A DNA stretch of 64,000 nucleotides, taken from the NCBI RefSeq assembly GCF_026427595.1, contig NZ_CP101527.1, forward strand, positions 2,141,501 through 2,205,500, in the 5' to 3' direction. Below are positions 1-64,000 of this stretch, one piece after another (the first letter of the stretch is position 1; the number at the start of each line of letters is the position of its first letter). A program made the translations under genes and the position numbers. The stretch is from Alkalimarinus sediminis (GTDB taxonomy: Bacteria; Pseudomonadota; Gammaproteobacteria; Pseudomonadales; Oleiphilaceae). The notes beneath the pieces are model-generated. The model worked only from the letters and a program-made list of their open reading frames with translations, ran no database searches and had not been told where the DNA came from.

Positions 1-1
1 G

Positions 2-898
2 TATCAAGCCCAGTTCGCACTCATTGTGTGGAATCCTAGCCAAGACCAACAGCATACTATCTGGTTCTTTAAGCTCCCTTTGGATGAACAAGGTTTAATC
101 ATTCCACAGGCGCGGGATGCATTGATTCTAGAACTGCTAGCGATGTTAGGCATAACCTCTTCTAAACAACAAAATAGAAACGAATCATCCGTTTATACGT
201 TCGAGCCAGACGATGAACAAAAGGCAGCAATACATGCTAAAGTCAGTAAGATTTTTGCTGAGCCTCCTTCATCTTGGTTTCAGCCAGTGCAAGACTATTT
301 ATCAAATAAAAATTCAGGTATCCCGTGGAGTAACCTTGGGCTTCAGGGGTTTGCGGATGTAGTCGAAAGAATATCCGAAGAGAAAATCGCAGCCACACTC
401 GCAGATGCCATTAGCTGGATCGACGCCCCCGTATTCGAAGCATTATGCCGCTTTATTCAACACAAAAAAGCCCCTGCGATTTTAATACCCGCTATCGCCA
501 AACGTATCAGGGAATCTTTGTCAGAGCCTCATCAAGATGCGCTCCCCGCCAGCTTCTATGACAGCGCGATAAGAGCCTTTGCACAAGCCGATAGAAGCGA
601 TCATGTAACAGACAGTATTCGCTTAGTACTTACATCCCCGCTGGGTGAAAATACAACTATCCTGAAAAGCATTGGGCTAACCTGTTGGACACATTTAAAA
701 CAGAAAGCGCTAATGAAGCTATATCTAGACAAACTATCACAAGTATCTGACGGAGCGCCGCTATTTAACCAACAGTTATCCGATTTAATGTTTGTTCCTG
801 ATATGCGACCAGAAGTAATGGCGCAATTTCGCAACCCAGAACGTTCTGAAAGCCTGGGTGTCGCAATAGGAAGATTAATGAGTGGTATTAAAAGGTAG
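2..898 (+). CDS. DUF3549-like protein, 5' end outside window
   Basis: The frame is open from the first bases of the window, so the start codon lies upstream; the GTG at 26 is internal. About 298 codons are visible. The early segment (WFFKLPLDEQGLI, near visible residues 20-32) resembles the conserved start of the DUF3549 family of gammaproteobacterial cytoplasmic proteins of unknown role. The remainder is soluble, mostly helical, with no signal peptide or membrane segment. The TAG stop is eight bases before a large tandem repeat array. The family name is from memory of the motif; no function can be given. Confidence 0.6.
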   Translation, partial: YQAQFALIVWNPSQDQQHTIWFFKLPLDEQGLIIPQARDALILELLAMLGITSSKQQNRNESSVYTFEPDDEQKAAIHAKVSKIFAEPPSSWFQPVQDYLSNKNSGIPWSNLGLQGFADVVERISEEKIAATLADAISWIDAPVFEALCRFIQHKKAPAILIPAIAKRIRESLSEPHQDALPASFYDSAIRAFAQADRSDHVTDSIRLVLTSPLGENTTILKSIGLTCWTHLKQKALMKLYLDKLSQVSDGAPLFNQQLSDLMFVPDMRPEVMAQFRNPERSESLGVAIGRLMSGIKR

Positions 899-906
899 AT
901 AAACAC

Positions 907-2629
907 TATAGGGTGCGCTTGCGCACCATTGGAAGCTTGGAACAATGTCTAACTGGGGTCAATCGGTGCGCAGGCGCACCCTATAATGCTATGTCACACA
1001 TGTTGACATGGTCATATTGCAGCACTTCAATAACATCTGATTTAGGCCAACGCTCCCCTTTGAGACAGACACTTACATTTCAGCAATTGAAAATATAGGG
1101 TGCGCTTGCGCACCATTGGAAGCTTGGAACAATTCCTAACTGGGGTCGTTCGGTGCGCAGGCGCACCCTATAATGCTATGTCACACATGTTGACATGGTC
1201 ATATTGCAGCACTTCAATAACATCTGATTTAGGCCAACGCTCCCCTTTGAGACAGACATTTACATTTCAGCAATTGAAAATATAGGGTGCGCTTGCCTAC
1301 CATTGGAAGCTTGGAACAATTCCTAACTGGGGTCATTCGGTGCGCAGGCGCCCCCTATAATGCTATGTCACACATGTTGACATGGTCATATTGCAGCACT
1401 TCAATAACATCTGATTTAGACCAACTCTCCCCTTTGAGACAGACACTTACATTTCAGCAATTGAAAATATAGGGTGCGCTTGCACATCATTGGAAGCTTG
1501 GAACAATTCCTAACTGGGGTCGTTCGGTGCGCAGGCGCACCCTATAATGCTATGTCACACATGTTGACTTGGTCGTATTGCAGCACTTCAATAACATCTG
1601 ATTTAGGCCAACGCTCCCCTTTGAGACAGACATATACATTTCAGCAATTGAAAACATAGGGTGCGCTTGCGCACCATTGGAAGCTTGGAACAATTCCTAA
1701 CTGGGGTCATTCGGTGCGCTGGCGCACCCTATAATGCTATGTCACACATGTTGACTTGGTCGTATTGCAGCACTTCAATAACATCTGATTTAGGCCAACG
1801 CTCCCCTTTGAGACAAACATATACATTTCAGCAATTGAAAATATAGGGTGCGCTTGCGCACCATTGGAAGCTTGGAACAATTCCTAACTGGGGTCATTCG
1901 GTGCGCAGGCGCACCCTATAATGCTATGTCACACATGTTGACATGGTCATATTGCAGCACTTCAATAACATCTGATTTAGGCCAACGCTCCCCTTTGAGA
2001 CAAACATATACATTTCAGCAATTGAAAATATAGGGTGCGCTTGCGCACCATTGGAAGCTTGGAACAATTCCTAACTGGGGTCGTTCGGTGCGCAGGCGCA
2101 CCCTATAATGCTATGTCACACATATTGACTTGGTCGTATTGCAGCACTTCAATAACATCTGATTTAGGCCAACGCTCCCCTTTGAGACAAACATATACAT
2201 TTCAGCAATTGAAAATATAGGGTGCGCTTGCGCACCATTGGAAGCTTGGAACAATTCCTAACCGGGGTCATTCGGTGCGCAGGCGCACCCTATAATGCTA
2301 TGTCACACATGTTGACTTGGTCGTATTGCAGCACTTCAATAACATCTGATTTAGGCCAACGCTCCCCTTTGAGACAAACATATACATTTCAGCAATTGAA
2401 AATATAGGGTGCGCTTGCGCACCCTATAATTCTATGTCACACATGTTGACATGGTCGTATTGCAGCACTTCAATAACATCTGATTTAGGCCAACGCTCCC
2501 CTTTGAGACAGACATATACATTTCAGCAATTGAAAATATAGGGTGCGCTTGCGCACCATTGGAAGCTTGGAACAATTCCTAACCGGGGTCGTTCGGTGCG
2601 CAGGCGCACCCTATAATGCTATGTCACAT
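907..2629. repeat. Tandem array of 187-bp units with paired inverted palindromes (REPIN-like)
   Basis: Eight near-identical 187-bp units start at 911, 1098, 1285, 1472, 1659, 1846, 2033 and 2220, followed by one 134-bp unit (from 2407) and one partial unit (from 2541). Each unit holds palindrome 1, GGTGCGCTTGCGCACC, about 37 bp of spacer, then palindrome 2, GGTGCGCAGGCGCACC. These are flanked by TATAGG and CCTATA, so the roughly 85-bp module is itself a large inverted repeat like a REP doublet. About 100 bp of non-palindromic linker (with TTGACA) completes the unit. Units differ by scattered substitutions, for example ACATGGTCATATT versus ACTTGGTCGTATT. Because 187 is not a multiple of three, successive 61-codon GTG frames are a by-product, not genes. 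Confidence 0.95.
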
Positions 2630-2730
2630 ATGGTTAATGGCGCACATTCAGAACTTCGATAAAGGCTGCTACTCAAACGTTGCGTAAGTAGCAGCACTGC
2701 ATTGGTAGACTGACGGGCGTCGAATAAAAC

Positions 2731-3522
2731 TTAAAGTGCTTCTAACGCTACCTTTTCGCCATTTAGCACTTTATGCAAATCAATAAACTGTTTTGTCAGT
2801 GCATGCTTAGGTGCAAAGTGAATTAATGGGCTCTTGGCCTGATGGGATTCTTTCATTTTAACCGATGAAGAGAGTCTTACTGGCAAAACAGGTAACTGCT
2901 CTTCTAGTAGCTCATTGATTAACTGCTTAGGCAAGCTAGCTCTTGGAAGAAATTGATTGGCAATAATACCCTCCACACTCAGACCTTGATTATGATCTTC
3001 TTGCAGGTCCTGAATCTCACCCAAAATTTGATACAGCGCTTGGCGCGAGAAATCATCACAGTCAAAGGGAATCAAACAACGGTCTGCCGCAATTAATGCC
3101 GAACGGGTATAAAAGTTAAGCGCTGGTGCAGTATCGATATAGATACGATCAAATGTCTCACCCAGTTTGTTGAGAGCATCCCTTAGTTTGTAGATCTTAT
3201 GCTTCGCTTCTAGCTTTCGCTCTAGGTAATCTAATTCAGGACTGGACGGTAAAACATAGAGACCATTAAACGGTGTAGCATGAACAAAATCTTCTGGCTT
3301 TTTATTGAAGATATTAAACGCCACTGTCTGCTCAAACAGGTCACCGATAGTATCTTTAAGCTCAACCGTTGGCTTACCTAATAAATACTGGCTTGAGTTA
3401 CCCTGCGGGTCCAGATCTACCACTAGCGTTCTCAAGCCTTCAGCGGCACTGATGGCAGCCAGATTAGAGGTGATGCTCGATTTACCTACTCCACCTTTTA
3501 AATTAAATATGACTCGCTTCAT
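2731..3522 (-). CDS. ParA/MinD-family ATPase, orphan
   Basis: A 263-residue protein. The N-terminus carries the deviant Walker A motif KGGVGKSS (residues 9-16) with the signature lysine of ParA/Soj/MinD ATPases. Then come VVDLDPQGNSS (Walker A' region) and YIDTAPALNF (Walker B-like). Such ATPases bind DNA or membrane and position cargo, usually with a ParB-type partner. No ParB-like gene is adjacent and there is no N-terminal HTH, so this is an orphan of ParA type rather than a typical chromosomal parAB pair. The gene ends about 100 bp from the 187-bp repeat array. The cargo is unknown. Confidence 0.85.
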   Translation of the reverse strand: MKRVIFNLKGGVGKSSITSNLAAISAAEGLRTLVVDLDPQGNSSQYLLGKPTVELKDTIGDLFEQTVAFNIFNKKPEDFVHATPFNGLYVLPSSPELDYLERKLEAKHKIYKLRDALNKLGETFDRIYIDTAPALNFYTRSALIAADRCLIPFDCDDFSRQALYQILGEIQDLQEDHNQGLSVEGIIANQFLPRASLPKQLINELLEEQLPVLPVRLSSSVKMKESHQAKSPLIHFAPKHALTKQFIDLHKVLNGEKVALEAL

Positions 3523-3683
3523 GTTTCCCCCAGGTTTTATAATCCTTATTATTGGCGACCGGATACAACGTCCATTTTGCCGCCTATATTTTAATCAAGT
3601 TCTTCGTGACTTGTCACAAGTTTCTCTACTACATAATCTGCCGACTTTACTATAACCACACAGAACCAAACTCAGCGTTACTA

Positions 3684-4406
3684 CTACCAACCCAGAACAG
3701 ACTTCACAAATGGCACAGTTAATCTGCGCTGCGCACTCAATGATGCATCATCGAGCTGATCTAACAAACCAAATAGCTCATCTAGACTTCGGTCACTTCG
3801 CTTCATGATATAAGCTGCTGTCTCATCGCCTAGTAATAGTCCTTTATCTTTGGCTTTCGATTTAAGAGCTTCTTCTTTCTCTTGATCGGTCAGGCGAAAT
3901 AGCTGAAGCAACAGGCCTGCATTTAGCCTTGATCTTAAATCAGCCAGTTTTAGTGTTTGATTTGCAACAGGCGTTGAGGCCGTCACCGTTAACATTTTAC
4001 CGTTGGAACGTAAACGATTATAGAGATCAAACAACGCCTCTTCACTCTCTTCATCATCTAGCAATAGGTCGATGTCATCAAGCATGACCGCATCAAAGGA
4101 CTCTAAACCGTCAAAAAGCTGTTTATCAAACCCGCCAATATCCTTCAATGATAGAAACATCACTCGCTTATTCTGGGCTTCGAGTGCATTACAAGCCGCA
4201 TTTAACAGATGAGTTTTACCACTTGCCTGATCACCACAAAGGTAGATAAATAGCTCTCCTGCATTGAGTGCACGACGCAGAATTTCGCTATTTTTCTTAT
4301 TCGCTGCACCCAGAAAGTTGTCAAAGGAAGCATCATGACGAAGCTTGACTGACAAGGTCAGTTGCTTTGGGTTATCAGCCTGAACAGTACTTTTCATAAA
4401 AAACAA
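3684..4406 (-). CDS. hda: DnaA regulatory inactivator Hda
   Basis: A DnaA-AAA+ homologue lacking the DNA-binding domain. In the known family it works with the DNA-bound sliding clamp to stimulate ATP hydrolysis by DnaA after initiation. Walker A is GDQASGKT (about residues 58-65) and Walker B is AVMLDDIDLL (about 104-113). Length (237-240 aa) fits Hda. The reading frame can start at TTG 4406, which has AAGG five bases upstream, or at ATG 4397; the choice is open. It follows the phosphatidyltransferase gene with almost no gap, an arrangement I also know from Marinobacter-type genomes, so the two are probably co-transcribed. Confidence 0.9.
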   Translation of the reverse strand: MFFMKSTVQADNPKQLTLSVKLRHDASFDNFLGAANKKNSEILRRALNAGELFIYLCGDQASGKTHLLNAACNALEAQNKRVMFLSLKDIGGFDKQLFDGLESFDAVMLDDIDLLLDDEESEEALFDLYNRLRSNGKMLTVTASTPVANQTLKLADLRSRLNAGLLLQLFRLTDQEKEEALKSKAKDKGLLLGDETAAYIMKRSDRSLDELFGLLDQLDDASLSAQRRLTVPFVKSVLGW

Positions 4407-4973
4407 TCAAGCCTTAATAGATTTACGGTGGAGGTAGGCTTTTCGACCCCACACAAAGGCATATTGAGCACAGCTTAACACTGCAAGTGTTGCAACCACC
4501 CAAACACCATAGGTAAGAACCACTGCAGGCATTTCGATACCTGACAACGAAACAACCACAACGAGCACATAAACAATCTGAATAAAGGTATTAACTTTAC
4601 CCAACATCGATGGTTTCATTTCATAGGGGCCAATCCAGTAATGATAAATTAACGCACTACTGACGATAATAATATCTCTGGCAAACACTAGCGCCGTTAA
4701 CCAAACCGGTAGATGCCCGGTAATTGTGAGCATCACATAAGCGGTGACAAGTAACAGTTTATCAGCCAGTGGGTCGGCAATTGCACCAAAACGAGACTTC
4801 CAATTAAACTGCCTCGCGAGAAACCCATCTACACCATCAGATAGACCGGCAATAAAAAACAGTATTAATGCTTGTTTGAAATACTCAAAATAGAGACACG
4901 CAGCGAAAGGTATCACCAGAATGATCCGCATAAATGTTAACAGATTTGGAAGGTGCCGCCATTCTAACAACAT
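4407..4973 (-). CDS. CDP-alcohol phosphatidyltransferase family protein
   Basis: A 188-residue multi-pass membrane enzyme. The family signature D-x2-D-G-x2-A-R-x8-G-x3-D-x3-D is complete (DGVDGFLAR, then G and DPLADK, about residues 46-72). It marks enzymes that move a phosphatidyl group from CDP-diacylglycerol to an alcohol. It resembles phosphatidylglycerophosphate synthase (PgsA) most. Because a bacterium can carry several members, I do not assign pgsA itself. The stop abuts the start of hda. Confidence 0.85.
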   Translation of the reverse strand: MLLEWRHLPNLLTFMRIILVIPFAACLYFEYFKQALILFFIAGLSDGVDGFLARQFNWKSRFGAIADPLADKLLLVTAYVMLTITGHLPVWLTALVFARDIIIVSSALIYHYWIGPYEMKPSMLGKVNTFIQIVYVLVVVVSLSGIEMPAVVLTYGVWVVATLAVLSCAQYAFVWGRKAYLHRKSIKA

Positions 4974-5010
4974 AGATATAACATTCCGGTGGGTTCGTTA
5001 GTGCTACAAC

Positions 5011-6234
5011 CTATTGTGATCCATTCAGTCTGGTCCAACGGTAGTACAACTTGGCACTATCATCTGCATTAAATGACTGAGAAACCTCTTCTAGTAACTT
5101 TGTATCCAACTCTATATGCTGCAACAGTTGCTCAAGATAACCATTCAAACTGATAGTAAAGCGGACTTTTTCGCCTTTAACCCAGTTTAGTTGAGCTTTA
5201 TTAACTGGGGGGAGCGACTGAATATAGCGGGTTACCGAGACATAATCTTCCATCGTCTTTATATCGCTAATCTCTAGCTCAACTTCACTGTTGAGGGAAC
5301 TCTCTCCACCGAGTATGGCGTAGCGCTCAGCCAGAATATCTGCAATACTCCCTACCATTAACATCGCACTATCATCAAGCGCCTGCTCTTTTATATCACC
5401 ACGATAGACAAACCCTTTTAAATCAAATACCCACTGCCCAGACCAGTTGTTGCCACTCCCCTGCCTTAACCTCGCTACCACCATAGAATCTGCAGCGTAA
5501 CGGGCTGAAGCATCATGTAAAGAGTCGATAAACAACCCCCAAATATCTGATGAACTCGCATTTGCTTCGTCTTCGAGATCCATCACCGGCAGATATATCG
5601 GGACACCTCTGACTTTTGCAGCTTTTTTAATGGCCTCTGATACAGAAGTTTCTGCCGCCGAGCTCAATACAGTGCGGCGTCCTTTATCATCTGATGCCAA
5701 CCATATTAGTACAGAAGGGCGATTACTCCCCCAGATAGGCTCACCATACTTTTTTAAGGCCTGACTTACCGCTAAACGGGAAAAAACAATATTGATTCGA
5801 TAGAGACCTGCGTTCACCCCTTGCTGGTTTTGCTCTGAAACAGAGGCTGTCATTAGAGTAAAGGCCTGATTATCCTGAACAGCTTTTTCATAACTGAATT
5901 TTTGAACCAGTTGGTCAGGTTGATTGGCAACGCTCATTAACGCCTCATTTTCTAACACCGAGGCCTTGCCCGAGACACGCACCAGTACTTCTTTGAGAGC
6001 CAAATTAAAGGCTTCTTGCCGCTCTTCAGCAGTTTGAGAACTTACTAAAACGTCCGATTGATATAATCCACTTACTTGTGCAGCAGAAAGTAACCCCGAA
6101 AAAGAAAAAATAACCGCGATAAAAGTAAGCTTACTTAATGTTTTTATTAGATTTTCGTTAAAAATAGTATTCAAATTCAGTATCCATAAACAAGCACAAA
6201 CTAGAAGAGTACGGATAATACACCAATAAAACAT
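5011..6234 (-). CDS. DUF2066 family exported protein
   Basis: A 407-codon frame; the part after about residue 55 matches the DUF2066 pattern (SGLYQSDVLVSSQTAEER, then LVRVSGKASVLEN). The N-terminus has two hydrophobic stretches. A shorter form starting at TTG 6174 would give a cleaner signal peptide ending near LLSAAQV, so the real start is uncertain. Proteins of this family are periplasmic and of unknown function. It is divergent from purM across about 80-120 bp and followed on the same strand by the phosphatidyltransferase and hda. Confidence 0.7.
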   Translation of the reverse strand: MFYWCIIRTLLVCACLWILNLNTIFNENLIKTLSKLTFIAVIFSFSGLLSAAQVSGLYQSDVLVSSQTAEERQEAFNLALKEVLVRVSGKASVLENEALMSVANQPDQLVQKFSYEKAVQDNQAFTLMTASVSEQNQQGVNAGLYRINIVFSRLAVSQALKKYGEPIWGSNRPSVLIWLASDDKGRRTVLSSAAETSVSEAIKKAAKVRGVPIYLPVMDLEDEANASSSDIWGLFIDSLHDASARYAADSMVVARLRQGSGNNWSGQWVFDLKGFVYRGDIKEQALDDSAMLMVGSIADILAERYAILGGESSLNSEVELEISDIKTMEDYVSVTRYIQSLPPVNKAQLNWVKGEKVRFTISLNGYLEQLLQHIELDTKLLEEVSQSFNADDSAKLYYRWTRLNGSQ

Positions 6235-6354
6235 TTGTTCCTACGTTGGCTGTTCTATTCGTCACCTGCTAAAATACCGCGTTTTTAGATTTGCTCGAAT
6301 TTTTGCCCTATTTCGATGTCTACAACCAAGTTTACAACTACAGCCGAGAAACCG

Positions 6355-7413
6355 ATGACAGATAAGCCAGAAACTCAGTCCATAAGCTACAAAGATGCCG
6401 GTGTTGATATAGATGCCGGAAACGCGCTGGTTGAACGTATCAAAGGTGTCGCTAAAAAAACACGTCGTCCTGAAGTAATGGCTGGGCTAGGTGGTTTTGG
6501 CGCTCTTTTTGAACTCCCTACAGGCTATAAACAACCTGTACTCATTTCAGGTACCGATGGAGTTGGCACTAAATTGCGCTTAGCAATGGACCTAAAGCAG
6601 CACGATACTATTGGTATAGATCTGGTTGCGATGTGCGTGAATGACCTTATTGTTGCCGGTGCTGAGCCGCTATTCTTCCTAGATTACTATGCTACCGGCA
6701 AACTAGACGTTGATGTCGCCGCGCAAGTGGTTGAAGGTATCGGTGCTGGTTGTGAGCTAGCCGGTGCGTCATTAGTCGGTGGTGAAACTGCTGAAATGCC
6801 AGGTATGTATGAGGGCGGCGATTATGACCTCGCTGGTTTCTGCGTAGGTATCGCAGAGAAGTCTGAAATCATTGATGGCAGCCAAGTGGCTGCAGGTGAC
6901 ACTTTAATAGGTCTACCATCTTCTGGCCCTCATTCGAACGGTTACTCGCTGATCCGCAAGATTATCGAAGTATCAAACGCCGATCTCAACGAAGAAGTGG
7001 GTGGAAAGCCTCTTGCTAACGCTTTGATGGAGCCCACACGTATTTACGTTAAATCTCTGCTTAAGTTAATTAAGAGCAGCCAAGTTAACGCACTGTCGCA
7101 TATTACTGGTGGTGGCCTGCTAGAAAATATACCGAGAGTATTGCCAGAAGGTACAAAAGCCGTCATTGATACTACTAGCTGGGATATGCCTGCTGTATTC
7201 AATTGGTTGCAAGAAAAAGGCAACGTTGAAACTCGTGAGATGTATCGCACCCTAAACTGTGGTGTCGGTATGGTTCTTGTAGTACCCGCTGAAAATGCTC
7301 AAGCAGCAATAGAAATACTCGAAGCAGAAGGCGAATCTCCTTGGGTGATTGGTTCAATCGCTCCTGCTCAAGCGGATGAAGAACAAGTTGAACTGCAAGG
7401 ATTGAGTGCTTAA
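6355..7413 (+). CDS. purM: Phosphoribosylformylglycinamidine cyclo-ligase
   Basis: AIR synthetase makes 5-aminoimidazole ribonucleotide from FGAM with ATP in purine biosynthesis. The protein matches E. coli PurM almost throughout: [16 protein letters not shown] at the start, [45 protein letters not shown]-like and [11 protein letters not shown]. The open frame begins at ATG 6316, but the ATG at 6355 gives MTDKPETQ, which lines up with the E. coli MTDK start, and 6316 has no ribosome binding site, so 6355 is preferred. It overlaps purN by one base (TAATG), implying translational coupling. Confidence 0.96.
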
Positions 7414-8078
7414 TGAGTCAACCGGAAATCTCGATAGTCGTTCTTATTTCCGGTAGCGGGTCAAATCTACAAGCCATTATTGATGCCACTCAAAGTGGCT
7501 CAATTCCGGCTCGTATCGACGCTGTTATATGTAATAAAGAAGATGCTTTCGGGTTAACAAGAGCCGCTAATGCGGGTCTTGTTACCAAAGTAATATCTCA
7601 TAAAGACTATGACAGCAGAGAACACTTTGACCAAGCGCTTCAAGAAATAATCGATCAATTCTCCCCTGATCTCTTAGTGCTCGCTGGGTTTATGCGGATT
7701 CTAACCCCAGAATTCGTTAAACATTACAGTGGTCGTATGCTCAATATTCACCCGTCCTTACTACCCAAGTATCGTGGATTGAATACACATCAGAGAGCAA
7801 TCGATGCAGGCGAAGCAGAACACGGCGTAACCGTTCACTTTGTGACGGAAGAACTGGATGGCGGCCCTAATGTGTTGCAAGCCAGAGTGCCGATCAGCGA
7901 AGGTGAAACTGCCGAATCACTCGCTGGCAAAGTGCTTGTTCAGGAGCATCAAATCTACCCTAGGGCAATCAAGTGGTTTGCTCAAGGGCGATTAAAGATG
8001 GAAGCGAACCAAGCAATTTTTGATCACAAAACATTGCCTGAAAGCGGCGAACAACATCAAGACGGTGCCAACAGCTAG
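7413..8078 (+). CDS. purN: Phosphoribosylglycinamide formyltransferase
   Basis: GAR transformylase transfers a formyl group from 10-formyl-tetrahydrofolate to GAR in purine synthesis. The 221-residue protein has the N-terminal SGSGSNLQAIID phosphate-binding loop. The family active-site segment follows: LAGFMRIL, then NIHPSLLPKYRG (Asn-His of the catalytic triad), then GVTVHFVTEELDGG with the catalytic Asp. Length agrees with E. coli PurN (212). Its start overlaps the purM stop. A strong hairpin follows about 25 bases after the stop. Confidence 0.96.
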   Translation: MSQPEISIVVLISGSGSNLQAIIDATQSGSIPARIDAVICNKEDAFGLTRAANAGLVTKVISHKDYDSREHFDQALQEIIDQFSPDLLVLAGFMRILTPEFVKHYSGRMLNIHPSLLPKYRGLNTHQRAIDAGEAEHGVTVHFVTEELDGGPNVLQARVPISEGETAESLAGKVLVQEHQIYPRAIKWFAQGRLKMEANQAIFDHKTLPESGEQHQDGANS

Positions 8079-8103
8079 ACTCATTTTTGGTCTAGGCGGT
8101 CAT

Positions 8104-8137
8104 ATAACCTCTGAAAATTCCATATTTCAGAGGTTAT
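8104..8137 (+). terminator. Hairpin after purN
   Basis: A perfect 13-bp inverted repeat (ATAACCTCTGAAA, mirrored after an eight-base loop) lies 25 bases past the purN stop. No long T run follows, so termination is probable but not certain; it may act on transcript stability. Confidence 0.6.
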
Positions 8138-8368
8138 AAACTTCTCATATACTCATGCCCTGTTGCACTGTTGCACCCTAGCCCTCTTTAATATATTTTC
8201 ATAACCTTTCATTTCCACAAAATCACACTCTATTAACTTGAAGGTCACGACAAAAACCATTAAGTTGAAAGCACAGCTTGTATATTTTAATAGACCTCAC
8301 GCACAGGGCATTTTTTGCTAACATCTAGAGTTTTACTAGATCTTAGTAGTAGCGCCAACGACGGCAAC

Positions 8369-9085
8369 ATGAGACGTTTACACTGTTTATGCATTAAGTA
8401 CCTCCTCTCTACGCTTCTCTTACTCAACTCGGAAGCGCTACTTTCGTTCGAGTTAAAACCCAGTGTTGCGGAGTATAGCGCGACATTTAAAAACGGCATT
8501 CCCATCAGTGGCACCGCACGCCACACACTCATTCAACTCTCACACAATATTTGGCGCTATCAGTTTAATGTAGATTCATTTTTTGCTGATATTAATGAGT
8601 CTGTTTATTTCCAATGGCATGATGGCCGAGTCGTCCCCATTACCTACCACTATAAACGCAGCGGCTGGGCAGTTAGCAACCGAAGAGCCACGCTAGAATT
8701 TAACTGGAAAGAGCATAAAGTATTAAATGATGTACAGGGTATTCCCTGGTCGATGGAGATCCCCGACGATGCCATTGATAAACTTGGCTACCAGCTACAA
8801 ATAAAACTCGACCTCATGAATGGCAAGCGAGATCTTGTTTATCAAGTAGCAGATGGCGGATATTTAAAAACGTTCCACTTTGCGATTCAAGGAGAAGAAA
8901 CCATACAAACCGAGCTGGGTGAAGTCACTGCGGTGGTGGTTAAAAAAGTACGTTCAGAGTCTGATAAACGAGATAGCACGCTATGGTTTGCCAAAGAGTG
9001 GGAATATCTACTGGTTAAGCTGATTCAGGTAGAGTCTGATGGCGAGCGATACGAGATTAACATCAAAAGTACCGATGTACATTAG
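8369..9085 (+). CDS. DUF3108 family exported protein
   Basis: From ATG 8369 the protein is 238 aa with an N-terminal signal peptide (MRRLHCLC, then a leucine-rich core ending near ALLSFE). The frame is open further up to a TTG at 8315, but that extension would place 18 polar residues before the signal, so the ATG is preferred. The body (YSATFKNGIPISGTA, FQWHDGRVVPITYHY, YKRSG, YQVADGG, LWFAKEWEYLLVKL) fits DUF3108, beta-rich periplasmic proteins of unknown function. Its place after purM-purN is a conserved gammaproteobacterial order. Confidence 0.75.
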   Translation: MRRLHCLCIKYLLSTLLLLNSEALLSFELKPSVAEYSATFKNGIPISGTARHTLIQLSHNIWRYQFNVDSFFADINESVYFQWHDGRVVPITYHYKRSGWAVSNRRATLEFNWKEHKVLNDVQGIPWSMEIPDDAIDKLGYQLQIKLDLMNGKRDLVYQVADGGYLKTFHFAIQGEETIQTELGEVTAVVVKKVRSESDKRDSTLWFAKEWEYLLVKLIQVESDGERYEINIKSTDVH

Positions 9086-9091
9086 CGCTTT

Positions 9092-9151
9092 GTTTTTAAA
9101 AGTATAGTTTTTAATGGATTAGTTTTTAAGGGATTAGTTTTTAAGCGAGTC
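9092..9151. repeat. 15-bp tandem repeat, four copies
   Basis: Four units of 15 bp starting GTTTTTAA at 9092, 9107, 9122 and 9137, beginning six bases after the DUF3108 stop and ending just before the converging hrpB stop. The T-rich units could help termination. Confidence 0.9.
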
Positions 9152-9155
9152 ATTT

Positions 9156-11687
9156 CTAACGTCTTCTATGCTTAATTGAGTGACCAGGCTTTTCAAGCAA
9201 GGGCTGCTCTGGCCATCTGTGACGCGGGTATCTTCCGCGCATCTCTTTAGCTACGTCAAAATAGGATGTATTCCAAAAATTGGCCAGATCACTCGTGGTT
9301 TGTATCGGCCTCTGAGCGGGAGAAAGTAGCTCAAACCTTAATGGCACATTGTTACCACCAATCTTTGGTGATTCGAGCTCCCCGAACATCTCTTGCAGAC
9401 GTACTGAGACCGTAGGGCCTTGGTTTTTATCATAAACGATGGGGACTTTTTTATCGCTAGGCGTTACATAGACCAAAGGCGCTTCTTGTTCCAATAGCTG
9501 TTGTTGCTCCCATGACAGAATACCTACTAGCAACTCGTAGATATTAACTTTTTTCAGTTGAGCCAAGCTCTTCACATCTGAAATATAGGGCAGCAGCCAT
9601 TCATCAATAGTTTCAAAAAGTAGGCTCTGGGATATTTTTGGGAAACTCTCTAAAACCTCTCCTAACCAAATAGCTCTTGCCAACCAACACTCGCACTTAG
9701 GCGTCCAGTTGAGTAGCTTTAAGCCTTCTGACTGCAGTAGCGTGTTGAGGCATGCGTGAAACGCCTCAGGGGGTATATTTGCCAACGGTTTTGTACTTAA
9801 CGTTAGAGCACGGTAACGAGATAGCTTTCTACCGACAATATTTTGTTTTTTATCATCGAGTTGATAAACGCTTTCCTCCACCAACAAGTGTCCGATACTT
9901 TCGTGTATATCGTCTAACGCAAGTGCAGCTGCGGCATAGATATGCCCTTCTTTTTTCTGCCCGTTGCAATCACTAATCACCAACCAGTCTGCACCAAATA
10001 GTGGATCATCATCAAACAACATAGCACCCCTACCATTCGCCATCTGATAACGACCACAGTTGTCTGATCGTCTTTTAGCTAAACGATCGGGGTATGCAAT
10101 AAGTAGCAACTTACCGACATGCTCTTGTAGCTCGATAAGTGAAAAGAAGGTCGGCTTTGTTGAAGCCTTTATGATGTTTTTTAGCGATCTTGAAGCTGTT
10201 AGGGCCTGCTCTACAATCGCCGCCTTTAGAGGCCATGATTGCATGGCCGATTTTTTATCTGCCTTATAATCTTGTATGGCGATTAAGCGCTCAATGATAT
10301 CCACACCACGGCGATTATAAAAAATATCACCCTCTGAGATATACGCAGCTAGCTCACAGGCAATTGCTTGCTCGATAGGGCTTTTCGCCTGCAATAACAT
10401 GGCCGCTAACCTAGGGTGAAGCCCCAACTTCGAGGCCTTTTCACCCAAAGGCGTCGCTTTGCCTTTGTCAGTTAATAACCCAATAGAGACAAGTAAATCT
10501 TTGGCGGTGTCAAAGTGAGCAATGGGTGGCGGTGTTAACCAGTTTATAGAGTGGTAATCAGTTAACCCCCATTGGCAAAGGTCGAGAACCAAATTTGCCA
10601 AGTCTGCAGATAAAATCTCTTCACCTTGATAATCTTTAAGGCTATGGTACTTAGCCTCACTCCATAAGCGAATACATGCACCCGCTTGTATTCGCCCTGC
10701 CCGACCTTTTCGCTGCTCTGCTGAAGCCTTTGAAATATAATGTGTATCCAGGCGCGTCATACCGCTGGCAGGGTCATAAATTAATACTTTCTCCAAGCCA
10801 CTATCAATAACAGCGGTAACCCCTTCTATGGTTAAACTGGTCTCTGCAATATTGGTAGTGAAAATAATGCGTCGCTTACCTGAAGGGTCTGGTACTAATG
10901 CTCGCTCTTGTTGATCTATAGACAGACCTCCGTAGAGCGGTAAAAACACCAAACCGGGTTGATCTCTAAACATGTTGACGGCTTCAGAGAGACACCTTTT
11001 TATATCCGCCTGACCCGGCAAAAACACAAGAGTGTCGCCACATTTATCTGGCGAGAGTACAGATTCAAGCGCACTCGCGACCGCTGAACTTAGATTGCTA
11101 GCGTGACTTCGAATAGTGTCTTTTTGGCTATACTCGACACTCACCGGGTAGGCACGCCCAGGGCATTTAATAACCGCTGCGTTATCCATGTAAGCTGAAA
11201 TAAGGTCGGTATCGATGGTTGCTGACATCACCAGTAGTTTTAGGTCTTCACGAATAGTCTGCTGAACCTCTAATGCCAGCATCAGGGCCAAGTCTGCATG
11301 GATAGAGCGCTCATGCATCTCATCAAAAATAATCAATCCTACATCAGACAGTTCTGGGTCACTCTGTAGACGCCTGGTTAAAATGCCTTCGGTGACTATT
11401 TCAAGCTTAGTCCCTTTTGATATTTTTCGATCGTTCTTAACTTGATAACCAACTCTGCCTCCTACCTTCTCTCCCAACTGTTTTGCCAAGTAATGAGCAA
11501 TAGATTTCGCCGCAACCCGCCGAGGCTCAAGCATCACAATGGTTTTATCTCCTAACCACTCAGCATCAATGAGACTCAACGGTAAAGCAGTTGATTTACC
11601 TGCCCCCGGCTCAGCCTGCAAAACCAGATTATTGTAGTGCGATAAAGACTCTAATACTTGAGGTAGAAATTGGGTGATAGGAAACAC
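9156..11687 (-). CDS. hrpB: ATP-dependent RNA helicase HrpB
   Basis: An 843-residue DEAH-type superfamily 2 helicase. Visible motifs are Walker A PGAGKST (27-33), IIFDEMHERS (motif II, a DE-x-H variant), LLVMSATID (III), TLVFLPGQADI (IV), TTNIAETSLTI (V) and QRKGRAGR (VI). The HrpB-type C-terminal region follows, ending YPRHRWPEQPL. Length matches HrpB (about 810-840). The RNA substrate is not well defined for the family. It converges with DUF3108 and stands alone on its strand. Confidence 0.93.
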   Translation of the reverse strand: MFPITQFLPQVLESLSHYNNLVLQAEPGAGKSTALPLSLIDAEWLGDKTIVMLEPRRVAAKSIAHYLAKQLGEKVGGRVGYQVKNDRKISKGTKLEIVTEGILTRRLQSDPELSDVGLIIFDEMHERSIHADLALMLALEVQQTIREDLKLLVMSATIDTDLISAYMDNAAVIKCPGRAYPVSVEYSQKDTIRSHASNLSSAVASALESVLSPDKCGDTLVFLPGQADIKRCLSEAVNMFRDQPGLVFLPLYGGLSIDQQERALVPDPSGKRRIIFTTNIAETSLTIEGVTAVIDSGLEKVLIYDPASGMTRLDTHYISKASAEQRKGRAGRIQAGACIRLWSEAKYHSLKDYQGEEILSADLANLVLDLCQWGLTDYHSINWLTPPPIAHFDTAKDLLVSIGLLTDKGKATPLGEKASKLGLHPRLAAMLLQAKSPIEQAIACELAAYISEGDIFYNRRGVDIIERLIAIQDYKADKKSAMQSWPLKAAIVEQALTASRSLKNIIKASTKPTFFSLIELQEHVGKLLLIAYPDRLAKRRSDNCGRYQMANGRGAMLFDDDPLFGADWLVISDCNGQKKEGHIYAAAALALDDIHESIGHLLVEESVYQLDDKKQNIVGRKLSRYRALTLSTKPLANIPPEAFHACLNTLLQSEGLKLLNWTPKCECWLARAIWLGEVLESFPKISQSLLFETIDEWLLPYISDVKSLAQLKKVNIYELLVGILSWEQQQLLEQEAPLVYVTPSDKKVPIVYDKNQGPTVSVRLQEMFGELESPKIGGNNVPLRFELLSPAQRPIQTTSDLANFWNTSYFDVAKEMRGRYPRHRWPEQPLLEKPGHSIKHRRR

Positions 11688-11746
11688 TGTAACACTCTAT
11701 AAGGTGTAAGTTATGCTGGAGGCAACTATCATAGCTTGCCCCCCTT

Positions 11747-11870
11747 TTAAGTAGACCCGCTAAGCTTAAGTAGACCCGCTCAGCGGTAGCGCCTACTTAA
11801 TGTCTAAAGTTACTGCAGAATGTCTAAAGTTACGGCATATCTAAAGTTACTGCAGATCTAATGTTACAGG
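11747..11870. repeat. Two adjacent short tandem repeats between hrpB and mscS
   Basis: Two 19-bp copies of TTAAGTAGACCCGCT-type sequence (11747-11784) are followed by four degenerating copies of a unit like TCTAAAGTTACTGCAG (11799-11870). TTAAGTAG at 11766 pairs with CTACTTAA at 11793 and encloses CCGCTCAGCGG, so the segment can fold into a hairpin just downstream of the mscS stop. Confidence 0.85.
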
Positions 11871-11895
11871 TTATCTTTAATACCTGGACAAATAA

Positions 11896-12732
11896 TTAAC
11901 TGTTGTTACTCTTTTCTTGAGTAAACATATGCACATCCCGCTGAGGGAACGGAATAGTCGCACCTGCTGATTCAACAGCCTCTTTCAACAAGGCCCGTGC
12001 ATCAAAGAAAAAGCTCCAGTAATCGGCATTTTTAACAAACGCTCGCACCAAAAAGTCTACAGAGCTCTCGCCCAGATCAGTCACTGCAACAACATTTCCT
12101 TTTTCTTTAAGTACTCGAGGGTCATTCTCTAACACTCGCTCCATGGCTTCTTTTGATGCTTTAATATCGTCAGAGTATGAGATACCGATAGTTATCTCAA
12201 CAGCACGGGTTTCATGGCGTGAGTAGTTAACAATACTACCATTAGCTAAAGGTCCATTTGGAATAATAATCGTGCGCTCATCAAGCGTTAACAATGTCGT
12301 GACGAAGATACCGATATCCTGCACAACACCTTCATAACCGGCCGCTTCTATATACTCCCCCACTTGAATAGGGCGGAAGATAAGTACCATTACACCACCG
12401 GCAAAGTTAGACAAACTGCCTTGCAATGCAAGACCTACCGCCAGACCGGCTGCACCAATAACGGCTATAAATGAAGTAGTTTCGATGCCTACAATAGAGG
12501 CAACACTTATCACTAATAGTACTTTAATTGATATTTCAAACGCGCTTGATAAAAACTTAACCAGCGTTTCATCAGGCATACTTCTATGGAGTGATCGATC
12601 AACGAGCGCGCTTACTTTATTAACAACCCACCAACCAATAATTAATGCGACCAACGCCAACAGGACACGCCCTCCATAAAGGGCTACCTGCGCCTCGATC
12701 ACGCTCCATATTTCTTGTATTTTTTGTTCCAT
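11896..12732 (-). CDS. mscS: Small-conductance mechanosensitive channel, MscS type
   Basis: About 278 residues from ATG 12732 (MEQKIQEIW), which is preceded by GGGGAAA; an upstream frame to 12765 adds 11 residues without support. There are three hydrophobic helices, the third being the glycine/alanine-rich pore helix (VIGAAGLAVGLALQGSLSNFAGG) typical of MscS. A beta domain follows (FRPIQVGEYIEAAGYEG, IIIPNGPLANGSIVNYS) and then the alpha/beta vestibule. It would open under membrane tension to release solutes on hypo-osmotic shock. The size matches E. coli MscS (286). Confidence 0.92.
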   Translation of the reverse strand: MEQKIQEIWSVIEAQVALYGGRVLLALVALIIGWWVVNKVSALVDRSLHRSMPDETLVKFLSSAFEISIKVLLVISVASIVGIETTSFIAVIGAAGLAVGLALQGSLSNFAGGVMVLIFRPIQVGEYIEAAGYEGVVQDIGIFVTTLLTLDERTIIIPNGPLANGSIVNYSRHETRAVEITIGISYSDDIKASKEAMERVLENDPRVLKEKGNVVAVTDLGESSVDFLVRAFVKNADYWSFFFDARALLKEAVESAGATIPFPQRDVHMFTQEKSNNS

Positions 12733-12921
12733 CAGACATTTCCCCATTAATGATTGAATAGGCAAGATATCAGATAGTGTTTTTTATGGGTAGACTACCT
12801 ACATATAAATAGGGCAATTTATGATCTCAGTCGATTTAGAAGAGCCCAAACCAGAAAAGGCCAACCAGCCTCTTACAATCGAGTTTAGTACTGAAGCGCT
12901 TTAAAACAATCAGACAGCAAA

Positions 12922-13536
12922 CTAGACATCGTCCAAGTAATTCTCAAATACAGAGAGCCATTCGTCATAATAAGCCTCCGCATGCTCCCTAATAAATGGG
13001 AACAGCCACTGAGCTGCTTCTTTAGCCAGGTTAAAGTCCTCATCTAGTGGCTCGTCAACGCCAGGAAAGTTTAACGCATGCTCTATTGCCGCGGCACAGA
13101 CCAAAAACTGCCCAATCGAATCTGCAATAGGACAAAACTCCCAAGGCCCAGCTCCTTGTAGCGCACTATATACTACTGAAGAGCGCTCATGCTCGTTAAG
13201 CTTAACAATAATAGGCTCACCGCCTTCGTTGGCAATCAGAAACCACGACTCATCCCAACTTGATATCGCCTTGCCGGTAACCGCGTTAACGTTAAATCCT
13301 GGCATCGTCCAAGAGAGCTCCTCTTTAGAGAGTATGTCGACTGGGTAGCCTACACTTTCGAGTGCCACGTGCTTAGTTGGACAAACAGTATTGATATACT
13401 CTTTTAACTCAGGAGGAAAAACCACACCTCGCTCTGCCTCCAATACTTCGCATTCCCCTTTATTATCGGTACAGGCTTTAAATTGCCCAGTTTGACTAAA
13501 ACCACTTATCAATAGTGCAGCGTCTTGTATATTCAT
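12922..13536 (-). CDS. SMI1/KNR4 (SUKH)-like protein
   Basis: A 204-residue acidic soluble protein. The segment EVLEAERGVVFPPELKEYIN (about 29-48) fits the start of SUKH-superfamily domains, where an E-x2-G-x2-(L/F)P-x2-(L/Y)K pattern precedes a small beta sheet. WFLIANEGGEPIIVKL fits a later strand. SUKH proteins often act as immunity proteins in contact-toxin loci, but no toxin, Rhs or polymorphic C-terminal cassette is nearby, so a housekeeping role is equally possible. Family assignment is moderate. Confidence 0.6.
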   Translation of the reverse strand: MNIQDAALLISGFSQTGQFKACTDNKGECEVLEAERGVVFPPELKEYINTVCPTKHVALESVGYPVDILSKEELSWTMPGFNVNAVTGKAISSWDESWFLIANEGGEPIIVKLNEHERSSVVYSALQGAGPWEFCPIADSIGQFLVCAAAIEHALNFPGVDEPLDEDFNLAKEAAQWLFPFIREHAEAYYDEWLSVFENYLDDV

Positions 13537-13841
13537 GCCAGTATCTTCTCAGCCGGTTCAATTAGCCGCATCATAATCGAAAGCGTCTGGCTAATCTATC
13601 TGTTCCCATGCCGATAACGACTGCCTCCACCCGTAATATCCATATCCACCTAGTCGCTTTTGGTTTCATAACCAACCTGTATTAAAAATATCCGACATTG
13701 CACTACACTTAACGATAGGTAGTGGTTTCTATGATTAACGAAAGAGTAAATCGTGAGTTAAAGCTAGTACTTGAATACCCTGACTAGTACTTGAATACCC
13801 TGACTAGTACGTGAATAGTCTGACAAGCAGAAGGCAATGTT
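13537..13841. other. 305-bp gene-free divergent region with 20-bp tandem repeat
   Basis: The region separates the SUKH-like gene from a plus-strand small gene. Three 20-bp units beginning CTAGTAC run head to tail at 13764-13823, the third diverged, ending 18 bases before the next start codon. This could affect expression of the small basic protein. No other feature was seen. Confidence 0.8.
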
Positions 13842-14024
13842 ATGCGAGCAAAATTTGAAGCCAGAGAGCTCAATTACAACGGCATTGAACGACGAACCAC
13901 CCATAGGAGAACGCAACTAGAAAGACGGTCAAGCGTTCGCTTTGAACCACATAAACAGGATAGACGCCAGATTCAAGGTCGCAGAGAGCACGATGGCGAT
14001 AGTTGGCTGCTACACGACCTGTAA
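13842..14024 (+). CDS. Small arginine-rich protein
   Basis: A 60-residue protein of very high arginine content with repeated ERR, RR and DRR clusters (GIERRTTHRRTQLERRSSVRF, then DRRQIQGRR). Similar short RR-rich proteins occur near S1-domain or regulatory genes in Pseudomonas/Marinobacter-type genomes, but I know of no function. AGAAGGC lies eight bases before the ATG. It sits 100 bp before cvfB on the same strand. Nucleic-acid binding is a guess from charge only. Confidence 0.6.
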   Translation: MRAKFEARELNYNGIERRTTHRRTQLERRSSVRFEPHKQDRRQIQGRREHDGDSWLLHDL

Positions 14025-14124
14025 GATTTATATACTGATTAATAAGTTATGCCACTTTGGCTGCGCGAGGCATTTGATAGATGGTATACTTGCATTCCAT
14101 TCTATCGCTTTCAGGACACTTCAG

Positions 14125-14967
14125 ATGGTTAACATTGGTCAGATCAATGAGCTCGAAATAATTAAAGAGACCGATATCGGTGTCTACCTTGACGGAGACT
14201 CACTAGGCCAGATATTCATGCCTTTCAGGTATGTTCCCCCAGGTAAAACTATCGGAGATCGAGTAGACGTATTCATCTACTTCGATTCTGAGGACCGTAT
14301 TATTGCAACCACTGAAAAGCCAAAAGCAATGGTCGGAGAGTTCGCCTATTTAAAAGCCGTCGCGGTTAATCAAGTCGGCGCATTTATGGACTGGGGTTTA
14401 CCTAAAGATGTACTCGTGCCCTACAGTGAGCAGAAGCAAACCATGGTAGAAGGCCAGTCTTATGTTGTCGCTATTTTCTACGATAAAGAAAGCAACCGTA
14501 TAGCAGCATCAAGCAAACTGAATAAGTATCTGGATAAAGAACCTGGTCGATACCACAATGGCCTGGAAGTTGACCTCCTCATCTGCGACCACTCAGACAT
14601 AGGCTACAACGCGATCATCAATAATCAACATTGGGGTGTGTTGTTTGATAGCGAGGTTTACCGCCCTATAAAACTAGGCCAAAAGATAAAAGGCTATATT
14701 AAGCGCATTAGGGAAGACGGTAAAATCGACCTATGCCTGCAGCAACCAGGCTACAAAAAGGTATCTAGTTTGTCTGATCGAGTGCTTAAAGAGCTTGAGA
14801 AACAAGGGGGCTACCTCCCACTTTCTGATAAAAGCGCACCTGAAGCCATCTATAAAGCATTCGGTGCCAGTAAGAAGGCCTATAAGATGGCGATTGGCGC
14901 ACTCTATAAAAATCGCCAGATAACCATTGAAAAAGATGGAATCACCCTTATAAAAGAGAACGGTTAA
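14125..14967 (+). CDS. cvfB: S1-like RNA-binding protein, CvfB family
   Basis: 280 residues from ATG 14125, with AGGA eight bases upstream; the frame stays open further 5' but that part overlaps the arginine-rich gene and is not coding. The protein shows the CvfB layout: tandem S1-like OB folds (starting VNIGQINELEIIKETDIGVYL; AVNQVGAFMDWGLPKDVLVPYSEQ; a third near KGYIKRIREDGKIDL). A C-terminal winged-helix-like region follows (AIYKAFGASKKAYKMAIGALYK). Family members bind RNA and affect expression of virulence or stress genes. Confidence 0.88.
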   Translation: MVNIGQINELEIIKETDIGVYLDGDSLGQIFMPFRYVPPGKTIGDRVDVFIYFDSEDRIIATTEKPKAMVGEFAYLKAVAVNQVGAFMDWGLPKDVLVPYSEQKQTMVEGQSYVVAIFYDKESNRIAASSKLNKYLDKEPGRYHNGLEVDLLICDHSDIGYNAIINNQHWGVLFDSEVYRPIKLGQKIKGYIKRIREDGKIDLCLQQPGYKKVSSLSDRVLKELEKQGGYLPLSDKSAPEAIYKAFGASKKAYKMAIGALYKNRQITIEKDGITLIKENG

Positions 14968-15020
14968 TTCATTTATTTGCTCGGGCGTTGTACATGCCTT
15001 AGCGTCAACTGGAGAGAATT

Positions 15021-15299
15021 ATGGCACGCGCCAGCGCAAGACACATTTTGGTAGACAGCGAAGATAAGTGTAACGAGCTTAAAGCAAAGATTGAAAGTGG
15101 TAGCGACTTTGCCGAAATCGCTCGCAACTTCTCGACATGTCCTTCAGGCCAGCAAGGCGGAGCATTGGGTGAGTTTGGCCCGGGGCAGATGGTTAGAGAA
15201 TTTGATGAAGTAGTTTTTAGCGGTGAACTGAATAAGGTATTAGGCCCTGTTAAAACTCAGTTCGGCTACCATCTATTAGAAGTGACTAGCCGCTCTTAA
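15021..15299 (+). CDS. ppiC: Peptidyl-prolyl cis-trans isomerase C (parvulin)
   Basis: A 92-residue single-domain parvulin without signal peptide, so cytoplasmic. Motifs ARHILV, DFAEIARNFSTCPSGQQGG, LGEFGPGQMVREFDEVVF and KTQFGYHLLEV match E. coli PpiC (93 aa) along its length. It speeds cis-trans proline isomerisation in protein folding. GGAGAG sits four bases before the ATG. A classic terminator follows. Confidence 0.94.
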   Translation: MARASARHILVDSEDKCNELKAKIESGSDFAEIARNFSTCPSGQQGGALGEFGPGQMVREFDEVVFSGELNKVLGPVKTQFGYHLLEVTSRS

Positions 15300-15315
15300 A
15301 CTGTATAGAAAATGT

Positions 15316-15347
15316 AAAAAAGGCCTGATTGATATCAGGCCTTTTTT
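15316..15347. terminator. Bidirectional rho-independent terminator
   Basis: AAAAAAGGCCTGAT, a short loop, then ATCAGGCCTTTTTT, between the converging ppiC and DUF502 genes. A run/T run on each side allows use from both directions. Confidence 0.92.
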
Positions 15348-15393
15348 ATTTGTGCTCCGCGCTAGAGCATATCCCAACCCAGAATACCGATGG

Positions 15394-16017
15394 TTAAGGT
15401 GCTTTCTGATGACGAGCGAATAAATCGCCACTACCAGCCCCACAAGCAATGATGGTGCGCATCATATCTTCTACTTTAATATCAGGGCAGATTTCAACCA
15501 GCTCTGGCGGCAGGTGAAACATATTTCCCGATGTTGGGTTAGGCCCTGTTGGTACAAATACAGTATATGACCCATCTGCATGACGGGAGGTCACAATAGC
15601 CGTAACCGTCGTGCCACACCCTTCACCAAAGATACTGGCACGTGCCACTTCGCCATTGGCAAATGGTGATGTAGACTTATCACCGAAAAACTGCCCTACG
15701 ATCTCTTTAATGATGCGATATCCGGGAGCTATACGTGCCAGATATTTATCGAAGTGGCTGTGCATCAAGACACCAAAACCTGTCGACACGATGCTACCCA
15801 CGACAAAGCAGACAATTAAAATAATCGCTATCGCAATCAGGTCACCCAGAATTTCAGGCATTCCGTTATTTTTGATAATCAGGTGTGTAAGGGGTTGAAT
15901 CAGATTGGTCACCACCTGGAAGGCCCAATTGAACAAAAACATCAATATCACAATCGGAAGCAGCACTAAAATGCCCCCAACAAATGACGTTTTAATAAAA
16001 CTCTTTACACGATCCAT
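15394..16017 (-). CDS. DUF502 family inner-membrane protein
   Basis: About 207 residues from ATG 16017, with AAAGGG five bases upstream; GTG 16023 is an alternative. Two membrane helices (VGGILVLLPIVILMFLF and LIAIAIILIVCFVVGSIV), then a soluble domain with VFVPTGPNPTSGNMFHLPPE, the most conserved part of DUF502. Function is unknown in bacteria; a plant homologue is linked to membrane traffic. It stands alone, converging with ppiC. Confidence 0.85.
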   Translation of the reverse strand: MDRVKSFIKTSFVGGILVLLPIVILMFLFNWAFQVVTNLIQPLTHLIIKNNGMPEILGDLIAIAIILIVCFVVGSIVSTGFGVLMHSHFDKYLARIAPGYRIIKEIVGQFFGDKSTSPFANGEVARASIFGEGCGTTVTAIVTSRHADGSYTVFVPTGPNPTSGNMFHLPPELVEICPDIKVEDMMRTIIACGAGSGDLFARHQKAP

Positions 16018-16274
16018 AATCACCCTTTGTAAACGATATCAAACAACTAACAGCGTCGTACGCTAGCGATAATTGCCTAATTCTATCGCAGCATTTTTTG
16101 CCTATAATAGCAGAAGGAATAACAACAGAGCTCAATTAGTTTGGTGACAAGGTCAGCTATTTTAACTATCCGCTAACCTGCAGTTCACTATAAACTGAGT
16201 TTATGAAAAGACTATTATTGACGCGTTGAATTTAGCTGAATTATAAATACTGAAATTGAGTGAAGCCGTTGGGT

Positions 16275-17180
16275 TTATTCTTCTAACGCTGCCTCAAATA
16301 CACCTTTCAGCCGTTGGTTTATAATACGCAACGCCAAAGACTTATTAACGTTTTGCCTATCAGCCAATGCAATCAGGTCATTAAAACTAAGGTGAACGTT
16401 ATTATTGTCATCCTGCCAGATCAGCATTTTCTGACAAAACGCATCCAAGCCAAGTGTTGGCGCATCACTCATCGCGCTAGCTCCCGGGGCTGGAGCACCA
16501 AAAAGAATAAGCGTTGAAGGGTTAATATCAACACCAATAGCCTTAGCCTGAGCCCTAAAATCGACTCTGCCAAACCCTACGGTATCATCCTGAGAGTCAA
16601 TTGCCTGCTGCACCCGCTGAACGGTCATATCAAAACTAAAAGGGCTATCTAATGTAATGATTCCATCGCTGCTCATTTCATAAGGATCAAATGCAGCGAT
16701 GCGCTCCTGAGGAACGCCTGCTAACACTTCAGCCATTACCTTATTAAACCGTGCTTCGAGGGTGGAGCCTTTCTCAAGGCCATATCTGGCCTCTAAATAG
16801 TCATACTGGTTATAAATAACATGAGCCTGGCCATCAGTATCTGACTGATATGCCAACACCCTTAAAGGTAAATCAATAGCCGCAAGAGGGTTTTGCTGGA
16901 TAACCTCAGACTCAAACGCAGGGTTTGAGAAAATTAATACCCTAGAAGGCGGCATGACTGAACCCACTTCCTGCCCCAACCTTGAGTGATCAATTTCTAC
17001 GACCTGTTTAAGTGATTCGGAGCGTGTTACGTTACCCGATACCCTATCGAAAAGTGCATCTGAAGCTGCATAGTTTTCAGGCAAGTTTATCGGACGACCA
17101 GAACACCCGGATAAAACCCCGCTAAACAGAAGGGTGAACAAGATGTGCAATAGAATACGAGGACGAGTATTTTCAGTCAT
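16275..17180 (-). CDS. Lipoprotein with tandem DUF302 domains
   Basis: 301 residues. The N-terminal hydrophobic segment ends in LSGC, a lipobox, so the mature protein starts at a lipidated cysteine near residue 26. Two DUF302-like halves follow. The first is around RVLIFSNPAFESEVIQQNPL; the second starts near FDMTVQRVQQAIDS and contains STLILFGAPAPGASAM and LPL-type strands. DUF302 is a small alpha/beta domain of unknown role. The second copy is clearer than the first. Confidence 0.75.
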   Translation of the reverse strand: MTENTRPRILLHILFTLLFSGVLSGCSGRPINLPENYAASDALFDRVSGNVTRSESLKQVVEIDHSRLGQEVGSVMPPSRVLIFSNPAFESEVIQQNPLAAIDLPLRVLAYQSDTDGQAHVIYNQYDYLEARYGLEKGSTLEARFNKVMAEVLAGVPQERIAAFDPYEMSSDGIITLDSPFSFDMTVQRVQQAIDSQDDTVGFGRVDFRAQAKAIGVDINPSTLILFGAPAPGASAMSDAPTLGLDAFCQKMLIWQDDNNNVHLSFNDLIALADRQNVNKSLALRIINQRLKGVFEAALEE

Positions 17181-17322
17181 GTCTCTTCATTTTGTTGCTA
17201 GTGGTATTTACAGTCACCAAGCAATATCCAGTTTAAAACGATTTCAATATGTCTCGTAAGTCTAGTGCTCAGGTAGGTATTTACAAGTCCCTCAAACTGC
17301 CGAGTGCCTCATTGTTAGCGCT

Positions 17323-18321
17323 TTAATCCTGCTCAAAGTGGGTCTTCCATCGCTGATTAGATACATGCCCTTTTAGCAGCTCAATACACTCGTCTAGTAT
17401 CGCTAGCACTTCTTTGTCTAGTGCTTTTTCTTCTAATAAAGAGGCGGTTACACCGTGAGTCATAAAGTATTTTATCTTTTGTGGGCTCATATCTTTTAAT
17501 AGGTGAATAACCGACTGAATCACAATATCTGCGACTGCACTTTCAAGGGTCTGCTCGATGGTATTGCCCAGCACAGGCACCAACTTTAATCGTGACACCT
17601 CACTATTTTCACGAACCGCTTTTGCAACACTGCTTTTTACATGATCACGAATCATCAAGCCGGCCTCTTCATCTTCAATCGAATAACCTGCATGTGCCAT
17701 TGTCGATGCGATCCATGCACTAAGGGTATCGAGACGAGTCGCTACCACTTTGGTCGCAATTTCATCTATCAGAGGCGAGCCTTGGCGCAAGTCTTTTTGT
17801 GCATCAGATAACACCTTTACAACTATGCGATCACTAAGCTCTTCAATAAAAACATCATAATAGAAGGCAATAAACTGAAATATTTTCGAGTGCGTCAGGT
17901 CAACAATTTTATACTTGTGCAAACGATATATAATCGAAAAAATCCTGAGAAAGCGGAATATACGAGTCGCCCCTAGCGGAATACAGCCGATAAGGTCATA
18001 CCAGTGAATAAAAGGAAAAAAATACCAGCGAAGATACTCTTTACGTTTAACAGACACAAACCAGCGCAGACAGAACTCTGTGAAAAAAACCGCCACAAAA
18101 CAGAGATCAATCAATATAAAGTTGTTATGTAGTGGTCGATAGTACTCTGCAATAGATGGCGAAATAAAATCTAGAGTAGCCCTGAAATAGTCGGTCATAA
18201 ACAGGGAGTCAAATAGGATGAATGCCAGGTTAAGAATCAACAAACCCAACATAATAAAATCTATGGCTAGCCAAATACCCTCATGGCTCGCTCGTAATCT
18301 ATCCCGGTTAAATTTAAGCAT
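17323..18321 (-). CDS. Voltage-sensor-like membrane protein without visible pore
   Basis: 332 residues. The first 140 look like a four-helix voltage-sensor domain: S1 16-41; S2 67-92 with FFTEFCLRWF; S3 101-117 with HWYDLIG; S4 118-138 with R120, R123, R126, R133 and K136 at partly three-residue spacing. This is the arrangement of the ion transporter family. After S4 there is no selectivity filter and no convincing S5-pore-S6. Instead about 190 mostly soluble residues follow, with a long helical region (DEIATKVVATRLDTLSAWI). It is transcribed 14 bases behind the next gene upstream. The family is otherwise unknown to me. Confidence 0.6.
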   Translation of the reverse strand: MLKFNRDRLRASHEGIWLAIDFIMLGLLILNLAFILFDSLFMTDYFRATLDFISPSIAEYYRPLHNNFILIDLCFVAVFFTEFCLRWFVSVKRKEYLRWYFFPFIHWYDLIGCIPLGATRIFRFLRIFSIIYRLHKYKIVDLTHSKIFQFIAFYYDVFIEELSDRIVVKVLSDAQKDLRQGSPLIDEIATKVVATRLDTLSAWIASTMAHAGYSIEDEEAGLMIRDHVKSSVAKAVRENSEVSRLKLVPVLGNTIEQTLESAVADIVIQSVIHLLKDMSPQKIKYFMTHGVTASLLEEKALDKEVLAILDECIELLKGHVSNQRWKTHFEQD

Positions 18322-18335
18322 AGTGACGTAATACC

Positions 18336-19211
18336 TTAATTCCTAAGTTTGACCACAATTTGAAGCAGATCGGGCAGCAACCCAATAAAAGTCGCCAATC
18401 TACCGGCAATACCCGCAATTTCTGGGCTCTCTTTCAACATATCCTGTTCTACAGAGTCAACAATTTTAGTCAACATTCGTTGCGCTCGAAAACGATTTAC
18501 CCCTGTTTCAACCAATGGTGATATTACCGGCATAATCGCTAGGGTCGCTACAACACCACCCGCCATACCTGCAACAGAAACCCACCCAGGTACACCAAAA
18601 ATCTGAACCATCAAACCTGACCACCACCCCTGGTGGCTTAAATATAGTGAAGTTGCAGCCATTGAGCCCAACCCCATCGAACTACCAAATACCGCTTTAT
18701 CTGAAAAGGCTCGCCCTACCAACCCTGTCGCAATAAATACCAACGACTCACGAACGCCCTCCTGAGCCACCGCATGAGTCTCGATTCGCTGTTTCAACCA
18801 CGCTTCTACCACAGGAGCATTCTGTTTATCTAATAAACTAGAGAGCTCTTGAGTCGTCAAACCCGCAGACTCAACCTCCCTTTCCAGATAGCAATTGAGT
18901 TTTTCTGATAGCTGATCTAACTGCAACAGCTCTTCGGTTACAATTTCAAGAAGCGCCTGCTCTTTGCCGCTAGGCAATCGATTAGCGGATTGACCTTTAC
19001 CTGCCAACTTTTTAGCTAATCCCCAACCCGCTCTGGGCACCGCAGCTATATCTTGAGGTATGTCTTTTCTATTCTTCCAATGCCGCTGAGTAACGGCTTT
19101 AAAAGAGAAAAACTGCTCAGCACAAACAAGGTCAACTCTTCGTCTTGAATCGGAAAAGTGATCGCTCATTATCTTTTCAAGCGCAGTTTTGTGATCTACC
19201 ACTTCTTTCAT
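18336..19211 (-). CDS. Uncharacterised membrane protein, partner of the voltage-sensor-like gene
   Basis: 291 residues that I do not recognise. The first 150 are soluble and charged; residues about 155-235 hold two or three glycine/alanine-rich hydrophobic segments (LVFIATGLVGRAF; MGLGSMAATSLYL; WVSVAGMAGGVVATLAIMPVISPL). A short charged helix and a final hydrophobic stretch (LATFIGLLPDLLQIVV) follow. There is no signal peptide. It lies 14 bases upstream of the voltage-sensor-like gene, so the two very likely form an operon and may act together. Confidence 0.6.
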   Translation of the reverse strand: MKEVVDHKTALEKIMSDHFSDSRRRVDLVCAEQFFSFKAVTQRHWKNRKDIPQDIAAVPRAGWGLAKKLAGKGQSANRLPSGKEQALLEIVTEELLQLDQLSEKLNCYLEREVESAGLTTQELSSLLDKQNAPVVEAWLKQRIETHAVAQEGVRESLVFIATGLVGRAFSDKAVFGSSMGLGSMAATSLYLSHQGWWSGLMVQIFGVPGWVSVAGMAGGVVATLAIMPVISPLVETGVNRFRAQRMLTKIVDSVEQDMLKESPEIAGIAGRLATFIGLLPDLLQIVVKLRN

Positions 19212-19364
19212 AATTCACTATCATCTTTTTAGTACTTTCAATATTGCCAGAATAACAGAGAGGTACTATATATAGACTAGATCGTATGCTCATACAAAAC
19301 TTGCACACCACCGATCTATTATTCTCTACAGAATAACAATAAAACTATCCAGGAGGGATACATC

Positions 19365-19577
19365 ATGACAACTCGTCAGGCATCACACTACTTCGAAGCA
19401 CTCACTGATTACGAATTAATGCTCTTGCAAGAGATGTGTGGCCGCAACTTCGACTATACAGACGAATCTCGCGAACTATTAGACGCCTTTATCAAGATGG
19501 ATGAAGCACTCATTGCCAGAGGGTTTAATGCAAAACCTAAAACCACCAAACAAGATAGGCCTCGCCAGGTCGCTTAA
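19365..19577 (+). CDS. Small hypothetical protein
   Basis: A 70-residue soluble protein with a helical N-terminal part (SHYFEALTDYELMLLQEMCG) and a basic tail. A strong ribosome binding site (AGGAGGG) stands seven bases before the ATG, so it is probably translated well. It is followed by an 18-bp tandem repeat and a terminator, making a complete single-gene unit. No family recognised. Confidence 0.75.
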   Translation: MTTRQASHYFEALTDYELMLLQEMCGRNFDYTDESRELLDAFIKMDEALIARGFNAKPKTTKQDRPRQVA

Positions 19578-19583
19578 CTAACT

Positions 19584-19637
19584 ACTTATTCGTATTCTGA
19601 TACTTATTCGTATTCTGATACTTATTCGTATTCTCAC
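19584..19637. repeat. 18-bp tandem repeat, three copies
   Basis: Units begin ACTTATTCGTATTCT at 19584, 19602 and 19620; the third differs at its end. The array starts six bases after the stop of the small gene and precedes its terminator. Confidence 0.9.
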
Positions 19638-19653
19638 TTTTAGTGAGGGGTAC

Positions 19654-19686
19654 AAAAAAGGAGCCTAAATTAAGGCTCCTTTTTTA
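19654..19686. terminator. Bidirectional rho-independent terminator
   Basis: AAAAAAGGAGCC, loop TAAATTAA, GGCTCCTTTTTT, between the converging small gene and the acyltransferase gene. Confidence 0.92.
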
Positions 19687-19705
19687 TTTGGGACAACAAG
19701 CCCGA

Positions 19706-20602
19706 TTATTTGGATGAGTTAAACTCACTTATTATGCGATCTTTTTTGACCCATAATTCATCAACCCATTTGATGATGCTCTCTTTGTGCTGCTCATCCT
19801 GGCTATAATCTCGACCTCTTAGCTCTACCGGAATTTCGACTTGATTTATGCGAATAACGACCCGCTTAACCTTGCCACACATAAACTCCCAAAAGCCAGG
19901 TCGGCCATCAGGATAAATAATAGTGATGTCGAGCAACGTAGAAATACAGTCCCCCATCGCATCTAACACCAAGGCCGTCCCCCCTACTTTTGGTTTCAAT
20001 AGGTGTGTATAGGGCGACTCTTGTCGAGCATGTTTTTGGTCTGTAAACCGGGTGCCTTCAGCAAAGTTAATCACACTTACTGGGGTATAGCGAAACTTCT
20101 CACAGGCTTTGCGAGTAGTTTCAATATCTTTACCGCGCATTTCAGGGTGCTTTTTCAGGTACTCTTTGCTGTAGCGCTTCATGAATGGAAAGTCCATCGC
20201 CCACCATGCGATACCAATAAACGGCACCCAGATCAGCTCCTTCTTAATAAAGAATTTCAAAAACGGAATGCGACGATTAAAAATATGCTGCAAGGCAAAT
20301 ATATCTACCCAGCTCTGGTGGTTACTTGTAACCAAATACCAACCTTGATGGCTAAGCCCCTCAAGCCCCTCTACATCCCACTCTGTGCGTTGAAATAGCT
20401 TCATCCAGGCGCTATTTATGCTAATCCATAGCTCAGAAATAACAATGATGGTTTTTGTACAGGCTACTTGTACAAATTTGAAAGGGATAAGAATTTTAAT
20501 AATGGTAGGAATATAAACGATTGTGCATAACACTACGGTATTCACCATTAAGAACAACGAACAAAGAACACCAATTAACGGTGCGGGTAGAAAGTTAAAC
20601 AT
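19706..20602 (-). CDS. yihG: PlsC-type acyltransferase, YihG-like
   Basis: 298 residues with the two glycerophospholipid acyltransferase motifs: NHQSWVD (motif I, catalytic His/Asp, about residue 94) and FAEGTRFT (motif III, about 186). The order and wording of many segments (WYLVTSNHQSWVDI, PFMKRYSKEYLKKHPEMRGK, VETTRKACEKFR-like, VNFAEGTRF) follow E. coli YihG closely. An N-terminal hydrophobic segment anchors it in the inner membrane. It is expected to acylate lysophospholipids. Alone on its strand after a terminator. Confidence 0.85.
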   Translation of the reverse strand: MFNFLPAPLIGVLCSLFLMVNTVVLCTIVYIPTIIKILIPFKFVQVACTKTIIVISELWISINSAWMKLFQRTEWDVEGLEGLSHQGWYLVTSNHQSWVDIFALQHIFNRRIPFLKFFIKKELIWVPFIGIAWWAMDFPFMKRYSKEYLKKHPEMRGKDIETTRKACEKFRYTPVSVINFAEGTRFTDQKHARQESPYTHLLKPKVGGTALVLDAMGDCISTLLDITIIYPDGRPGFWEFMCGKVKRVVIRINQVEIPVELRGRDYSQDEQHKESIIKWVDELWVKKDRIISEFNSSK

Positions 20603-20834
20603 AGACTCACCAAAAACAAATTAACACAGCTACCACAACGCACTGGCAGCCACCTAATGTATCCACTACTCAGCTATGGGCATATGATAAAGAGATTATA
20701 CTTCTGGTCAAACATTATGAACGCCGGTCAGCTATTATATTGGTATCAAACGATTAGTATCCTCTCATTGTGAGAACTTAGTCATTCTTTGTGCTATAAC
20801 CTTAACAATAAGGTTCTTTCTTAGGGTGCTTTCA

Positions 20835-21659
20835 ATGTTCATGTTTGAATCAAAAATACAGCAAGGTTCAAAGCAATCTGCCAGTAGCCTTATGAGAATG
20901 AACATATGGCTGATCACTGTCTTTTGCTGCCTAACCACCCATACTCAAGTACATGCTCAGCAAGTGACCATTTCAAGCTCAGGTTCGATTCCACCCTATG
21001 TTTTTGCTGAGACAGGCACAGGTATTCAGCTCGATATAATTCGAGAAGCCCTATCCATAGCAGGTCATGACCTTAAAGTCGTCTACCTCTCCAATAATAG
21101 AGGGTTAAGTTTTTTAAAAACAAAGCACGTTGATGGAGTGCTCAATGCGCCAGCCGGGGCTGCAGAGTACTACTATTCAGATTCCACAATTGAGTACCAG
21201 AATGGCGTAACAGCACTCAAACAGAAAGCACTCAATATTTCGTCAATTTCAGATCTTCAATCATTGCGATTAGTAGGATTTCAAAATGCGTCTAATTACT
21301 TTGGTTCAGAGTTTAAAGCGATGAGCCAAGCTAATTCGAGCTACGATGAAGTCGTCAACCAGCTTGCTCAACTAAAGCTGCTTTTTGGAAAACGGTGTGA
21401 TGCGGTCGTAATGGATCACAGAATCTTTAACTACTACCTGAATGCCCATAGCGACAAGAAAGGATTTGATCAAGAGACCATCTTTTATGATGTTTTGCCC
21501 CCCTCCCCCAGATATGTTGCATTTCATAATAAAGCATTAAGGGAGAGCTTTAATGAAGGTTTAAAAGCACTAAAAGCGTCCGGACGGCATCAAGAAATCA
21601 TTGAATACTACAAACACATAATTGGCGAACCAAACACAACAAAGAGCAGCAGTGATTAG
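20835..21659 (+). CDS. Periplasmic amino-acid-type substrate-binding protein
   Basis: About 274 residues. After an unusually long N-terminal segment comes a signal core (MNIWLITVFCCLTTHTQVHAQ) with an AQ-type cleavage site. The mature part fits the bacterial solute-binding family 3 (SSGSIPPYVFAETGTGIQLDIIREAL; KHVDGVLNAPAG; LRLVGFQNASNYFG; CDAVVMDHRIFNYYL). No permease or ATPase is adjacent, so it may feed another system or act as a sensor. ATG 20835 has AGGG eight bases upstream; GTG 20826 and ATG 20841 are alternatives. Confidence 0.75.
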   Translation: MFMFESKIQQGSKQSASSLMRMNIWLITVFCCLTTHTQVHAQQVTISSSGSIPPYVFAETGTGIQLDIIREALSIAGHDLKVVYLSNNRGLSFLKTKHVDGVLNAPAGAAEYYYSDSTIEYQNGVTALKQKALNISSISDLQSLRLVGFQNASNYFGSEFKAMSQANSSYDEVVNQLAQLKLLFGKRCDAVVMDHRIFNYYLNAHSDKKGFDQETIFYDVLPPSPRYVAFHNKALRESFNEGLKALKASGRHQEIIEYYKHIIGEPNTTKSSSD

Positions 21660-21660
21660 A

Positions 21661-22284
21661 ATGAGAACAACGCTTTACTACTTTCATGACCCGATGTGTA
21701 GTTGGTGCTGGGGGTATAGCCACACTTGGAATCAGCTACAACAATTATTACCAGATCACATTGGGGTAGAGTACGTTGTGGGCGGCCTCGCACCTGACTC
21801 AGACATACCTATGCCAGCTTCAATGGCACAGACAATTCAAACACACTGGAAGCGAATCGAATCTGAGTTAGGGACACGGTTTAACTATGACTTCTGGGTA
21901 AAATGCTCACCTAAACGGTCAACCTATCCTGCCTGCAGGGCCGTGTTAGCGGCAGAAAAACAGCAACAACAAAAAGCGATGATTCAACGTATTCAAGAGG
22001 CCTACTATCTAGAGGCGAAAAACCCGTCTGAACAGTCAACCCTGATTAAACTTGCAGAAGAGATCGGGTTAGACCCAGTGAAATTTACGGCTGATATTAA
22101 CTCAACAGAGATAGAACAAGAGCTGCAAGATCAAATACAACTCACACGCCAATCACCTATACAGGGTTTTCCATCTCTGCTCTTAGTTAAGGGCAGTATT
22201 CACTATCCCACCTCTGTTGGCTATCCCATCCCTGTAGACTACCACAGCCCGCATACCACTATTGAGGCCATTCTGCGCTGCTAA
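21661..22284 (+). CDS. DsbA/FrnE-family thioredoxin-fold protein
   Basis: 207 residues starting two bases after the previous stop. The N-terminal FHDPMCSWCWGY holds a CxxC pair (C13, C16) with the tryptophan typical of cytoplasmic DsbA-like proteins related to FrnE/HCCA isomerases. There is no signal peptide. The C-terminal QGFPSLLLV gives the cis-proline loop. A thiol-disulfide role in the cytoplasm is expected; the substrate is unknown. Probably co-transcribed with the binding protein. Confidence 0.85.
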   Translation: MRTTLYYFHDPMCSWCWGYSHTWNQLQQLLPDHIGVEYVVGGLAPDSDIPMPASMAQTIQTHWKRIESELGTRFNYDFWVKCSPKRSTYPACRAVLAAEKQQQQKAMIQRIQEAYYLEAKNPSEQSTLIKLAEEIGLDPVKFTADINSTEIEQELQDQIQLTRQSPIQGFPSLLLVKGSIHYPTSVGYPIPVDYHSPHTTIEAILRC

Positions 22285-22292
22285 GGCAACCT

Positions 22293-23165
22293 TTATGCGA
22301 CTCGTTGAGGCTTCAGGGTTTCAGAAACAGCACCAACTAACACAATTGCAGCCCCGATAATAACTTGTAGCGAGGGTTGATCATTAATCATAACAAAAGC
22401 TATTAGCGTACCTATAACCGGCTGTAGGCATCCAATCAATGCAACTGATTTTGCACTAATAGTGCGTAAGCTATTGGCCAGTAGTGAATGAGGAAGCGCT
22501 GTAAAGACAATACCTAGCAACACTAATTTAGTAAGATCATTCGAAGGCTGCTGGAGTAATTCAACAGCCCCCACTTCGACAAATGGTAAGAATATTACCC
22601 CGATGACCAACACTTGATAGAAGATAGTCAGATAAGCGGGATAGCCTCGCATATAGCGTTGTTGGGTTACATTTCGAGCAGCAAAGCAGAGTGCTGATAA
22701 CAGGCCAACCAAAACGCCTTCGATATTGCCACCTTCAAGGCCATCACCTGCAGTCGCCATCAGCCCCACTCCGAGCAGCACAGCAATTGCAACGACGATA
22801 TCGTATAAGCGAATGGCCTTATTAAAAAACAGCTTTTCCAGGAATACGGTGATAATCGGATAGGTATAAAGCACCGTCATACCAAGGGCGACAGTTGAAA
22901 TTCTCATGGAATAAAAAAATGTTACCCAATGAATACCCAACAACAGCCCAAGACCAATCGATAGCGGGTAGTGAGATGGCGATAGCAAACGAATTTTTTG
23001 ACGCTTTATCGCTAAGAATAAAAACAGCGCTAAAGCAGCCAAAATTGAGCGATAGGCTGTAATATCAAACACGTCAATAAAGATGCCTTTAGCAAAATAA
23101 CCATTCCCTGCTAGCAGAAATATTGCAGCATAGAGCGAAACAAGACCATTAATCGACGAATTCAT
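22293..23165 (-). CDS. EamA/DMT-family transporter
   Basis: About 290 residues with ten hydrophobic helices in two homologous halves, the EamA layout (first half from SLYAAIFLLAGNGYFAKG, second from GVLVGLLSALCFAARNVTQQRYM). These carriers export metabolites or amino acids with proton exchange; the substrate is unknown. The frame opens at 23246, but the first 27 codons do not look like the family, so ATG 23165 (MNSSINGL) is preferred with modest confidence. Confidence 0.85.
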   Translation of the reverse strand: MNSSINGLVSLYAAIFLLAGNGYFAKGIFIDVFDITAYRSILAALALFLFLAIKRQKIRLLSPSHYPLSIGLGLLLGIHWVTFFYSMRISTVALGMTVLYTYPIITVFLEKLFFNKAIRLYDIVVAIAVLLGVGLMATAGDGLEGGNIEGVLVGLLSALCFAARNVTQQRYMRGYPAYLTIFYQVLVIGVIFLPFVEVGAVELLQQPSNDLTKLVLLGIVFTALPHSLLANSLRTISAKSVALIGCLQPVIGTLIAFVMINDQPSLQVIIGAAIVLVGAVSETLKPQRVA

Positions 23166-23353
23166 TACTACGATACTACCTAATAAAAACAATAGCCGTG
23201 CATTGTACCCTAGAGTTGTGTGCGGGCATATATTGTTTAACTCCATGGCATCTGGGCCAAATATTCGGTGCCAAAATGTGTGATCAGCTACTAGAGTTAA
23301 ACCAACTGACCATGCTAATTAATATTTAAACAATCTTACAGGCCGGTAAAAAA

Positions 23354-24292
23354 ATGAAAATCCCTATAGGTATTAGCAGCTGTTTATTAGGCGAGAAAGT
23401 TCGCTATGATGGTGGGCATAAAAACCATTCATACATCAATGGAACACTAAGCGAATATTTCGAATTCAAAACTTTTTGCCCTGAAATGGCTATTGGTATG
23501 GGCGTACCCAGAAAGCCCATTCGGCTGATTCAAGTTGACGACAAAATTGAATGTGTGGGCGTTAAGGACGAAACCGTTAACGTAACAGAGCAGCTTGATG
23601 CATGTGCTAACGATCAACTTGGCTGGCAAAAAGAGTTATGCGGATATATTTTCAAAAAAGACTCTCCAAGCTGCGGTATGGAACGAGTTAAGGTATTTAT
23701 AAATGGGCAGCCTCACCGTCAAGGTAGCGGTATTTATGCTCATCGATTAATGAAAAACCTTCCCTACTTACCAGTTGAAGAAGAAGGTCGCTTAGGGGAC
23801 TCCCGGTTGAGAGAAAACTTCATTCAACGCGTTTATGTATTACACCGTTGGCGACAGCTAACAGCCGAAGGGCTCACCCTGCACAAGCTGTCTCAATTTC
23901 ATAGCCGTCACAAGCTTATCGCTATGAGTCACAATCAACAAGATTACCGAGCTCTCGGCAAGTTGGTTGCTTCTGCCACAAAAGAAAACCTCACTGAAGT
24001 TGCAGAGCAGTATATTCTGGACTTAATGCGAGCGCTTAAAACCATTGCATCAAGAGGCAACCACGTTAACGTACTACAACATATTCAGGGCTATCTGAAG
24101 CGAGCCCTGGACAGTGAAGACAAAGCAGAACTTACTGAAGTTGTAGAGCGTTATAGGCGAGGACAACTACCTTTAATCGTGCCCATTACATTATTGAAAC
24201 ACCACTTTAGAAAGGCCCCTGACGAATATATCAATAACTCATACTATATGAGCCCTCACCCTCAGGAGCTAAACCTACTCAATCTACTGTAG
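23354..24292 (+). CDS. DUF523-DUF1722 fusion protein (YbgA-type)
   Basis: 312 residues. Residues 1-150 are DUF523 (GISSCLLGEKVRYDGGHK, FCPEMAIGMGVPR, KKDSPSCG), with conserved cysteines that may bind a metal or cluster. Residues about 185-300 are DUF1722 (SQFHSRHKLIAMSHNQ, LGKLVA, then VPITLLKHH). E. coli YbgA has only the second part; the fusion is a known form. Function is not established. The stop codon lies inside the first copy of a 24-bp duplication. Confidence 0.88.
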   Translation: MKIPIGISSCLLGEKVRYDGGHKNHSYINGTLSEYFEFKTFCPEMAIGMGVPRKPIRLIQVDDKIECVGVKDETVNVTEQLDACANDQLGWQKELCGYIFKKDSPSCGMERVKVFINGQPHRQGSGIYAHRLMKNLPYLPVEEEGRLGDSRLRENFIQRVYVLHRWRQLTAEGLTLHKLSQFHSRHKLIAMSHNQQDYRALGKLVASATKENLTEVAEQYILDLMRALKTIASRGNHVNVLQHIQGYLKRALDSEDKAELTEVVERYRRGQLPLIVPITLLKHHFRKAPDEYINNSYYMSPHPQELNLLNLL

Positions 24293-24346
24293 GGGTATCA
24301 ACAGAATCTGCTTTAGGGGTATCAGAACAGATAAAACAGATTCTGC
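24290..24346. repeat. Duplicated segment overlapping a stop codon, with hairpin
   Basis: TAGGGGTATCA occurs at 24290 and again at 24314; the first copy supplies the TAG stop of the YbgA-type gene. CAGAATCTG at 24302 pairs with CAGATTCTG at 24338, which may form a transcript-end hairpin. Confidence 0.75.
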
Positions 24347-24371
24347 AATCTAGCTCGGCAAAAGTGGTCGG

Positions 24372-24677
24372 TTAAAAACGAATTTTGCCGGTCAGCATAT
24401 CTTTAAACATTACCCAGTCACCCGCTAAGCTATAAAGTGGGTACTGGAAGGTTGCAGGTCGATTTTTTTCGAACACAAAGTGTCCAACCCACGCAAAACC
24501 ATAACCTATAAGCGGCAGTAAAAACAGAAACGAAAGACGGCCTGAAAACAGCGCATAACATAGTACGACAATAACCAGAAACGAACCTATAAAATGCAAC
24601 CTTCGGCAAGTTTGATTGCTGTGTTCAGCCAAGTAAAAGGGGTAAAACTCTGCGAAGGATTTATACTCTTTAGCCAC
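24372..24677 (-). CDS. Mpo1-like (DUF962) membrane protein
   Basis: About 101 residues from GTG 24677 (AGGT eight bases upstream), or 108 from ATG 24698. The signature FYPFYLAEHSNQTCRRLHFIG fits the DUF962/Mpo1 family, with conserved histidines before two to three membrane helices. The eukaryotic relative Mpo1 is an iron-dependent dioxygenase in alpha-oxidation of 2-hydroxy fatty acids. The bacterial role is inferred only. Confidence 0.8.
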   Translation of the reverse strand: MAKEYKSFAEFYPFYLAEHSNQTCRRLHFIGSFLVIVVLCYALFSGRLSFLFLLPLIGYGFAWVGHFVFEKNRPATFQYPLYSLAGDWVMFKDMLTGKIRF

Positions 24678-24794
24678 GGGGAAGCACCTATTTATCATTA
24701 GTATTATTGATGACTACCCAGTCACCTTAATAGTCTGAGAGTAAGAAATCAATAATTAAGGGCTACATATATCAGCAGCCCTCAGCAGAGCAGA

Positions 24795-26114
24795 TTACGC
24801 TTCAGGCGTAGCAACACCAGCCACTGTCGCTCTTGAAGAGATAGCTGCAGTTAAGAGAAGTGCCAACAGGGTCGGTAAAACCCAAGCTAAACCTTGATCA
24901 AATAGCGGGATAGCCTGCAAAGAGGTTAACTCAAGCCCGGCAGCTTTCATCCCATCGAGCAGACCAAAGGCCAAAGCAACAGAGAGTGTTACGATGTAGC
25001 TTAACTGAGGGTTTCGCAAGCGGTCAGCAATCAACGTCAATAGAATCAATGCAATAGCAACAGGATAAACAGCCATTAAAATAGGGATAGAAAGTGAGAT
25101 TAACTGTGACAACCCTACATTTGCGATAACCAGACAACTGACAGCAGCCACCACCACTATTTTGCGATAGGGAATGGTAGGCTTGAGATCATTAATATAG
25201 TCACCAAAAGCACTAATACCACCAATCGCGGTTGTTAAACAGGCCAATGAGACGACCGCAGCTAACACCAACTGCCCTACAGGCCCAAAAATAGCCGCTA
25301 CATACTCGGTAAAGATTTGTCCACCATTGTCAGGTGTTGGGGTAAGCAGATGACTAGTAGCGCCTAAGTAAAACAGAGCAATATACACCAAGGCCAACCC
25401 CGCGCCTGCTATCAAACCCGCTATTGCCAAATAGTTAAACTGCTTACTTGAGTCGTTAATCCCTTTATTGCGCAAGGCGTGAATAATCAGCAAGCCAAAC
25501 ATCAGCGCAGCTAATGCATCCATTGTCATATACCCGTCCAAGAAGCCTTTAGCAAATGGGGAGGTAGCATATTCTTGCTGTGCCAAGCCGATTTCACCCT
25601 GTGGCGACACCATCACACCTATTCCAACCACAACCAGTAGCAGCAATAGAATAGGCGCAATAATTTTGCCTACATTATCAATTAACTGCCCTTCTTTAAG
25701 CGCAAAAAAGAGCGCTATAGCAAAATAAAATAGTGAGAAGAGCGCCAGTGTCATAGCCCCAGGAGATTCAATAAAAGGCAGAACCCCCATTTCATACGCC
25801 ACCAAGGCAGTTCTTGGGATGCCAAAAACAGGTACCAAAATAATATAGATAACAAGCCCTAAGAGGGTACTTGCTTTTTTTGGCAAGAACCGCCCCAAGG
25901 TCGGCAGCCCTCCAGACGCCTTGGCAATTGCCAAAAGCCCGAGCAGTGGTAGCCCAACAGCGGTTAACAGAAACCCAGCGATCGCAGGTAACAGATTGTC
26001 TCCTGCATAATATCCAGCAAGCGGAGGGAAAATCATGTTCCCTGCCCCTAAGAAAAAAGCGAACGTCATAAACCCTAAAGCAACAACATCTAATGGTCTA
26101 AGCGATTTATTCAT
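24795..26114 (-). CDS. brnQ: Branched-chain amino acid transport carrier BrnQ
   Basis: 439 residues, twelve hydrophobic helices, with family segments FFLGAGNMIFPPLAG (21-35), GLPLLGLLAIA, YMTMDALAALMFG and CLTTAIGGISAFGDY. BrnQ carries leucine, isoleucine and valine into the cell using a sodium or proton gradient. Length equals E. coli BrnQ (439). Single gene; the 205-bp stretch upstream contains an isolated DnaA box. Confidence 0.94.
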   Translation of the reverse strand: MNKSLRPLDVVALGFMTFAFFLGAGNMIFPPLAGYYAGDNLLPAIAGFLLTAVGLPLLGLLAIAKASGGLPTLGRFLPKKASTLLGLVIYIILVPVFGIPRTALVAYEMGVLPFIESPGAMTLALFSLFYFAIALFFALKEGQLIDNVGKIIAPILLLLLVVVGIGVMVSPQGEIGLAQQEYATSPFAKGFLDGYMTMDALAALMFGLLIIHALRNKGINDSSKQFNYLAIAGLIAGAGLALVYIALFYLGATSHLLTPTPDNGGQIFTEYVAAIFGPVGQLVLAAVVSLACLTTAIGGISAFGDYINDLKPTIPYRKIVVVAAVSCLVIANVGLSQLISLSIPILMAVYPVAIALILLTLIADRLRNPQLSYIVTLSVALAFGLLDGMKAAGLELTSLQAIPLFDQGLAWVLPTLLALLLTAAISSRATVAGVATPEA

Positions 26115-26287
26115 GGGGCCTCACAATGCCAAATAAAAAGCCCCTATTATATGGATAGGCAAACCATGCAACATACGTAAAAGCCGAAACAGGCTAGCGT
26201 TGTCATTAATGAGTAATATTTAGACAAATACTTGAAAGGCTTATGATTACTAGGCTACAGAGAATTGTAAAGAACTTGTCCAGTAAC

Positions 26288-26296
26288 TTATCCACA
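26288..26296 (+). promoter_or_regulatory. Perfect DnaA box
   Basis: TTATCCACA, the consensus 9-mer for DnaA binding, lies in the gap between brnQ and the diguanylate cyclase gene. A single box has little weight; no cluster is present. Confidence 0.35.
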
Positions 26297-26319
26297 GAGA
26301 ATGTGCATAATATCAACCT

Positions 26320-28608
26320 CTAAGCTGACGGCTGATAGACACTAACCTTATTACGTCCGGCATTCTTTGACTCGTAAAGTGCAGCGTCGGCATAGCTAAG
26401 AAGCGTCTCTATTGAGATTTGTTCATTGTTGTACTCTGCTACACCAAAGCTGGCGGTAACATGCCCTACATCGCGAAACTCGTATGAAGATAGAGCGTCT
26501 TTTAAATGCAACGCGATCTGTTTGGCACCTTCACTGTCTGTATTCGGACAAACAATCAAAAACTCCTCACCACCCCAACGGCCAATCAGGTCGTTTGCTC
26601 TGATGTTAGCTTTCATAAGTTTGGCAAAGCGTTTCAGGACGTTATCCCCGGCTAAATGACCATACCTATCATTCACCAGTTTGAAATTATCAAGATCACA
26701 TAACACAACACTAAAAGGAATCTGATGACGCAAAAAGTCATTTAGGTGATACAACAAAACTTCATCAATCTTTTGCCGGTTTGCACATCGGGTTAATGTA
26801 TCGGTATACGAAAGCACCTCTAGTTTTTTGTTATATTTTTTTAAGATGATCTGACGGTAAACCACAATTCCCAGTATCAATATGGCAAATGGCAGATACT
26901 TCGAGAAGTCTGAAAAGTTAGCCGCTTTTTCATAACGCACTGAGATCCACTTATTGGTGATATCTTGCAAGGTCTGCTTGGGAATGCCTCTGATAGCCTT
27001 GTTAATAGCGTTCAGCAAAACCGGCGCATCATTTCGCACCCCTATACCCAGGTGCCAAGACTCGTCAAACTTACCGACAATTTTGAGTTCGGGATGATAT
27101 TGCTGTATCTCGTAACCAATAATACTTATTGCATCGATAAAACCAAACAACTCCCCTTGCTCCACTAGATTCAAGCCCTCGTTCACAGAACCAACTTCAA
27201 CAAAGGTTAGTTGCGGGTAAGATGATTTTAACAGCTCAACAAATGCATAATCTTTTACCACACCTAGCCTCTTGCCTGTCGCACTCGAGACATCTGCTAT
27301 AAAGAGCGCTTCTTGCCTTGCGGCTAACACTAAAGGAATTGTTAAATATGGGTCGGTAAATGAGAGATACTCTCGACGCTCTGGAGTATCCATTGCCATT
27401 GATAAAATATCGCACTGCCTACTTTTAGCAAATGCGATACTCTCAGACCAATTTGTGGTGTTTACCAACTGAATAGGCACCCCTAGTTGCTGCTGTATAT
27501 GATCAATATAATCAGCCGCCATTCCCACATGCTTGCCTTTAACTATCGCCTCTAGTGGCATCCAATTTGGGTCGACACACATATTGATGACTTTTTTGTT
27601 GGTAAAGTAAGCTTTTTCCCTGTCACTCCATTGACCGGCCTCCCCCGCTACAGTGGGAGGGTTTTCAATTGCCACCGGCCAGCGTTCATAAAGTGATGCG
27701 AGTTGATCTTGGCTAATAAGGCTCATCGCCTTATCCATAATACTCTTCAGCGGCTTATCGTGCTGATTAATACCTATATGCTCTGGAGATGGATAAAAGA
27801 GTGAATGTTTAAGAATAATATGGTTGTTCAAATCACTATTTTGGTCGCGCTCTAAATAATACGAAAAAGCCGCATAAGCGGATATTGCGACATCAGCCTT
27901 ACCCGCTACAACAAGACTAATCAGGTCAGGGATGTCGTTGGCGAGCAATAATCTAATTTCAGGGTAATGTCGCTTGATGAGCTCCTCATGATAAAACCCC
28001 TTTACAACACCTAAGACTAAATTATTCTCTCTAATACTCTCGAGATCTTTGGTAGCCTCACCTCCTATAGGTGACAACAAACCAACCGCAACTTCTACAA
28101 CACTCTTTTCAGTAAATAAAATCGTTTTCTTTCGCTCTGGGGTAATGGTCATGTTGGAGATAATATCGATCTCGTGCTTATTCAGCATCTGGACATATTC
28201 ATCCCATGAATAGCCTGTCACAAACTGAAATTTCAGGCCTGAAACCTCTTGCAACATTCGAATATAGTCGTTCACAAACCCTTTCGGCTGTCCATACTCG
28301 ATAAAATTAAAAGGCGGCCAGTTAGCCTCTGCATGAATACGCAAAACCGGATGCGTGTTTAGAAATTCAGACTCTTCTGGGGTGAGTGTTAAAAGAGGGC
28401 TAATGTCATGGCTTTGCTCACTGGCTGCATGAGCAGTCAACAAAGCCGCTTCACAGATAAGAGCAACGAGTAACAATGATCGCAAACATCGCACCTGCAA
28501 AAGCCTTAGAGGCAAAAGTGTCGATCGCTGAAAATAACTCATTAATAGCGTCGGCAATACCATCAGATAGCTAAACGTATTGTCTTTTTTATTATTTATT
28601 TGTAACAA
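26320..28608 (-). CDS. Diguanylate cyclase with two periplasmic solute-binding domains
   Basis: 762 codons. A signal or anchor segment (LLLVALICEAALLTAHAA) is followed by two tandem solute-binding family 3 domains: about 80-315 (VLRIHAEANWPPFNFIEYG) and about 330-565 (INMCVDPNWMPLEAI). A transmembrane helix (YLPFAILILGIVVYRQI) comes next, then a GGDEF domain. The catalytic loop is GGEEF (in GRWGGEEFLIV) and the preceding DxxxFK element is DLDNFKLVNDRYGH, so c-di-GMP synthesis is expected. The protein probably senses small nutrients. The real start may be ATG 28563 or 28542 because the first 20-40 residues look non-native. Confidence 0.9.
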   Translation of the reverse strand: MLQINNKKDNTFSYLMVLPTLLMSYFQRSTLLPLRLLQVRCLRSLLLVALICEAALLTAHAASEQSHDISPLLTLTPEESEFLNTHPVLRIHAEANWPPFNFIEYGQPKGFVNDYIRMLQEVSGLKFQFVTGYSWDEYVQMLNKHEIDIISNMTITPERKKTILFTEKSVVEVAVGLLSPIGGEATKDLESIRENNLVLGVVKGFYHEELIKRHYPEIRLLLANDIPDLISLVVAGKADVAISAYAAFSYYLERDQNSDLNNHIILKHSLFYPSPEHIGINQHDKPLKSIMDKAMSLISQDQLASLYERWPVAIENPPTVAGEAGQWSDREKAYFTNKKVINMCVDPNWMPLEAIVKGKHVGMAADYIDHIQQQLGVPIQLVNTTNWSESIAFAKSRQCDILSMAMDTPERREYLSFTDPYLTIPLVLAARQEALFIADVSSATGKRLGVVKDYAFVELLKSSYPQLTFVEVGSVNEGLNLVEQGELFGFIDAISIIGYEIQQYHPELKIVGKFDESWHLGIGVRNDAPVLLNAINKAIRGIPKQTLQDITNKWISVRYEKAANFSDFSKYLPFAILILGIVVYRQIILKKYNKKLEVLSYTDTLTRCANRQKIDEVLLYHLNDFLRHQIPFSVVLCDLDNFKLVNDRYGHLAGDNVLKRFAKLMKANIRANDLIGRWGGEEFLIVCPNTDSEGAKQIALHLKDALSSYEFRDVGHVTASFGVAEYNNEQISIETLLSYADAALYESKNAGRNKVSVYQPSA

Positions 28609-28892
28609 TATCAGAGCCTTAAATAGTCCTACATACCCAATCGAACGACAAAATTGCCGATCTATCGCACCATTTTATAGCATAGACCCTGTTTCAGATA
28701 TTAGATAGTTACAATCAGGCGCATTGGATATTAATTATGCACCTACCTCCTCAGTTTTAGCGTCCTTATGATGTTTTCTGTCAATACATTGTTACCTAAT
28801 GACAAGACCACCGATGTAGGACCCCATAAAATAGGGCTTCAATAGCTCGTCACCGTATTGTAAATCACTACACCAATCGGCCTTTAAGCGTA

Positions 28893-29627
28893 ATGAAAGA
28901 GTACAATTTTAAAACTAGTCTCGTGATAAAATCGGCAATATTCCACACAGGTTGTAATATCGGCCTACTCATACATTGCTGCTCAACCTTGCTTATCGCC
29001 CCTCTACTTAATGTGCAGCAACGGCAGTATATCTTCACTCGCTACAACGTTTTTGTTTTATGGTGGTGTAAAGTCGTTTGTGGTGTCTACTACGAAATTA
29101 AAGGAGAAGAGAACATCCCAAAAGGCCCCTGTATTATTCTTAGCAACCACCAAAGCAGCTGGGAGACCTTTCTATTTCAAACTATGTTTTCACCACTCAG
29201 TACCGTTTTAAAAAAGGAGCTTCTAAAAGTACCGCTATTTGGCTGGGCCATGCGATTACTCGAACCTATTGCTCTGGATCGATCTCAGCCGGTTCAAGCA
29301 TTTAAACAGTTGATATCACAAGGTCACGATAGAGTTTCTGCTAACCGCTCAGTATTGATATTTCCTGAAGGCACAAGGGTCGCCATAGGCGAGAAGGTAA
29401 AGTTCAATCGCGGAGGAGCCGCTCTGGCACACCATAGCCAAACCCCAATCGTGCCAGTGGCTCATAACGCCGGCTTATGTGTGCCCAAAAATAGCTTTAT
29501 TCTGACGCCAGGTAAAATAACCATTAAAATCGGAACCCCTATATACTCAGAAGGAAAAAGCAAAAAAGAGCTATATGACCTTTCAACACAATGGATTGAA
29601 TCTAATAGAGATGCCATGGCTGCCTAA
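28893..29627 (+). CDS. 1-acyl-glycerol-3-phosphate acyltransferase family protein
   Basis: 244 residues with the PlsC motifs NHQSSWETF (motif I), FPEGTR (motif III) and VPVAHNAG (motif IV), plus an N-terminal hydrophobic segment. Expected to acylate lysophosphatidate in phospholipid synthesis. It is a second, different acyltransferase from the YihG-like one. The first 284 bases upstream show no feature I can support. Confidence 0.88.
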   Translation: MKEYNFKTSLVIKSAIFHTGCNIGLLIHCCSTLLIAPLLNVQQRQYIFTRYNVFVLWWCKVVCGVYYEIKGEENIPKGPCIILSNHQSSWETFLFQTMFSPLSTVLKKELLKVPLFGWAMRLLEPIALDRSQPVQAFKQLISQGHDRVSANRSVLIFPEGTRVAIGEKVKFNRGGAALAHHSQTPIVPVAHNAGLCVPKNSFILTPGKITIKIGTPIYSEGKSKKELYDLSTQWIESNRDAMAA

Positions 29628-29649
29628 GAGCTTGCCTATTAAACAGCGG

Positions 29650-29985
29650 CTAATGGGACTGCGTTGTAAAATAGTTCTTCATCCACTCATAGAGGGTTGA
29701 TGAGGTTAGCTGACTCAACGACATACTCTCAAACTCTTCGTTTGGGTCTCTATCTTTATACGAAAACTGGTAACTAATGGTGTCGGGCTGCTGATCATGC
29801 AAAATTATAATAATCCGCTTACCGCTTTTCAGGCAATCTATGGTCATCAAGTCTGCCGGAACACCCCTCGAGCGCATGCTCTGATTAACACCCACAACAG
29901 GGTCAAGGTATTGGAACTCTCGTTGAATACGGGCATGTGCCTCACTGGCGGCATCAGATAAAAAAGCTAACGATTTACTAAGCAA
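29650..29985 (-). CDS. Conserved-looking hypothetical protein
   Basis: 111 residues, soluble. The central part (GVPADLMTIDCLKSGKRIIIILHDQQPDTISYQF) looks like a small alpha/beta domain, and the end (TSSTLYEWMKNYF) like a terminal helix. Not recognised with certainty. It converges with the acyltransferase gene 22 bases away. Confidence 0.65.
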   Translation of the reverse strand: MLSKSLAFLSDAASEAHARIQREFQYLDPVVGVNQSMRSRGVPADLMTIDCLKSGKRIIIILHDQQPDTISYQFSYKDRDPNEEFESMSLSQLTSSTLYEWMKNYFTTQSH

Positions 29986-30147
29986 AACAAACTCTCATCT
30001 AGTTCCTATTGACATCATCATAGCACAGGCTAAGTAACTCATTAAAAAAACAAATAACAGGTTGCGGGTAGGTATGAGATAAAACGGGAGGCAGTATCGA
30101 TAACGTTACATGTAGTAAGACAAGACCAAAATAGAAGCCCTTAATGC

Positions 30148-30210
30148 CACTATACAGAAGTATAACGGCACTAAACAGAAGTATAACGACACTAAACAGA
30201 AGTATAACGA
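30148..30210. repeat. 21-bp tandem repeat, three copies, within a stem
   Basis: Units beginning CACTA and carrying CAGAAGTATAACG start at 30148, 30169 and 30190. AGCCCTTAATG just before and CACTAAGGGCC just after can pair, so the array would sit in the loop of a hairpin. It lies 18 bases downstream of the glnN stop. Confidence 0.88.
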
Positions 30211-30228
30211 CACTAAGGGCCTTGAGTA

Positions 30229-32403
30229 TTACTTAATAAAAAGCATCTCAGAGTATTTCGGGAACGGCCACGCAGAATCAGCCACTAACCCTTCTAGCGT
30301 ATCAGCATAGCCCCTTACGTCATTCATTAAGCCGCAAATAGTATCTGCGCAATATCTCATATGCCCTTCAACACATTCGAAATCATGAACTTGTAACGCT
30401 TGCTGAAGTGAAGCAACAGCCTTCATCATAGCATCAGCGTTTGATGCGATTGATGCTGCAACACTGCTATCCATAGATATGCCAGCACTTGATGCACTGT
30501 TAATTGCAGATGTAAGCTCAGACAAGTAACCCATTGCCGCAGGGTAAATACCGGTTGTTGCCATATCAATGGCTAGCTTAGCCTCTACTTCGATCGATAG
30601 AATATACTGCTCAGAATAAACTTCGTAACGGCTCTTTAACTCTATGGGTGAAAGTACACCCGTGCTTTCGAATAGAGTTTGTACTGATTCATCTTTGAAT
30701 GCAGGAAGTGCGTCTGCTGTGGTAGGCGTGTTTTTCAATCCACGCTCCTCAACTGCCTTCTCATGCCACTCGGCTGAATAGCCATCACCACCGAAAATAA
30801 CTTTTCCGTGCTCTTCCATAAGTTCTTTTAATACCGCGAATACTGCCACAGTATGATCAGAGTTTGCCGCTAAAGCCGTTTCTAATTTACCAGCAATCCA
30901 CTCTAAAGAGTCTGCCAGCATAGTATTCATAGCTACGAGAGGCCCAGAGACAGACTGCGAAGAGCCTACTGCGCGGAACTCAAAGCGGTTACCTGTAAAT
31001 GCGAATGGAGAAGTACGGTTACGATCACCTGGATCACGAGTAAACGTTAGTATTTGAGACAAGCCCAAATCCATAACACCACCACAAACACTTGGCTCGA
31101 GGTTCCCGGTTTGGATATCTTTAAATACTTTCTCTAACTGGTCACCCAAATATACCGATAGAATCGCCGGAGGTGCTTCGTTAGCACCTAAACGGTGATC
31201 ATTTGACGCAGAAGCGATAGTTGCGCGAAGCAGCGGTCCATATTTATGAACACCTCGAATCACCGCTCCACAGAATAACAAGAAGTTAAGGTTCTTTTCA
31301 GGCGTGTTACCTGGGTCTAACAAGTTACCCTGTGTTGAGTTACCCACTGACCAGTTAACGTGTTTTCCTGAGCCGTTAACACCGGCAAATGGCTTCTCGT
31401 GCAATAGCGCTAAGAAACCGTGCTTTTTGGCAGTTTTCTTGAGCACTGTCATCAACAACTGCTGATGGTCAGCGGCAACGTTTGCAGCTTCATAGTAGGG
31501 TGCGATTTCAAACTGCCCTGGTGCTACTTCATTGTGGTGAGTTTTAGCAGGGATGCCCAATCGATACAACTGGTCTTCAAAGTCTTGCATAAAGACCTGA
31601 ACTCGCTCAGGAATGGCACCAAAATAATGATCATCAAACTGCTGACCTTTAGCGGGTTGTGCACCAAAAAGTGTACGGCCAGCCAATAAGAGATCTGGGC
31701 GGCTTGCGGCGAATTTCTCGTCAACCAAGAAGTACTCTTGCTCTGCACCACAGCTTGAATTCAATGGTGAAATCTCTGTTTCACCCATTAGGGTCAATAC
31801 TTTCTTGGCCGCTTTGTCCATTGCAGAGGTAGAACGTAGCAAAGGGATCTTTTTATCTAACGCTTCGCCTGTCCATGACATGAACACACTAGGAATCATC
31901 AGCGTAGCGCCATTTGGAGTGTTCATAATATAAGCAGGGCTAGATGGATCCCATGCTGTGTAGCCACGAGCAGCGTTAGTCATTCGCAAACTGCCGTTGG
32001 GGAATGATGAGCCATCGGGCTCACCTTTGATAAGCAAGCTGCCAGTAAATTCGGTAATCGCATTGCCATCAGAGTTAGTCACGATAAAACCGTCATGTTT
32101 CTCTGCGGTGGCATTGGTCATAGGGTAAAAAATATGTGAGAAAAACTTAGCACCTTTTGATAAAGCCCAGTCTTTCATCGCTGCAGCCACTACATCTGCA
32201 GTTGCTGCGTCTAGCACTGCACCTGTATGCACGGTCTCTTTAACGGCTTTAAAAGCATTTTTTGAAAGCGACTCTTCCATAGTTGCAAGATTAAACACAT
32301 CGCTTGCCCAAATTTCATTCAACGGAGCCGGCATTTCAGTACTAATAGGCTTTGCGTTTGTAATTGCGTTGATCGCCGCTAACCTAGATGCATTTCCACT
32401 CAT
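30229..32403 (-). CDS. glnN: Type III glutamine synthetase
   Basis: 724 residues from ATG 32403 (GGGAA five bases upstream; the frame opens at TTG 32415). This is the large GSIII family. Signs are the N-terminal SEWASDVFN-like segment, GEPDGSSFPNGSLR, PLNSSCGAEQEYFLVDE, QFEIAPYYEAANVAADHQQLLM, LLHEKPFAGVNGSGKHVNWS and NRTSPFAFTGNRFEFRAVGSSQS. It joins ammonia to glutamate using ATP. GSIII is common in Bacteroidetes and cyanobacteria and scattered in Proteobacteria. A sigma-54-like promoter and NtrC-like boxes lie upstream, fitting nitrogen control. Confidence 0.95.
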   Translation of the reverse strand: MSGNASRLAAINAITNAKPISTEMPAPLNEIWASDVFNLATMEESLSKNAFKAVKETVHTGAVLDAATADVVAAAMKDWALSKGAKFFSHIFYPMTNATAEKHDGFIVTNSDGNAITEFTGSLLIKGEPDGSSFPNGSLRMTNAARGYTAWDPSSPAYIMNTPNGATLMIPSVFMSWTGEALDKKIPLLRSTSAMDKAAKKVLTLMGETEISPLNSSCGAEQEYFLVDEKFAASRPDLLLAGRTLFGAQPAKGQQFDDHYFGAIPERVQVFMQDFEDQLYRLGIPAKTHHNEVAPGQFEIAPYYEAANVAADHQQLLMTVLKKTAKKHGFLALLHEKPFAGVNGSGKHVNWSVGNSTQGNLLDPGNTPEKNLNFLLFCGAVIRGVHKYGPLLRATIASASNDHRLGANEAPPAILSVYLGDQLEKVFKDIQTGNLEPSVCGGVMDLGLSQILTFTRDPGDRNRTSPFAFTGNRFEFRAVGSSQSVSGPLVAMNTMLADSLEWIAGKLETALAANSDHTVAVFAVLKELMEEHGKVIFGGDGYSAEWHEKAVEERGLKNTPTTADALPAFKDESVQTLFESTGVLSPIELKSRYEVYSEQYILSIEVEAKLAIDMATTGIYPAAMGYLSELTSAINSASSAGISMDSSVAASIASNADAMMKAVASLQQALQVHDFECVEGHMRYCADTICGLMNDVRGYADTLEGLVADSAWPFPKYSEMLFIK

Positions 32404-32500
32404 AATTGTTCCCAACTTGGTTACTTAAAAATAACTTTGCCACTTTAACAGCCCCATTTTGGGGCTAAAAAGCACTAAATAATATCAATACTAATATAAC

Positions 32501-32516
32501 AGCAATTATCGAACCA
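32501..32516 (-). promoter_or_regulatory. Sigma-54 (-24/-12) promoter for glnN
   Basis: On the minus strand the sequence is TGGTTCGATAATTGCT. It has the diagnostic GG, exactly ten bases, then GC of RpoN promoters, and TTGCT at -12. It stands about 98 bases before the glnN start codon. Confidence 0.65.
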
Positions 32517-32601
32517 TATTCAAATATATACAGAATATATTTTATATATAATTGATTTAATTGAATTAAGGCAATAAAGGTACGGAGAGTAATAAGGCTA
32601 G

Positions 32602-32669
32602 AGCACCATAATCAAACAGATTAGCGCACCATTATGGTTCACTTTAATATATTGCACCACTATTGTGCA
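32602..32669 (-). promoter_or_regulatory. NtrC-like enhancer sites upstream of glnN
   Basis: Two 17-bp dyads fit the NtrC pattern TGCACY-N5-RGTGCA: TGCACCACTATTGTGCA at 32653-32669 and CGCACCATTATGGTTCA at 32625-32641. A half site, AGCACCATAAT, lies at 32602. They are 86-150 bp upstream of the sigma-54 element, the distance expected for an enhancer. The rest of the 423-bp gap (32404-32826) holds no gene. Confidence 0.6.
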
Positions 32670-32826
32670 TCAAAGATATGAACGATGAGAGTTGACCTTT
32701 AAGTAGGTGCCGCACCGTATCTGCTCGGGAGAAAGGTTGCCTGCAAGCAATCGCAAAAACGTCACATCGCGCTTCTGCAATCGCTTGCCTGAGCAATAGT
32801 TCAAATAAAAGACAATAGTCTCTGGT

Positions 32827-33417
32827 TTATTCCACTATTTTGGTAAGTGTAAACGCGCCACGGATATCACCAACATTATAACCAACAGCCTGATCGTAGG
32901 GGTAATGCTCTTTTAGTTTTGCTGCTACGGCGTTATCTAACTGACTGCCATGGCACTTAACGCATAAATCTGCAGTGGGTATTGCTTTCATATAACGATA
33001 GAGAGTCTGCCCTTCTTGAGTAACAACCTCTGCATGATCCATCTTTTTTATATCTTCCCCAGCGGCTTTACGCTGCTCAAACTGCAGTAGCGTTTTTAGC
33101 TCCCAATTATCAGGCGTATTATCCGCGTTACGCACTTTTAACGAAGTTCGAGCGACTTTCCAGTCTGATTGAGATGAGATGGTTTCAGCGATAGGACCTG
33201 CTTGCAGGTTACATACTTCAATAGCATTGACCGGACCACCACTTTTCATCGCCGGTTTTAGTGCCGCCTTTAAGTCACCACCAAAGGATTTAATTAACGA
33301 GCGAGCTTCCTTTAGTTCCTTATCAGGAACGGCGACATCAGCACTTAACTGCAATGGGAGCAAGGTTAAGGCACAAAGTAGTGATGCATGAGAGCTGATA
33401 AATTTCATATATTTCAC
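32827..33417 (-). CDS. DUF3365 / Tll0287-like haem-binding protein
   Basis: 196 residues with a signal peptide (LLCALTLLPLQLSADVAV). One c-type haem motif, CVKCH, is at 152-156 near the C-terminus, preceded by a helical domain with EVCNLQAGPIAETIS, characteristic of DUF3365. It would be a periplasmic monohaem sensor or electron carrier. Single gene. Confidence 0.85.
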   Translation of the reverse strand: MKYMKFISSHASLLCALTLLPLQLSADVAVPDKELKEARSLIKSFGGDLKAALKPAMKSGGPVNAIEVCNLQAGPIAETISSQSDWKVARTSLKVRNADNTPDNWELKTLLQFEQRKAAGEDIKKMDHAEVVTQEGQTLYRYMKAIPTADLCVKCHGSQLDNAVAAKLKEHYPYDQAVGYNVGDIRGAFTLTKIVE

Positions 33418-33637
33418 CTTAAAATAGTAAGAACCGCTTTATCCATTGAGTAAAAACGTGGTTAAAGCTATTGATGAAAAGTAGTTTAGGAGACCTAACC
33501 ACAAATACACTCTGACCAAACTCAAACTTAATGGCATCGGAACCATATTAAATTGATTAATAAAGTTGATACTGATGGGCTGAGGCGACCCTGAAACGTA
33601 AAAGATACACGAATAGAGCTATAAAAAAGATGATATT

Positions 33638-33664
33638 TGTCATCCCCGTGATCTGGGGATGACA
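33638..33664. terminator. Hairpin after the arylsulfatase gene
   Basis: TGTCATCCCC, a seven-base loop, GGGGATGACA, located 27 bases past the sulfatase stop; on the minus strand an interrupted T-rich tract follows. Confidence 0.65.
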
Positions 33665-33690
33665 CTATTTAGTACCCTGCTTTGATTTAA

Positions 33691-35265
33691 CTACTGTGCC
33701 AAGCCGTTATCTTCGCTTGCTTGTTTTTCAATTGACGCTTGATTGGCCAATTCTGACCCCCTTGGTGGAAACGCCTTTAACGTAGCCAGATGCTGCATCA
33801 CAAGATTCTTGGCAGGGCCAAACGCCCACATTTTCTTGCCCATCCACTTGGTGTACATGCCTGACTCTTCAGCGGTTTTCTCGTAAGGATCCCTGCGCAA
33901 ATTAAATAAGAGCGGCGCATTCAGCTCTTCGCTAGGGCCACCCCAACCATGGTTTTGCACCACAAAGTGAGCTTTCCAATCACCGTAACGTATCGCCTGT
34001 AGTTTAGTTCCTGCATAATAGAATATCTCTTTACGCTGACTATCAGTTTCGCCCTTTAAAAACGACAGCTGATTATAACCATCAAGATGTACTTTCTTAT
34101 TCTGATAGCCCTTTAATAATTTTGCTGGTAAGTCTTGCGGACCACCCGCTGCTGCAACCAAGGTGGGTAACCAGTCCATACCATCAATGATGCCATTCAA
34201 GACTTTACCTTCAGGGATATGCCCAGGCCATCTGGCAATTGCCGGAACACGAAAGCCGCCCTCCCATGTGGTGCCTTTTTCACCATGAAACGGTGTTGTT
34301 CCACCATCTGGCCAAGTCATCGTTTCAGGGCCGTTATCAGAGGTAAATATTACGATGGTGTTATCAGCAACTCCCAGTTTATCGAGCTCTGCCAACACTT
34401 TTCCTACATTATCATCAAGCTCTTTCATGATAACGTCCTGCAACCCTCTGCCATTACCTAGCTGCTTTTCATACTCAGGTTTAAGATAGGTCCACACATG
34501 CGCACGAGCTGGCGCCATCCAGACAAAAAATGGCTTTTTCTTTTGTACCGCTCGATTAATAAAATCGACGGTATGAGCGGTCACTTCATCATCTAACGTT
34601 TTCTGTCGCTCAGGGGGGGCAGGGCCATCATCAACGATACGCTGTTTGCCCACAGGCCCCCACCGCTTATCCTCTTTTTTGCTATCGGTATCTGTGGCGA
34701 AAGAGTGAATAATATTGCGTGGGCCATACTGGTCATTAAACGCCTGATCTTTTGGCCAGTCTGGATCTACTGTATATTCCATCGCATTCAAGTGATACAA
34801 CCAACCCCAGTACTCGTCAAAGCCCCGGTTGGTAGGCAAGAACTCATTTAGATCGCCTAAATGGTTCTTACCAAACTGACCAGTGGTATAGCCCAGTGTT
34901 TTAAGCAAAGAAGGGAGTGTAGGGTCATTTTTATGCAGACCTTTTTTCTCACCAGGCAGGCCAACCGTATGCATTCCGGTGCGGATTGGCAATTGCCCTG
35001 TCATAAAGGCAGAGCGACCAGCAGTACATGAGGGCTGGGCATAGTAGTCAGTGAACCTAACACCCTGGCTCGCAAGCTTATCAAGATTAGGTGTTTTGAT
35101 ACTCTTAACACCCTGATGATAGCTCCCTAAGCTAGCCCAACCGACATCATCAGCCATAATGACAAGAATATTTGGTTTGTCCGCCGCAACTACGCTCATA
35201 CTACACAACAATAGTGCAGAGCGAGCGATCGTTTTAATCGCACCCGTCACATAGTTTTTTTGCAT
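33691..35265 (-). CDS. Arylsulfatase (formylglycine-type sulfatase)
   Basis: 524 residues with a signal peptide ending near SVVAADKP. The N-terminal metal site DDVGWASLGSYHQG is at 39-52. The sulfatase signature CTAGR is at 80-84, where Cys80 would be oxidised to formylglycine; alanine replaces the commoner proline, still within the C-x-[PA]-x-R rule. TSDNGPE and FHGEKGTTWEGGFRVPAIARWPG are also typical. It hydrolyses sulfate esters in the periplasm or outside. The required formylglycine-generating enzyme is not in this window. The substrate is unknown. Confidence 0.92.
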   Translation of the reverse strand: MQKNYVTGAIKTIARSALLLCSMSVVAADKPNILVIMADDVGWASLGSYHQGVKSIKTPNLDKLASQGVRFTDYYAQPSCTAGRSAFMTGQLPIRTGMHTVGLPGEKKGLHKNDPTLPSLLKTLGYTTGQFGKNHLGDLNEFLPTNRGFDEYWGWLYHLNAMEYTVDPDWPKDQAFNDQYGPRNIIHSFATDTDSKKEDKRWGPVGKQRIVDDGPAPPERQKTLDDEVTAHTVDFINRAVQKKKPFFVWMAPARAHVWTYLKPEYEKQLGNGRGLQDVIMKELDDNVGKVLAELDKLGVADNTIVIFTSDNGPETMTWPDGGTTPFHGEKGTTWEGGFRVPAIARWPGHIPEGKVLNGIIDGMDWLPTLVAAAGGPQDLPAKLLKGYQNKKVHLDGYNQLSFLKGETDSQRKEIFYYAGTKLQAIRYGDWKAHFVVQNHGWGGPSEELNAPLLFNLRRDPYEKTAEESGMYTKWMGKKMWAFGPAKNLVMQHLATLKAFPPRGSELANQASIEKQASEDNGLAQ

Positions 35266-35376
35266 GAATGGTTTCCCTATAAACCCAAAACAGAAATGGT
35301 CTTTTTATAGTAGACTAACATTCAAAACAGTAGTAACTGGGGAGGGAAATACTTTAACCATTAGATTGATGACCGA

Positions 35377-35553
35377 TCAGAGCTGCCGATCACCTTTGGG
35401 CGATTTTCGCTTTTGATAACTGCTCCATGCTATACCTGCAAACGCAGTCAAAACGATAATAGTGAACACCCCCACATGCCCTAGAAGCAAGGTTGCAAGC
35501 ACTAATAACGCGCCGATAATCATCACACAAAGCAGCGCTCTTTTACTTGACAT
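35377..35553 (-). CDS. Small two-helix membrane protein (58 aa)
   Basis: Read on the minus strand from ATG 35553 to TGA. It starts MSSKRALLCVMIIGALLV, has two hydrophobic segments (about 7-27 and 28-45) separated by LLGHVG, and ends in a charged tail (SSYQKRKSPKGDRQL). A GGGTAA-type ribosome binding site precedes it. It begins 28 bases after the outer-membrane protein gene and is probably in the same transcript. No family recognised. Confidence 0.55.
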   Translation of the reverse strand: MSSKRALLCVMIIGALLVLATLLLGHVGVFTIIVLTAFAGIAWSSYQKRKSPKGDRQL

Positions 35554-35581
35554 AAGATTACCCGCACCTCATCAGGAATAC

Positions 35582-36496
35582 TTAAAACTTATACCCCAAG
35601 GTCATTAACAACCCCGTCTGGTAGACCTTTACCCCATCAGGGTAGAGAACATCAGCACGATAACCCAGAGCGCCATAGTATTTTTCGACATCATAGCGGT
35701 AGTTAACCTCACTTCGAGACGACTTCTCTGTGCCAAAACTATAGCTTAAAATTGCGCTGTGCCGACCATGCCGGTAACCGAGTTGGCTACCCAATGTTAG
35801 CTCTGCCCATTTTTGACTTTTAACGATGGAACCTGAAACACTATCATTGTAATCGAAAACGCCGGTAATGGTTTCGGGTTCACCGATAAGGGGGTAGCGC
35901 GTAATAGAAATGCCACCATTCGCCGCTATATCTAAATAAGCATCAATGGTTATCCGTTGCTGATAGTAACGCAAGCCCGTCGTACCCTCGAGAAAAAAAC
36001 CTTGATGCTGATAGAACGGATACCCCACGCGCAACGCCTGAATAGTCTGTCTCATTTGGATTTCAGCACTACCCGCTATTACCACCCCGGCATTGTAGTT
36101 AATATCATACTTCACTAGAGTAAGATCGATTAATTGCTGACCACTGGCATTATCTACAACGCTTCTCCCCTCCTCAATACCGTATTCGCCATACCACCCC
36201 TGGTATTCAACCCAAAGGTCATTGTCTGCCGTCCACTTTAATCCTGATGTAAAGTACATAGTCGCCGACTTAGCCATATCAGCGCCATTAGCTTTCACAC
36301 CAAATTGAGGAATCTCTAGATCAACTACATGGAACGGCAGAAAAAACGCCCACTGTTTAGATGCTTTAGCGCTCTCAATCACAAAATGGTCGGCAGCCTG
36401 CTCTTTATCGGCTTGCTCACTTGCCGCTAACGCCACCTCAGGCAGGAAAGCCCATCCCAAAAATGTGATCAAAGCCAATTTAACTTTAGCCTTCAA
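35582..36496 (-). CDS. Predicted outer-membrane beta-barrel protein
   Basis: 304 residues with a signal peptide (MKAKVKLALITFLGWAFLPEVALA) cut near ALAAS. The mature part is rich in alternating hydrophobic/polar strands ending in aromatic residues. It finishes TGLLMTLGYKF, the terminal-phenylalanine signal recognised by the BAM machinery. Ligand or role unknown; not a family I can name. Upstream of the 58-residue membrane protein. Confidence 0.7.
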   Translation of the reverse strand: MKAKVKLALITFLGWAFLPEVALAASEQADKEQAADHFVIESAKASKQWAFFLPFHVVDLEIPQFGVKANGADMAKSATMYFTSGLKWTADNDLWVEYQGWYGEYGIEEGRSVVDNASGQQLIDLTLVKYDINYNAGVVIAGSAEIQMRQTIQALRVGYPFYQHQGFFLEGTTGLRYYQQRITIDAYLDIAANGGISITRYPLIGEPETITGVFDYNDSVSGSIVKSQKWAELTLGSQLGYRHGRHSAILSYSFGTEKSSRSEVNYRYDVEKYYGALGYRADVLYPDGVKVYQTGLLMTLGYKF

Positions 36497-36881
36497 AAAC
36501 GTTGTAATAGTGTCACCTCATCGTATTACTTCTAACTGGGCGCTTATTAGAACGTTCACTCTATAGTTGGTCAAGCATAGTCCGTAAGAAGACTAGCTCT
36601 TGATTGTGATAGTGTTTGTATCACCAATAGATTAACGAAATAGTTGCGGTTTATGTATGACTTAAAAGCATCAAGGCAAGCAATTCAAGAAGTGTTAACA
36701 GCCTGTATTCATCACTTACCCCTTTTAACGCTCGGCCTCAAAAAATCAACCCTGGTCAAAATATGTTCGACACATCAATAAGTTACACTAGAGTATTAAT
36801 AAAAGCTGTCGTACATTATGCATTAATACCAAGCTACTTGTTACTTACCTCCACGCTTGGACTTAAGAAGGATATGTAAGC
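36497..36881. other. 385-bp gene-free divergent region
   Basis: Lies between the outer-membrane protein gene and the broken peptidase gene. A ribosome binding site (AAGAAGGA at 36865) is visible for the peptidase. A 42-codon frame at 36653 has no support. Nothing else seen. Confidence 0.6.
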
Positions 36882-38408
36882 ATAAATAAAATTAGACGAA
36901 CCATAGCAGGCGTTAGCTCAGTAGCTGCCCTGTCTGTGAGCCTACTAGCCTGTGCAGACTCAGAGAGTGACTTTTCATCTATGCAGATGAAAGGCGTTGA
37001 GCCCGTTACGATTGAAGTCGATATTGATGCAGCTGCAAAGCGCTTATCAAAGGCTGTTCAATACCGCACTATTTCGAACCAAGATAGAAGTGACTTTGAT
37101 ACTAAAGCATTTGATGACTATCACCAGTATTTGGCAGACTCCTACCCCAATGTACATAAAACCATGAAAAGGGAGAAGTTAGGAGACCCTCGTCCATATA
37201 GTTTGCTATATACCTGGAAAGGTAAAAACCCAGATTTACCACCTGCTGTTCTATATGCACACATAGATGTAGTGCCGGTTCCAGAAGAGTCTCTCGACCA
37301 GTGGTCATACAAGCCTTTTGATGGAACCATTGCTGAAGGTCACATCTAGGGGCGCGGAGTGCTAGACGATAAAAACCAGGTTCACGCTATACTCGAAGCA
37401 GCCGAAATGAAAATTAAAGAAGGCTGGCAGCCAAAACAAACCATATATTTGGTATTTGGCCAAGACGAAGAAGTCGGTGGCGCTGAAGGCGCAAAGCATA
37501 TTGTTGATGTGTTGGAACAGCGCGGGATAAAAAGAATTGGCTTTGTACTAGATGAGTCTGCACCACTAATACCTGGAATATTTCCTGGTATCCCAGATAA
37601 CACTGCCCTTATCGGTATTGCACAAAAAGGGTTTGTCAGCCTAGAGCTAACTATGAGCGGTGTGGGTGGTCACTCCTCGCAACCACCCGAAGAGTCAAAC
37701 ATTGGCATTTTGGCAGAAGCTATTACAAAGCTCGAAAAGGCACAATTTCCTTACCGAATCCATGAGGCTGTTCGTCATCAATACCGCTATATGGGCCCTG
37801 AGCTCGACAAGGAAAAACAGCCAATGTATGCCGCTGTAGCCTTTGGTAAAGACGATGAAATGACCGAGCTCGAAAAAGCCTTCATTAAGGATATGGCTTC
37901 AACTCCAATCACTAGAGCCATGTTACACACCACCATCGCGGTCACCATGTTTAACGCGGGTATCAAAGATAACGTATTGCCACCTTCGGCCACTGCAGTG
38001 GTGAACTTCAGACCGATGCCGGGCGATACACCCGAAGTCATTATTGCTCATGTTAAAAAGGCAATTAATGACGACAGAATAACCATTAAAGACATCTCTG
38101 CCTCAACACCTGCTACAAACGTAGCTGACCCAGACAACGCAGGCTATAGGGCGCTCGAAAAAACCATACGCCAGACTTGGGGTAATGATCTAATTGTATC
38201 GCCTTTCTTTGTAATTGGTGGTTCAGATTCCAAACATTTTCAAGCGCGTGATTTTGCACCAGATGTATACACATTTACGGGTATTCAACTGGAATCTATG
38301 AAAGAGTTTGCTGGCTTTCATGGTGTTAATGAGCGAATTAAAGTGGATGAGTACGCTCGGTCAATCGGGTTCTTTTATCAATTGATGAATAATCTAGAAG
38401 AGCTTTGA
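36882..38408 (+). pseudogene. M20 metallopeptidase lipoprotein, broken by lost start and in-frame amber stop
   Basis: The reading frame from 36882 encodes a lipoprotein signal (NKIRRTIAGVSSVAALS, then LLAC) and a full M20 zinc peptidase of about 508 codons. Metal ligands are retained: AHIDVV, the Asp of GVLDDKN, GQDEEVGG and the late GFHGVNE. Two lesions are seen. The codon at the expected start, nine bases after AAGAAGGA, is ATA rather than ATG. Codon 156 is TAG (37347) where the family has the Trp of a G-x-I-W-G-R-G motif. Both fit G-to-A transitions. The frame is otherwise intact, so inactivation is recent, or these are sequence errors. A fragment could start at GTG 36936 or GTG 37359. Confidence 0.85.
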
Positions 38409-38437
38409 TTGAATAATTGACGCTACAGCATATAGAA

Positions 38438-38474
38438 GGCGGTGATAAAGGGCATTCCCCACTATTTCACCGCC
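38438..38474 (+). terminator. Terminator after the M20 gene
   Basis: GGCGGTGA pairs with TCACCGCC across a 21-base loop and is followed by CTTTTAAAG. It lies 30 bases past the stop. Confidence 0.65.
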
Positions 38475-38531
38475 CTTTTAAAGAGTATTTAGCTGAAGAG
38501 AGTGCGCCACCCTTTAATTGAGTAACGCACC

Positions 38532-38559
38532 ATCGGTATCAACAAATCGGTCTCAACAA
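38532..38559. repeat. 14-bp direct duplication
   Basis: ATCGGTATCAACAA followed directly by ATCGGTCTCAACAA, in the 244-bp gap between the M20 gene and rnk. Confidence 0.7.
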
Positions 38560-38652
38560 GTAAAGATACTTGAAAACACTTATTGCCGATTAGGACTCTG
38601 TTCTGCATGTTATACATCACAGAGCTAAGAACATTTCTAACGAATACCCCCC

Positions 38653-39066
38653 CTATCTATGAAGCTCCCCTGCTCGCTCAGGCTGATATGTAATCTCTTT
38701 AATAGTAACTTTCATCAATCCACCACCAGGTTTTGGCCATTCAATTTGGTCACCCTGGGTTAAGCCAAGCAATGCACTGCCGACTGGAGCAAGAATTGAT
38801 ATTTTCTTACCACTTGAATCAATGTTATTGGGGTAAACAAGCGTTAGCTCTATCTCTTCTTGAGACGACTCAACCAGAAATTTAACGGTTGAGTTCATCG
38901 TGACAATCGTGGGTGGAACCTCTTCTGGCTCTACTACATTAGCACGATCCAACTCTTCTTCAAGCTCTTTGGCACCTGCAATACTGCCTGCAGGCAACGA
39001 CTCAATCAATTTGTACAACCTATCAGCGTCTAATGATGAGATTGTTATTTCTGGTCTTGTATTCAT
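38653..39066 (-). CDS. rnk: Regulator of nucleoside diphosphate kinase, GreA/GreB-like
   Basis: 137 residues from ATG 39066; the upstream extension to 39090 is unneeded. It matches E. coli Rnk in LDAERL-like start, EELDRA, VVTMNSTVKF-type segment, LVYP, SILAPVGSALLGLTQGD and the YQPERAGE end. The Rnk family binds RNA polymerase through a short coiled coil and a GreA C-terminal fold. A single gene preceded by an unknown gene 34 bases away. Confidence 0.92.
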   Translation of the reverse strand: MNTRPEITISSLDADRLYKLIESLPAGSIAGAKELEEELDRANVVEPEEVPPTIVTMNSTVKFLVESSQEEIELTLVYPNNIDSSGKKISILAPVGSALLGLTQGDQIEWPKPGGGLMKVTIKEITYQPERAGELHR

Positions 39067-39100
39067 CACATATCCTCTATAATGCTGCAAATACTACTCT

Positions 39101-39751
39101 TTAAACACCATTTACGATTAACTTTAGCTGCTCTTTTGCGGCTGTACCCTCTTCGGTTGCCATATCAACATTCAGGTAGTCTTCCATCCTTCTAGTTAGA
39201 AACAGCGACAAGCCATTATCCCCAAACTCTTCTAATGAAGAAATTTGCTGCTTGTTTTCACTGTTCAATGCCGCAAGCTCCAATGAAAAGAGCATTAATG
39301 CCTTACCATTCTTGCTCGCTTCCAATGTCTCTTTTTGAGCGGTCTCGTCTTTAGCATCAAAATCAGCCAATTCTTGCTTCATAGTATGAAATATTTCATG
39401 CACAGACCATAAGTAAAGACCGTCTTCGACTTTATCTTCTTCCATCGACTTGAACAATGGCCATAGTATATCGACGTCTGACGTTGGCGACTTTATAACC
39501 AGTCCTTTTTTATAAGCAGCTTCAAGAAACAACTTGGGGTCTGATTCATCAACCATAGTCTGAAGTTGGCCAAACACCGTTTCATACTTCTTTTCGCTAA
39601 ACTCTTTAGGGTCAAAATACTCTTTATAAGAGCACCCCCAAATAAGCGAACGCAATACTTCAAACTCTACATCACTTAACGGTGACAAGCGGTTAGCCAC
39701 ATACTTTTGGAAGCCAATATCATCATCAGCATTAGTGTTACTTGAACTCAT
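39101..39751 (-). CDS. Hypothetical acidic soluble protein
   Basis: 216 residues from ATG 39751 (the frame opens at 39772). Rich in Glu/Asp with helical segments (LWSVHEIFHTMKQELADF; LSLFLTRRMEDYLNVDMAT). No signal peptide or membrane segment, no recognised family. Same strand as rnk and likely co-transcribed. Confidence 0.65.
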   Translation of the reverse strand: MSSSNTNADDDIGFQKYVANRLSPLSDVEFEVLRSLIWGCSYKEYFDPKEFSEKKYETVFGQLQTMVDESDPKLFLEAAYKKGLVIKSPTSDVDILWPLFKSMEEDKVEDGLYLWSVHEIFHTMKQELADFDAKDETAQKETLEASKNGKALMLFSLELAALNSENKQQISSLEEFGDNGLSLFLTRRMEDYLNVDMATEEGTAAKEQLKLIVNGV

Positions 39752-40266
39752 GGATAGTTTGCCTATTTGCAATGATTAGGGGCACTATACCCCTGTAATT
39801 CCAGCGCACACAGTACTAAACGGACAATCAAATATCCAGTGGATAAATGGGTAATAAGGATCTGATGGTCAGATTGTCGTTCCAGCCTGATTTTTGTCTT
39901 ATTTTTAACATGCTTAATCTCATTTTTTTGTTTCCTACCTATTCTTAATGACTATCGGTTCACATTTTTATAACGCACCCGAAAAAACATTAGGTGACAA
40001 TTTATCATGTCTTAGTTTCTGGACTATGTATATAGGTGACATGTTGTCACGTTGTTAGCGCACACACCCTAATAACTTAGATCGCTTGTCTCAAAACTGA
40101 AGCATTTCAGATAACAGAAGTCCCTTTTAAGTGTCACCAATAAAAGGTGTTGTTGCCGTACTAAGATGCGTTTATTGAGCCCATGAGTCTCTTTACGCAG
40201 TAACGATAGTGTTTAAAAAAATACTACTCAGAAGAGATTCCTTGAAGCCTTACCAGGGAATTTATT
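39752..40266. other. Gene-free region (about 500 bp) upstream of the ceramidase
   Basis: Contains two TAGGTGACA direct repeats 42 bp apart (39991 and 40033) and the dyad at 40036. AGGGAA six bases before 40267 is the ceramidase ribosome binding site. No reading frame of note. Confidence 0.7.
40036..40050. promoter_or_regulatory. Operator-like dyad
   Basis: GTGACATGTTGTCAC, perfect 6-bp arms with a 3-bp centre, 217 bp before the ceramidase start. A related but imperfect copy overlaps TAGGTGACAATTTATCA at 39991. It looks like a regulator site; the regulator is unknown. Confidence 0.4.
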
Positions 40267-42366
40267 ATGTTATTTAAAATAAAAATAAGACTAGAAAAGA
40301 CCTTTAGACCTCCCCGCTATGCCATAGCAAAAAAAGCACTGCTGGTGTTACTACTTTGCTTCCCTACCCTTAACGCCTGGAGCGCAGAAAACAACTATCT
40401 GATCGGCAGAGGTATTCATGATGTAACCGGTCCTGCTGCTGAAGTGGGTTTAATGGGTTATGCCAATCTAGACCAAAAAAGTGCGGGGATTCACTTTAGG
40501 CAGTGGTCCAGAGCTTATGTGGTGGCAGAGCCCAATACAGATAAACGCGTTGTTTTTGTGAGTGTCGATGCTGGCGCTTTGTTTCAATCCGTATTTCAGG
40601 GAGTCATACAAAAACTGAAAAATAAATACGGTGATACTTACAACGAGCGCAATGTTATTTTAAGTGCTACCCATACCCACTCTGCAGTGGGTGGGCAATC
40701 ACACTATGCGCTTTATGACATCACCATTCTAGGCTTCATCGAGCAAGCCTACAATGCTCAAGTTGATGGCATCGTGGCTTCTATCGAAAAAGCACACAAT
40801 GACTTAAAACCCGGCCGTATTCTAGTTAACCGTGGTGACTTGAGTAATGCCAGCTATAACCGTTCTATCGAAGCTTATAACAACAACCCTAGCACTGAAC
40901 GCAATCAATATAATAGTGCGATTGAAAAACCAATGACGGTTCTAAAACTACTTCAGGAAAGCACCAATGAAGTGGGTATGATCAGCTGGTTTGCCACTCA
41001 CCCTAATGCTATGGGGGCAGATTTAAAAGTACTAAGTGGTGATAACAAAGGTCATGCGTCTTACCTTTTTGAAAAACACCATAAGCATTCGACCTATCAA
41101 GGAAACAACAATTTTGTAGCGGCCTTTGCCATTAGTAATGCGGGTGATATGTCACCCAACGTTAACCCCGATATCGAAGGCCGTGGTCCAACATCGAACC
41201 GATTTGAAAATGTCAGAATAATTGGTGAACGCCAATACGAAAAAGCACTTGAGTTGTATAACAGTGCAACCGAACAACTAACGGGTAGCATTGAATTTAG
41301 CCACCGTTATGTCGATATGTCTTCGACTACGGTATCTGGCGACTTTACCGATGGAGAGCAAAAAACTACCTGTGTGGCAGCATTAGGCGAATCATTTGCA
41401 GCGGGTACAGAAGATGGACGAGGGCCGGACCTGTTTAGTGAAGGGGCGACTCAAGCAAACCCATTTTTCCAGTTTATCGGTAGTATGATTGTTGCGCCAA
41501 GCCAAGCAGACTTGGATTGTCACGCGCCAAAAGCGGTATTGATCGCACAGGGTAAAACGACCCCCTACCCCTGGACACCTGAAGTGCTTCCTTTATCGCT
41601 CCATAAAATTGGTCAACTTGGAATCTTAGCAGTGCCAGCGGAGTTTACGATTATGTCTGGCAGAAGGTTGATGAATACGGTAGAGAGCGTGTTGTCTGAA
41701 CAGCTGGATTATACCGTTGTAGCGGGGCTTTCCAATGCTTATAGCGGCTATGTCACCACTAAGGAAGAGTATGATATTCAACACTATGAAGGAGGCTCAA
41801 CACATTTTGGCCCATGGACGTTAGCCGCGTATCAACAATCTTTCTATCAATTAGCTGCCAATATGCTTCCAGCAGGACAATCACCTGCCCCTAACCTGCA
41901 ACCGGTTCCTTTTCCTGCTATCGAGCCTATTCCACGGGACTTAACTGGTGAAACCATTAACTTCCAGACTGGGGTTATTCATGATCAGGCACCTATATTC
42001 AAACGCATTGGAGATATTGTTCAAAATGCCAAGCGTCGTTACCAGAAGTCTGAGTCAGTAGTCGTTAAGTTCTGGTCAGGACACCCCAAAAATAACCTGA
42101 GAACCCAAGGGACCTTTATGGAGGTTCAACGTTGGGACGGAGGAAAGTGGGTTGTTGTCGCAAACGATAATGATTGGGAGACAGTTTATGAATGGAAGCG
42201 TATTGACGGATTTTGGGGTACTTCTCACGCTATATTAACCTGGAACATCCCTGAAAATGCAGCCTCAGGGACTTACCGAATCAGACATTATGGCGACAAA
42301 AAGAAGCCGGGGTCAGGTAGGATAGTCGGTTATACAGGTACAAGTCGAAACTTCACTGTAAATTAA
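40267..42366 (+). CDS. Neutral ceramidase
   Basis: 699 residues with a signal peptide (KALLVLLLCFPTLNAWSAENN, cut near residue 40). Family features in order: GRGIHDVTGPAAEVGLMGYA, SATHTHSAVGG (zinc ligands), FATHPN and SNAGDMSPN (about 288-296), the nucleophile-serine motif normally NAGDVSPN. GYVTTKEEYDIQHYEGGSTHFGP and a C-terminal immunoglobulin-like domain follow. It splits ceramide into sphingosine and fatty acid outside the cell. Bacterial homologues act on host or dietary ceramide. A long regulatory region precedes it. Confidence 0.94.
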   Translation: MLFKIKIRLEKTFRPPRYAIAKKALLVLLLCFPTLNAWSAENNYLIGRGIHDVTGPAAEVGLMGYANLDQKSAGIHFRQWSRAYVVAEPNTDKRVVFVSVDAGALFQSVFQGVIQKLKNKYGDTYNERNVILSATHTHSAVGGQSHYALYDITILGFIEQAYNAQVDGIVASIEKAHNDLKPGRILVNRGDLSNASYNRSIEAYNNNPSTERNQYNSAIEKPMTVLKLLQESTNEVGMISWFATHPNAMGADLKVLSGDNKGHASYLFEKHHKHSTYQGNNNFVAAFAISNAGDMSPNVNPDIEGRGPTSNRFENVRIIGERQYEKALELYNSATEQLTGSIEFSHRYVDMSSTTVSGDFTDGEQKTTCVAALGESFAAGTEDGRGPDLFSEGATQANPFFQFIGSMIVAPSQADLDCHAPKAVLIAQGKTTPYPWTPEVLPLSLHKIGQLGILAVPAEFTIMSGRRLMNTVESVLSEQLDYTVVAGLSNAYSGYVTTKEEYDIQHYEGGSTHFGPWTLAAYQQSFYQLAANMLPAGQSPAPNLQPVPFPAIEPIPRDLTGETINFQTGVIHDQAPIFKRIGDIVQNAKRRYQKSESVVVKFWSGHPKNNLRTQGTFMEVQRWDGGKWVVVANDNDWETVYEWKRIDGFWGTSHAILTWNIPENAASGTYRIRHYGDKKKPGSGRIVGYTGTSRNFTVN

Positions 42367-42400
42367 CCCACCAAACACCTAAATAGGCTTAGTCGAAAAC

Positions 42401-42434
42401 GAACGACACTTGGTAGAGATATCAAGTGTCGTTC
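42401..42434. terminator. Terminator hairpin after the ceramidase
   Basis: GAACGACACTTG pairs with CAAGTGTCGTTC (12-bp perfect stem, ten-base loop), between converging genes; no T run. Confidence 0.7.
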
Positions 42435-42504
42435 TACAGCCCACTAGCAATGGTTTCGGGGTAACGTACTGAGACTAATGCGAAGAGTAGTCAAGTGCCC
42501 CGTA

Positions 42505-42807
42505 TTAGTCGTCTAACTCACTCGATTTAGAACCACGAACACTCGCTCTGGCCATTATTTCCAGATAAAACGACTCTAGGTTAAGCTTTTCAGCTTCGTC
42601 TATACATTTACCAATATCACCCATATGAATCACTTTAGCTTCTTGCTCTGTGTGACCATACTTGCAGTCGAAATCCCAATAATCTGTACCTGCAGGTAGT
42701 TTTTTATTGCGCTCCCTTTTGATGTATTTCTTGGCATCATGTTTTGCAGCTTCAAACAGGCGAGCCGTTTTAATTTTGGGATGACTTATAACAAACGTTT
42801 TTTTCAT
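42505..42807 (-). CDS. DUF6172 family protein
   Basis: A 100-residue basic cytoplasmic protein. MKKTFVISHPKIKTARLFEA, KKYIKRERNKKLP and YWDFDCKYG match the DUF6172 pattern closely. Function unknown. Single gene converging with the ceramidase. Confidence 0.75.
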   Translation of the reverse strand: MKKTFVISHPKIKTARLFEAAKHDAKKYIKRERNKKLPAGTDYWDFDCKYGHTEQEAKVIHMGDIGKCIDEAEKLNLESFYLEIMARASVRGSKSSELDD

Positions 42808-42950
42808 GTTGAACCTAAAAATTGAAATATGGTGCTCTATCTTTAGAGCGTTGAGCGCATTCTACTTTAAATAATGGTACTAGGCATAGTTTAAGGGGCG
42901 CGGACTATAAAGGGTAAGGGGGTGATTGTCGAGCAATGTATAGCAAGTAC

Positions 42951-43256
42951 TCATAATTGTTTAACATAGTCTGCAATCAACTCTGCTTCTTGAGTACTCA
43001 TGTTCGGGTACAGTGGCATTTTGCGTTTATCATTGGCCTCTATTCGAATTTTATGTGCAATTTGCCATATCGAAAGCGAGCTCTGTTTATTGGGTGGCAC
43101 ACCTTTTAAGAAGTTTCCTTTGCCTGTTTCAGCGTGACAGCCCGCGCAGTGATGATCAAACAACTGCTTGCCGGTTATCAACTCTGGGTGGTTATGGGTA
43201 TCTTTATCACACCCGCTCAATCCCGCTAGCGCTATCAATAGAAGTGTGCGCCTCAT
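42951..43256 (-). CDS. Cytochrome c lipoprotein
   Basis: From ATG 43256 the protein is 101 residues with a lipobox signal (IALAGLSGC, Cys16) and one haem motif CAGCH (37-41). KMPLYPNMS near the end supplies the axial methionine. A small class I cytochrome c tethered in the periplasm, for electron transfer. The open frame extends to 43355 but would run into the upstream EAL gene. It starts 16 bases after that gene's stop, so they are probably co-transcribed. Confidence 0.88.
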   Translation of the reverse strand: MRRTLLLIALAGLSGCDKDTHNHPELITGKQLFDHHCAGCHAETGKGNFLKGVPPNKQSSLSIWQIAHKIRIEANDKRKMPLYPNMSTQEAELIADYVKQL

Positions 43257-43272
43257 ATCAGTACTCCAACGT

Positions 43273-44829
43273 TTATGACAACTGTTTTTCATAGTAGTGA
43301 CAGAGTGCATCAAACGGTAGTGGTTTACTAAAAAAATAGCCTTGTATAGTGTCACATTGCAACCGTTTCAGCAGATCAACGGTTTCTTGATCTTCAACCC
43401 CTTCTGCGGTCACCGAGATATTAAGACTATGGGCCATAACAATAGTCGACTTCACTATTTTTGTTTTCTTCGCCGAAATTAGCATATTGGTAATGAAGTC
43501 TTTATCAATTTTTAAGACACTAACCGGCAGTTGGCTTAAATAGGTTAGCGAGGAGTAGTCTTTACCGTAATCATCTAATGATAGTGAAAACCCCATCTCT
43601 ACCAAGGCATCAACACATTGGATTGCCCTTGTAGAGTCGCCCATAAAAGCACTCTCGGTAATCTCAAATTCAAACTCTTCTGGGCTAACATCATATGCTG
43701 AAAGTAATCGTTGAATATCGCTAGGCAACTCTAAGTCTTGAATATTTCTCGAAGAGAGATTAATCGCCATTTGCAGAGTAATGCCCTGCGCTTTTAACGA
43801 GCATTGGTCACGAAAGGCTTTTTCTATGATCATCAAAGTAAATGATTTGATTAATCCTGAGTGCTCAGCGAGCGGCACAAACTCCTCTGGTGAAATAAAA
43901 CCTAGCGTATCATGCTTCCACCGAGCCAACGCTTCAACAGACTCAGCTCTACCTGTTAACAGGTTTACTTTAGGCTGATAGTTTAAATAGATACCCTCTT
44001 TGCTATCTATTGCTTCTTTAAGGTGATTAAACAGCAGGATTCGTCGTTTATTGTTTGGATCTCGATCGGCATCATAAACACAATAACGGGAGGCGGTTTG
44101 GCTAGCACCTCGCATCGCTAACTCTGCTTTTTGGAGTAGTTTAAGAGGGTCTGATTCATGTTGAGGATAGAGAGCTATGCCGATACTGCCTTCAAGCGTA
44201 ATCGGTGCATCATCAAGGCTAATAGTCTTACTTAATGTTAGGTGTATCTTTTCAACAATCTGATAAATATCATCTACATCGGCCAATGGCAGTATGAAGG
44301 CAAACTCTGTGCTTGAAGTACGGCCGAGTGTATCTGACTTTCTTAAATTCAAGCGCAGCCTTAATGCGACTTTTCTTATCACGAGGTCGCCATTTTTGTA
44401 CCCTATAGCATCATTTATCGCCGCCAAGTGATGTATTTTTAATACGATTACGCCATAACTCGACTGGCTTCGCTCGGCGACTAGCGTCTGGTGGTGTAGT
44501 CGATCTTCAAATAATATTCTATTGGGTAAACTAGTCAGAGGGTCATACAGATAATGGCGTTGCATAACCAATTCTGCATGAGAACGATCTTTCAGGCTCT
44601 TAATAATGGGTCGGTATAAAAAGAATAACAGGCATGGCAGTGTAATAGTTGTTAACACAATAGCATTGATAAGGGCGATATAGAGTGGTGATAACCCCGG
44701 AAATATCGCTAAAAAGGTGGTAATAACGATTTCAGCCAAAAAAATCGCAGCAACAACAATAAGGATAAAGTGATTGAGCTTGAGCTCCGGTATACGTTTA
44801 ATATCAGTTGGCTCTCTGCTCGTGAGCAT
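43273..44829 (-). CDS. Membrane GGDEF(degenerate)-EAL protein, probable c-di-GMP phosphodiesterase
   Basis: 518 residues: two N-terminal helices (about 21-41 and 48-70), a GGDEF domain (about 90-250) and an EAL domain (about 265-515). The GGDEF loop is SSTEF, so cyclase activity is unlikely. The EAL domain keeps ESVEALARW, the NLSS Asn, FEITES, the DD of LSLDDYGKDYSS, KIDKDF and AEGVED. DDYGKD departs from the usual DDFGTG in loop 6. c-di-GMP breakdown is expected but may be weak. Confidence 0.88.
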   Translation of the reverse strand: MLTSREPTDIKRIPELKLNHFILIVVAAIFLAEIVITTFLAIFPGLSPLYIALINAIVLTTITLPCLLFFLYRPIIKSLKDRSHAELVMQRHYLYDPLTSLPNRILFEDRLHHQTLVAERSQSSYGVIVLKIHHLAAINDAIGYKNGDLVIRKVALRLRLNLRKSDTLGRTSSTEFAFILPLADVDDIYQIVEKIHLTLSKTISLDDAPITLEGSIGIALYPQHESDPLKLLQKAELAMRGASQTASRYCVYDADRDPNNKRRILLFNHLKEAIDSKEGIYLNYQPKVNLLTGRAESVEALARWKHDTLGFISPEEFVPLAEHSGLIKSFTLMIIEKAFRDQCSLKAQGITLQMAINLSSRNIQDLELPSDIQRLLSAYDVSPEEFEFEITESAFMGDSTRAIQCVDALVEMGFSLSLDDYGKDYSSLTYLSQLPVSVLKIDKDFITNMLISAKKTKIVKSTIVMAHSLNISVTAEGVEDQETVDLLKRLQCDTIQGYFFSKPLPFDALCHYYEKQLS

Positions 44830-45012
44830 TTAAGATCCCTTTGGAGAAAAAACCGTTAAGTTTCCTGATGCTGAATACCGCGTAAGCGATCTATTTTTCT
44901 AACTATTTATAAGTATAGTCAAGAAGTTGATTATTGCGTAAAGGGTTCGTTAGCATTCTTGCGCGGATATTCGTTAAACTACCCCTTTCTATTTTTCTAA
45001 AAGAGTCTATTT

Positions 45013-45708
45013 GTGATTTTTATCCTCGCCTTCATTACTCTGTGCCTGCTGATCTACGGGCCACAAATGTGGATTAAGTATGTCATGAAAAAGCACGGCA
45101 GCGTCCTTAGCGAGCTGCCAGGTACGGGAGGAGAGCTTGCTAAACATTTGATTAACCAGTTCCAACTCAACGGCATTGAAGTCGAACAAACAGCACCTAA
45201 TAGCGATCATTACGACGATACCGATAAAAAGGTTCGGCTCTCTCCTGCTATATTCAATGGTCGCTCCCTTACCGCAATTGCCGTTGCGACCCATGAAGTC
45301 GGTCATGCCATACAGTTCTATCGAAAAGAGAAGATCACGCACTTAAGAAAACGTTATACCCCATTGGCCAAAAAGATAGAGCGTGTCTCTATCGGCATAC
45401 TATTTTCTCTCCCTTTGATCACCGCTATCTTCAAAGTCCCCCATATCGTATTGCTAACTGCATTAATTGGTGCTTTAGGTATGCTATCGGCGGTGCTGGT
45501 TCAGTTAATTGTTTTACCCTTAGAGTGGGATGCGAGCTTTAATAAAGCGCTCCCTATATTAATAGAAGGGCGCTATATCAACCAACAACAAGAAGCTGCG
45601 GTTAGAAGTGTTCTACGTGCTGCAGCATTCACCTATGTGGCCGCAGCGTTGGCAGACATGCTGAGGCTCTGGCGCTGGCTAGCTATTTTACGGGGCGCTA
45701 TTCGTTAG
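45013..45708 (+). CDS. Neutral zinc metallopeptidase, YugP-like
   Basis: 231 residues starting at GTG. Membrane helix at the N-terminus, zinc motif HEVGH (94-98) in VATHEVGHAIQ, then two hydrophobic segments and a helical end (EAAVRSVLRAAAFTYVAAALAD). This is the layout of the YugP/Zn_peptidase_2 membrane protease family. Substrate unknown. Divergent from the EAL gene. Confidence 0.88.
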   Translation: MIFILAFITLCLLIYGPQMWIKYVMKKHGSVLSELPGTGGELAKHLINQFQLNGIEVEQTAPNSDHYDDTDKKVRLSPAIFNGRSLTAIAVATHEVGHAIQFYRKEKITHLRKRYTPLAKKIERVSIGILFSLPLITAIFKVPHIVLLTALIGALGMLSAVLVQLIVLPLEWDASFNKALPILIEGRYINQQQEAAVRSVLRAAAFTYVAAALADMLRLWRWLAILRGAIR

Positions 45709-45828
45709 TCGAAAGCATGCCACACAAAATCGGCTAACGACTATACTAACAGTCTAAAGTGCTCTTGCGACAAAACCGGCGACGCTGATACTTTATATTT
45801 GAAATGAGTCATTTAAAGGTTAACCTAA

Positions 45829-47316
45829 GTGAAGCGAACAATATTTAATCTGTTTAAGGCTACTATATTTAAGTCACTGCAGATCGTTATTAGCAGTGTA
45901 ATAGGCGCGGCTATTCTATATATCTATCTAATGAGCACACGGCCTGACCTGAACCTTTGGCACACCATCAAACTAGATGAAGAATTTACCGCTGAAGACA
46001 AAGCGGTTAGCACGTTCGATGACTACCTGGCATTAGAAAACCGGCTATTCGATCAACTGGAACAAGAGGTCTATGATAAGTCTGCTACCGGCCCACAGTA
46101 TGCTCTCAATCGCTTTGATGCAGGGAGTCTGGCAGACCCAACAAGCTATGCCCGTAATTGGAATAGAAGCTTCATTTTAGCACCTGAACAACCCCGCGGT
46201 GGAGTGTTGTTAGTACATGGGTTATCAGACTCTCCCTATAGTTTGCGAACAGTCGCTCAAGCATTATTTGATCAGGGGTTCTATGTGCTAGGGTTAAGAA
46301 TGCCTGGGCATGGCACTGCCCCCTCTGGCCTTATACATACCAGTTGGCAAGATATGGCGGCTGCCGTTAGGCTTGCAGCCACACATGTTAGCCAAAATAT
46401 AGGCAGTGAAATGCCAATATCTATTGTGGGATACTCAATGGGGGCAGCTCAAGCCGTTAATTACGCTTTAACCGCATTAAAAGATCACGCGCTCCCTCAA
46501 GTTAGCAGCTTAGTCTTAATCTCACCCGCTATTGGTGTTTCTAGTGCAGCATCTCTGGCTGTCTGGCAGTCACGGTTATCGATCATTCCCGGGCTTGAGA
46601 AATTGGCTTGGAATGATATTGGCCCTGAGTATGACCCCTATAAATACAACTCGTTTGCCGTAAATGCAGGCGACCAGATGTATCGACTAACTCAAGCGAT
46701 TAATAAAAAACTATCGCAACTTAATGAAGCAGGACGACAAGGAGAGTTCCCTCGAACATTAGCGATTATGTCTGTTATAGATGCAACCGTCTCTACTCAA
46801 GCCGTTGTCACCCATCTATTCGATAAAGTCGATAACTCTGATAACCAGTTGGTCATTTACGATATCAACCGCAATGAAAGTTATACCCCATTTATCAAAA
46901 AAGACCCTATAGATGACTACCGCCACATATTAAACCACAGCAGCTTAAACTTTAACTTAACCCTCCTTAGCGACCAATCTACCGATACAGACAGACTTGT
47001 TGCCCACAAGTGGGTAAGAGTAAGTGAGAATGGAAACCCAGAAGCGAGCACCCAGCCAACAACCGAATCGACCGATCTGATTTGGCCACGCCATGTATAT
47101 TCGCTATCACATGTGGCACTACCCTTTCCTCCAAATGACCCATTCTACGGTGCCACACCAGAACACTCCAATGGCCTTAACATAGGAAAACTAGAAACAA
47201 AAGGTGAAAAAGGGCTACTGAACATTGCCGCTAGCGACATGCTTCGCCTGCGCTACAACCCGTTTTATAACAATATGCAGAGCACCATGATATCCTTTAT
47301 TGAAAGTGCTCCGTAG
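45829..47316 (+). CDS. Membrane-anchored alpha/beta hydrolase
   Basis: 495 residues from GTG 45829 with AAAGG nine bases upstream. An N-terminal anchor (SLQIVISSVIGAAILYIYLM) is followed by an alpha/beta hydrolase. Features are GVLLVHGLSDSPYSLR (oxyanion region), LRMPGHGTAPSG, nucleophile elbow GYSMG (about 200-204), DATVS as possible acid site, and a late VYSLSHVALPF with a candidate histidine. Probably a lipase or esterase facing the periplasm. Substrate not deducible. Confidence 0.82.
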   Translation: MKRTIFNLFKATIFKSLQIVISSVIGAAILYIYLMSTRPDLNLWHTIKLDEEFTAEDKAVSTFDDYLALENRLFDQLEQEVYDKSATGPQYALNRFDAGSLADPTSYARNWNRSFILAPEQPRGGVLLVHGLSDSPYSLRTVAQALFDQGFYVLGLRMPGHGTAPSGLIHTSWQDMAAAVRLAATHVSQNIGSEMPISIVGYSMGAAQAVNYALTALKDHALPQVSSLVLISPAIGVSSAASLAVWQSRLSIIPGLEKLAWNDIGPEYDPYKYNSFAVNAGDQMYRLTQAINKKLSQLNEAGRQGEFPRTLAIMSVIDATVSTQAVVTHLFDKVDNSDNQLVIYDINRNESYTPFIKKDPIDDYRHILNHSSLNFNLTLLSDQSTDTDRLVAHKWVRVSENGNPEASTQPTTESTDLIWPRHVYSLSHVALPFPPNDPFYGATPEHSNGLNIGKLETKGEKGLLNIAASDMLRLRYNPFYNNMQSTMISFIESAP

Positions 47317-47319
47317 GCA

Positions 47320-48816
47320 TCACCCCTGATTAACAGAGACACGATCACGCCCCTTCTCTTTTGACTCATACATCGCTGCATCAGCGCTGGCAAAGAGACT
47401 ATCTGCGTTATCACTTTCATTGCAAAGCGCTATTCCCACACTAACGGTAATCGCAGTCGGAAAGTCAGCATGCTGAGAGCGCTGCTTTATTTCACTTCGC
47501 ACTTTTTCAGCAAACTTCACAGCACCTTGCTTATGGGTATCCTCTAAAATAACCACAAACTCCTCCCCACCCCAGCGACCCAAAAAGTCTGTCTGCCGCA
47601 TATGTAACGTCAGAATTTCTGCGACTTTTTGTAAGATTTCATCGCCTACCAAGTGACCATATTTATCATTTACCGCTTTAAAATAGTCAATATCAAAAAG
47701 ACAAACAGAGAGAGGCGTATTCTGTCGTTTAAATCGGGCTAGCGCTTGATCAAGCTGATCATTGATCGTTCTTCGATTGGCTAACCCAGTAAGCGGGTCT
47801 GTCCTAGCCTCATATTTGTATTGAACCTCTTCGCTTAAATCGTTGATGATGACGATGCTATGTTTTTCGCCCCCCAACGCATGGGTCGCAATTGAAATAT
47901 TAGCTGGAAAAATATCACCATTTAACTTTTTGCCATAGAACGTTCTATTGCGTTGTGACATCGGCTGAGCTCTGTCTGACGTTTGAAACTCATTGCGCAT
48001 CTGTCGATGCTTTTCTTTTACCGTTGAGGGAACCAAGTCATCAACATTTATATTGTTAATAGCATTTTCAGAAAACCCAAACAGCTTCATCGTTGCGGTA
48101 TTAGCAGATGTAATGACTCCGCTTTCGTTGGCGGTAAAAATCGCATTCGGGGCACAGGAAAATATCAATTCAAGATCTTTAAGCTTCGAGATTAGCTTAT
48201 TATTCACAGAGACAATAAATGAAAACAGAGTGACGCCGATTAATAATAGAACCCCGAGTATAACCAACAATCGGTTAACAACTACCCCATACCCAGCTTG
48301 AGCACCTTCTATAATTTTCATAGGCTTATCTCGGTAGCTGCTGAGAATCACCCTAAACGACTCTATTGCTTTGGTGTCATCAACTTTTACCACCTGATCG
48401 ATAGCGGTAACACTGGCACTGTTACTGACCAACCTCTTGAGTTCAGGTATTTTTGCACGATATTCGCGGATAACCGACCTGATATTTGAAACCTCCTGGG
48501 CGTGCTCAGGGGCTAATTTGAGATATAACTCCAACGAGTGCAACCCCTCGTCAATCTTCGGTTCGACCTTTTGTAAGTAAGCAAAATCTCGACGTATAAC
48601 TGCATTTTTAAAATCATGGATAAATCCACCATAGCCAAAACTGATAATGGCATTGCCTAAATGCTCAGATCTTTCGACCTCTTTTTGAGTATAGGCAATC
48701 CAACTGTGGTGGGTGTCGTTAATGCTCGAATACAGAATGTAAAAAGAAGCCCCCAGAAATAAGACAAATACCAAGGCAAGGCAGTACATATTATTTAATC
48801 TAAGTCGGCGATTCAT
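47320..48816 (-). CDS. PAS-GGDEF diguanylate cyclase
   Basis: 498 residues: TM helix (12-31), periplasmic helical sensor region to about 185, TM helix (about 187-207), PAS domain (about 212-325, IFSCAPNAIFTANESGVITSAN) and GGDEF domain (about 335-495). The loop GGEEF and DIDYFKAVNDKYGH are intact; an upstream RxxD inhibitory site is not obvious. c-di-GMP synthesis is expected. It converges with the hydrolase gene three bases away. Confidence 0.9.
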   Translation of the reverse strand: MNRRLRLNNMYCLALVFVLFLGASFYILYSSINDTHHSWIAYTQKEVERSEHLGNAIISFGYGGFIHDFKNAVIRRDFAYLQKVEPKIDEGLHSLELYLKLAPEHAQEVSNIRSVIREYRAKIPELKRLVSNSASVTAIDQVVKVDDTKAIESFRVILSSYRDKPMKIIEGAQAGYGVVVNRLLVILGVLLLIGVTLFSFIVSVNNKLISKLKDLELIFSCAPNAIFTANESGVITSANTATMKLFGFSENAINNINVDDLVPSTVKEKHRQMRNEFQTSDRAQPMSQRNRTFYGKKLNGDIFPANISIATHALGGEKHSIVIINDLSEEVQYKYEARTDPLTGLANRRTINDQLDQALARFKRQNTPLSVCLFDIDYFKAVNDKYGHLVGDEILQKVAEILTLHMRQTDFLGRWGGEEFVVILEDTHKQGAVKFAEKVRSEIKQRSQHADFPTAITVSVGIALCNESDNADSLFASADAAMYESKEKGRDRVSVNQG

Positions 48817-49081
48817 TCCCTATCGTTCCCTTATCGACACGTTGGCAATGCGTGATTAACCGTAAAGTTGTAGATGCCTGTTTTGATAACAAACTTTAGT
48901 GTAGCAGGCCACAGATTTTATGCTTAACGCAATGGTAGCTACTGCTCTAGAGCTCACTATTTATTGGGTGTAGCGCATTTTCGTTCCTTGTTAATTATCA
49001 AAAGGCTACTAAGCTTATTTCACTATAGAGTGATGATTGATTGGTGCGCTTCTTCTGGAGGCCAATAGTGATGTTTTCGTT

Positions 49082-51118
49082 ATGAAACACCCAAACGGTA
49101 ACGCCTTTATATGTCTCATCGGTTTATCCGCTGCGCTTGCTCACGCAAACGACATTGCGAATACAGATGACCTGTGGACAATGGATATAGAGCAACTTCT
49201 CAAAGTCCAAATAACCTCCGCCTCCCGATTCTCTGAATCGACTCTTACCACTCCCAGCAGCGTAAGCGTTATCAAGAGAGACGATTGGGAAAAGCGAGGA
49301 GCCAGACGCACCTCTGATGCCTTTCAGCACCTTTCCGGCGTGATGGTTTTACCCGCACCAACTGGCGGTAACTCGATTCAAGTTAGAGGGTATGGAACCG
49401 CCTCCGTTAAAGGGAAAGCCACTCTGCTAGATGATGTACCCATCAACAGCTTTGTTTTTGGTAGTGATGTTTTTTCAGTAGATAACATAGAACTAGCGAC
49501 ACTCGAAAGAATCGAGCTAGTTAGAGGCCCCAGCTCCACACTTTATGGCAGCGATGCCTTTCACTCCGCCGTTTCATATAAGACCTGGCAGCCCAATAGT
49601 GGAACAGAGCAATCACAGATTTCAGCAGGCCAGGATGACTATTACCATGGCAGTTTACAATCAAGCCACGCCATCGGAGACGACTGGTTTATGGGCTTAT
49701 CACTTTCAGCATCCCAAGAAGGTGATCAAAACAGCAACTTTGACTATCAATCCCCTGTTAATGGCACCACCCACTCATCTGAACGAGAGCTCAACTGGGA
49801 CTCTCAAACTGCCATCATCCACCTGTTACAAGATCAACACGATGAGAAAGGCTTAACGGCTAGCCTCTACTACTCGGCTAACGACTTTGATGACTTTCAG
49901 GGTGGGGGTAATGCATCATTTCCTTCGTTAGACCGCGATCGTGGTGGGCATGATGGCCGTTTAAGTATGGCGCGCTTAGGTTATAAGTACCCCCTAGCCT
50001 ACGACATTGGTTTTGAAGCAAAACTATATTACTGGCAAATGGAACATAGCCAAGAAGTACTCATTCCATTTTTCACCGACACTATTCTTGAAACAACAGA
50101 ATATGATGAAGACAGAGGGGGCATCTCGGCTATGCTGCGTCAAAACGCAGACTCCATTGCCACTCGTTGGTCGCTTGAAGCCAGCTACGAAGAGCTAGGC
50201 ATTGATAGCAACAGTCAAGCTCGTGTGAGTCAAAACAGCGGCGCAACCATACCGTCCAACCCAGTGGACTATAGCGGTACCAACCAATCTGTTCTTGGCA
50301 TTTCAATGGATGCCAACACAGAAGTGGCATCACAATGGAATGCTATATGGGGAGGCAGATATGATCATTACGACACCTTCGGTAGTGAGTTTAGCCCTCG
50401 TTTGGGAATGATCTATCACCCTGTCGATGATATTGCCTTTAAACTCATTTATAGCGAAGCATTTCGAGCCCCTTCTGCGATTGAATTAAAAGGCTCTTCG
50501 TTTGCCCAGGGCACAACAAACCTGAAACCGGAGATCATGCAAAACATTGAGTTAGGTATGGTAAAAAGCGCTAACCAGTGGGAGTTGGAGTGGATACTCT
50601 TTCACAACCACTGGGATGATCGTATTGTGCTCGTTCCCTTCAATCAAGGGGGGTTTACTTCAAAGTATATGAACTCTGGGGAAAGTGAGTCTACTGGTAG
50701 TGAGATCACATTAAGAAGCCAGCTCGACCGTTGGCTGATAGAAACCAGTGCTTCATATATTTACAGTCAAAACACCGATACAGAACAGTGGCACAGCGTC
50801 TTTCCTAAACTAATTGTAAATGTTGGTATTGGCTATAGTTGGCCGGTGCAACAGGTGGAGCTATTTGTCACCAACCGCTATCAAGACCATGCATATACCG
50901 GTGACCAGTCACTACCTCCTTTTGCAAAAACCGACGCCCCCGCCTATTTCAGAACAGATTTAACGATAAACAAATCATTTAAAGAGAATTGGGAGGTTGG
51001 CATCTCAGTTAGAAATATATTTGATCGAGATAACGTATTGCCATCTCTAGCTAACAGCTATAACGGAGTACCAGATATTGATTTTGACGCTGCGATGACA
51101 CTGCGATACAAGCGTTGA
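49082..51118 (+). CDS. TonB-dependent outer-membrane receptor
   Basis: 678 residues from ATG 49082 (signal peptide MKHPNGNAFICLIGLSAALAHA); the frame opens at 49037. The N-terminal MDIEQLLKVQITSASR region and plug domain (SVIKRDDWEKRGARRTSDAF, QVRGYG, LERIELVRGPSSTLYGSDAF) are clear. A 22-strand-type barrel follows (FSPRLGMIYHPVDDIAFKLIYSEAFRAPS; VRNIFDRDNVLPS). The barrel ends LRYKR, not in an aromatic residue. It should import an unknown ligand using TonB energy. It leads a same-strand group with an acyltransferase, YfiR and a GGDEF-EAL protein. Confidence 0.92.
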   Translation: MKHPNGNAFICLIGLSAALAHANDIANTDDLWTMDIEQLLKVQITSASRFSESTLTTPSSVSVIKRDDWEKRGARRTSDAFQHLSGVMVLPAPTGGNSIQVRGYGTASVKGKATLLDDVPINSFVFGSDVFSVDNIELATLERIELVRGPSSTLYGSDAFHSAVSYKTWQPNSGTEQSQISAGQDDYYHGSLQSSHAIGDDWFMGLSLSASQEGDQNSNFDYQSPVNGTTHSSERELNWDSQTAIIHLLQDQHDEKGLTASLYYSANDFDDFQGGGNASFPSLDRDRGGHDGRLSMARLGYKYPLAYDIGFEAKLYYWQMEHSQEVLIPFFTDTILETTEYDEDRGGISAMLRQNADSIATRWSLEASYEELGIDSNSQARVSQNSGATIPSNPVDYSGTNQSVLGISMDANTEVASQWNAIWGGRYDHYDTFGSEFSPRLGMIYHPVDDIAFKLIYSEAFRAPSAIELKGSSFAQGTTNLKPEIMQNIELGMVKSANQWELEWILFHNHWDDRIVLVPFNQGGFTSKYMNSGESESTGSEITLRSQLDRWLIETSASYIYSQNTDTEQWHSVFPKLIVNVGIGYSWPVQQVELFVTNRYQDHAYTGDQSLPPFAKTDAPAYFRTDLTINKSFKENWEVGISVRNIFDRDNVLPSLANSYNGVPDIDFDAAMTLRYKR

Positions 51119-51173
51119 CCAGCGATTTTTATATAACAATTATAACAGCCCAATCGAAGATGGAGAAAGGCTC

Positions 51174-51935
51174 ATGGGTTCAGCTATCCAGAGTGACGTT
51201 TCAAACAACATCCTGATACAAGGGTTTAAGCAGTACTTTGATATTCAGCGAGCAGAAAGTCCCGATGTCCTCAAAGAGGTCTATCGAATACGCTATGGCG
51301 TGTATTGCAAAGAGTTTGGTTTTGACTTACCTAGCCATCGTGGAGAAGAGAGAGATGAGTTTGATCGATACTCCAACCACTGCCTCCTCACCCATAAAGA
51401 AACAGGCAAAAAAGTTGGCTGCATTCGTGTTATCTCACTCCCAAAAACGAACCCCCAAATGGAGCTGCCATTTCTTACTCATTGTGCAGATTCACTCTAC
51501 CGAGATCAGATAGACCCAGATAGCATTGACCCCGACGAAGTATGCGAGATATCCAGAGTAGCGGTAGTTTCTGAGTTTAGACGCCGTCCAGGTGAGAAAT
51601 CATCAAAAGATGGCCTTACTGGCAACTTAAAAGTAAGCAACGAGGAGATAGAGCAAACTCGGCGCTTCCCCTATATTGCACCCAGTCTATATTTAGCCGC
51701 TGGCGCTCTATTCTTAGCGAGCCATAAAAAACAGATTTTTGTCGCGACCGAACCTCGCTTAGTCAGAAGCTTGTCGATGCTAGGTTTCAGATTTCATCAG
51801 GCCAGTGAACTAACTGATTACCACGGTCAAAGGGCCGTCTATTATTTTAGCCGTAAGTCTATTCAAGAGGATATAGCCGCTATGCCAGCGCACCTGAATG
51901 GTTTTTACCACTATATTGAAAGCCAGGTCACCTAA
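51174..51935 (+). CDS. PEP-CTERM/exosortase-associated acyltransferase (N-acyl amino acid synthase-like)
   Basis: 253 residues, 55 bases after the receptor gene, with GGAGAAAGG before the ATG. The segments VYRIRYGVYCKEFGFD, DEFDRYSNHCLLTH, CEISRVAVVSEFRRRPGE and FVATEPRLVRSLSMLGFRF fit the exosortase-associated acyltransferase family. That family shares the GNAT/autoinducer-synthase fold and makes N-acyl amino acids. It is normally found in exosortase/exopolysaccharide loci, and no exosortase or PEP-CTERM protein is seen here. In this setting it may make a small acylated signal or lipid. Confidence 0.82.
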   Translation: MGSAIQSDVSNNILIQGFKQYFDIQRAESPDVLKEVYRIRYGVYCKEFGFDLPSHRGEERDEFDRYSNHCLLTHKETGKKVGCIRVISLPKTNPQMELPFLTHCADSLYRDQIDPDSIDPDEVCEISRVAVVSEFRRRPGEKSSKDGLTGNLKVSNEEIEQTRRFPYIAPSLYLAAGALFLASHKKQIFVATEPRLVRSLSMLGFRFHQASELTDYHGQRAVYYFSRKSIQEDIAAMPAHLNGFYHYIESQVT

Positions 51936-52010
51936 TCTGACTTTGGCTTTAGGTGTCAGTCATATGCCCTCTATATAACAGAACCAATGATTAAGTTAGT
52001 AGGTCTAGGG

Positions 52011-52565
52011 ATGATAAAACGCATATATCACACCTGCGTTCATACAAAGTTGCGAGTACTTCTTGTGACTCTTGTGTTCTGTTGTCCTTTTACTTTTGCA
52101 AAATCAGCCGTTACACCAATCGGAGTTCAGGCAGCATTAATTAAAAACTTCACACATTTGATCACTTGGCCCAAAAACGATCAGAGAAACGCAGGCCCAA
52201 CATTTAACATCTGCGTCTACAACTCCGACTCCCTGCTTGAGCAATTTGAAAATATTTTTTCTGGCAAAGTCATCAAAGGTAAAGCAACTACGATCATCAA
52301 CATCAATTCATCAGACCTCAGTAATTGTGACCTGGCCTATGTTGCCGGGCCTTCAGATAAGCCCATTAAATCACTGCTAGCAAGTGCTCAGGCATTAGGG
52401 GTGCTGACGATTAGTTCAAGTAATGGTTATGGCGAACAAGGAGTCCATATTAATTTTTTTGAGCGGGGCAACAACATTGCCTTTGAATTGAATAAAAAAA
52501 CACTGGATAACGCGGGGTTTGAAGTGAGCACCCAACTCTTTCGTTACGCCAAAATAGTACAGTGA
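52011..52565 (+). CDS. yfiR: YfiR family periplasmic regulator
   Basis: 184 residues from ATG 52011 (signal KLRVLLVTLVFCCPFTFA); ATG 51987 is less likely. The mature part matches YfiR/DUF4154 in AALIKNFTHLITWPK, FNICVYNSDSLL, the cysteine in LSNCDLAYV, LTISSSNGYGEQGVHINFF and the RYAKIV end. YfiR binds and represses the periplasmic domain of the diguanylate cyclase YfiN. The next gene, seven bases on, has that type of sensor domain, so the pair is likely functional. Confidence 0.85.
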   Translation: MIKRIYHTCVHTKLRVLLVTLVFCCPFTFAKSAVTPIGVQAALIKNFTHLITWPKNDQRNAGPTFNICVYNSDSLLEQFENIFSGKVIKGKATTIININSSDLSNCDLAYVAGPSDKPIKSLLASAQALGVLTISSSNGYGEQGVHINFFERGNNIAFELNKKTLDNAGFEVSTQLFRYAKIVQ

Positions 52566-52572
52566 CGCTACC

Positions 52573-54606
52573 ATGCTTCAGAGACTGACGCTAAAGAATA
52601 AACTAACGCTTATCATAACGTTAGTTACAACGGTCACCTTGATGTTCGGTTTTGCGGGCATTACGTTCTCTTATTACAACGAAAATAAGAGCAGCCTGAT
52701 TGAAGGGCTCGAAAAAGAAGCCAAGCTCATCGCCAGTTACAGCCAGGTGCATGTGGCACTCAACTTTAATGATGAACTTAAAACTATTCTTGAAGACGTG
52801 CTAATTCCTGGCGCTCATACCAGTGCAGTCTGTGACTTTGACCCTCAACAAGTTATTCAAGTAGATGCCGGCGGTGGTGAAATTACTGATACAAGTGTCT
52901 GCAAAAGTAGTGAAAGTGTATGGGGCAACCAATGGCTATGGGTCACACAACCCGTATTAGATGTCTCGGGAGAAGAGATTGGCGCTGTGGTATTCAAAGT
53001 TTCACTTGAGGCGTTTTATAGTGGCGTAAGAACATTTGTCTATTGGGCCCTGGTATTCACCCTGCTATCTATCGCCTTCAGTTATGCCTTAGCTAAACGG
53101 CTACAATCCTATATTTCTAAACCCATTCTAGACCTCGAAGCCGCTACCAATCAGGTGTGCAAGGCAGAAAATTATGATTTTAGGGTACCCGTAAAAAGTC
53201 AGGATGAAATAGGCAGCCTAAGCCACTCATTTAACCAAATGCTAGAGGCTATGGAGCAACGTTTAGTTGAACGTAACAACGCTATCAAAGAGATGCATGT
53301 TCTAGCCAACTATGACTCACTCACACGCTTACCCAACCGAGCACTCTGCCTAGACCGCCTAACTCAAGCAATCGCGAAAGTAGGCAGAGGTGACAATAAA
53401 GTCGCACTGATGTTTATTGACCTCGATAACTTTAAAGACGTTAATGACTATCTGGGCCATAACGCCGGTGACATTCTCCTCATAGAAGTCAGCAAAAGTC
53501 TCAGCAGCGCTCTCAGAGAGGGGGATACACTAGCCCGTCTTGGGGGGGATGAGTTTGTCATCATTCTGACAGATTTCGAGTCTAAAACAGACCTAGCCAA
53601 TGTTGCAGATAAATGTATCTCTGCAATCGCTAAAGAATTTAGCATCATGGAGAACAGCATCACCGCTTCGGCGAGCATAGGCATTGCAGTCTTCCCAGAT
53701 GATGCAGCCACTTCTGTGGAGCTTTTGAAAGCGGCCGATAGTGCCATGTATCAGGCTAAAGAACGTGGTAAAAATGCCTATTATTTTTATGAAGAGCGCA
53801 TCAATGCGATAGTCGCTCGAAAACATACCGTATCAAACGCACTACGGTTTGCACTGAGAAAGAACCAGCTTCACGTTGAGTATCAGCCAGTAGTCAATTT
53901 ATGCTCTGACAAAATAGTGGGGGCTGAAGCACTGATAAGATGGAATCATCCAGAGCTAGGTAAAATATCTCCCGCTGAGTTTATTCCTATAGCGGAAAGT
54001 ACCGGACTCATATTCCCAGTCAGTATATTCGTGATCGAGTCGGTTTGTCGTTTTATTTCTAAATACCGTCACAAACTTGATGATGACTTTTCGGTGGCGC
54101 TGAATCTATCTCCAGCGATTTTAAAGCAAAACTTTCTACTCGATAAAATTAAAATGTATCTCAACCAATATCAGATTCCAGCCAAATATATCTGTTTTGA
54201 AGTCACTGAAAATACGCTAATGAATGAAATGGAGCGGTGTATACAGACTCTTAATGCCTTAAAGCAATTAGGTTCAAAAGTCTCTATTGATGATTTCGGT
54301 ACTGGTTACTCCTCACTCTCATACCTAAGTAAGCTACCGGTAGATAATCTAAAAATAGATCGGTCGTTTATCGATGATATTCTGCATGACACCAATGATA
54401 CAGCCATTACATTGGCCATCATCTCTTTGGCACAAAGCCTAAAGTTAAAGGTCATCGCAGAAGGGGTAGAAAACCAAGACCAACGTTTATTTCTACAACA
54501 ATGTAGCTGCGAATATATTCAGGGTTTTCTGGTCAGCCCATCAAAAACTGATACAGCGTTTATGATGTTTTTGCGAGAGTATAATGAGCACTGCAACACC
54601 CGCTAA
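52573..54606 (+). CDS. YfiN-like CHASE8-HAMP-GGDEF-EAL protein
   Basis: 677 residues: TM1 (11-32), periplasmic CHASE8-like sensor (about 35-155, with cysteines in AVCDFDP and TSVCKSS), TM2 (about 157-175), HAMP (about 177-230), GGDEF (about 250-410; intact RLGGDEFVIIL) and EAL (about 425-670). EAL residues are complete: GAEALIRW, ALNLSP, FEVTEN, DDFGTGYSS, KIDRSF, AEGVEN. Unlike YfiN of Pseudomonas it has an EAL domain, so it may make or break c-di-GMP under YfiR control. Confidence 0.9.
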   Translation: MLQRLTLKNKLTLIITLVTTVTLMFGFAGITFSYYNENKSSLIEGLEKEAKLIASYSQVHVALNFNDELKTILEDVLIPGAHTSAVCDFDPQQVIQVDAGGGEITDTSVCKSSESVWGNQWLWVTQPVLDVSGEEIGAVVFKVSLEAFYSGVRTFVYWALVFTLLSIAFSYALAKRLQSYISKPILDLEAATNQVCKAENYDFRVPVKSQDEIGSLSHSFNQMLEAMEQRLVERNNAIKEMHVLANYDSLTRLPNRALCLDRLTQAIAKVGRGDNKVALMFIDLDNFKDVNDYLGHNAGDILLIEVSKSLSSALREGDTLARLGGDEFVIILTDFESKTDLANVADKCISAIAKEFSIMENSITASASIGIAVFPDDAATSVELLKAADSAMYQAKERGKNAYYFYEERINAIVARKHTVSNALRFALRKNQLHVEYQPVVNLCSDKIVGAEALIRWNHPELGKISPAEFIPIAESTGLIFPVSIFVIESVCRFISKYRHKLDDDFSVALNLSPAILKQNFLLDKIKMYLNQYQIPAKYICFEVTENTLMNEMERCIQTLNALKQLGSKVSIDDFGTGYSSLSYLSKLPVDNLKIDRSFIDDILHDTNDTAITLAIISLAQSLKLKVIAEGVENQDQRLFLQQCSCEYIQGFLVSPSKTDTAFMMFLREYNEHCNTR

Positions 54607-54640
54607 CCCACCTCAATCTTATCTACCCCGCCCCTTATGC

Positions 54641-55384
54641 TTACACTCGTCCAGCTAAGAGAGATTGCGGTACGACCTTTAACAACCGCCCAATCATATT
54701 CCAAGGGTAAACAGGCACGGTCGATTTTTTAACTTTCTTCTCTATCAGGTCAACTAAAATATGCGAGCCTTTTTCAACATCAATCAAAAATGGGCGGCTT
54801 TTCATTTTGTTGTTGATAGGTGTATCAATATACCCGGGATACAAGCACGTAACATCAATAGGCGATTGATGCAGCTCCAACTGCAAAGCGTCCATATAGG
54901 TTGATATCGCCGCTTTAGAAGCACAATAAACACTGGCCCCTGGCAACCCTCTAAATCCTGCCACTGAAGCAATACCTACAATCTGTCCATGCCCCTGCTC
55001 TTTAAACAGTTTAATGGCTGTATCGATGGTGGCCATAGCACCTAGAATATTGGTTTGGATAATAGCGGCATCCTCATCAAACTTGTCACTACCTATATCA
55101 CCGCCACCGCCAATACCCGCATTAGCAACCACAATATCCACTACACCAAACTGTTTGGCCAGCTCAGGAATTACTTTCTGCACAGCTGCTACATCAGTCA
55201 CATCTAGCTTAATGGTTTCAATACGCTGCCCAGGAAATTGCTCCGACAACTCCACTGCTAGTTGATCAATCGACGCTTTTCGACGAGCAGCTAACGCTAG
55301 GTTATACCCTCGCTTGGCAAACTCCTTCGCCATACCTTCGCCAATTCCAGAACTAGCCCCTGTGATAAAAACTGTTTTTGCCAT
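54641..55384 (-). CDS. Short-chain dehydrogenase/reductase
   Basis: 247 residues. Rossmann motif TGASSGIG (8-15), NAGIGGGG, catalytic Ser in GIASVAG and YCASK. NAD(P)-dependent oxidoreductase; substrate unknown. The C-terminal VYPWNMIGRLLKVVPQSLLAG is like fatty-acid or lipid-related SDRs. It is followed on the chromosome by a converging GGDEF-EAL gene and preceded by a coiled-coil gene 18 bases away. Confidence 0.9.
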   Translation of the reverse strand: MAKTVFITGASSGIGEGMAKEFAKRGYNLALAARRKASIDQLAVELSEQFPGQRIETIKLDVTDVAAVQKVIPELAKQFGVVDIVVANAGIGGGGDIGSDKFDEDAAIIQTNILGAMATIDTAIKLFKEQGHGQIVGIASVAGFRGLPGASVYCASKAAISTYMDALQLELHQSPIDVTCLYPGYIDTPINNKMKSRPFLIDVEKGSHILVDLIEKKVKKSTVPVYPWNMIGRLLKVVPQSLLAGRV

Positions 55385-55402
55385 CGTATGCTTTCTCTTA
55401 TT

Positions 55403-56407
55403 TTAATTGAGGTCTAGAATAATCTGATCAGGTACATCCAGTGTATTGCTGTCTCCGGATGTTAAAGGTGCGACTTTTGGTTTCTTCTCAGCTGTTGCAC
55501 TCTTGTCGGCATCGGGCGCTGAAATAGGCTGAGGTGCGATGTTAGGTTGAGAAGCGGCAGTTTTAGACGTGACTGGTTGAACCGCGCTTTTTAAACTTGT
55601 TTGAAGAGACTCATACTCTTTTTTTAGTCGGTCTATTTCACTTTTCTGCTCAACCGATAATGCCCGCAGTCGTTTTAGCTCTTTGTTTTTAGAGAGCAAC
55701 TGCTCGTTAGACTGATTAAGCGTCTGCTCAAGCGCAAAAATATCCCCTTTGATATTCTGATAACGCTTTGTTAATGCATCAAATGCTCGCTTACGGTTTG
55801 CAACCTCTTTCTTGAGCTCCGCATTTTGTTTTTTATTAAGGGCCAACTGCTCCATCTGCTTTTTCATCTTCTTCTCTTTCTCATCAATCAAAGAGAGAGT
55901 CTTTTCTTTTCCTGCGGCAGTGGTGTCTAATGCAGACCTGATAATAGTATTCTCATGTTGTAGCTGTTCATTTTGCGCTTTCACTAAATCTAGGTTGGTT
56001 TTAAGAGCCTCTACCATTTGATTGGTCGTCACCAGTTTTGACGACGACGCCGTTAACTGCTTCTCTGTAAGCGCTGCTGTTTCGGTCAATTCATTATTCT
56101 TCGCTTCTAAACTGTCTAGTGTTTGCTGCAATTGCTCAACAGATTGGCGTAGCCCTCCCTCTTCGCTTTGCAGACGCGCTACATCTTGTGTGGCAGATTG
56201 GGAGTCTAAATAAAACTTAAATGCGCCAAATGCTGCCGCAATGGTCAGCAACAGTAGTAACGCCAACATCCCTCCCATAAAGCGATTACGCTTTTGAAGA
56301 ACATCGATTAACTGTTGAGCGTAGTATTGGCTATCTCTCGAAAACGCGGGTTCTGGTTGTGGCATAGTGGCGTTCTGTTCAATAGAGTCTGGAGTATCTG
56401 GCTGCAT
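55403..56407 (-). CDS. Coiled-coil membrane protein
   Basis: 334 residues. One membrane helix (about 43-67, MGGMLALLLLLTIAAAFGAF) after a cytoplasmic tail; then a long coiled coil (about 70-270) very rich in Gln, Glu, Leu and Lys. A Pro/Ala-rich tail ends in DVPDQIILDLN. No enzyme motif. A structural or scaffold role is a guess. Confidence 0.7.
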   Translation of the reverse strand: MQPDTPDSIEQNATMPQPEPAFSRDSQYYAQQLIDVLQKRNRFMGGMLALLLLLTIAAAFGAFKFYLDSQSATQDVARLQSEEGGLRQSVEQLQQTLDSLEAKNNELTETAALTEKQLTASSSKLVTTNQMVEALKTNLDLVKAQNEQLQHENTIIRSALDTTAAGKEKTLSLIDEKEKKMKKQMEQLALNKKQNAELKKEVANRKRAFDALTKRYQNIKGDIFALEQTLNQSNEQLLSKNKELKRLRALSVEQKSEIDRLKKEYESLQTSLKSAVQPVTSKTAASQPNIAPQPISAPDADKSATAEKKPKVAPLTSGDSNTLDVPDQIILDLN

Positions 56408-56531
56408 AATAGTGTTAGCTTAGCTTTTGAAATGTCAGTAAGTTACGAGTGTTTCTTATACTGAACTATAGCAAAGATGCAGCGCAATTAGAGCTTTTAA
56501 TAAAGAATAGTGATATCTAAGCGAGAAATAA

Positions 56532-56562
56532 GTGAACGTGATCTCATACAAACCACGTTCAC
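56532..56562. terminator. Hairpin downstream of the old yellow enzyme gene
   Basis: GTGAACGTG pairs with CACGTTCAC across a 13-base loop, 27 bases past the stop on the minus strand; T-rich sequence follows only loosely. Confidence 0.45.
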
Positions 56563-56588
56563 AGAGGTTATAAATTTTTGATTAGGCA

Positions 56589-57701
56589 CTAACTCAATGT
56601 CATTAGCGCATCTTTAGTGTAGGGTTTTATCTCGTCCAATTGATTATGTTGTACTTTTTTCAACCACTCAGGGTCCACTAACAGCGCTCTCCCTACCGCA
56701 ACTAAATCAAACTCATTATTGTTCATACGCTCGATTAGCTTATCAATGCCCGTTGGGTTTGCAGGGTTGCGCATATCAAAGTTACCATCGCCCACAAAGT
56801 CCCCATCCAAGCCTACACTACCCACAGTAATCGTTGGCTTATCGGTTAGTTTTTTGGTCCAGCCTGCTAGGTTTAAGTCTGAGCCTGCAAACTCTGGTTC
56901 CCAGAATCGTCGTGTACTGGCATGAAAAATATCCACTCCTGCCTCAACCAAAGGCGTTAAAAACTGCTCTAACTCTTCGGGAGTTTGAGCTAAACGAGCC
57001 TCGTAGTCTTGCTGCTTCCACTGCGAGAAACGAAAAACAATAGAAAAATCCTCGCCAACGGTCGCACGTACAGCTTTAACAATATCAACGCCAAAGCGAA
57101 CACGATTTGTGAGTGAGCCACCGTATTCATCATCCCGCTGGTTAGTGCCCTCCCAGAAAAATTGGTCAATCAAATAGCCGTGAGCGCCATGAATCTCAAC
57201 GCCATCAAACCCCGCCTTTTTGGCATTCAGAGCAGCTTGCGCAAACGCATCTATCACGTCATTGATATCATCTTTACTCATTGCTACACCCGCCTCTTTA
57301 CCCGGTTTGAATAAACCGGAAGGGCTATAACCAGGTACCTCTTTATCAGGGCCAATACCTGCCCGCCGAACCGCACCCACATGCCAGATTTGCGGGATGA
57401 TCTGTCCACCTGCTGCATGCACTTCATCCACTACATGCTTCCACCCAGCTAATGCGTCTTCTCCATGCATAGCGGGCACACGCTCATAACCATTTGCAGC
57501 CTTATGCGGAACCGTCGTACCCTCTGTGATAATTAGCCCAACGCCCGCTTCTGCTCTACGACGATAGTAGGCAGCAACCTCAGGTCCAGGAATATATCCA
57601 GGAGAGAAAGTTCGCGTCATCGGGGCCATGACGACACGGTTACTAAGATTAAGTGACTTATTTGAGAAAGAAGAAAATAGTACGCCTAACGGGTTATTCA
57701 T
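56589..57701 (-). CDS. NADH:flavin oxidoreductase, old yellow enzyme family
   Basis: 370 residues, an FMN-binding TIM barrel. NRVVMAPMTRTF, AEAGVGLIITEGT, the HGAHGYLIDQFFWEGTNQR substrate/flavin loop and LVAVGRALLVDPEW are typical. Reduces activated C=C bonds of enones or xenobiotics. Single gene. Confidence 0.9.
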   Translation of the reverse strand: MNNPLGVLFSSFSNKSLNLSNRVVMAPMTRTFSPGYIPGPEVAAYYRRRAEAGVGLIITEGTTVPHKAANGYERVPAMHGEDALAGWKHVVDEVHAAGGQIIPQIWHVGAVRRAGIGPDKEVPGYSPSGLFKPGKEAGVAMSKDDINDVIDAFAQAALNAKKAGFDGVEIHGAHGYLIDQFFWEGTNQRDDEYGGSLTNRVRFGVDIVKAVRATVGEDFSIVFRFSQWKQQDYEARLAQTPEELEQFLTPLVEAGVDIFHASTRRFWEPEFAGSDLNLAGWTKKLTDKPTITVGSVGLDGDFVGDGNFDMRNPANPTGIDKLIERMNNNEFDLVAVGRALLVDPEWLKKVQHNQLDEIKPYTKDALMTLS

Positions 57702-57960
57702 TCATCACTCCAACAATTTGGGGGGCTTCGATAAAGAGGCTGAAAATTTCTTAGACAGCAGCAAGGCCAATCAATTTTATACTAATGAAGAGTCTATGGC
57801 GTAATAGAGAATAAATCGAATGGACAATTTTTATATTTAACTATAAAAATTATTAATAGTGGAGAGAACGTTACATAAACATATTGAACAGTTTGGCATC
57901 CATAGGTCGAATAAAAACAAGACCTATGGATAGCCGGTAATACGACTTAGTGCGCTTTAA

Positions 57961-59241
57961 TTAACGCTCGATAATCGCTGTAATACCCTGGCCGCCTGCA
58001 GCGCAGATCGAGATCAAACCACGGCCTGAGCCTTTCTCTTCAAGTAGCTTAGCAAGAGTAGAAATAATACGTCCACCAGTTGCCGCAAATGGGTGGCCGG
58101 TAGCCAAACTACTGCCCTTAACGTTCATTTTACTTCGGTCGATAGCACCTAAGGCTTTTTTCAGTCCCAGTTTTTCTTTACAGAAGCTTTCGTCTTCCCA
58201 CGCTTTCAGTGTCGATAACACTTGCGCGGCAAACGCTTCATGTATTTCATAGAAGTCAAAATCCTGAAGCGTCAAGCCTGCTTTTTCAAGCATTCTAGGT
58301 ACAGCATAAGCAGGCGCCATTAATAGCCCCTCTTTCTTGTCAACAAAATCAACCGCTGCGACTTCAGAAAACGTTAAGTATGCACGAATAGGCAATCCAC
58401 GCTCTTTTGCCCACTCTTCACTGGCTAACAGAACACAAGATGCACCATCGGTTAAGTTGGTACTGTTACCCGCCGTCATTGTGCCTTTTTCGCGGTCAAA
58501 ACATGGCTTTAACGAGGCTAACTTTTCGATAGTGGTATCTGGGCGCAATACATTATCTTTTTCAAGACCCGCTAATGGCGTAATCAGGTCATCAAAAAAG
58601 CCTTCTTCATAGGCTTTGGCAAGGTTCTGGTGACTATTCCATGCCAACTGATCTTGCTCATCACGAGCTATTTGCCACTCATGAGCGGTAATCTGACAGT
58701 GATCCCCCATCGACAACCCTGTTCGCGGCTCGCCGTTCTCAGGGATCAGAGGTGCCAAGAAACCAGGGCGGAAACGCGAAATAATCTTTAAGCGATCGCC
58801 ATTCGTTTTGGCTCGATTTAGATCAAGAAGCATCTCTCGCAGGCCATCACTTAGGCCGATAGGTGCATCTGAAGTCGTATCCGAACCACCCGCTATACCG
58901 CATTCGATCTGACCCAATGCAATTTTATTTGCAACCAGCACTGCAGCCTCTAAGCCAGTGCCACACGCTTGCTGTACATCATAAGCGGGAGTTTCGGGAG
59001 CAAGGCCAGAGCTAAGTGTACACTCTCGCGCTAGGTTAAAATCTCGTGAGTGCTTGATAACTGCACCTGCTGCGACTTCTCCAAGCCTTTCGCCTTGCAA
59101 GTTATAACGGTCGACCAAACCACGTAGAGCTGCTGTTAGAAGCTCCTGATTGCTTAGCTTTGAATAAACGGTGTTGGAGCGAGCAAATGGGATTCGGTTT
59201 CCGCCAATAATGGCGACTTTACGTATGGTTTGCGCAGTCAT
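57961..59241 (-). CDS. Acetyl-CoA C-acyltransferase (FadI-type thiolase)
   Basis: 426 residues. Active-site Cys93 in QQACGTGLEAA, His in YEIHEAFAAQ, and the second Cys in SICAAGGQG. Long form like FadI, which cleaves 3-ketoacyl-CoA in beta-oxidation; condensation of acetyl-CoA is also possible. It is divergent from the FabG-type gene over 346 bp, suggesting shared control in acyl-CoA metabolism. Confidence 0.9.
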   Translation of the reverse strand: MTAQTIRKVAIIGGNRIPFARSNTVYSKLSNQELLTAALRGLVDRYNLQGERLGEVAAGAVIKHSRDFNLARECTLSSGLAPETPAYDVQQACGTGLEAAVLVANKIALGQIECGIAGGSDTTSDAPIGLSDGLREMLLDLNRAKTNGDRLKIISRFRPGFLAPLIPENGEPRTGLSMGDHCQITAHEWQIARDEQDQLAWNSHQNLAKAYEEGFFDDLITPLAGLEKDNVLRPDTTIEKLASLKPCFDREKGTMTAGNSTNLTDGASCVLLASEEWAKERGLPIRAYLTFSEVAAVDFVDKKEGLLMAPAYAVPRMLEKAGLTLQDFDFYEIHEAFAAQVLSTLKAWEDESFCKEKLGLKKALGAIDRSKMNVKGSSLATGHPFAATGGRIISTLAKLLEEKGSGRGLISICAAGGQGITAIIER

Positions 59242-59587
59242 TAAAATAATCCTTATTACAAATGGTGTGACACGTTAATGAAAATCATAAAACAGAGTTG
59301 TAGAAATCACTTGGTACAGTGTGAAAAATTATTTATTACTAGTTAGAAATATCATTCAACACACTGAACTGCCACGGTAGTTAATCGGTAGACACTGTAA
59401 CTCTGTTCAGATCTTTGGCATTGGCGCAACTGACAATCAGCAATTTGTAGTTGGTCAATCAAACAACTGTTTTATTTTGATTAGATAAGCATCACAATGG
59501 AAGCCCAAATTCATTTTTTCATTCCTGAGTCAACTAAACCATCGACTTCAGGGGGGCTTATATCGTACTCAACAAAAGGGATTCAGC
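59242..59587. other. 346-bp divergent promoter region between thiolase and FabG genes
   Basis: No gene. It must contain the promoters for both genes; no clear consensus element was found by eye. Confidence 0.6.
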
Positions 59588-61003
59588 ATGTCCGACTTGT
59601 ACCATAAGGTTTCAAACTCTCCTGTAGGCCGCTCTGTTGTTAGCGCGCTAAACTTACCCGCTCCAGTTGTCCTAGAACGACAAAATCGCACCGACGCTCC
59701 ATTTCTTGAAGGAGAGGTTCTACTCAGCGGTGCACCAGGAGGCGCAGCATTAGAAACTATTTGTACGGTTCTTGGTGCAAGCACTGCCAGCCTGTTCGCA
59801 CTGGATGCTAAACCATTAGTAGCGGCTAGCGATATAAAAACCAAAACTAAGGTATCAGCGCTAAAAGCAGACGCGATCGACCCCAAACAACGCTTCAAAG
59901 CGCTAGTATTTGATGCAACAGGTATCACCACGACAGAACAACTTAAAACTGTTTACGAGTTTTTCCACCCCGTTATTCGTAATGTTGCCAAGTGCGGGCG
60001 AATAGTTATTGTGGGCACAGAACCTTCTGCTTGCGCCACTCCCGCAATGGCCGCTTCACAAAAAGCGCTCGAAGGTTTTATTCGCAGCGTAGCAAAAGAA
60101 ACCGGTAAAAAAGGCATCACTGCACAGGTTATTTATGCAACACCTGGTGCAGAAAACCAAATTGAATCACCATTACGTTTTTGCCTATCACCTCGTTCAG
60201 CCTATGTTTCTGGCCAAACGCTATCTGTATCAAAAGCGACCAAATCAAAAGCAGCATTTGACTGGAGCAGCCCACTTAAAGGCAAAGTTGCATTGGTTAC
60301 AGGTGCCTCTCGCGGTATTGGTGAAGCCATTGCAAAAACCCTCGCTAGAGACGGTGCTACCGTTGTTTGTCTTGATGTGCCACAAGCAAACGAAGCACTT
60401 GAGTCGGTTGCAGCTAGTATCGGTGGCTCTGCTCTAGCCTTGGATATTACAGCTCCTGAAGCCCCAGAAGTAATCTCTTCTCACTTTCAGAAAGAGCATG
60501 GTGGCCTAGACATTATCGTGCATAACGCAGGTGTTACCCGCGATAAAACCCTCGGCAGAATGCCAGAACATTTTTGGGATATGCTAATCGACATCAATTT
60601 GTCTTCAGAAGAGCGTATCAATGACGCACTGTTTGCAAACGAAGTTTTCAATAAAAATGCGCGTATTGTTTGTGTGTCTTCAATTAGCGGTATCGCCGGT
60701 AATGTTGGTCAGAGTAACTATGCAGCCTCTAAATCTGGCGTAATCGGTTATGTTGAATCACTAAGCAAGCAACTAAAGGGTGGGGTCACGATCAACGCTG
60801 TAGCACCAGGTTTTATCGAAACCCAAATGACCGCAGCCATTCCATTTATGATCAGAGAAGCTGGTAGACGCATGAACTCCCTTAACCAAGGCGGCCAACC
60901 TGAAGACGTTGCAGAAGCCATAGCATTCTTCTCAAGCCCAGCGTCACAAGGTGTAAATGGGAATATCCTAAGAGTGTGCGGTCAGAGCCTAATTGGTAAG
61001 TAA
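59588..61003 (+). CDS. fabG: High-molecular-weight 3-oxoacyl-ACP reductase (FabG4-type)
   Basis: 471 residues, longer than ordinary FabG (about 245). Residues 1-210 are a degenerate Rossmann domain; residues about 225-471 are the active SDR domain with TGASRGIGEAIAK (about 238), HNAGVTRDKTLGRM, catalytic Ser in CVSSISGIAG and SNYAASKSG. This is the FabG4 form seen in actinobacteria and many marine gammaproteobacteria. It reduces 3-oxoacyl-CoA/ACP with NADH. Context suggests fatty acid or polyhydroxyalkanoate metabolism. Confidence 0.9.
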   Translation: MSDLYHKVSNSPVGRSVVSALNLPAPVVLERQNRTDAPFLEGEVLLSGAPGGAALETICTVLGASTASLFALDAKPLVAASDIKTKTKVSALKADAIDPKQRFKALVFDATGITTTEQLKTVYEFFHPVIRNVAKCGRIVIVGTEPSACATPAMAASQKALEGFIRSVAKETGKKGITAQVIYATPGAENQIESPLRFCLSPRSAYVSGQTLSVSKATKSKAAFDWSSPLKGKVALVTGASRGIGEAIAKTLARDGATVVCLDVPQANEALESVAASIGGSALALDITAPEAPEVISSHFQKEHGGLDIIVHNAGVTRDKTLGRMPEHFWDMLIDINLSSEERINDALFANEVFNKNARIVCVSSISGIAGNVGQSNYAASKSGVIGYVESLSKQLKGGVTINAVAPGFIETQMTAAIPFMIREAGRRMNSLNQGGQPEDVAEAIAFFSSPASQGVNGNILRVCGQSLIGK

Positions 61004-61030
61004 TATTTGCTAAGAGGCATCTAATAACAA

Positions 61031-61090
61031 CACTTGAAGTTGGAAACTGGCACAATCAAGTTGGAAACTGACAATCAAGTTGGAAACTCT
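61031..61090. repeat. About 20-bp tandem repeat, three copies
   Basis: Three copies of CAAGTTGGAAACT-type sequence at 61031, 61051 and 61071, starting 27 bases after the fabG stop. Confidence 0.88.
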
Positions 61091-61113
61091 AGCGATTAAT
61101 GTGCTTACCCAAT

Positions 61114-61140
61114 ACAAGGTCCTTTGAGGACCTTGTTTCG
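61114..61140 (+). terminator. Rho-independent terminator of fabG
   Basis: ACAAGGTCCT, a three-base loop, AGGACCTTGT, followed by TTCGTTTT. Confidence 0.88.
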
Positions 61141-61201
61141 TTTTATGGTCCTAGTCAGATTCTTGTCCAAAATAGACAGATGCTATTTGATGCGATGAAA
61201 A

Positions 61202-61222
61202 TATAGGGTGCGCTTGCGCACC
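61202..61222. repeat. Isolated copy of the array palindrome
   Basis: GGTGCGCTTGCGCACC preceded by TGAAAATATAG, identical to the unit junctions of the array at 907-2629, but without the second palindrome or linker. Confidence 0.85.
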
Positions 61223-61370
61223 GCTAATCATATGGTGTCGTAGAGAATAAAAAGCATTTAACAAGTAGCTTTGATGTACTGCAGCAGCATCAGGAGAGAA
61301 ATGCCCAACCCTGATTCTAGTCGTGCCTCCTGCATCAAGGCTACCGTTTGATCAAAGCTTCGCAGTTAAA

Positions 61371-61434
61371 AGCCGCTCCTACAAATGCTCACCGAACATA
61401 CGAAACCTCTTGTAGGCGCGACACTTTGGCGCGA
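61371..61434. repeat. Second REP-like inverted pair
   Basis: AGCCGCTCCTACAAAT (61371) and CTTGTAGGCGCGAC (61409) are inverted relative to each other; the second arm continues into a small GCGCGACACTTTGGCGCGA stem. It resembles the TGTAGGAGCG-type REP sequences of Pseudomonas. Confidence 0.65.
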
Positions 61435-61547
61435 AAAGAGTCTAATTTTGCATTAAAGCGAAAATGTTTCTCTGGCCCTAATATTTCTAATATTTATCGC
61501 GCTAGCTCACCTTGATTAAATAATCCTCTAAAAATGAAAATTGCTTA

Positions 61548-61576
61548 TTGGGAACTCCCCTCTTACGAGGCATAAT
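61548..61576 (+). promoter_or_regulatory. Sigma-70-like promoter of hisA
   Basis: TTGGGA, 17 bases, CATAAT (five of six at -10). The predicted start is near 61583, about 23 bases before the GTG start codon. Confidence 0.55.
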
Positions 61577-61605
61577 AGCCGCACAGATATTTATCGGAGA
61601 GCACT

Positions 61606-62370
61606 GTGACACAATTTCGCCCCTGTATCGACTTACACCAAGGCAAAGTTAAACAAATCGTTGGTGGCAGCTTAAATGCCAGTGGCGCGCAGACGAACTA
61701 TATAAGCGAATACGACGCTGCACATTATGCAAAATTATACCGTGACCATAATTTAACCGGTGGTCACGTCATTGCACTTGGTGAGGGCAACCAAGCCCAA
61801 GTCGAGTTAGCATTAAAAACCTGGCCACAGGGGCTGCAAGTGGGGGGCGGTGTTAATGCAGAGAATGCTGCAGCTTATCTAGAGGCAGGTGCTAGTCATA
61901 TCATCGTCACCTCATACTTGTTTGAAAACGACCAGTTTTCTTGGGAGCGATTGGATCGTATTAAGTCCGAAGTTGGCAAACAGCATTTGGTACTTGATCT
62001 AAGTTGTCGTAAGCAGAACGACAGCTGGTTTATAGCAACCAACCGATGGCAAACAGTCACGAGCACAGAAGTAAGTGAGAAAACACTGTTAGAGCTTGCC
62101 ACCCATTGTGATGAGTTTTTGATTCATGCTGCAGATGTTGAAGGTCTGCAAGCTGGGATCGACAGCGACCTGGTATCTTTATTAGGACGTACAGTTACCA
62201 TCCCTACCGTTTACGCTGGCGGAGCGCGCAATATTGCGGACCTTGAAAAGGTTAACGAGCTTTCTAAGGGCAAAGTAGATTTAACTATCGGCAGCGCTTT
62301 AGATATTTTTGGTGGTAACGGCATAACGCTCGATGAGTGCATCAAGTGGAATAATAGAAATAACGACTAA
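61606..62370 (+). CDS. hisA: HisA isomerase of the eukaryotic (HIS6) type
   Basis: 254 residues from GTG, with GGAGAG four bases upstream. It isomerises ProFAR to PRFAR in histidine synthesis. Its sequence follows yeast HIS6 rather than E. coli HisA: CIDLHQGKVKQIVGG, YAKLYRDH, LQVGGGVN, LVLDLSCRKQ, WQT, EFLIHAADVEGL, IPTVYAGGA-like and GKVDLTIGSALDIFGGN. Candidate catalytic residues are Asp9 and about Asp131. No other his gene is nearby. The type is known in a few bacteria, probably by transfer. Confidence 0.9.
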   Translation: MTQFRPCIDLHQGKVKQIVGGSLNASGAQTNYISEYDAAHYAKLYRDHNLTGGHVIALGEGNQAQVELALKTWPQGLQVGGGVNAENAAAYLEAGASHIIVTSYLFENDQFSWERLDRIKSEVGKQHLVLDLSCRKQNDSWFIATNRWQTVTSTEVSEKTLLELATHCDEFLIHAADVEGLQAGIDSDLVSLLGRTVTIPTVYAGGARNIADLEKVNELSKGKVDLTIGSALDIFGGNGITLDECIKWNNRNND

Positions 62371-62575
62371 TTTATAGCATAACGGTATCGGCCCTTGTTT
62401 AATTCACCAGACAGTTTAATGGGCCGGTAGCTAGGTGATTAAATATCACCGAACAATATTTAAAAATAAATCAATTCTTAGTATGAACACTCTAATTTTA
62501 AAGCGTAATCTCTGTGACAAGCTTATACATATAGGCTAATTAACGCCTAATTTTATTGTCTATGAGGGTTACGCC

Positions 62576-62980
62576 ATGCGCACTGTTAAATCTTACCAAG
62601 AACAAGTACAAGACGTTGTTGAAAAAGTAATTGCTACTGTTGAAGAGCAATACAAAGAGCTTGCTGCAACAACTTTCACTTACGTAGAAAAAGTAACTAA
62701 CGTTGATAGCGTTAAAGCTAAGCACGATGAAGTAGCTAACCTTGCATGCACTAAAGCTCGCGAAGTTAACAAACTAATCGGTGAAAAAGCGGGTGAACTT
62801 ATTCTTAAGTTTGAAAAGCCAGAAACGAAAGTAGAAAAAGTTAAAACCACTGCTAAGAAAGCTAAGGCAACCACCAAGAAAGCTGCAACAACAGCTAAAA
62901 AGAAAGCAACTGCAGCTAAAACTAAAGCAACTAAAGTTGCAAAAGATTTAGTTGATCAGGCTGAAGAAGCAACTGCTTAA
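62576..62980 (+). CDS. Phasin/histone-H1-like lysine-alanine-rich protein
   Basis: 134 residues. Residues 1-80 are a helical domain rich in Val/Glu/Lys (KSYQEQVQDVVEKVIATVEE). Residues about 85-125 are KTTAKKAKATTKK-type lysine-alanine repeats like histone H1 or the PhaF tail. GAGGG seven bases before the ATG. This layout suggests a phasin that binds polyhydroxyalkanoate granules and DNA (PhaF type), or a nucleoid protein. Codons such as GCT and AAA dominate, as in strongly expressed genes. PhaF assignment is inference. Confidence 0.65.
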   Translation: MRTVKSYQEQVQDVVEKVIATVEEQYKELAATTFTYVEKVTNVDSVKAKHDEVANLACTKAREVNKLIGEKAGELILKFEKPETKVEKVKTTAKKAKATTKKAATTAKKKATAAKTKATKVAKDLVDQAEEATA

Positions 62981-62992
62981 TCAAATGTCTAT

Positions 62993-63028
62993 AACACTCA
63001 TCGCCGCCTATTAGCGGCGATGAGTGTT
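62993..63028. terminator. Strong hairpin between the phasin-like and nitrilase genes
   Basis: AACACTCATCGCCGC, loop CTATTA, GCGGCGATGAGTGTT: a perfect 15-bp stem between converging genes. No long T run, but stability is high. Confidence 0.8.
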
Positions 63029-63046
63029 AGTATGTTTGTTACGTGT

Positions 63047-64000
63047 TTATTTACCTAGCCACTCTATTTTATAAAGATCCCTTCTACGATCTAAGAAATT
63101 TCTCACAGATCCTTCGTTTTGCAATTTATTTAATTTTTCAAGATCCAAGTCCACAATTAGTGTCATCTCGGTATTAGGGGTTGTTTCAGCCATAATGGCA
63201 TCATGGGGAAACGAAAAATCCGATGGCGAAAATACGGCCGATTGAGCATATTGAATATCAGCACCATCAACTTTAGGTAGATTGCCTACACTGCCAGCAA
63301 TCGCAACATAGCACTCATTTTCTATAGCCCGAGCCTGCGCACAGCAGCGAACTCTAAGATAGCCATTTTTGGTATCTGTCCAAAAGGGTACAAAAAGCAT
63401 CTGCATCCCCTGCTCTGACTGCAATCGGGCAAGCTCAGGAAACTCAACGTCGTAACAAATAAGAATACCTATTTTGCCAAAGTCGGTATCGAAAACCTTT
63501 AGATCATTTCCTCCCTGCATGATCCACGCTCGTTTTTCATAAGGTGTCGGGTGCAGCTTATATTGGGAGTCCACCGTACCATCACGGCGGCACAAATACG
63601 CGATGTTCAACAACTCATCATCTTCGATGATCGGTATTGAGCCCGCTATAACATTAATATTGTACGAAACGGCCAGTTTAGAAATCGCCTCGACAATTTC
63701 TACACTATACTCAGCAAGCGCTTTTATCGAGTCGATAGAGCTTTGGTGGTTATCGATTCCCATTAATGGGGCATTGAAGAACTCTGGAAATAACGCCATG
63801 TCACACTGATAATCAGACAACGCATCTATAAAGAACTCCACCTGCTGTATAAGCTCTTCTACTGAGTTAAAGGTTCTCATTTGCCACTGAATACAGCCAA
63901 TGCGAGCAGTCGTTCTGGCAGCACCTATGAGTGGTGACTTTTGTGGGTCGTAGTAAAGGTTACACCACTCTAATAACGTAGCATACCCACGAGACTCTTT
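63047..64000 (-). CDS. Carbon-nitrogen hydrolase domain of a GNAT-nitrilase protein, 5' part outside window
   Basis: Minus strand. The frame is open upstream of the ATG at 63880 to the window end (through AARTTARIGCIQWQMRTF), so the true start lies beyond 64000. The visible domain has the nitrilase triad: Glu in LFPEFFNAPLM, Lys in YKLHPTPYEKRAW, Cys in ILICYDVEFPEL. The upstream KESRGYATLLEW fits the end of a GNAT acetyltransferase, as in known bifunctional GNAT/carbon-nitrogen hydrolases. It would cleave an amide or nitrile; substrate unknown. Confidence 0.85.
   Translation of the reverse strand, partial: KESRGYATLLEWCNLYYDPQKSPLIGAARTTARIGCIQWQMRTFNSVEELIQQVEFFIDALSDYQCDMALFPEFFNAPLMGIDNHQSSIDSIKALAEYSVEIVEAISKLAVSYNINVIAGSIPIIEDDELLNIAYLCRRDGTVDSQYKLHPTPYEKRAWIMQGGNDLKVFDTDFGKIGILICYDVEFPELARLQSEQGMQMLFVPFWTDTKNGYLRVRCCAQARAIENECYVAIAGSVGNLPKVDGADIQYAQSAVFSPSDFSFPHDAIMAETTPNTEMTLIVDLDLEKLNKLQNEGSVRNFLDRRRDLYKIEWLGK

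What the first reader, a model, noticed from the sequence alone, without database searches (positions are those of the whole stretch)
49082..54606. Receptor - acyltransferase - YfiR - GGDEF/EAL cluster: candidate self-signal or lipid-sensing c-di-GMP unit
Four same-strand genes with 55, 75 and 7 bp between them join an outer-membrane TonB receptor, an exosortase-type N-acyl amino acid synthase-like enzyme, a periplasmic YfiR and a YfiN-like GGDEF-EAL protein. YfiR repressing a CHASE8 cyclase is established. The acyltransferase family normally sits in exosortase loci, absent here. I infer that the enzyme may make the ligand the receptor takes up or senses, with YfiR passing the signal to c-di-GMP turnover. 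The receptor's barrel also lacks the usual terminal aromatic residue.
Basis: partly seen in the sequence, partly recalled or inferred. Interest (0 to 1): 0.7.

Follow-up and report, generated by a model that had tools for sequence, protein, structure and literature searches.

The report
Acyltransferase inside a c-di-GMP envelope-sensor operon
Bacteria of one genus keep together four genes - an outer-membrane receptor, an enzyme of a family that makes fatty-acyl amino acids, a periplasmic relay and a maker/breaker of the messenger c-di-GMP - which suggests that a home-made lipid may help control the switch between free and attached life.

Summary
In detail: receptor (TBDR), TIGR03694 acyltransferase (ACYL), YfiR and HAMP-GGDEF-EAL lie in one direction, gaps 55, 51/75 and 7 bases. 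The order is kept in 5 of 5 genus genomes examined, also in G004, whose flanking genes differ, so it is a real unit. It joins two arrangements that also occur apart: TBDR-YfiR-(GGDEF-EAL or kinase) without ACYL in other families, and TBDR-ACYL without YfiR in both sampled genomes of genus g44, whose receptors are the nearest kin of the window's (100/100). An unrelated sensor operon (PBP-like, porin-like, GGDEF-EAL) carries the same enzyme family in 14 of 14 loci of family f36, in genomes without a detected exosortase. 'No exosortase' holds only for the window: the genome has XrtA, PrsT and PrsR 0.8 Mb away, without an acyltransferase there, and a second acyltransferase elsewhere. Best reading: a YfiBNR-like envelope sensor with the receptor in YfiB's place, in which the enzyme's lipid is the receptor's ligand or cargo (inferred). 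Product, ligand, transcript and direction of c-di-GMP change are untested. New variant of a known kind.

The parts
49082..51118 (+). TonB-dependent receptor-like outer-membrane protein (Plug + beta barrel), no C-terminal aromatic residue
   Evidence: PF07715 76.4 bits, PF00593 140 bits; TOL_0244 model 88.3 bits, cut-off 645; orthologues 80, 78, 80, 66%
51174..51935 (+). TIGR03694 acyltransferase, N-acyl amino acid synthase / autoinducer-synthase-like GNAT; no signal peptide seen by eye
   Evidence: 201.3 bits, cut-off 111.95; Acetyltransf_5 59.4, Autoind_synth 33.1, FeeM 28.7, all over cut-off; orthologues 85, 83, 85, 68%
51987..52565 (+). YfiR-like periplasmic protein (DUF4154); likely start ATG 52011
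   Evidence: PF13689 101 bits; weak match to solved YfiR, E 0.044; orthologues 63, 64, 70, 51%
52573..54606 (+). membrane protein with periplasmic sensor region, HAMP, GGDEF and EAL; GGDEF, RxxD I-site and EAL motifs all intact
   Evidence: alignment A4 (R315/D318, GGDEF 324-328, EAL 452-454, invariant in 5 of 5); motif meanings recalled

Best explanation
The four genes form one operon-like unit that couples an outer-membrane receptor to c-di-GMP turnover, with a lipid-making enzyme built in. Shown: the genes, their conserved order in the genus, intact catalytic motifs, low protein divergence, and that receptor+enzyme and receptor+YfiR+signalling protein each also occur as units elsewhere. Inferred: it works like YfiBNR, with the TonB-type receptor in the place of the outer-membrane lipoprotein YfiB. 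The cytoplasmic acyltransferase joins a long acyl chain to an amino acid or a similar amine. The product leaves the cell and is bound or taken up by the receptor; the receptor's state changes YfiR, and YfiR releases or holds the GGDEF-EAL protein. A cell thereby reads a lipid that it and its kin make, and adjusts attachment.
For: Same order in 5 of 5 genus genomes examined; in G004 the four genes match at 67, 68, 54 and 71%, while the other genes of window 42001-62000 find there only family-level GGDEF/EAL matches of 32-39%. ACYL changes as slowly at protein level as TBDR and GGDEF-EAL (dN 0.08-0.25 against 0.11-0.23 and 0.08-0.21; dS saturated in most pairs). TBDR-ACYL pair without YfiR in both sampled genomes of genus g44 (G088; G125); those receptors form one group with the genus receptors, 100/100. 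Receptor-YfiR-GGDEF-EAL without ACYL in G206 and receptor-YfiR-kinase in G614 and G616, so receptor and YfiR belong together too. Parallel case: PBP-like, porin-like, GGDEF-EAL and ACYL in 14 of 14 loci of family f36, 0 of 14 of these genomes with an exosortase match. Published: P. aeruginosa YfiR has a pocket that binds L-Trp, though weakly, Kd 76.9 mM (PMC4887326, section 9 read); two N-acyl amino acid synthases carry a modelled, putative PilZ c-di-GMP-binding domain (PMC4897644, passages).
Against: No product, ligand, transcript or c-di-GMP measurement exists. In g44 the pair stands without YfiR; no GGDEF-EAL gene is adjacent (in G125 a GGDEF-like gene lies about 1.5 kb upstream with an opposite-strand gene between; none in the 10 kb L230 of G088). 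The genome has an XrtA system that could use the enzyme in trans. YfiR pocket residues are not peculiar to ACYL-linked copies. A promoter-like site, 51115-51143, lies in the TBDR-ACYL gap, though such sites are at chance number (13 against 11.6). Among 93 acyltransferases whose surroundings were read only the 5 genus ones have receptor and YfiR beside them, 68 have none of the partners sought. The sister gene of ACYL in the same genomes lies elsewhere without a receptor.
Confidence: 0.42

Rival explanations
1. The enzyme is the output, not the signal source: the receptor-YfiR chain senses an outside compound, and the acyltransferase is co-expressed (or its activity tuned by c-di-GMP) to make a surface-active lipid that changes attachment.
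For: N-acyl amino acid synthases with a modelled PilZ domain suggest control by c-di-GMP (PMC4897644); N-acyl tyrosines of Stieleria alter marine biofilms (PMC7293339, title and abstract start, passages); in f36 the enzyme follows the three sensor genes, and those three also occur without it (3 of 3 readable cases).
Against: No PilZ domain was found in the window enzyme. In g44 the enzyme sits with the receptor and without YfiR or an adjacent GGDEF-EAL gene, which ties it to the receptor rather than to c-di-GMP.
Confidence: 0.3
2. The enzyme serves the XrtA/PEP-CTERM exosortase system in trans, and only its regulation is shared with the sensor genes.
For: TIGR03694 is the exosortase-linked family. 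The genome has XrtA, PrsT and PrsR with no acyltransferase in that fetched 18 kb stretch; 5 of 5 genus and 2 of 2 g44 genomes searched have an exosortase.
Against: 14 of 14 f36 genomes have the enzyme but no exosortase match. The XrtA locus is 0.8 Mb away. A second acyltransferase in the genome could fill that role.
Confidence: 0.16
3. The acyltransferase landed in the operon by chance and stayed; there is no shared function.
For: Receptor-YfiR-signalling sets exist without it; most acyltransferases read (68 of 93) have none of these partners beside them.
Against: Kept in 5 of 5 genomes across a change of surroundings, low dN, receptor-enzyme pair recurring in another genus.
Confidence: 0.08

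Closest known systems
YfiBNR of Pseudomonas aeruginosa
   Same: Periplasmic YfiR-family protein next to an inner-membrane HAMP-GGDEF protein, with an outer-membrane partner gene.
   Different: The outer-membrane partner is a TonB-type receptor, not the lipoprotein YfiB; the signalling protein also has an intact EAL domain; YfiR shows no cysteines at the places of the Cys145-Cys152 pair (alignment; pair named in PMC4887326); an acyltransferase is added.
NCBIfam TOL_0243 / TOL_0244 / 'HK near YfiR-like' set
   Same: TonB-dependent receptor, YfiR-like protein and HAMP sensor protein side by side (association as given by the model names).
   Different: All three scores are under the cut-offs (76/125, 88/645, 94/194); GGDEF-EAL instead of a kinase; acyltransferase inserted.
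PEP-CTERM/exosortase-associated acyltransferase (TIGR03694); [quoted passage not shown]
   Same: Family membership over the cut-off.
   Different: Not in an exosortase locus; sits between a receptor and YfiR.
NAS-PilZ fusions Nas343 and Nas354 (PMC4897644, passages)
   Different: There a putative c-di-GMP-binding domain is fused to the enzyme; here a c-di-GMP-making/breaking sensor is a neighbour gene.

Membership tests
TIGR03694 acyltransferase | Score over the curated cut-off | tested here: met
   201.3 bits against 111.95
TIGR03694 acyltransferase | Location in an exosortase/PEP-CTERM locus | tested here: not met
   Only exosortase over the cut-off at C1:1390554, about 0.8 Mb from the gene; no relative of the four genes in that 18 kb stretch
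N-acyl amino acid synthase | Makes N-acyl amino acids from acyl-ACP | not testable with these tools
   FeeM model 28.7 bits, cut-off 27; best solved relative by sequence is an AHL synthase, E 2e-6; product unknown
AHL synthase (LuxI type) | Score over a curated AHL synthase model | tested here: not met
   NCBIfam 35.0 bits against 292 and 30.7 against 250; the broad Pfam Autoind_synth model is passed, 33.1 against 24
YfiBNR system | YfiR (DUF4154) protein | tested here: met
   PF13689 101 bits; NCBIfam YfiR equivalog not reached, 26.7 against 85
YfiBNR system | YfiN/DgcN: CHASE8-HAMP-GGDEF | tested here: not met
   DgcN model 227.5 bits, cut-off 325; Pfam CHASE8 no match at E 0.5
YfiBNR system | YfiB OmpA-type lipoprotein in the operon | tested here: not met
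   Not among the four genes or the two direct neighbours scanned; not sought elsewhere in the genome
TOL_0243/TOL_0244 receptor-YfiR set | Scores over the NCBIfam cut-offs | tested here: not met
   76/125, 88/645, 94/194
TonB-dependent receptor | Plug and beta-barrel domains | tested here: met
   PF07715 and PF00593 over the cut-offs
TonB-dependent receptor | TonB-driven transport | not testable with these tools
   Needs a tonB mutant or uptake assay

The most novel reading that the evidence does not exclude
A self-made N-acyl amino acid (or related acyl amide) is an extracellular signal read at the outer membrane by its co-evolved TonB-type receptor and passed through YfiR to c-di-GMP, a quorum-like circuit without a LuxR protein; and a second family reached the same design with unrelated sensor parts (PBP-like, porin-like, dCache_3-GGDEF-EAL), without any exosortase.
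Probability: 0.28. Interest if true: 0.87.

Novelty: new variant of a known kind. Interest (0 to 1): 0.58.

Why it matters
[quoted passage not shown] Operons that place such enzymes beside an outer-membrane receptor and a c-di-GMP sensor give a direct, testable role: lipid signal or lipid output of surface attachment. The finding also offers a candidate outer-membrane partner for YfiR-like proteins that lie next to TonB-type receptors, as in G206, G614, G616 and G084.

Tried and rejected
Single-protein scan of genome contigs found one relative: patterns too narrow, so the genome search was used. AlphaFold of the acyltransferase from two sequences gave mean pLDDT 35: not used, no fold search made. 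YfiR pocket: a basic residue at the place of P. aeruginosa Leu166 (mapped by eye) looked special in the genus (Lys), but three kinase-linked YfiRs without ACYL have Arg there and the G206 copy Val: rejected as a signature. Promoter and terminator scans: 13 promoter-like sites against 11.6 in shuffles, one of them (51115-51143) in the TBDR-ACYL gap; 10 terminator-like sites against 4.8 (sd 2.2), more than chance, but none starts in a gap between the four genes; not used as evidence for or against one transcript. That f36 and window acyltransferases were recruited independently: the quick tree puts them apart, but the AU test does not reject one clade (p 0.099), so independence rests on the unrelated sensor parts. 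That the receptor-linked acyltransferases form a clade without the non-linked copies: rejected, p 0.025; both groups were named after the tree was seen, and long branches are in play. Reason for the second acyltransferase's place beside mtnB-mtnD-mtnC: left open. Not every hit was opened; near-duplicate or weak ones, many in family f1, were left. Nine literature searches were made; by the listed titles and abstract starts (capped lists: 10 of 36, 12 of 53, 6 of 31, 15 of 17) none describes this arrangement; three papers were opened. The library holds open-licence papers only.
Full report
Observation. The window is bases 2141501-2205500 of a single-contig 4.23 Mb genome. The four genes are present as described and match Plug/barrel, TIGR03694, DUF4154 and HAMP-GGDEF-EAL models over the curated cut-offs. 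The GGDEF motif, its RxxD site and the EAL motif are intact and invariant in 5 of 5 orthologues (motif meanings recalled). Solved relatives by sequence are AHL synthases for ACYL (E 2e-6) and, weakly, YfiR for YfiR (E 0.044).

Conservation. All 5 genus genomes examined (G000-G004) carry the same four genes in the same order and direction. In G001-G003 neighbours are shared as well. In G004 the four match at 67, 68, 54 and 71%, while the other genes of window 42001-62000 find in the fetched 18 kb only GGDEF/EAL family matches of 32-39%. The unit therefore holds together independently of its place. Nonsynonymous distances are similar for ACYL, TBDR and GGDEF-EAL and larger for YfiR; synonymous sites are saturated in most pairs.

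Two arrangements that occur apart. Searches in 390 order and 369 class genomes and reading of fetched surroundings show: (a) receptor-YfiR-GGDEF-EAL without acyltransferase in G206, receptor-YfiR-kinase (with CHASE8) in G614 and G616, and YfiR-kinase-receptor in G084; (b) receptor-acyltransferase without YfiR in G088 and G125, the two sampled genomes of genus g44. In G125 a GGDEF-like gene lies about 1.5 kb upstream, not adjacent; in the 10 kb upstream stretch of G088 none was found. In the receptor tree of 32 rows the seven acyltransferase-linked receptors (one of them partial, at a contig end) are one group, 100/100. In the acyltransferase tree of 75 rows the genus copies are sister to a second copy in the same genomes (91) and then to g44 copies (88) (quick method; the program warned of long branches, among them a g44 pair). 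A group of only the receptor-linked copies is rejected, p 0.025, so one copy probably left or never had the receptor. Of 93 distinct acyltransferases in loci over 5 kb, 5 have receptor plus YfiR beside them (all in the genus, the window counted as L135), 2 a receptor, 15 a GGDEF/EAL gene, 3 another acyltransferase and 68 none of these (same strand, within 200 bases; shorter loci, copies under 200 aa and weak matches were left out, and not every search hit was opened).

A parallel operon. In family f36, all 14 acyltransferase loci that passed E 1e-20 among 390 order genomes have the order PBP-like protein, porin-like protein, GGDEF-EAL protein, acyltransferase on one strand. In L128 a further GGDEF/EAL gene follows, and in L055 the GGDEF-EAL gene is split between two frames. 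Domains were tested in few copies: dCache_3-PAS-GGDEF-EAL in L125 and L116; PBP and porin labels rest on matches under Pfam's cut-offs in L125 (and L119 for the porin), with none in L116; the rest is by similarity to L125. None of these 14 genomes has an exosortase match at E 0.001. The enzyme scores 166 bits on TIGR03694 (L125). A porin search of 346 order genomes found 11 f36 genomes, all among the 14, and 4 genomes of other families; in 3 of these 4 the three sensor genes are followed by no acyltransferase, in the fourth the contig ends. So here too the enzyme looks like an addition to a finished sensor.

Exosortase. The genome has one exosortase over the cut-off, 0.8 Mb from the unit, of type XrtA, with PrsT and PrsR beside it and a 237-aa protein whose C-terminus looks PEP-CTERM-like (by eye; no NCBIfam match). 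No relative of the four genes is in that stretch. The second acyltransferase of the genome, at 684717, lies divergent from methionine-salvage genes. Use of the window enzyme by XrtA in trans cannot be excluded.

Mechanism. By analogy with YfiBNR (established), YfiR holds the inner-membrane protein and an outer-membrane partner relieves it. Here the receptor takes the partner's position (inferred from gene order in several families). P. aeruginosa YfiR binds L-Trp and vitamin B6 in the pocket that accepts YfiB Phe57, with Kd of 76.9 and 35.2 mM (PMC4887326, section 9). An acyl amino acid could bind there, but pocket residues are not peculiar to ACYL-linked YfiRs. The stronger evolutionary tie is receptor to enzyme, so ligand or cargo of the receptor is the preferred guess. 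An export route for the product, the product itself and the direction of c-di-GMP change are unknown; with intact GGDEF and EAL, either sign is possible. Whether the four genes share one transcript is untested; a promoter-like site in the TBDR-ACYL gap leaves room for a second start.

Literature. N-acyl amino acid synthases with a modelled PilZ domain are known, with a proposed but undetailed control by c-di-GMP (PMC4897644, passages). Stieleriacines, N-acyl tyrosines, alter marine biofilms and their genes lie near PEP-CTERM genes (PMC7293339, abstract start, passages). The paper linking such enzymes to exosortases (Craig 2011) is not held and is known here from citations. The listings of searches (titles and abstract starts, some capped) show no account of the operons described here.

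Verdict.

Noticed in passing
L116-L120, L125-L128, L130, L055, L227-L229 (family f36): PBP-like, porin-like, GGDEF-EAL and TIGR03694-type acyltransferase in one order in 14 of 14 loci, in genomes without an exosortase match.
   Followed up: yes
L043 8655-9425 (genome 684717-685373): Second acyltransferase of the genome, divergent from mtnB, mtnD and mtnC methionine-salvage genes; similar arrangement by gene sizes in L047 and L049, not in L051.
   Followed up: partly
L042 7829-17328: XrtA exosortase with PrsT and PrsR but no acyltransferase in the fetched stretch.
   Followed up: partly
window 43273-44829 (-) and 47320-48816 (-): Two further c-di-GMP-type genes just upstream: the second has PAS and GGDEF, the first resembles the GGDEF-EAL gene by BLAST only; three such genes lie within 11.3 kb.
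   Followed up: no
L104 2224-2751 and L230 907-1386: A small gene of untested type upstream of the receptor is about 63% identical in both g44 genomes.
   Followed up: no
L055 5457-8245: The GGDEF-EAL gene of this f36 locus is split between two reading frames; left as it is.
   Followed up: no
L172 8471-11440 and L207 9409-12129: Large proteins (989 and 906 aa) with a YfiR-like match on the strand opposite to a related receptor.
   Followed up: no
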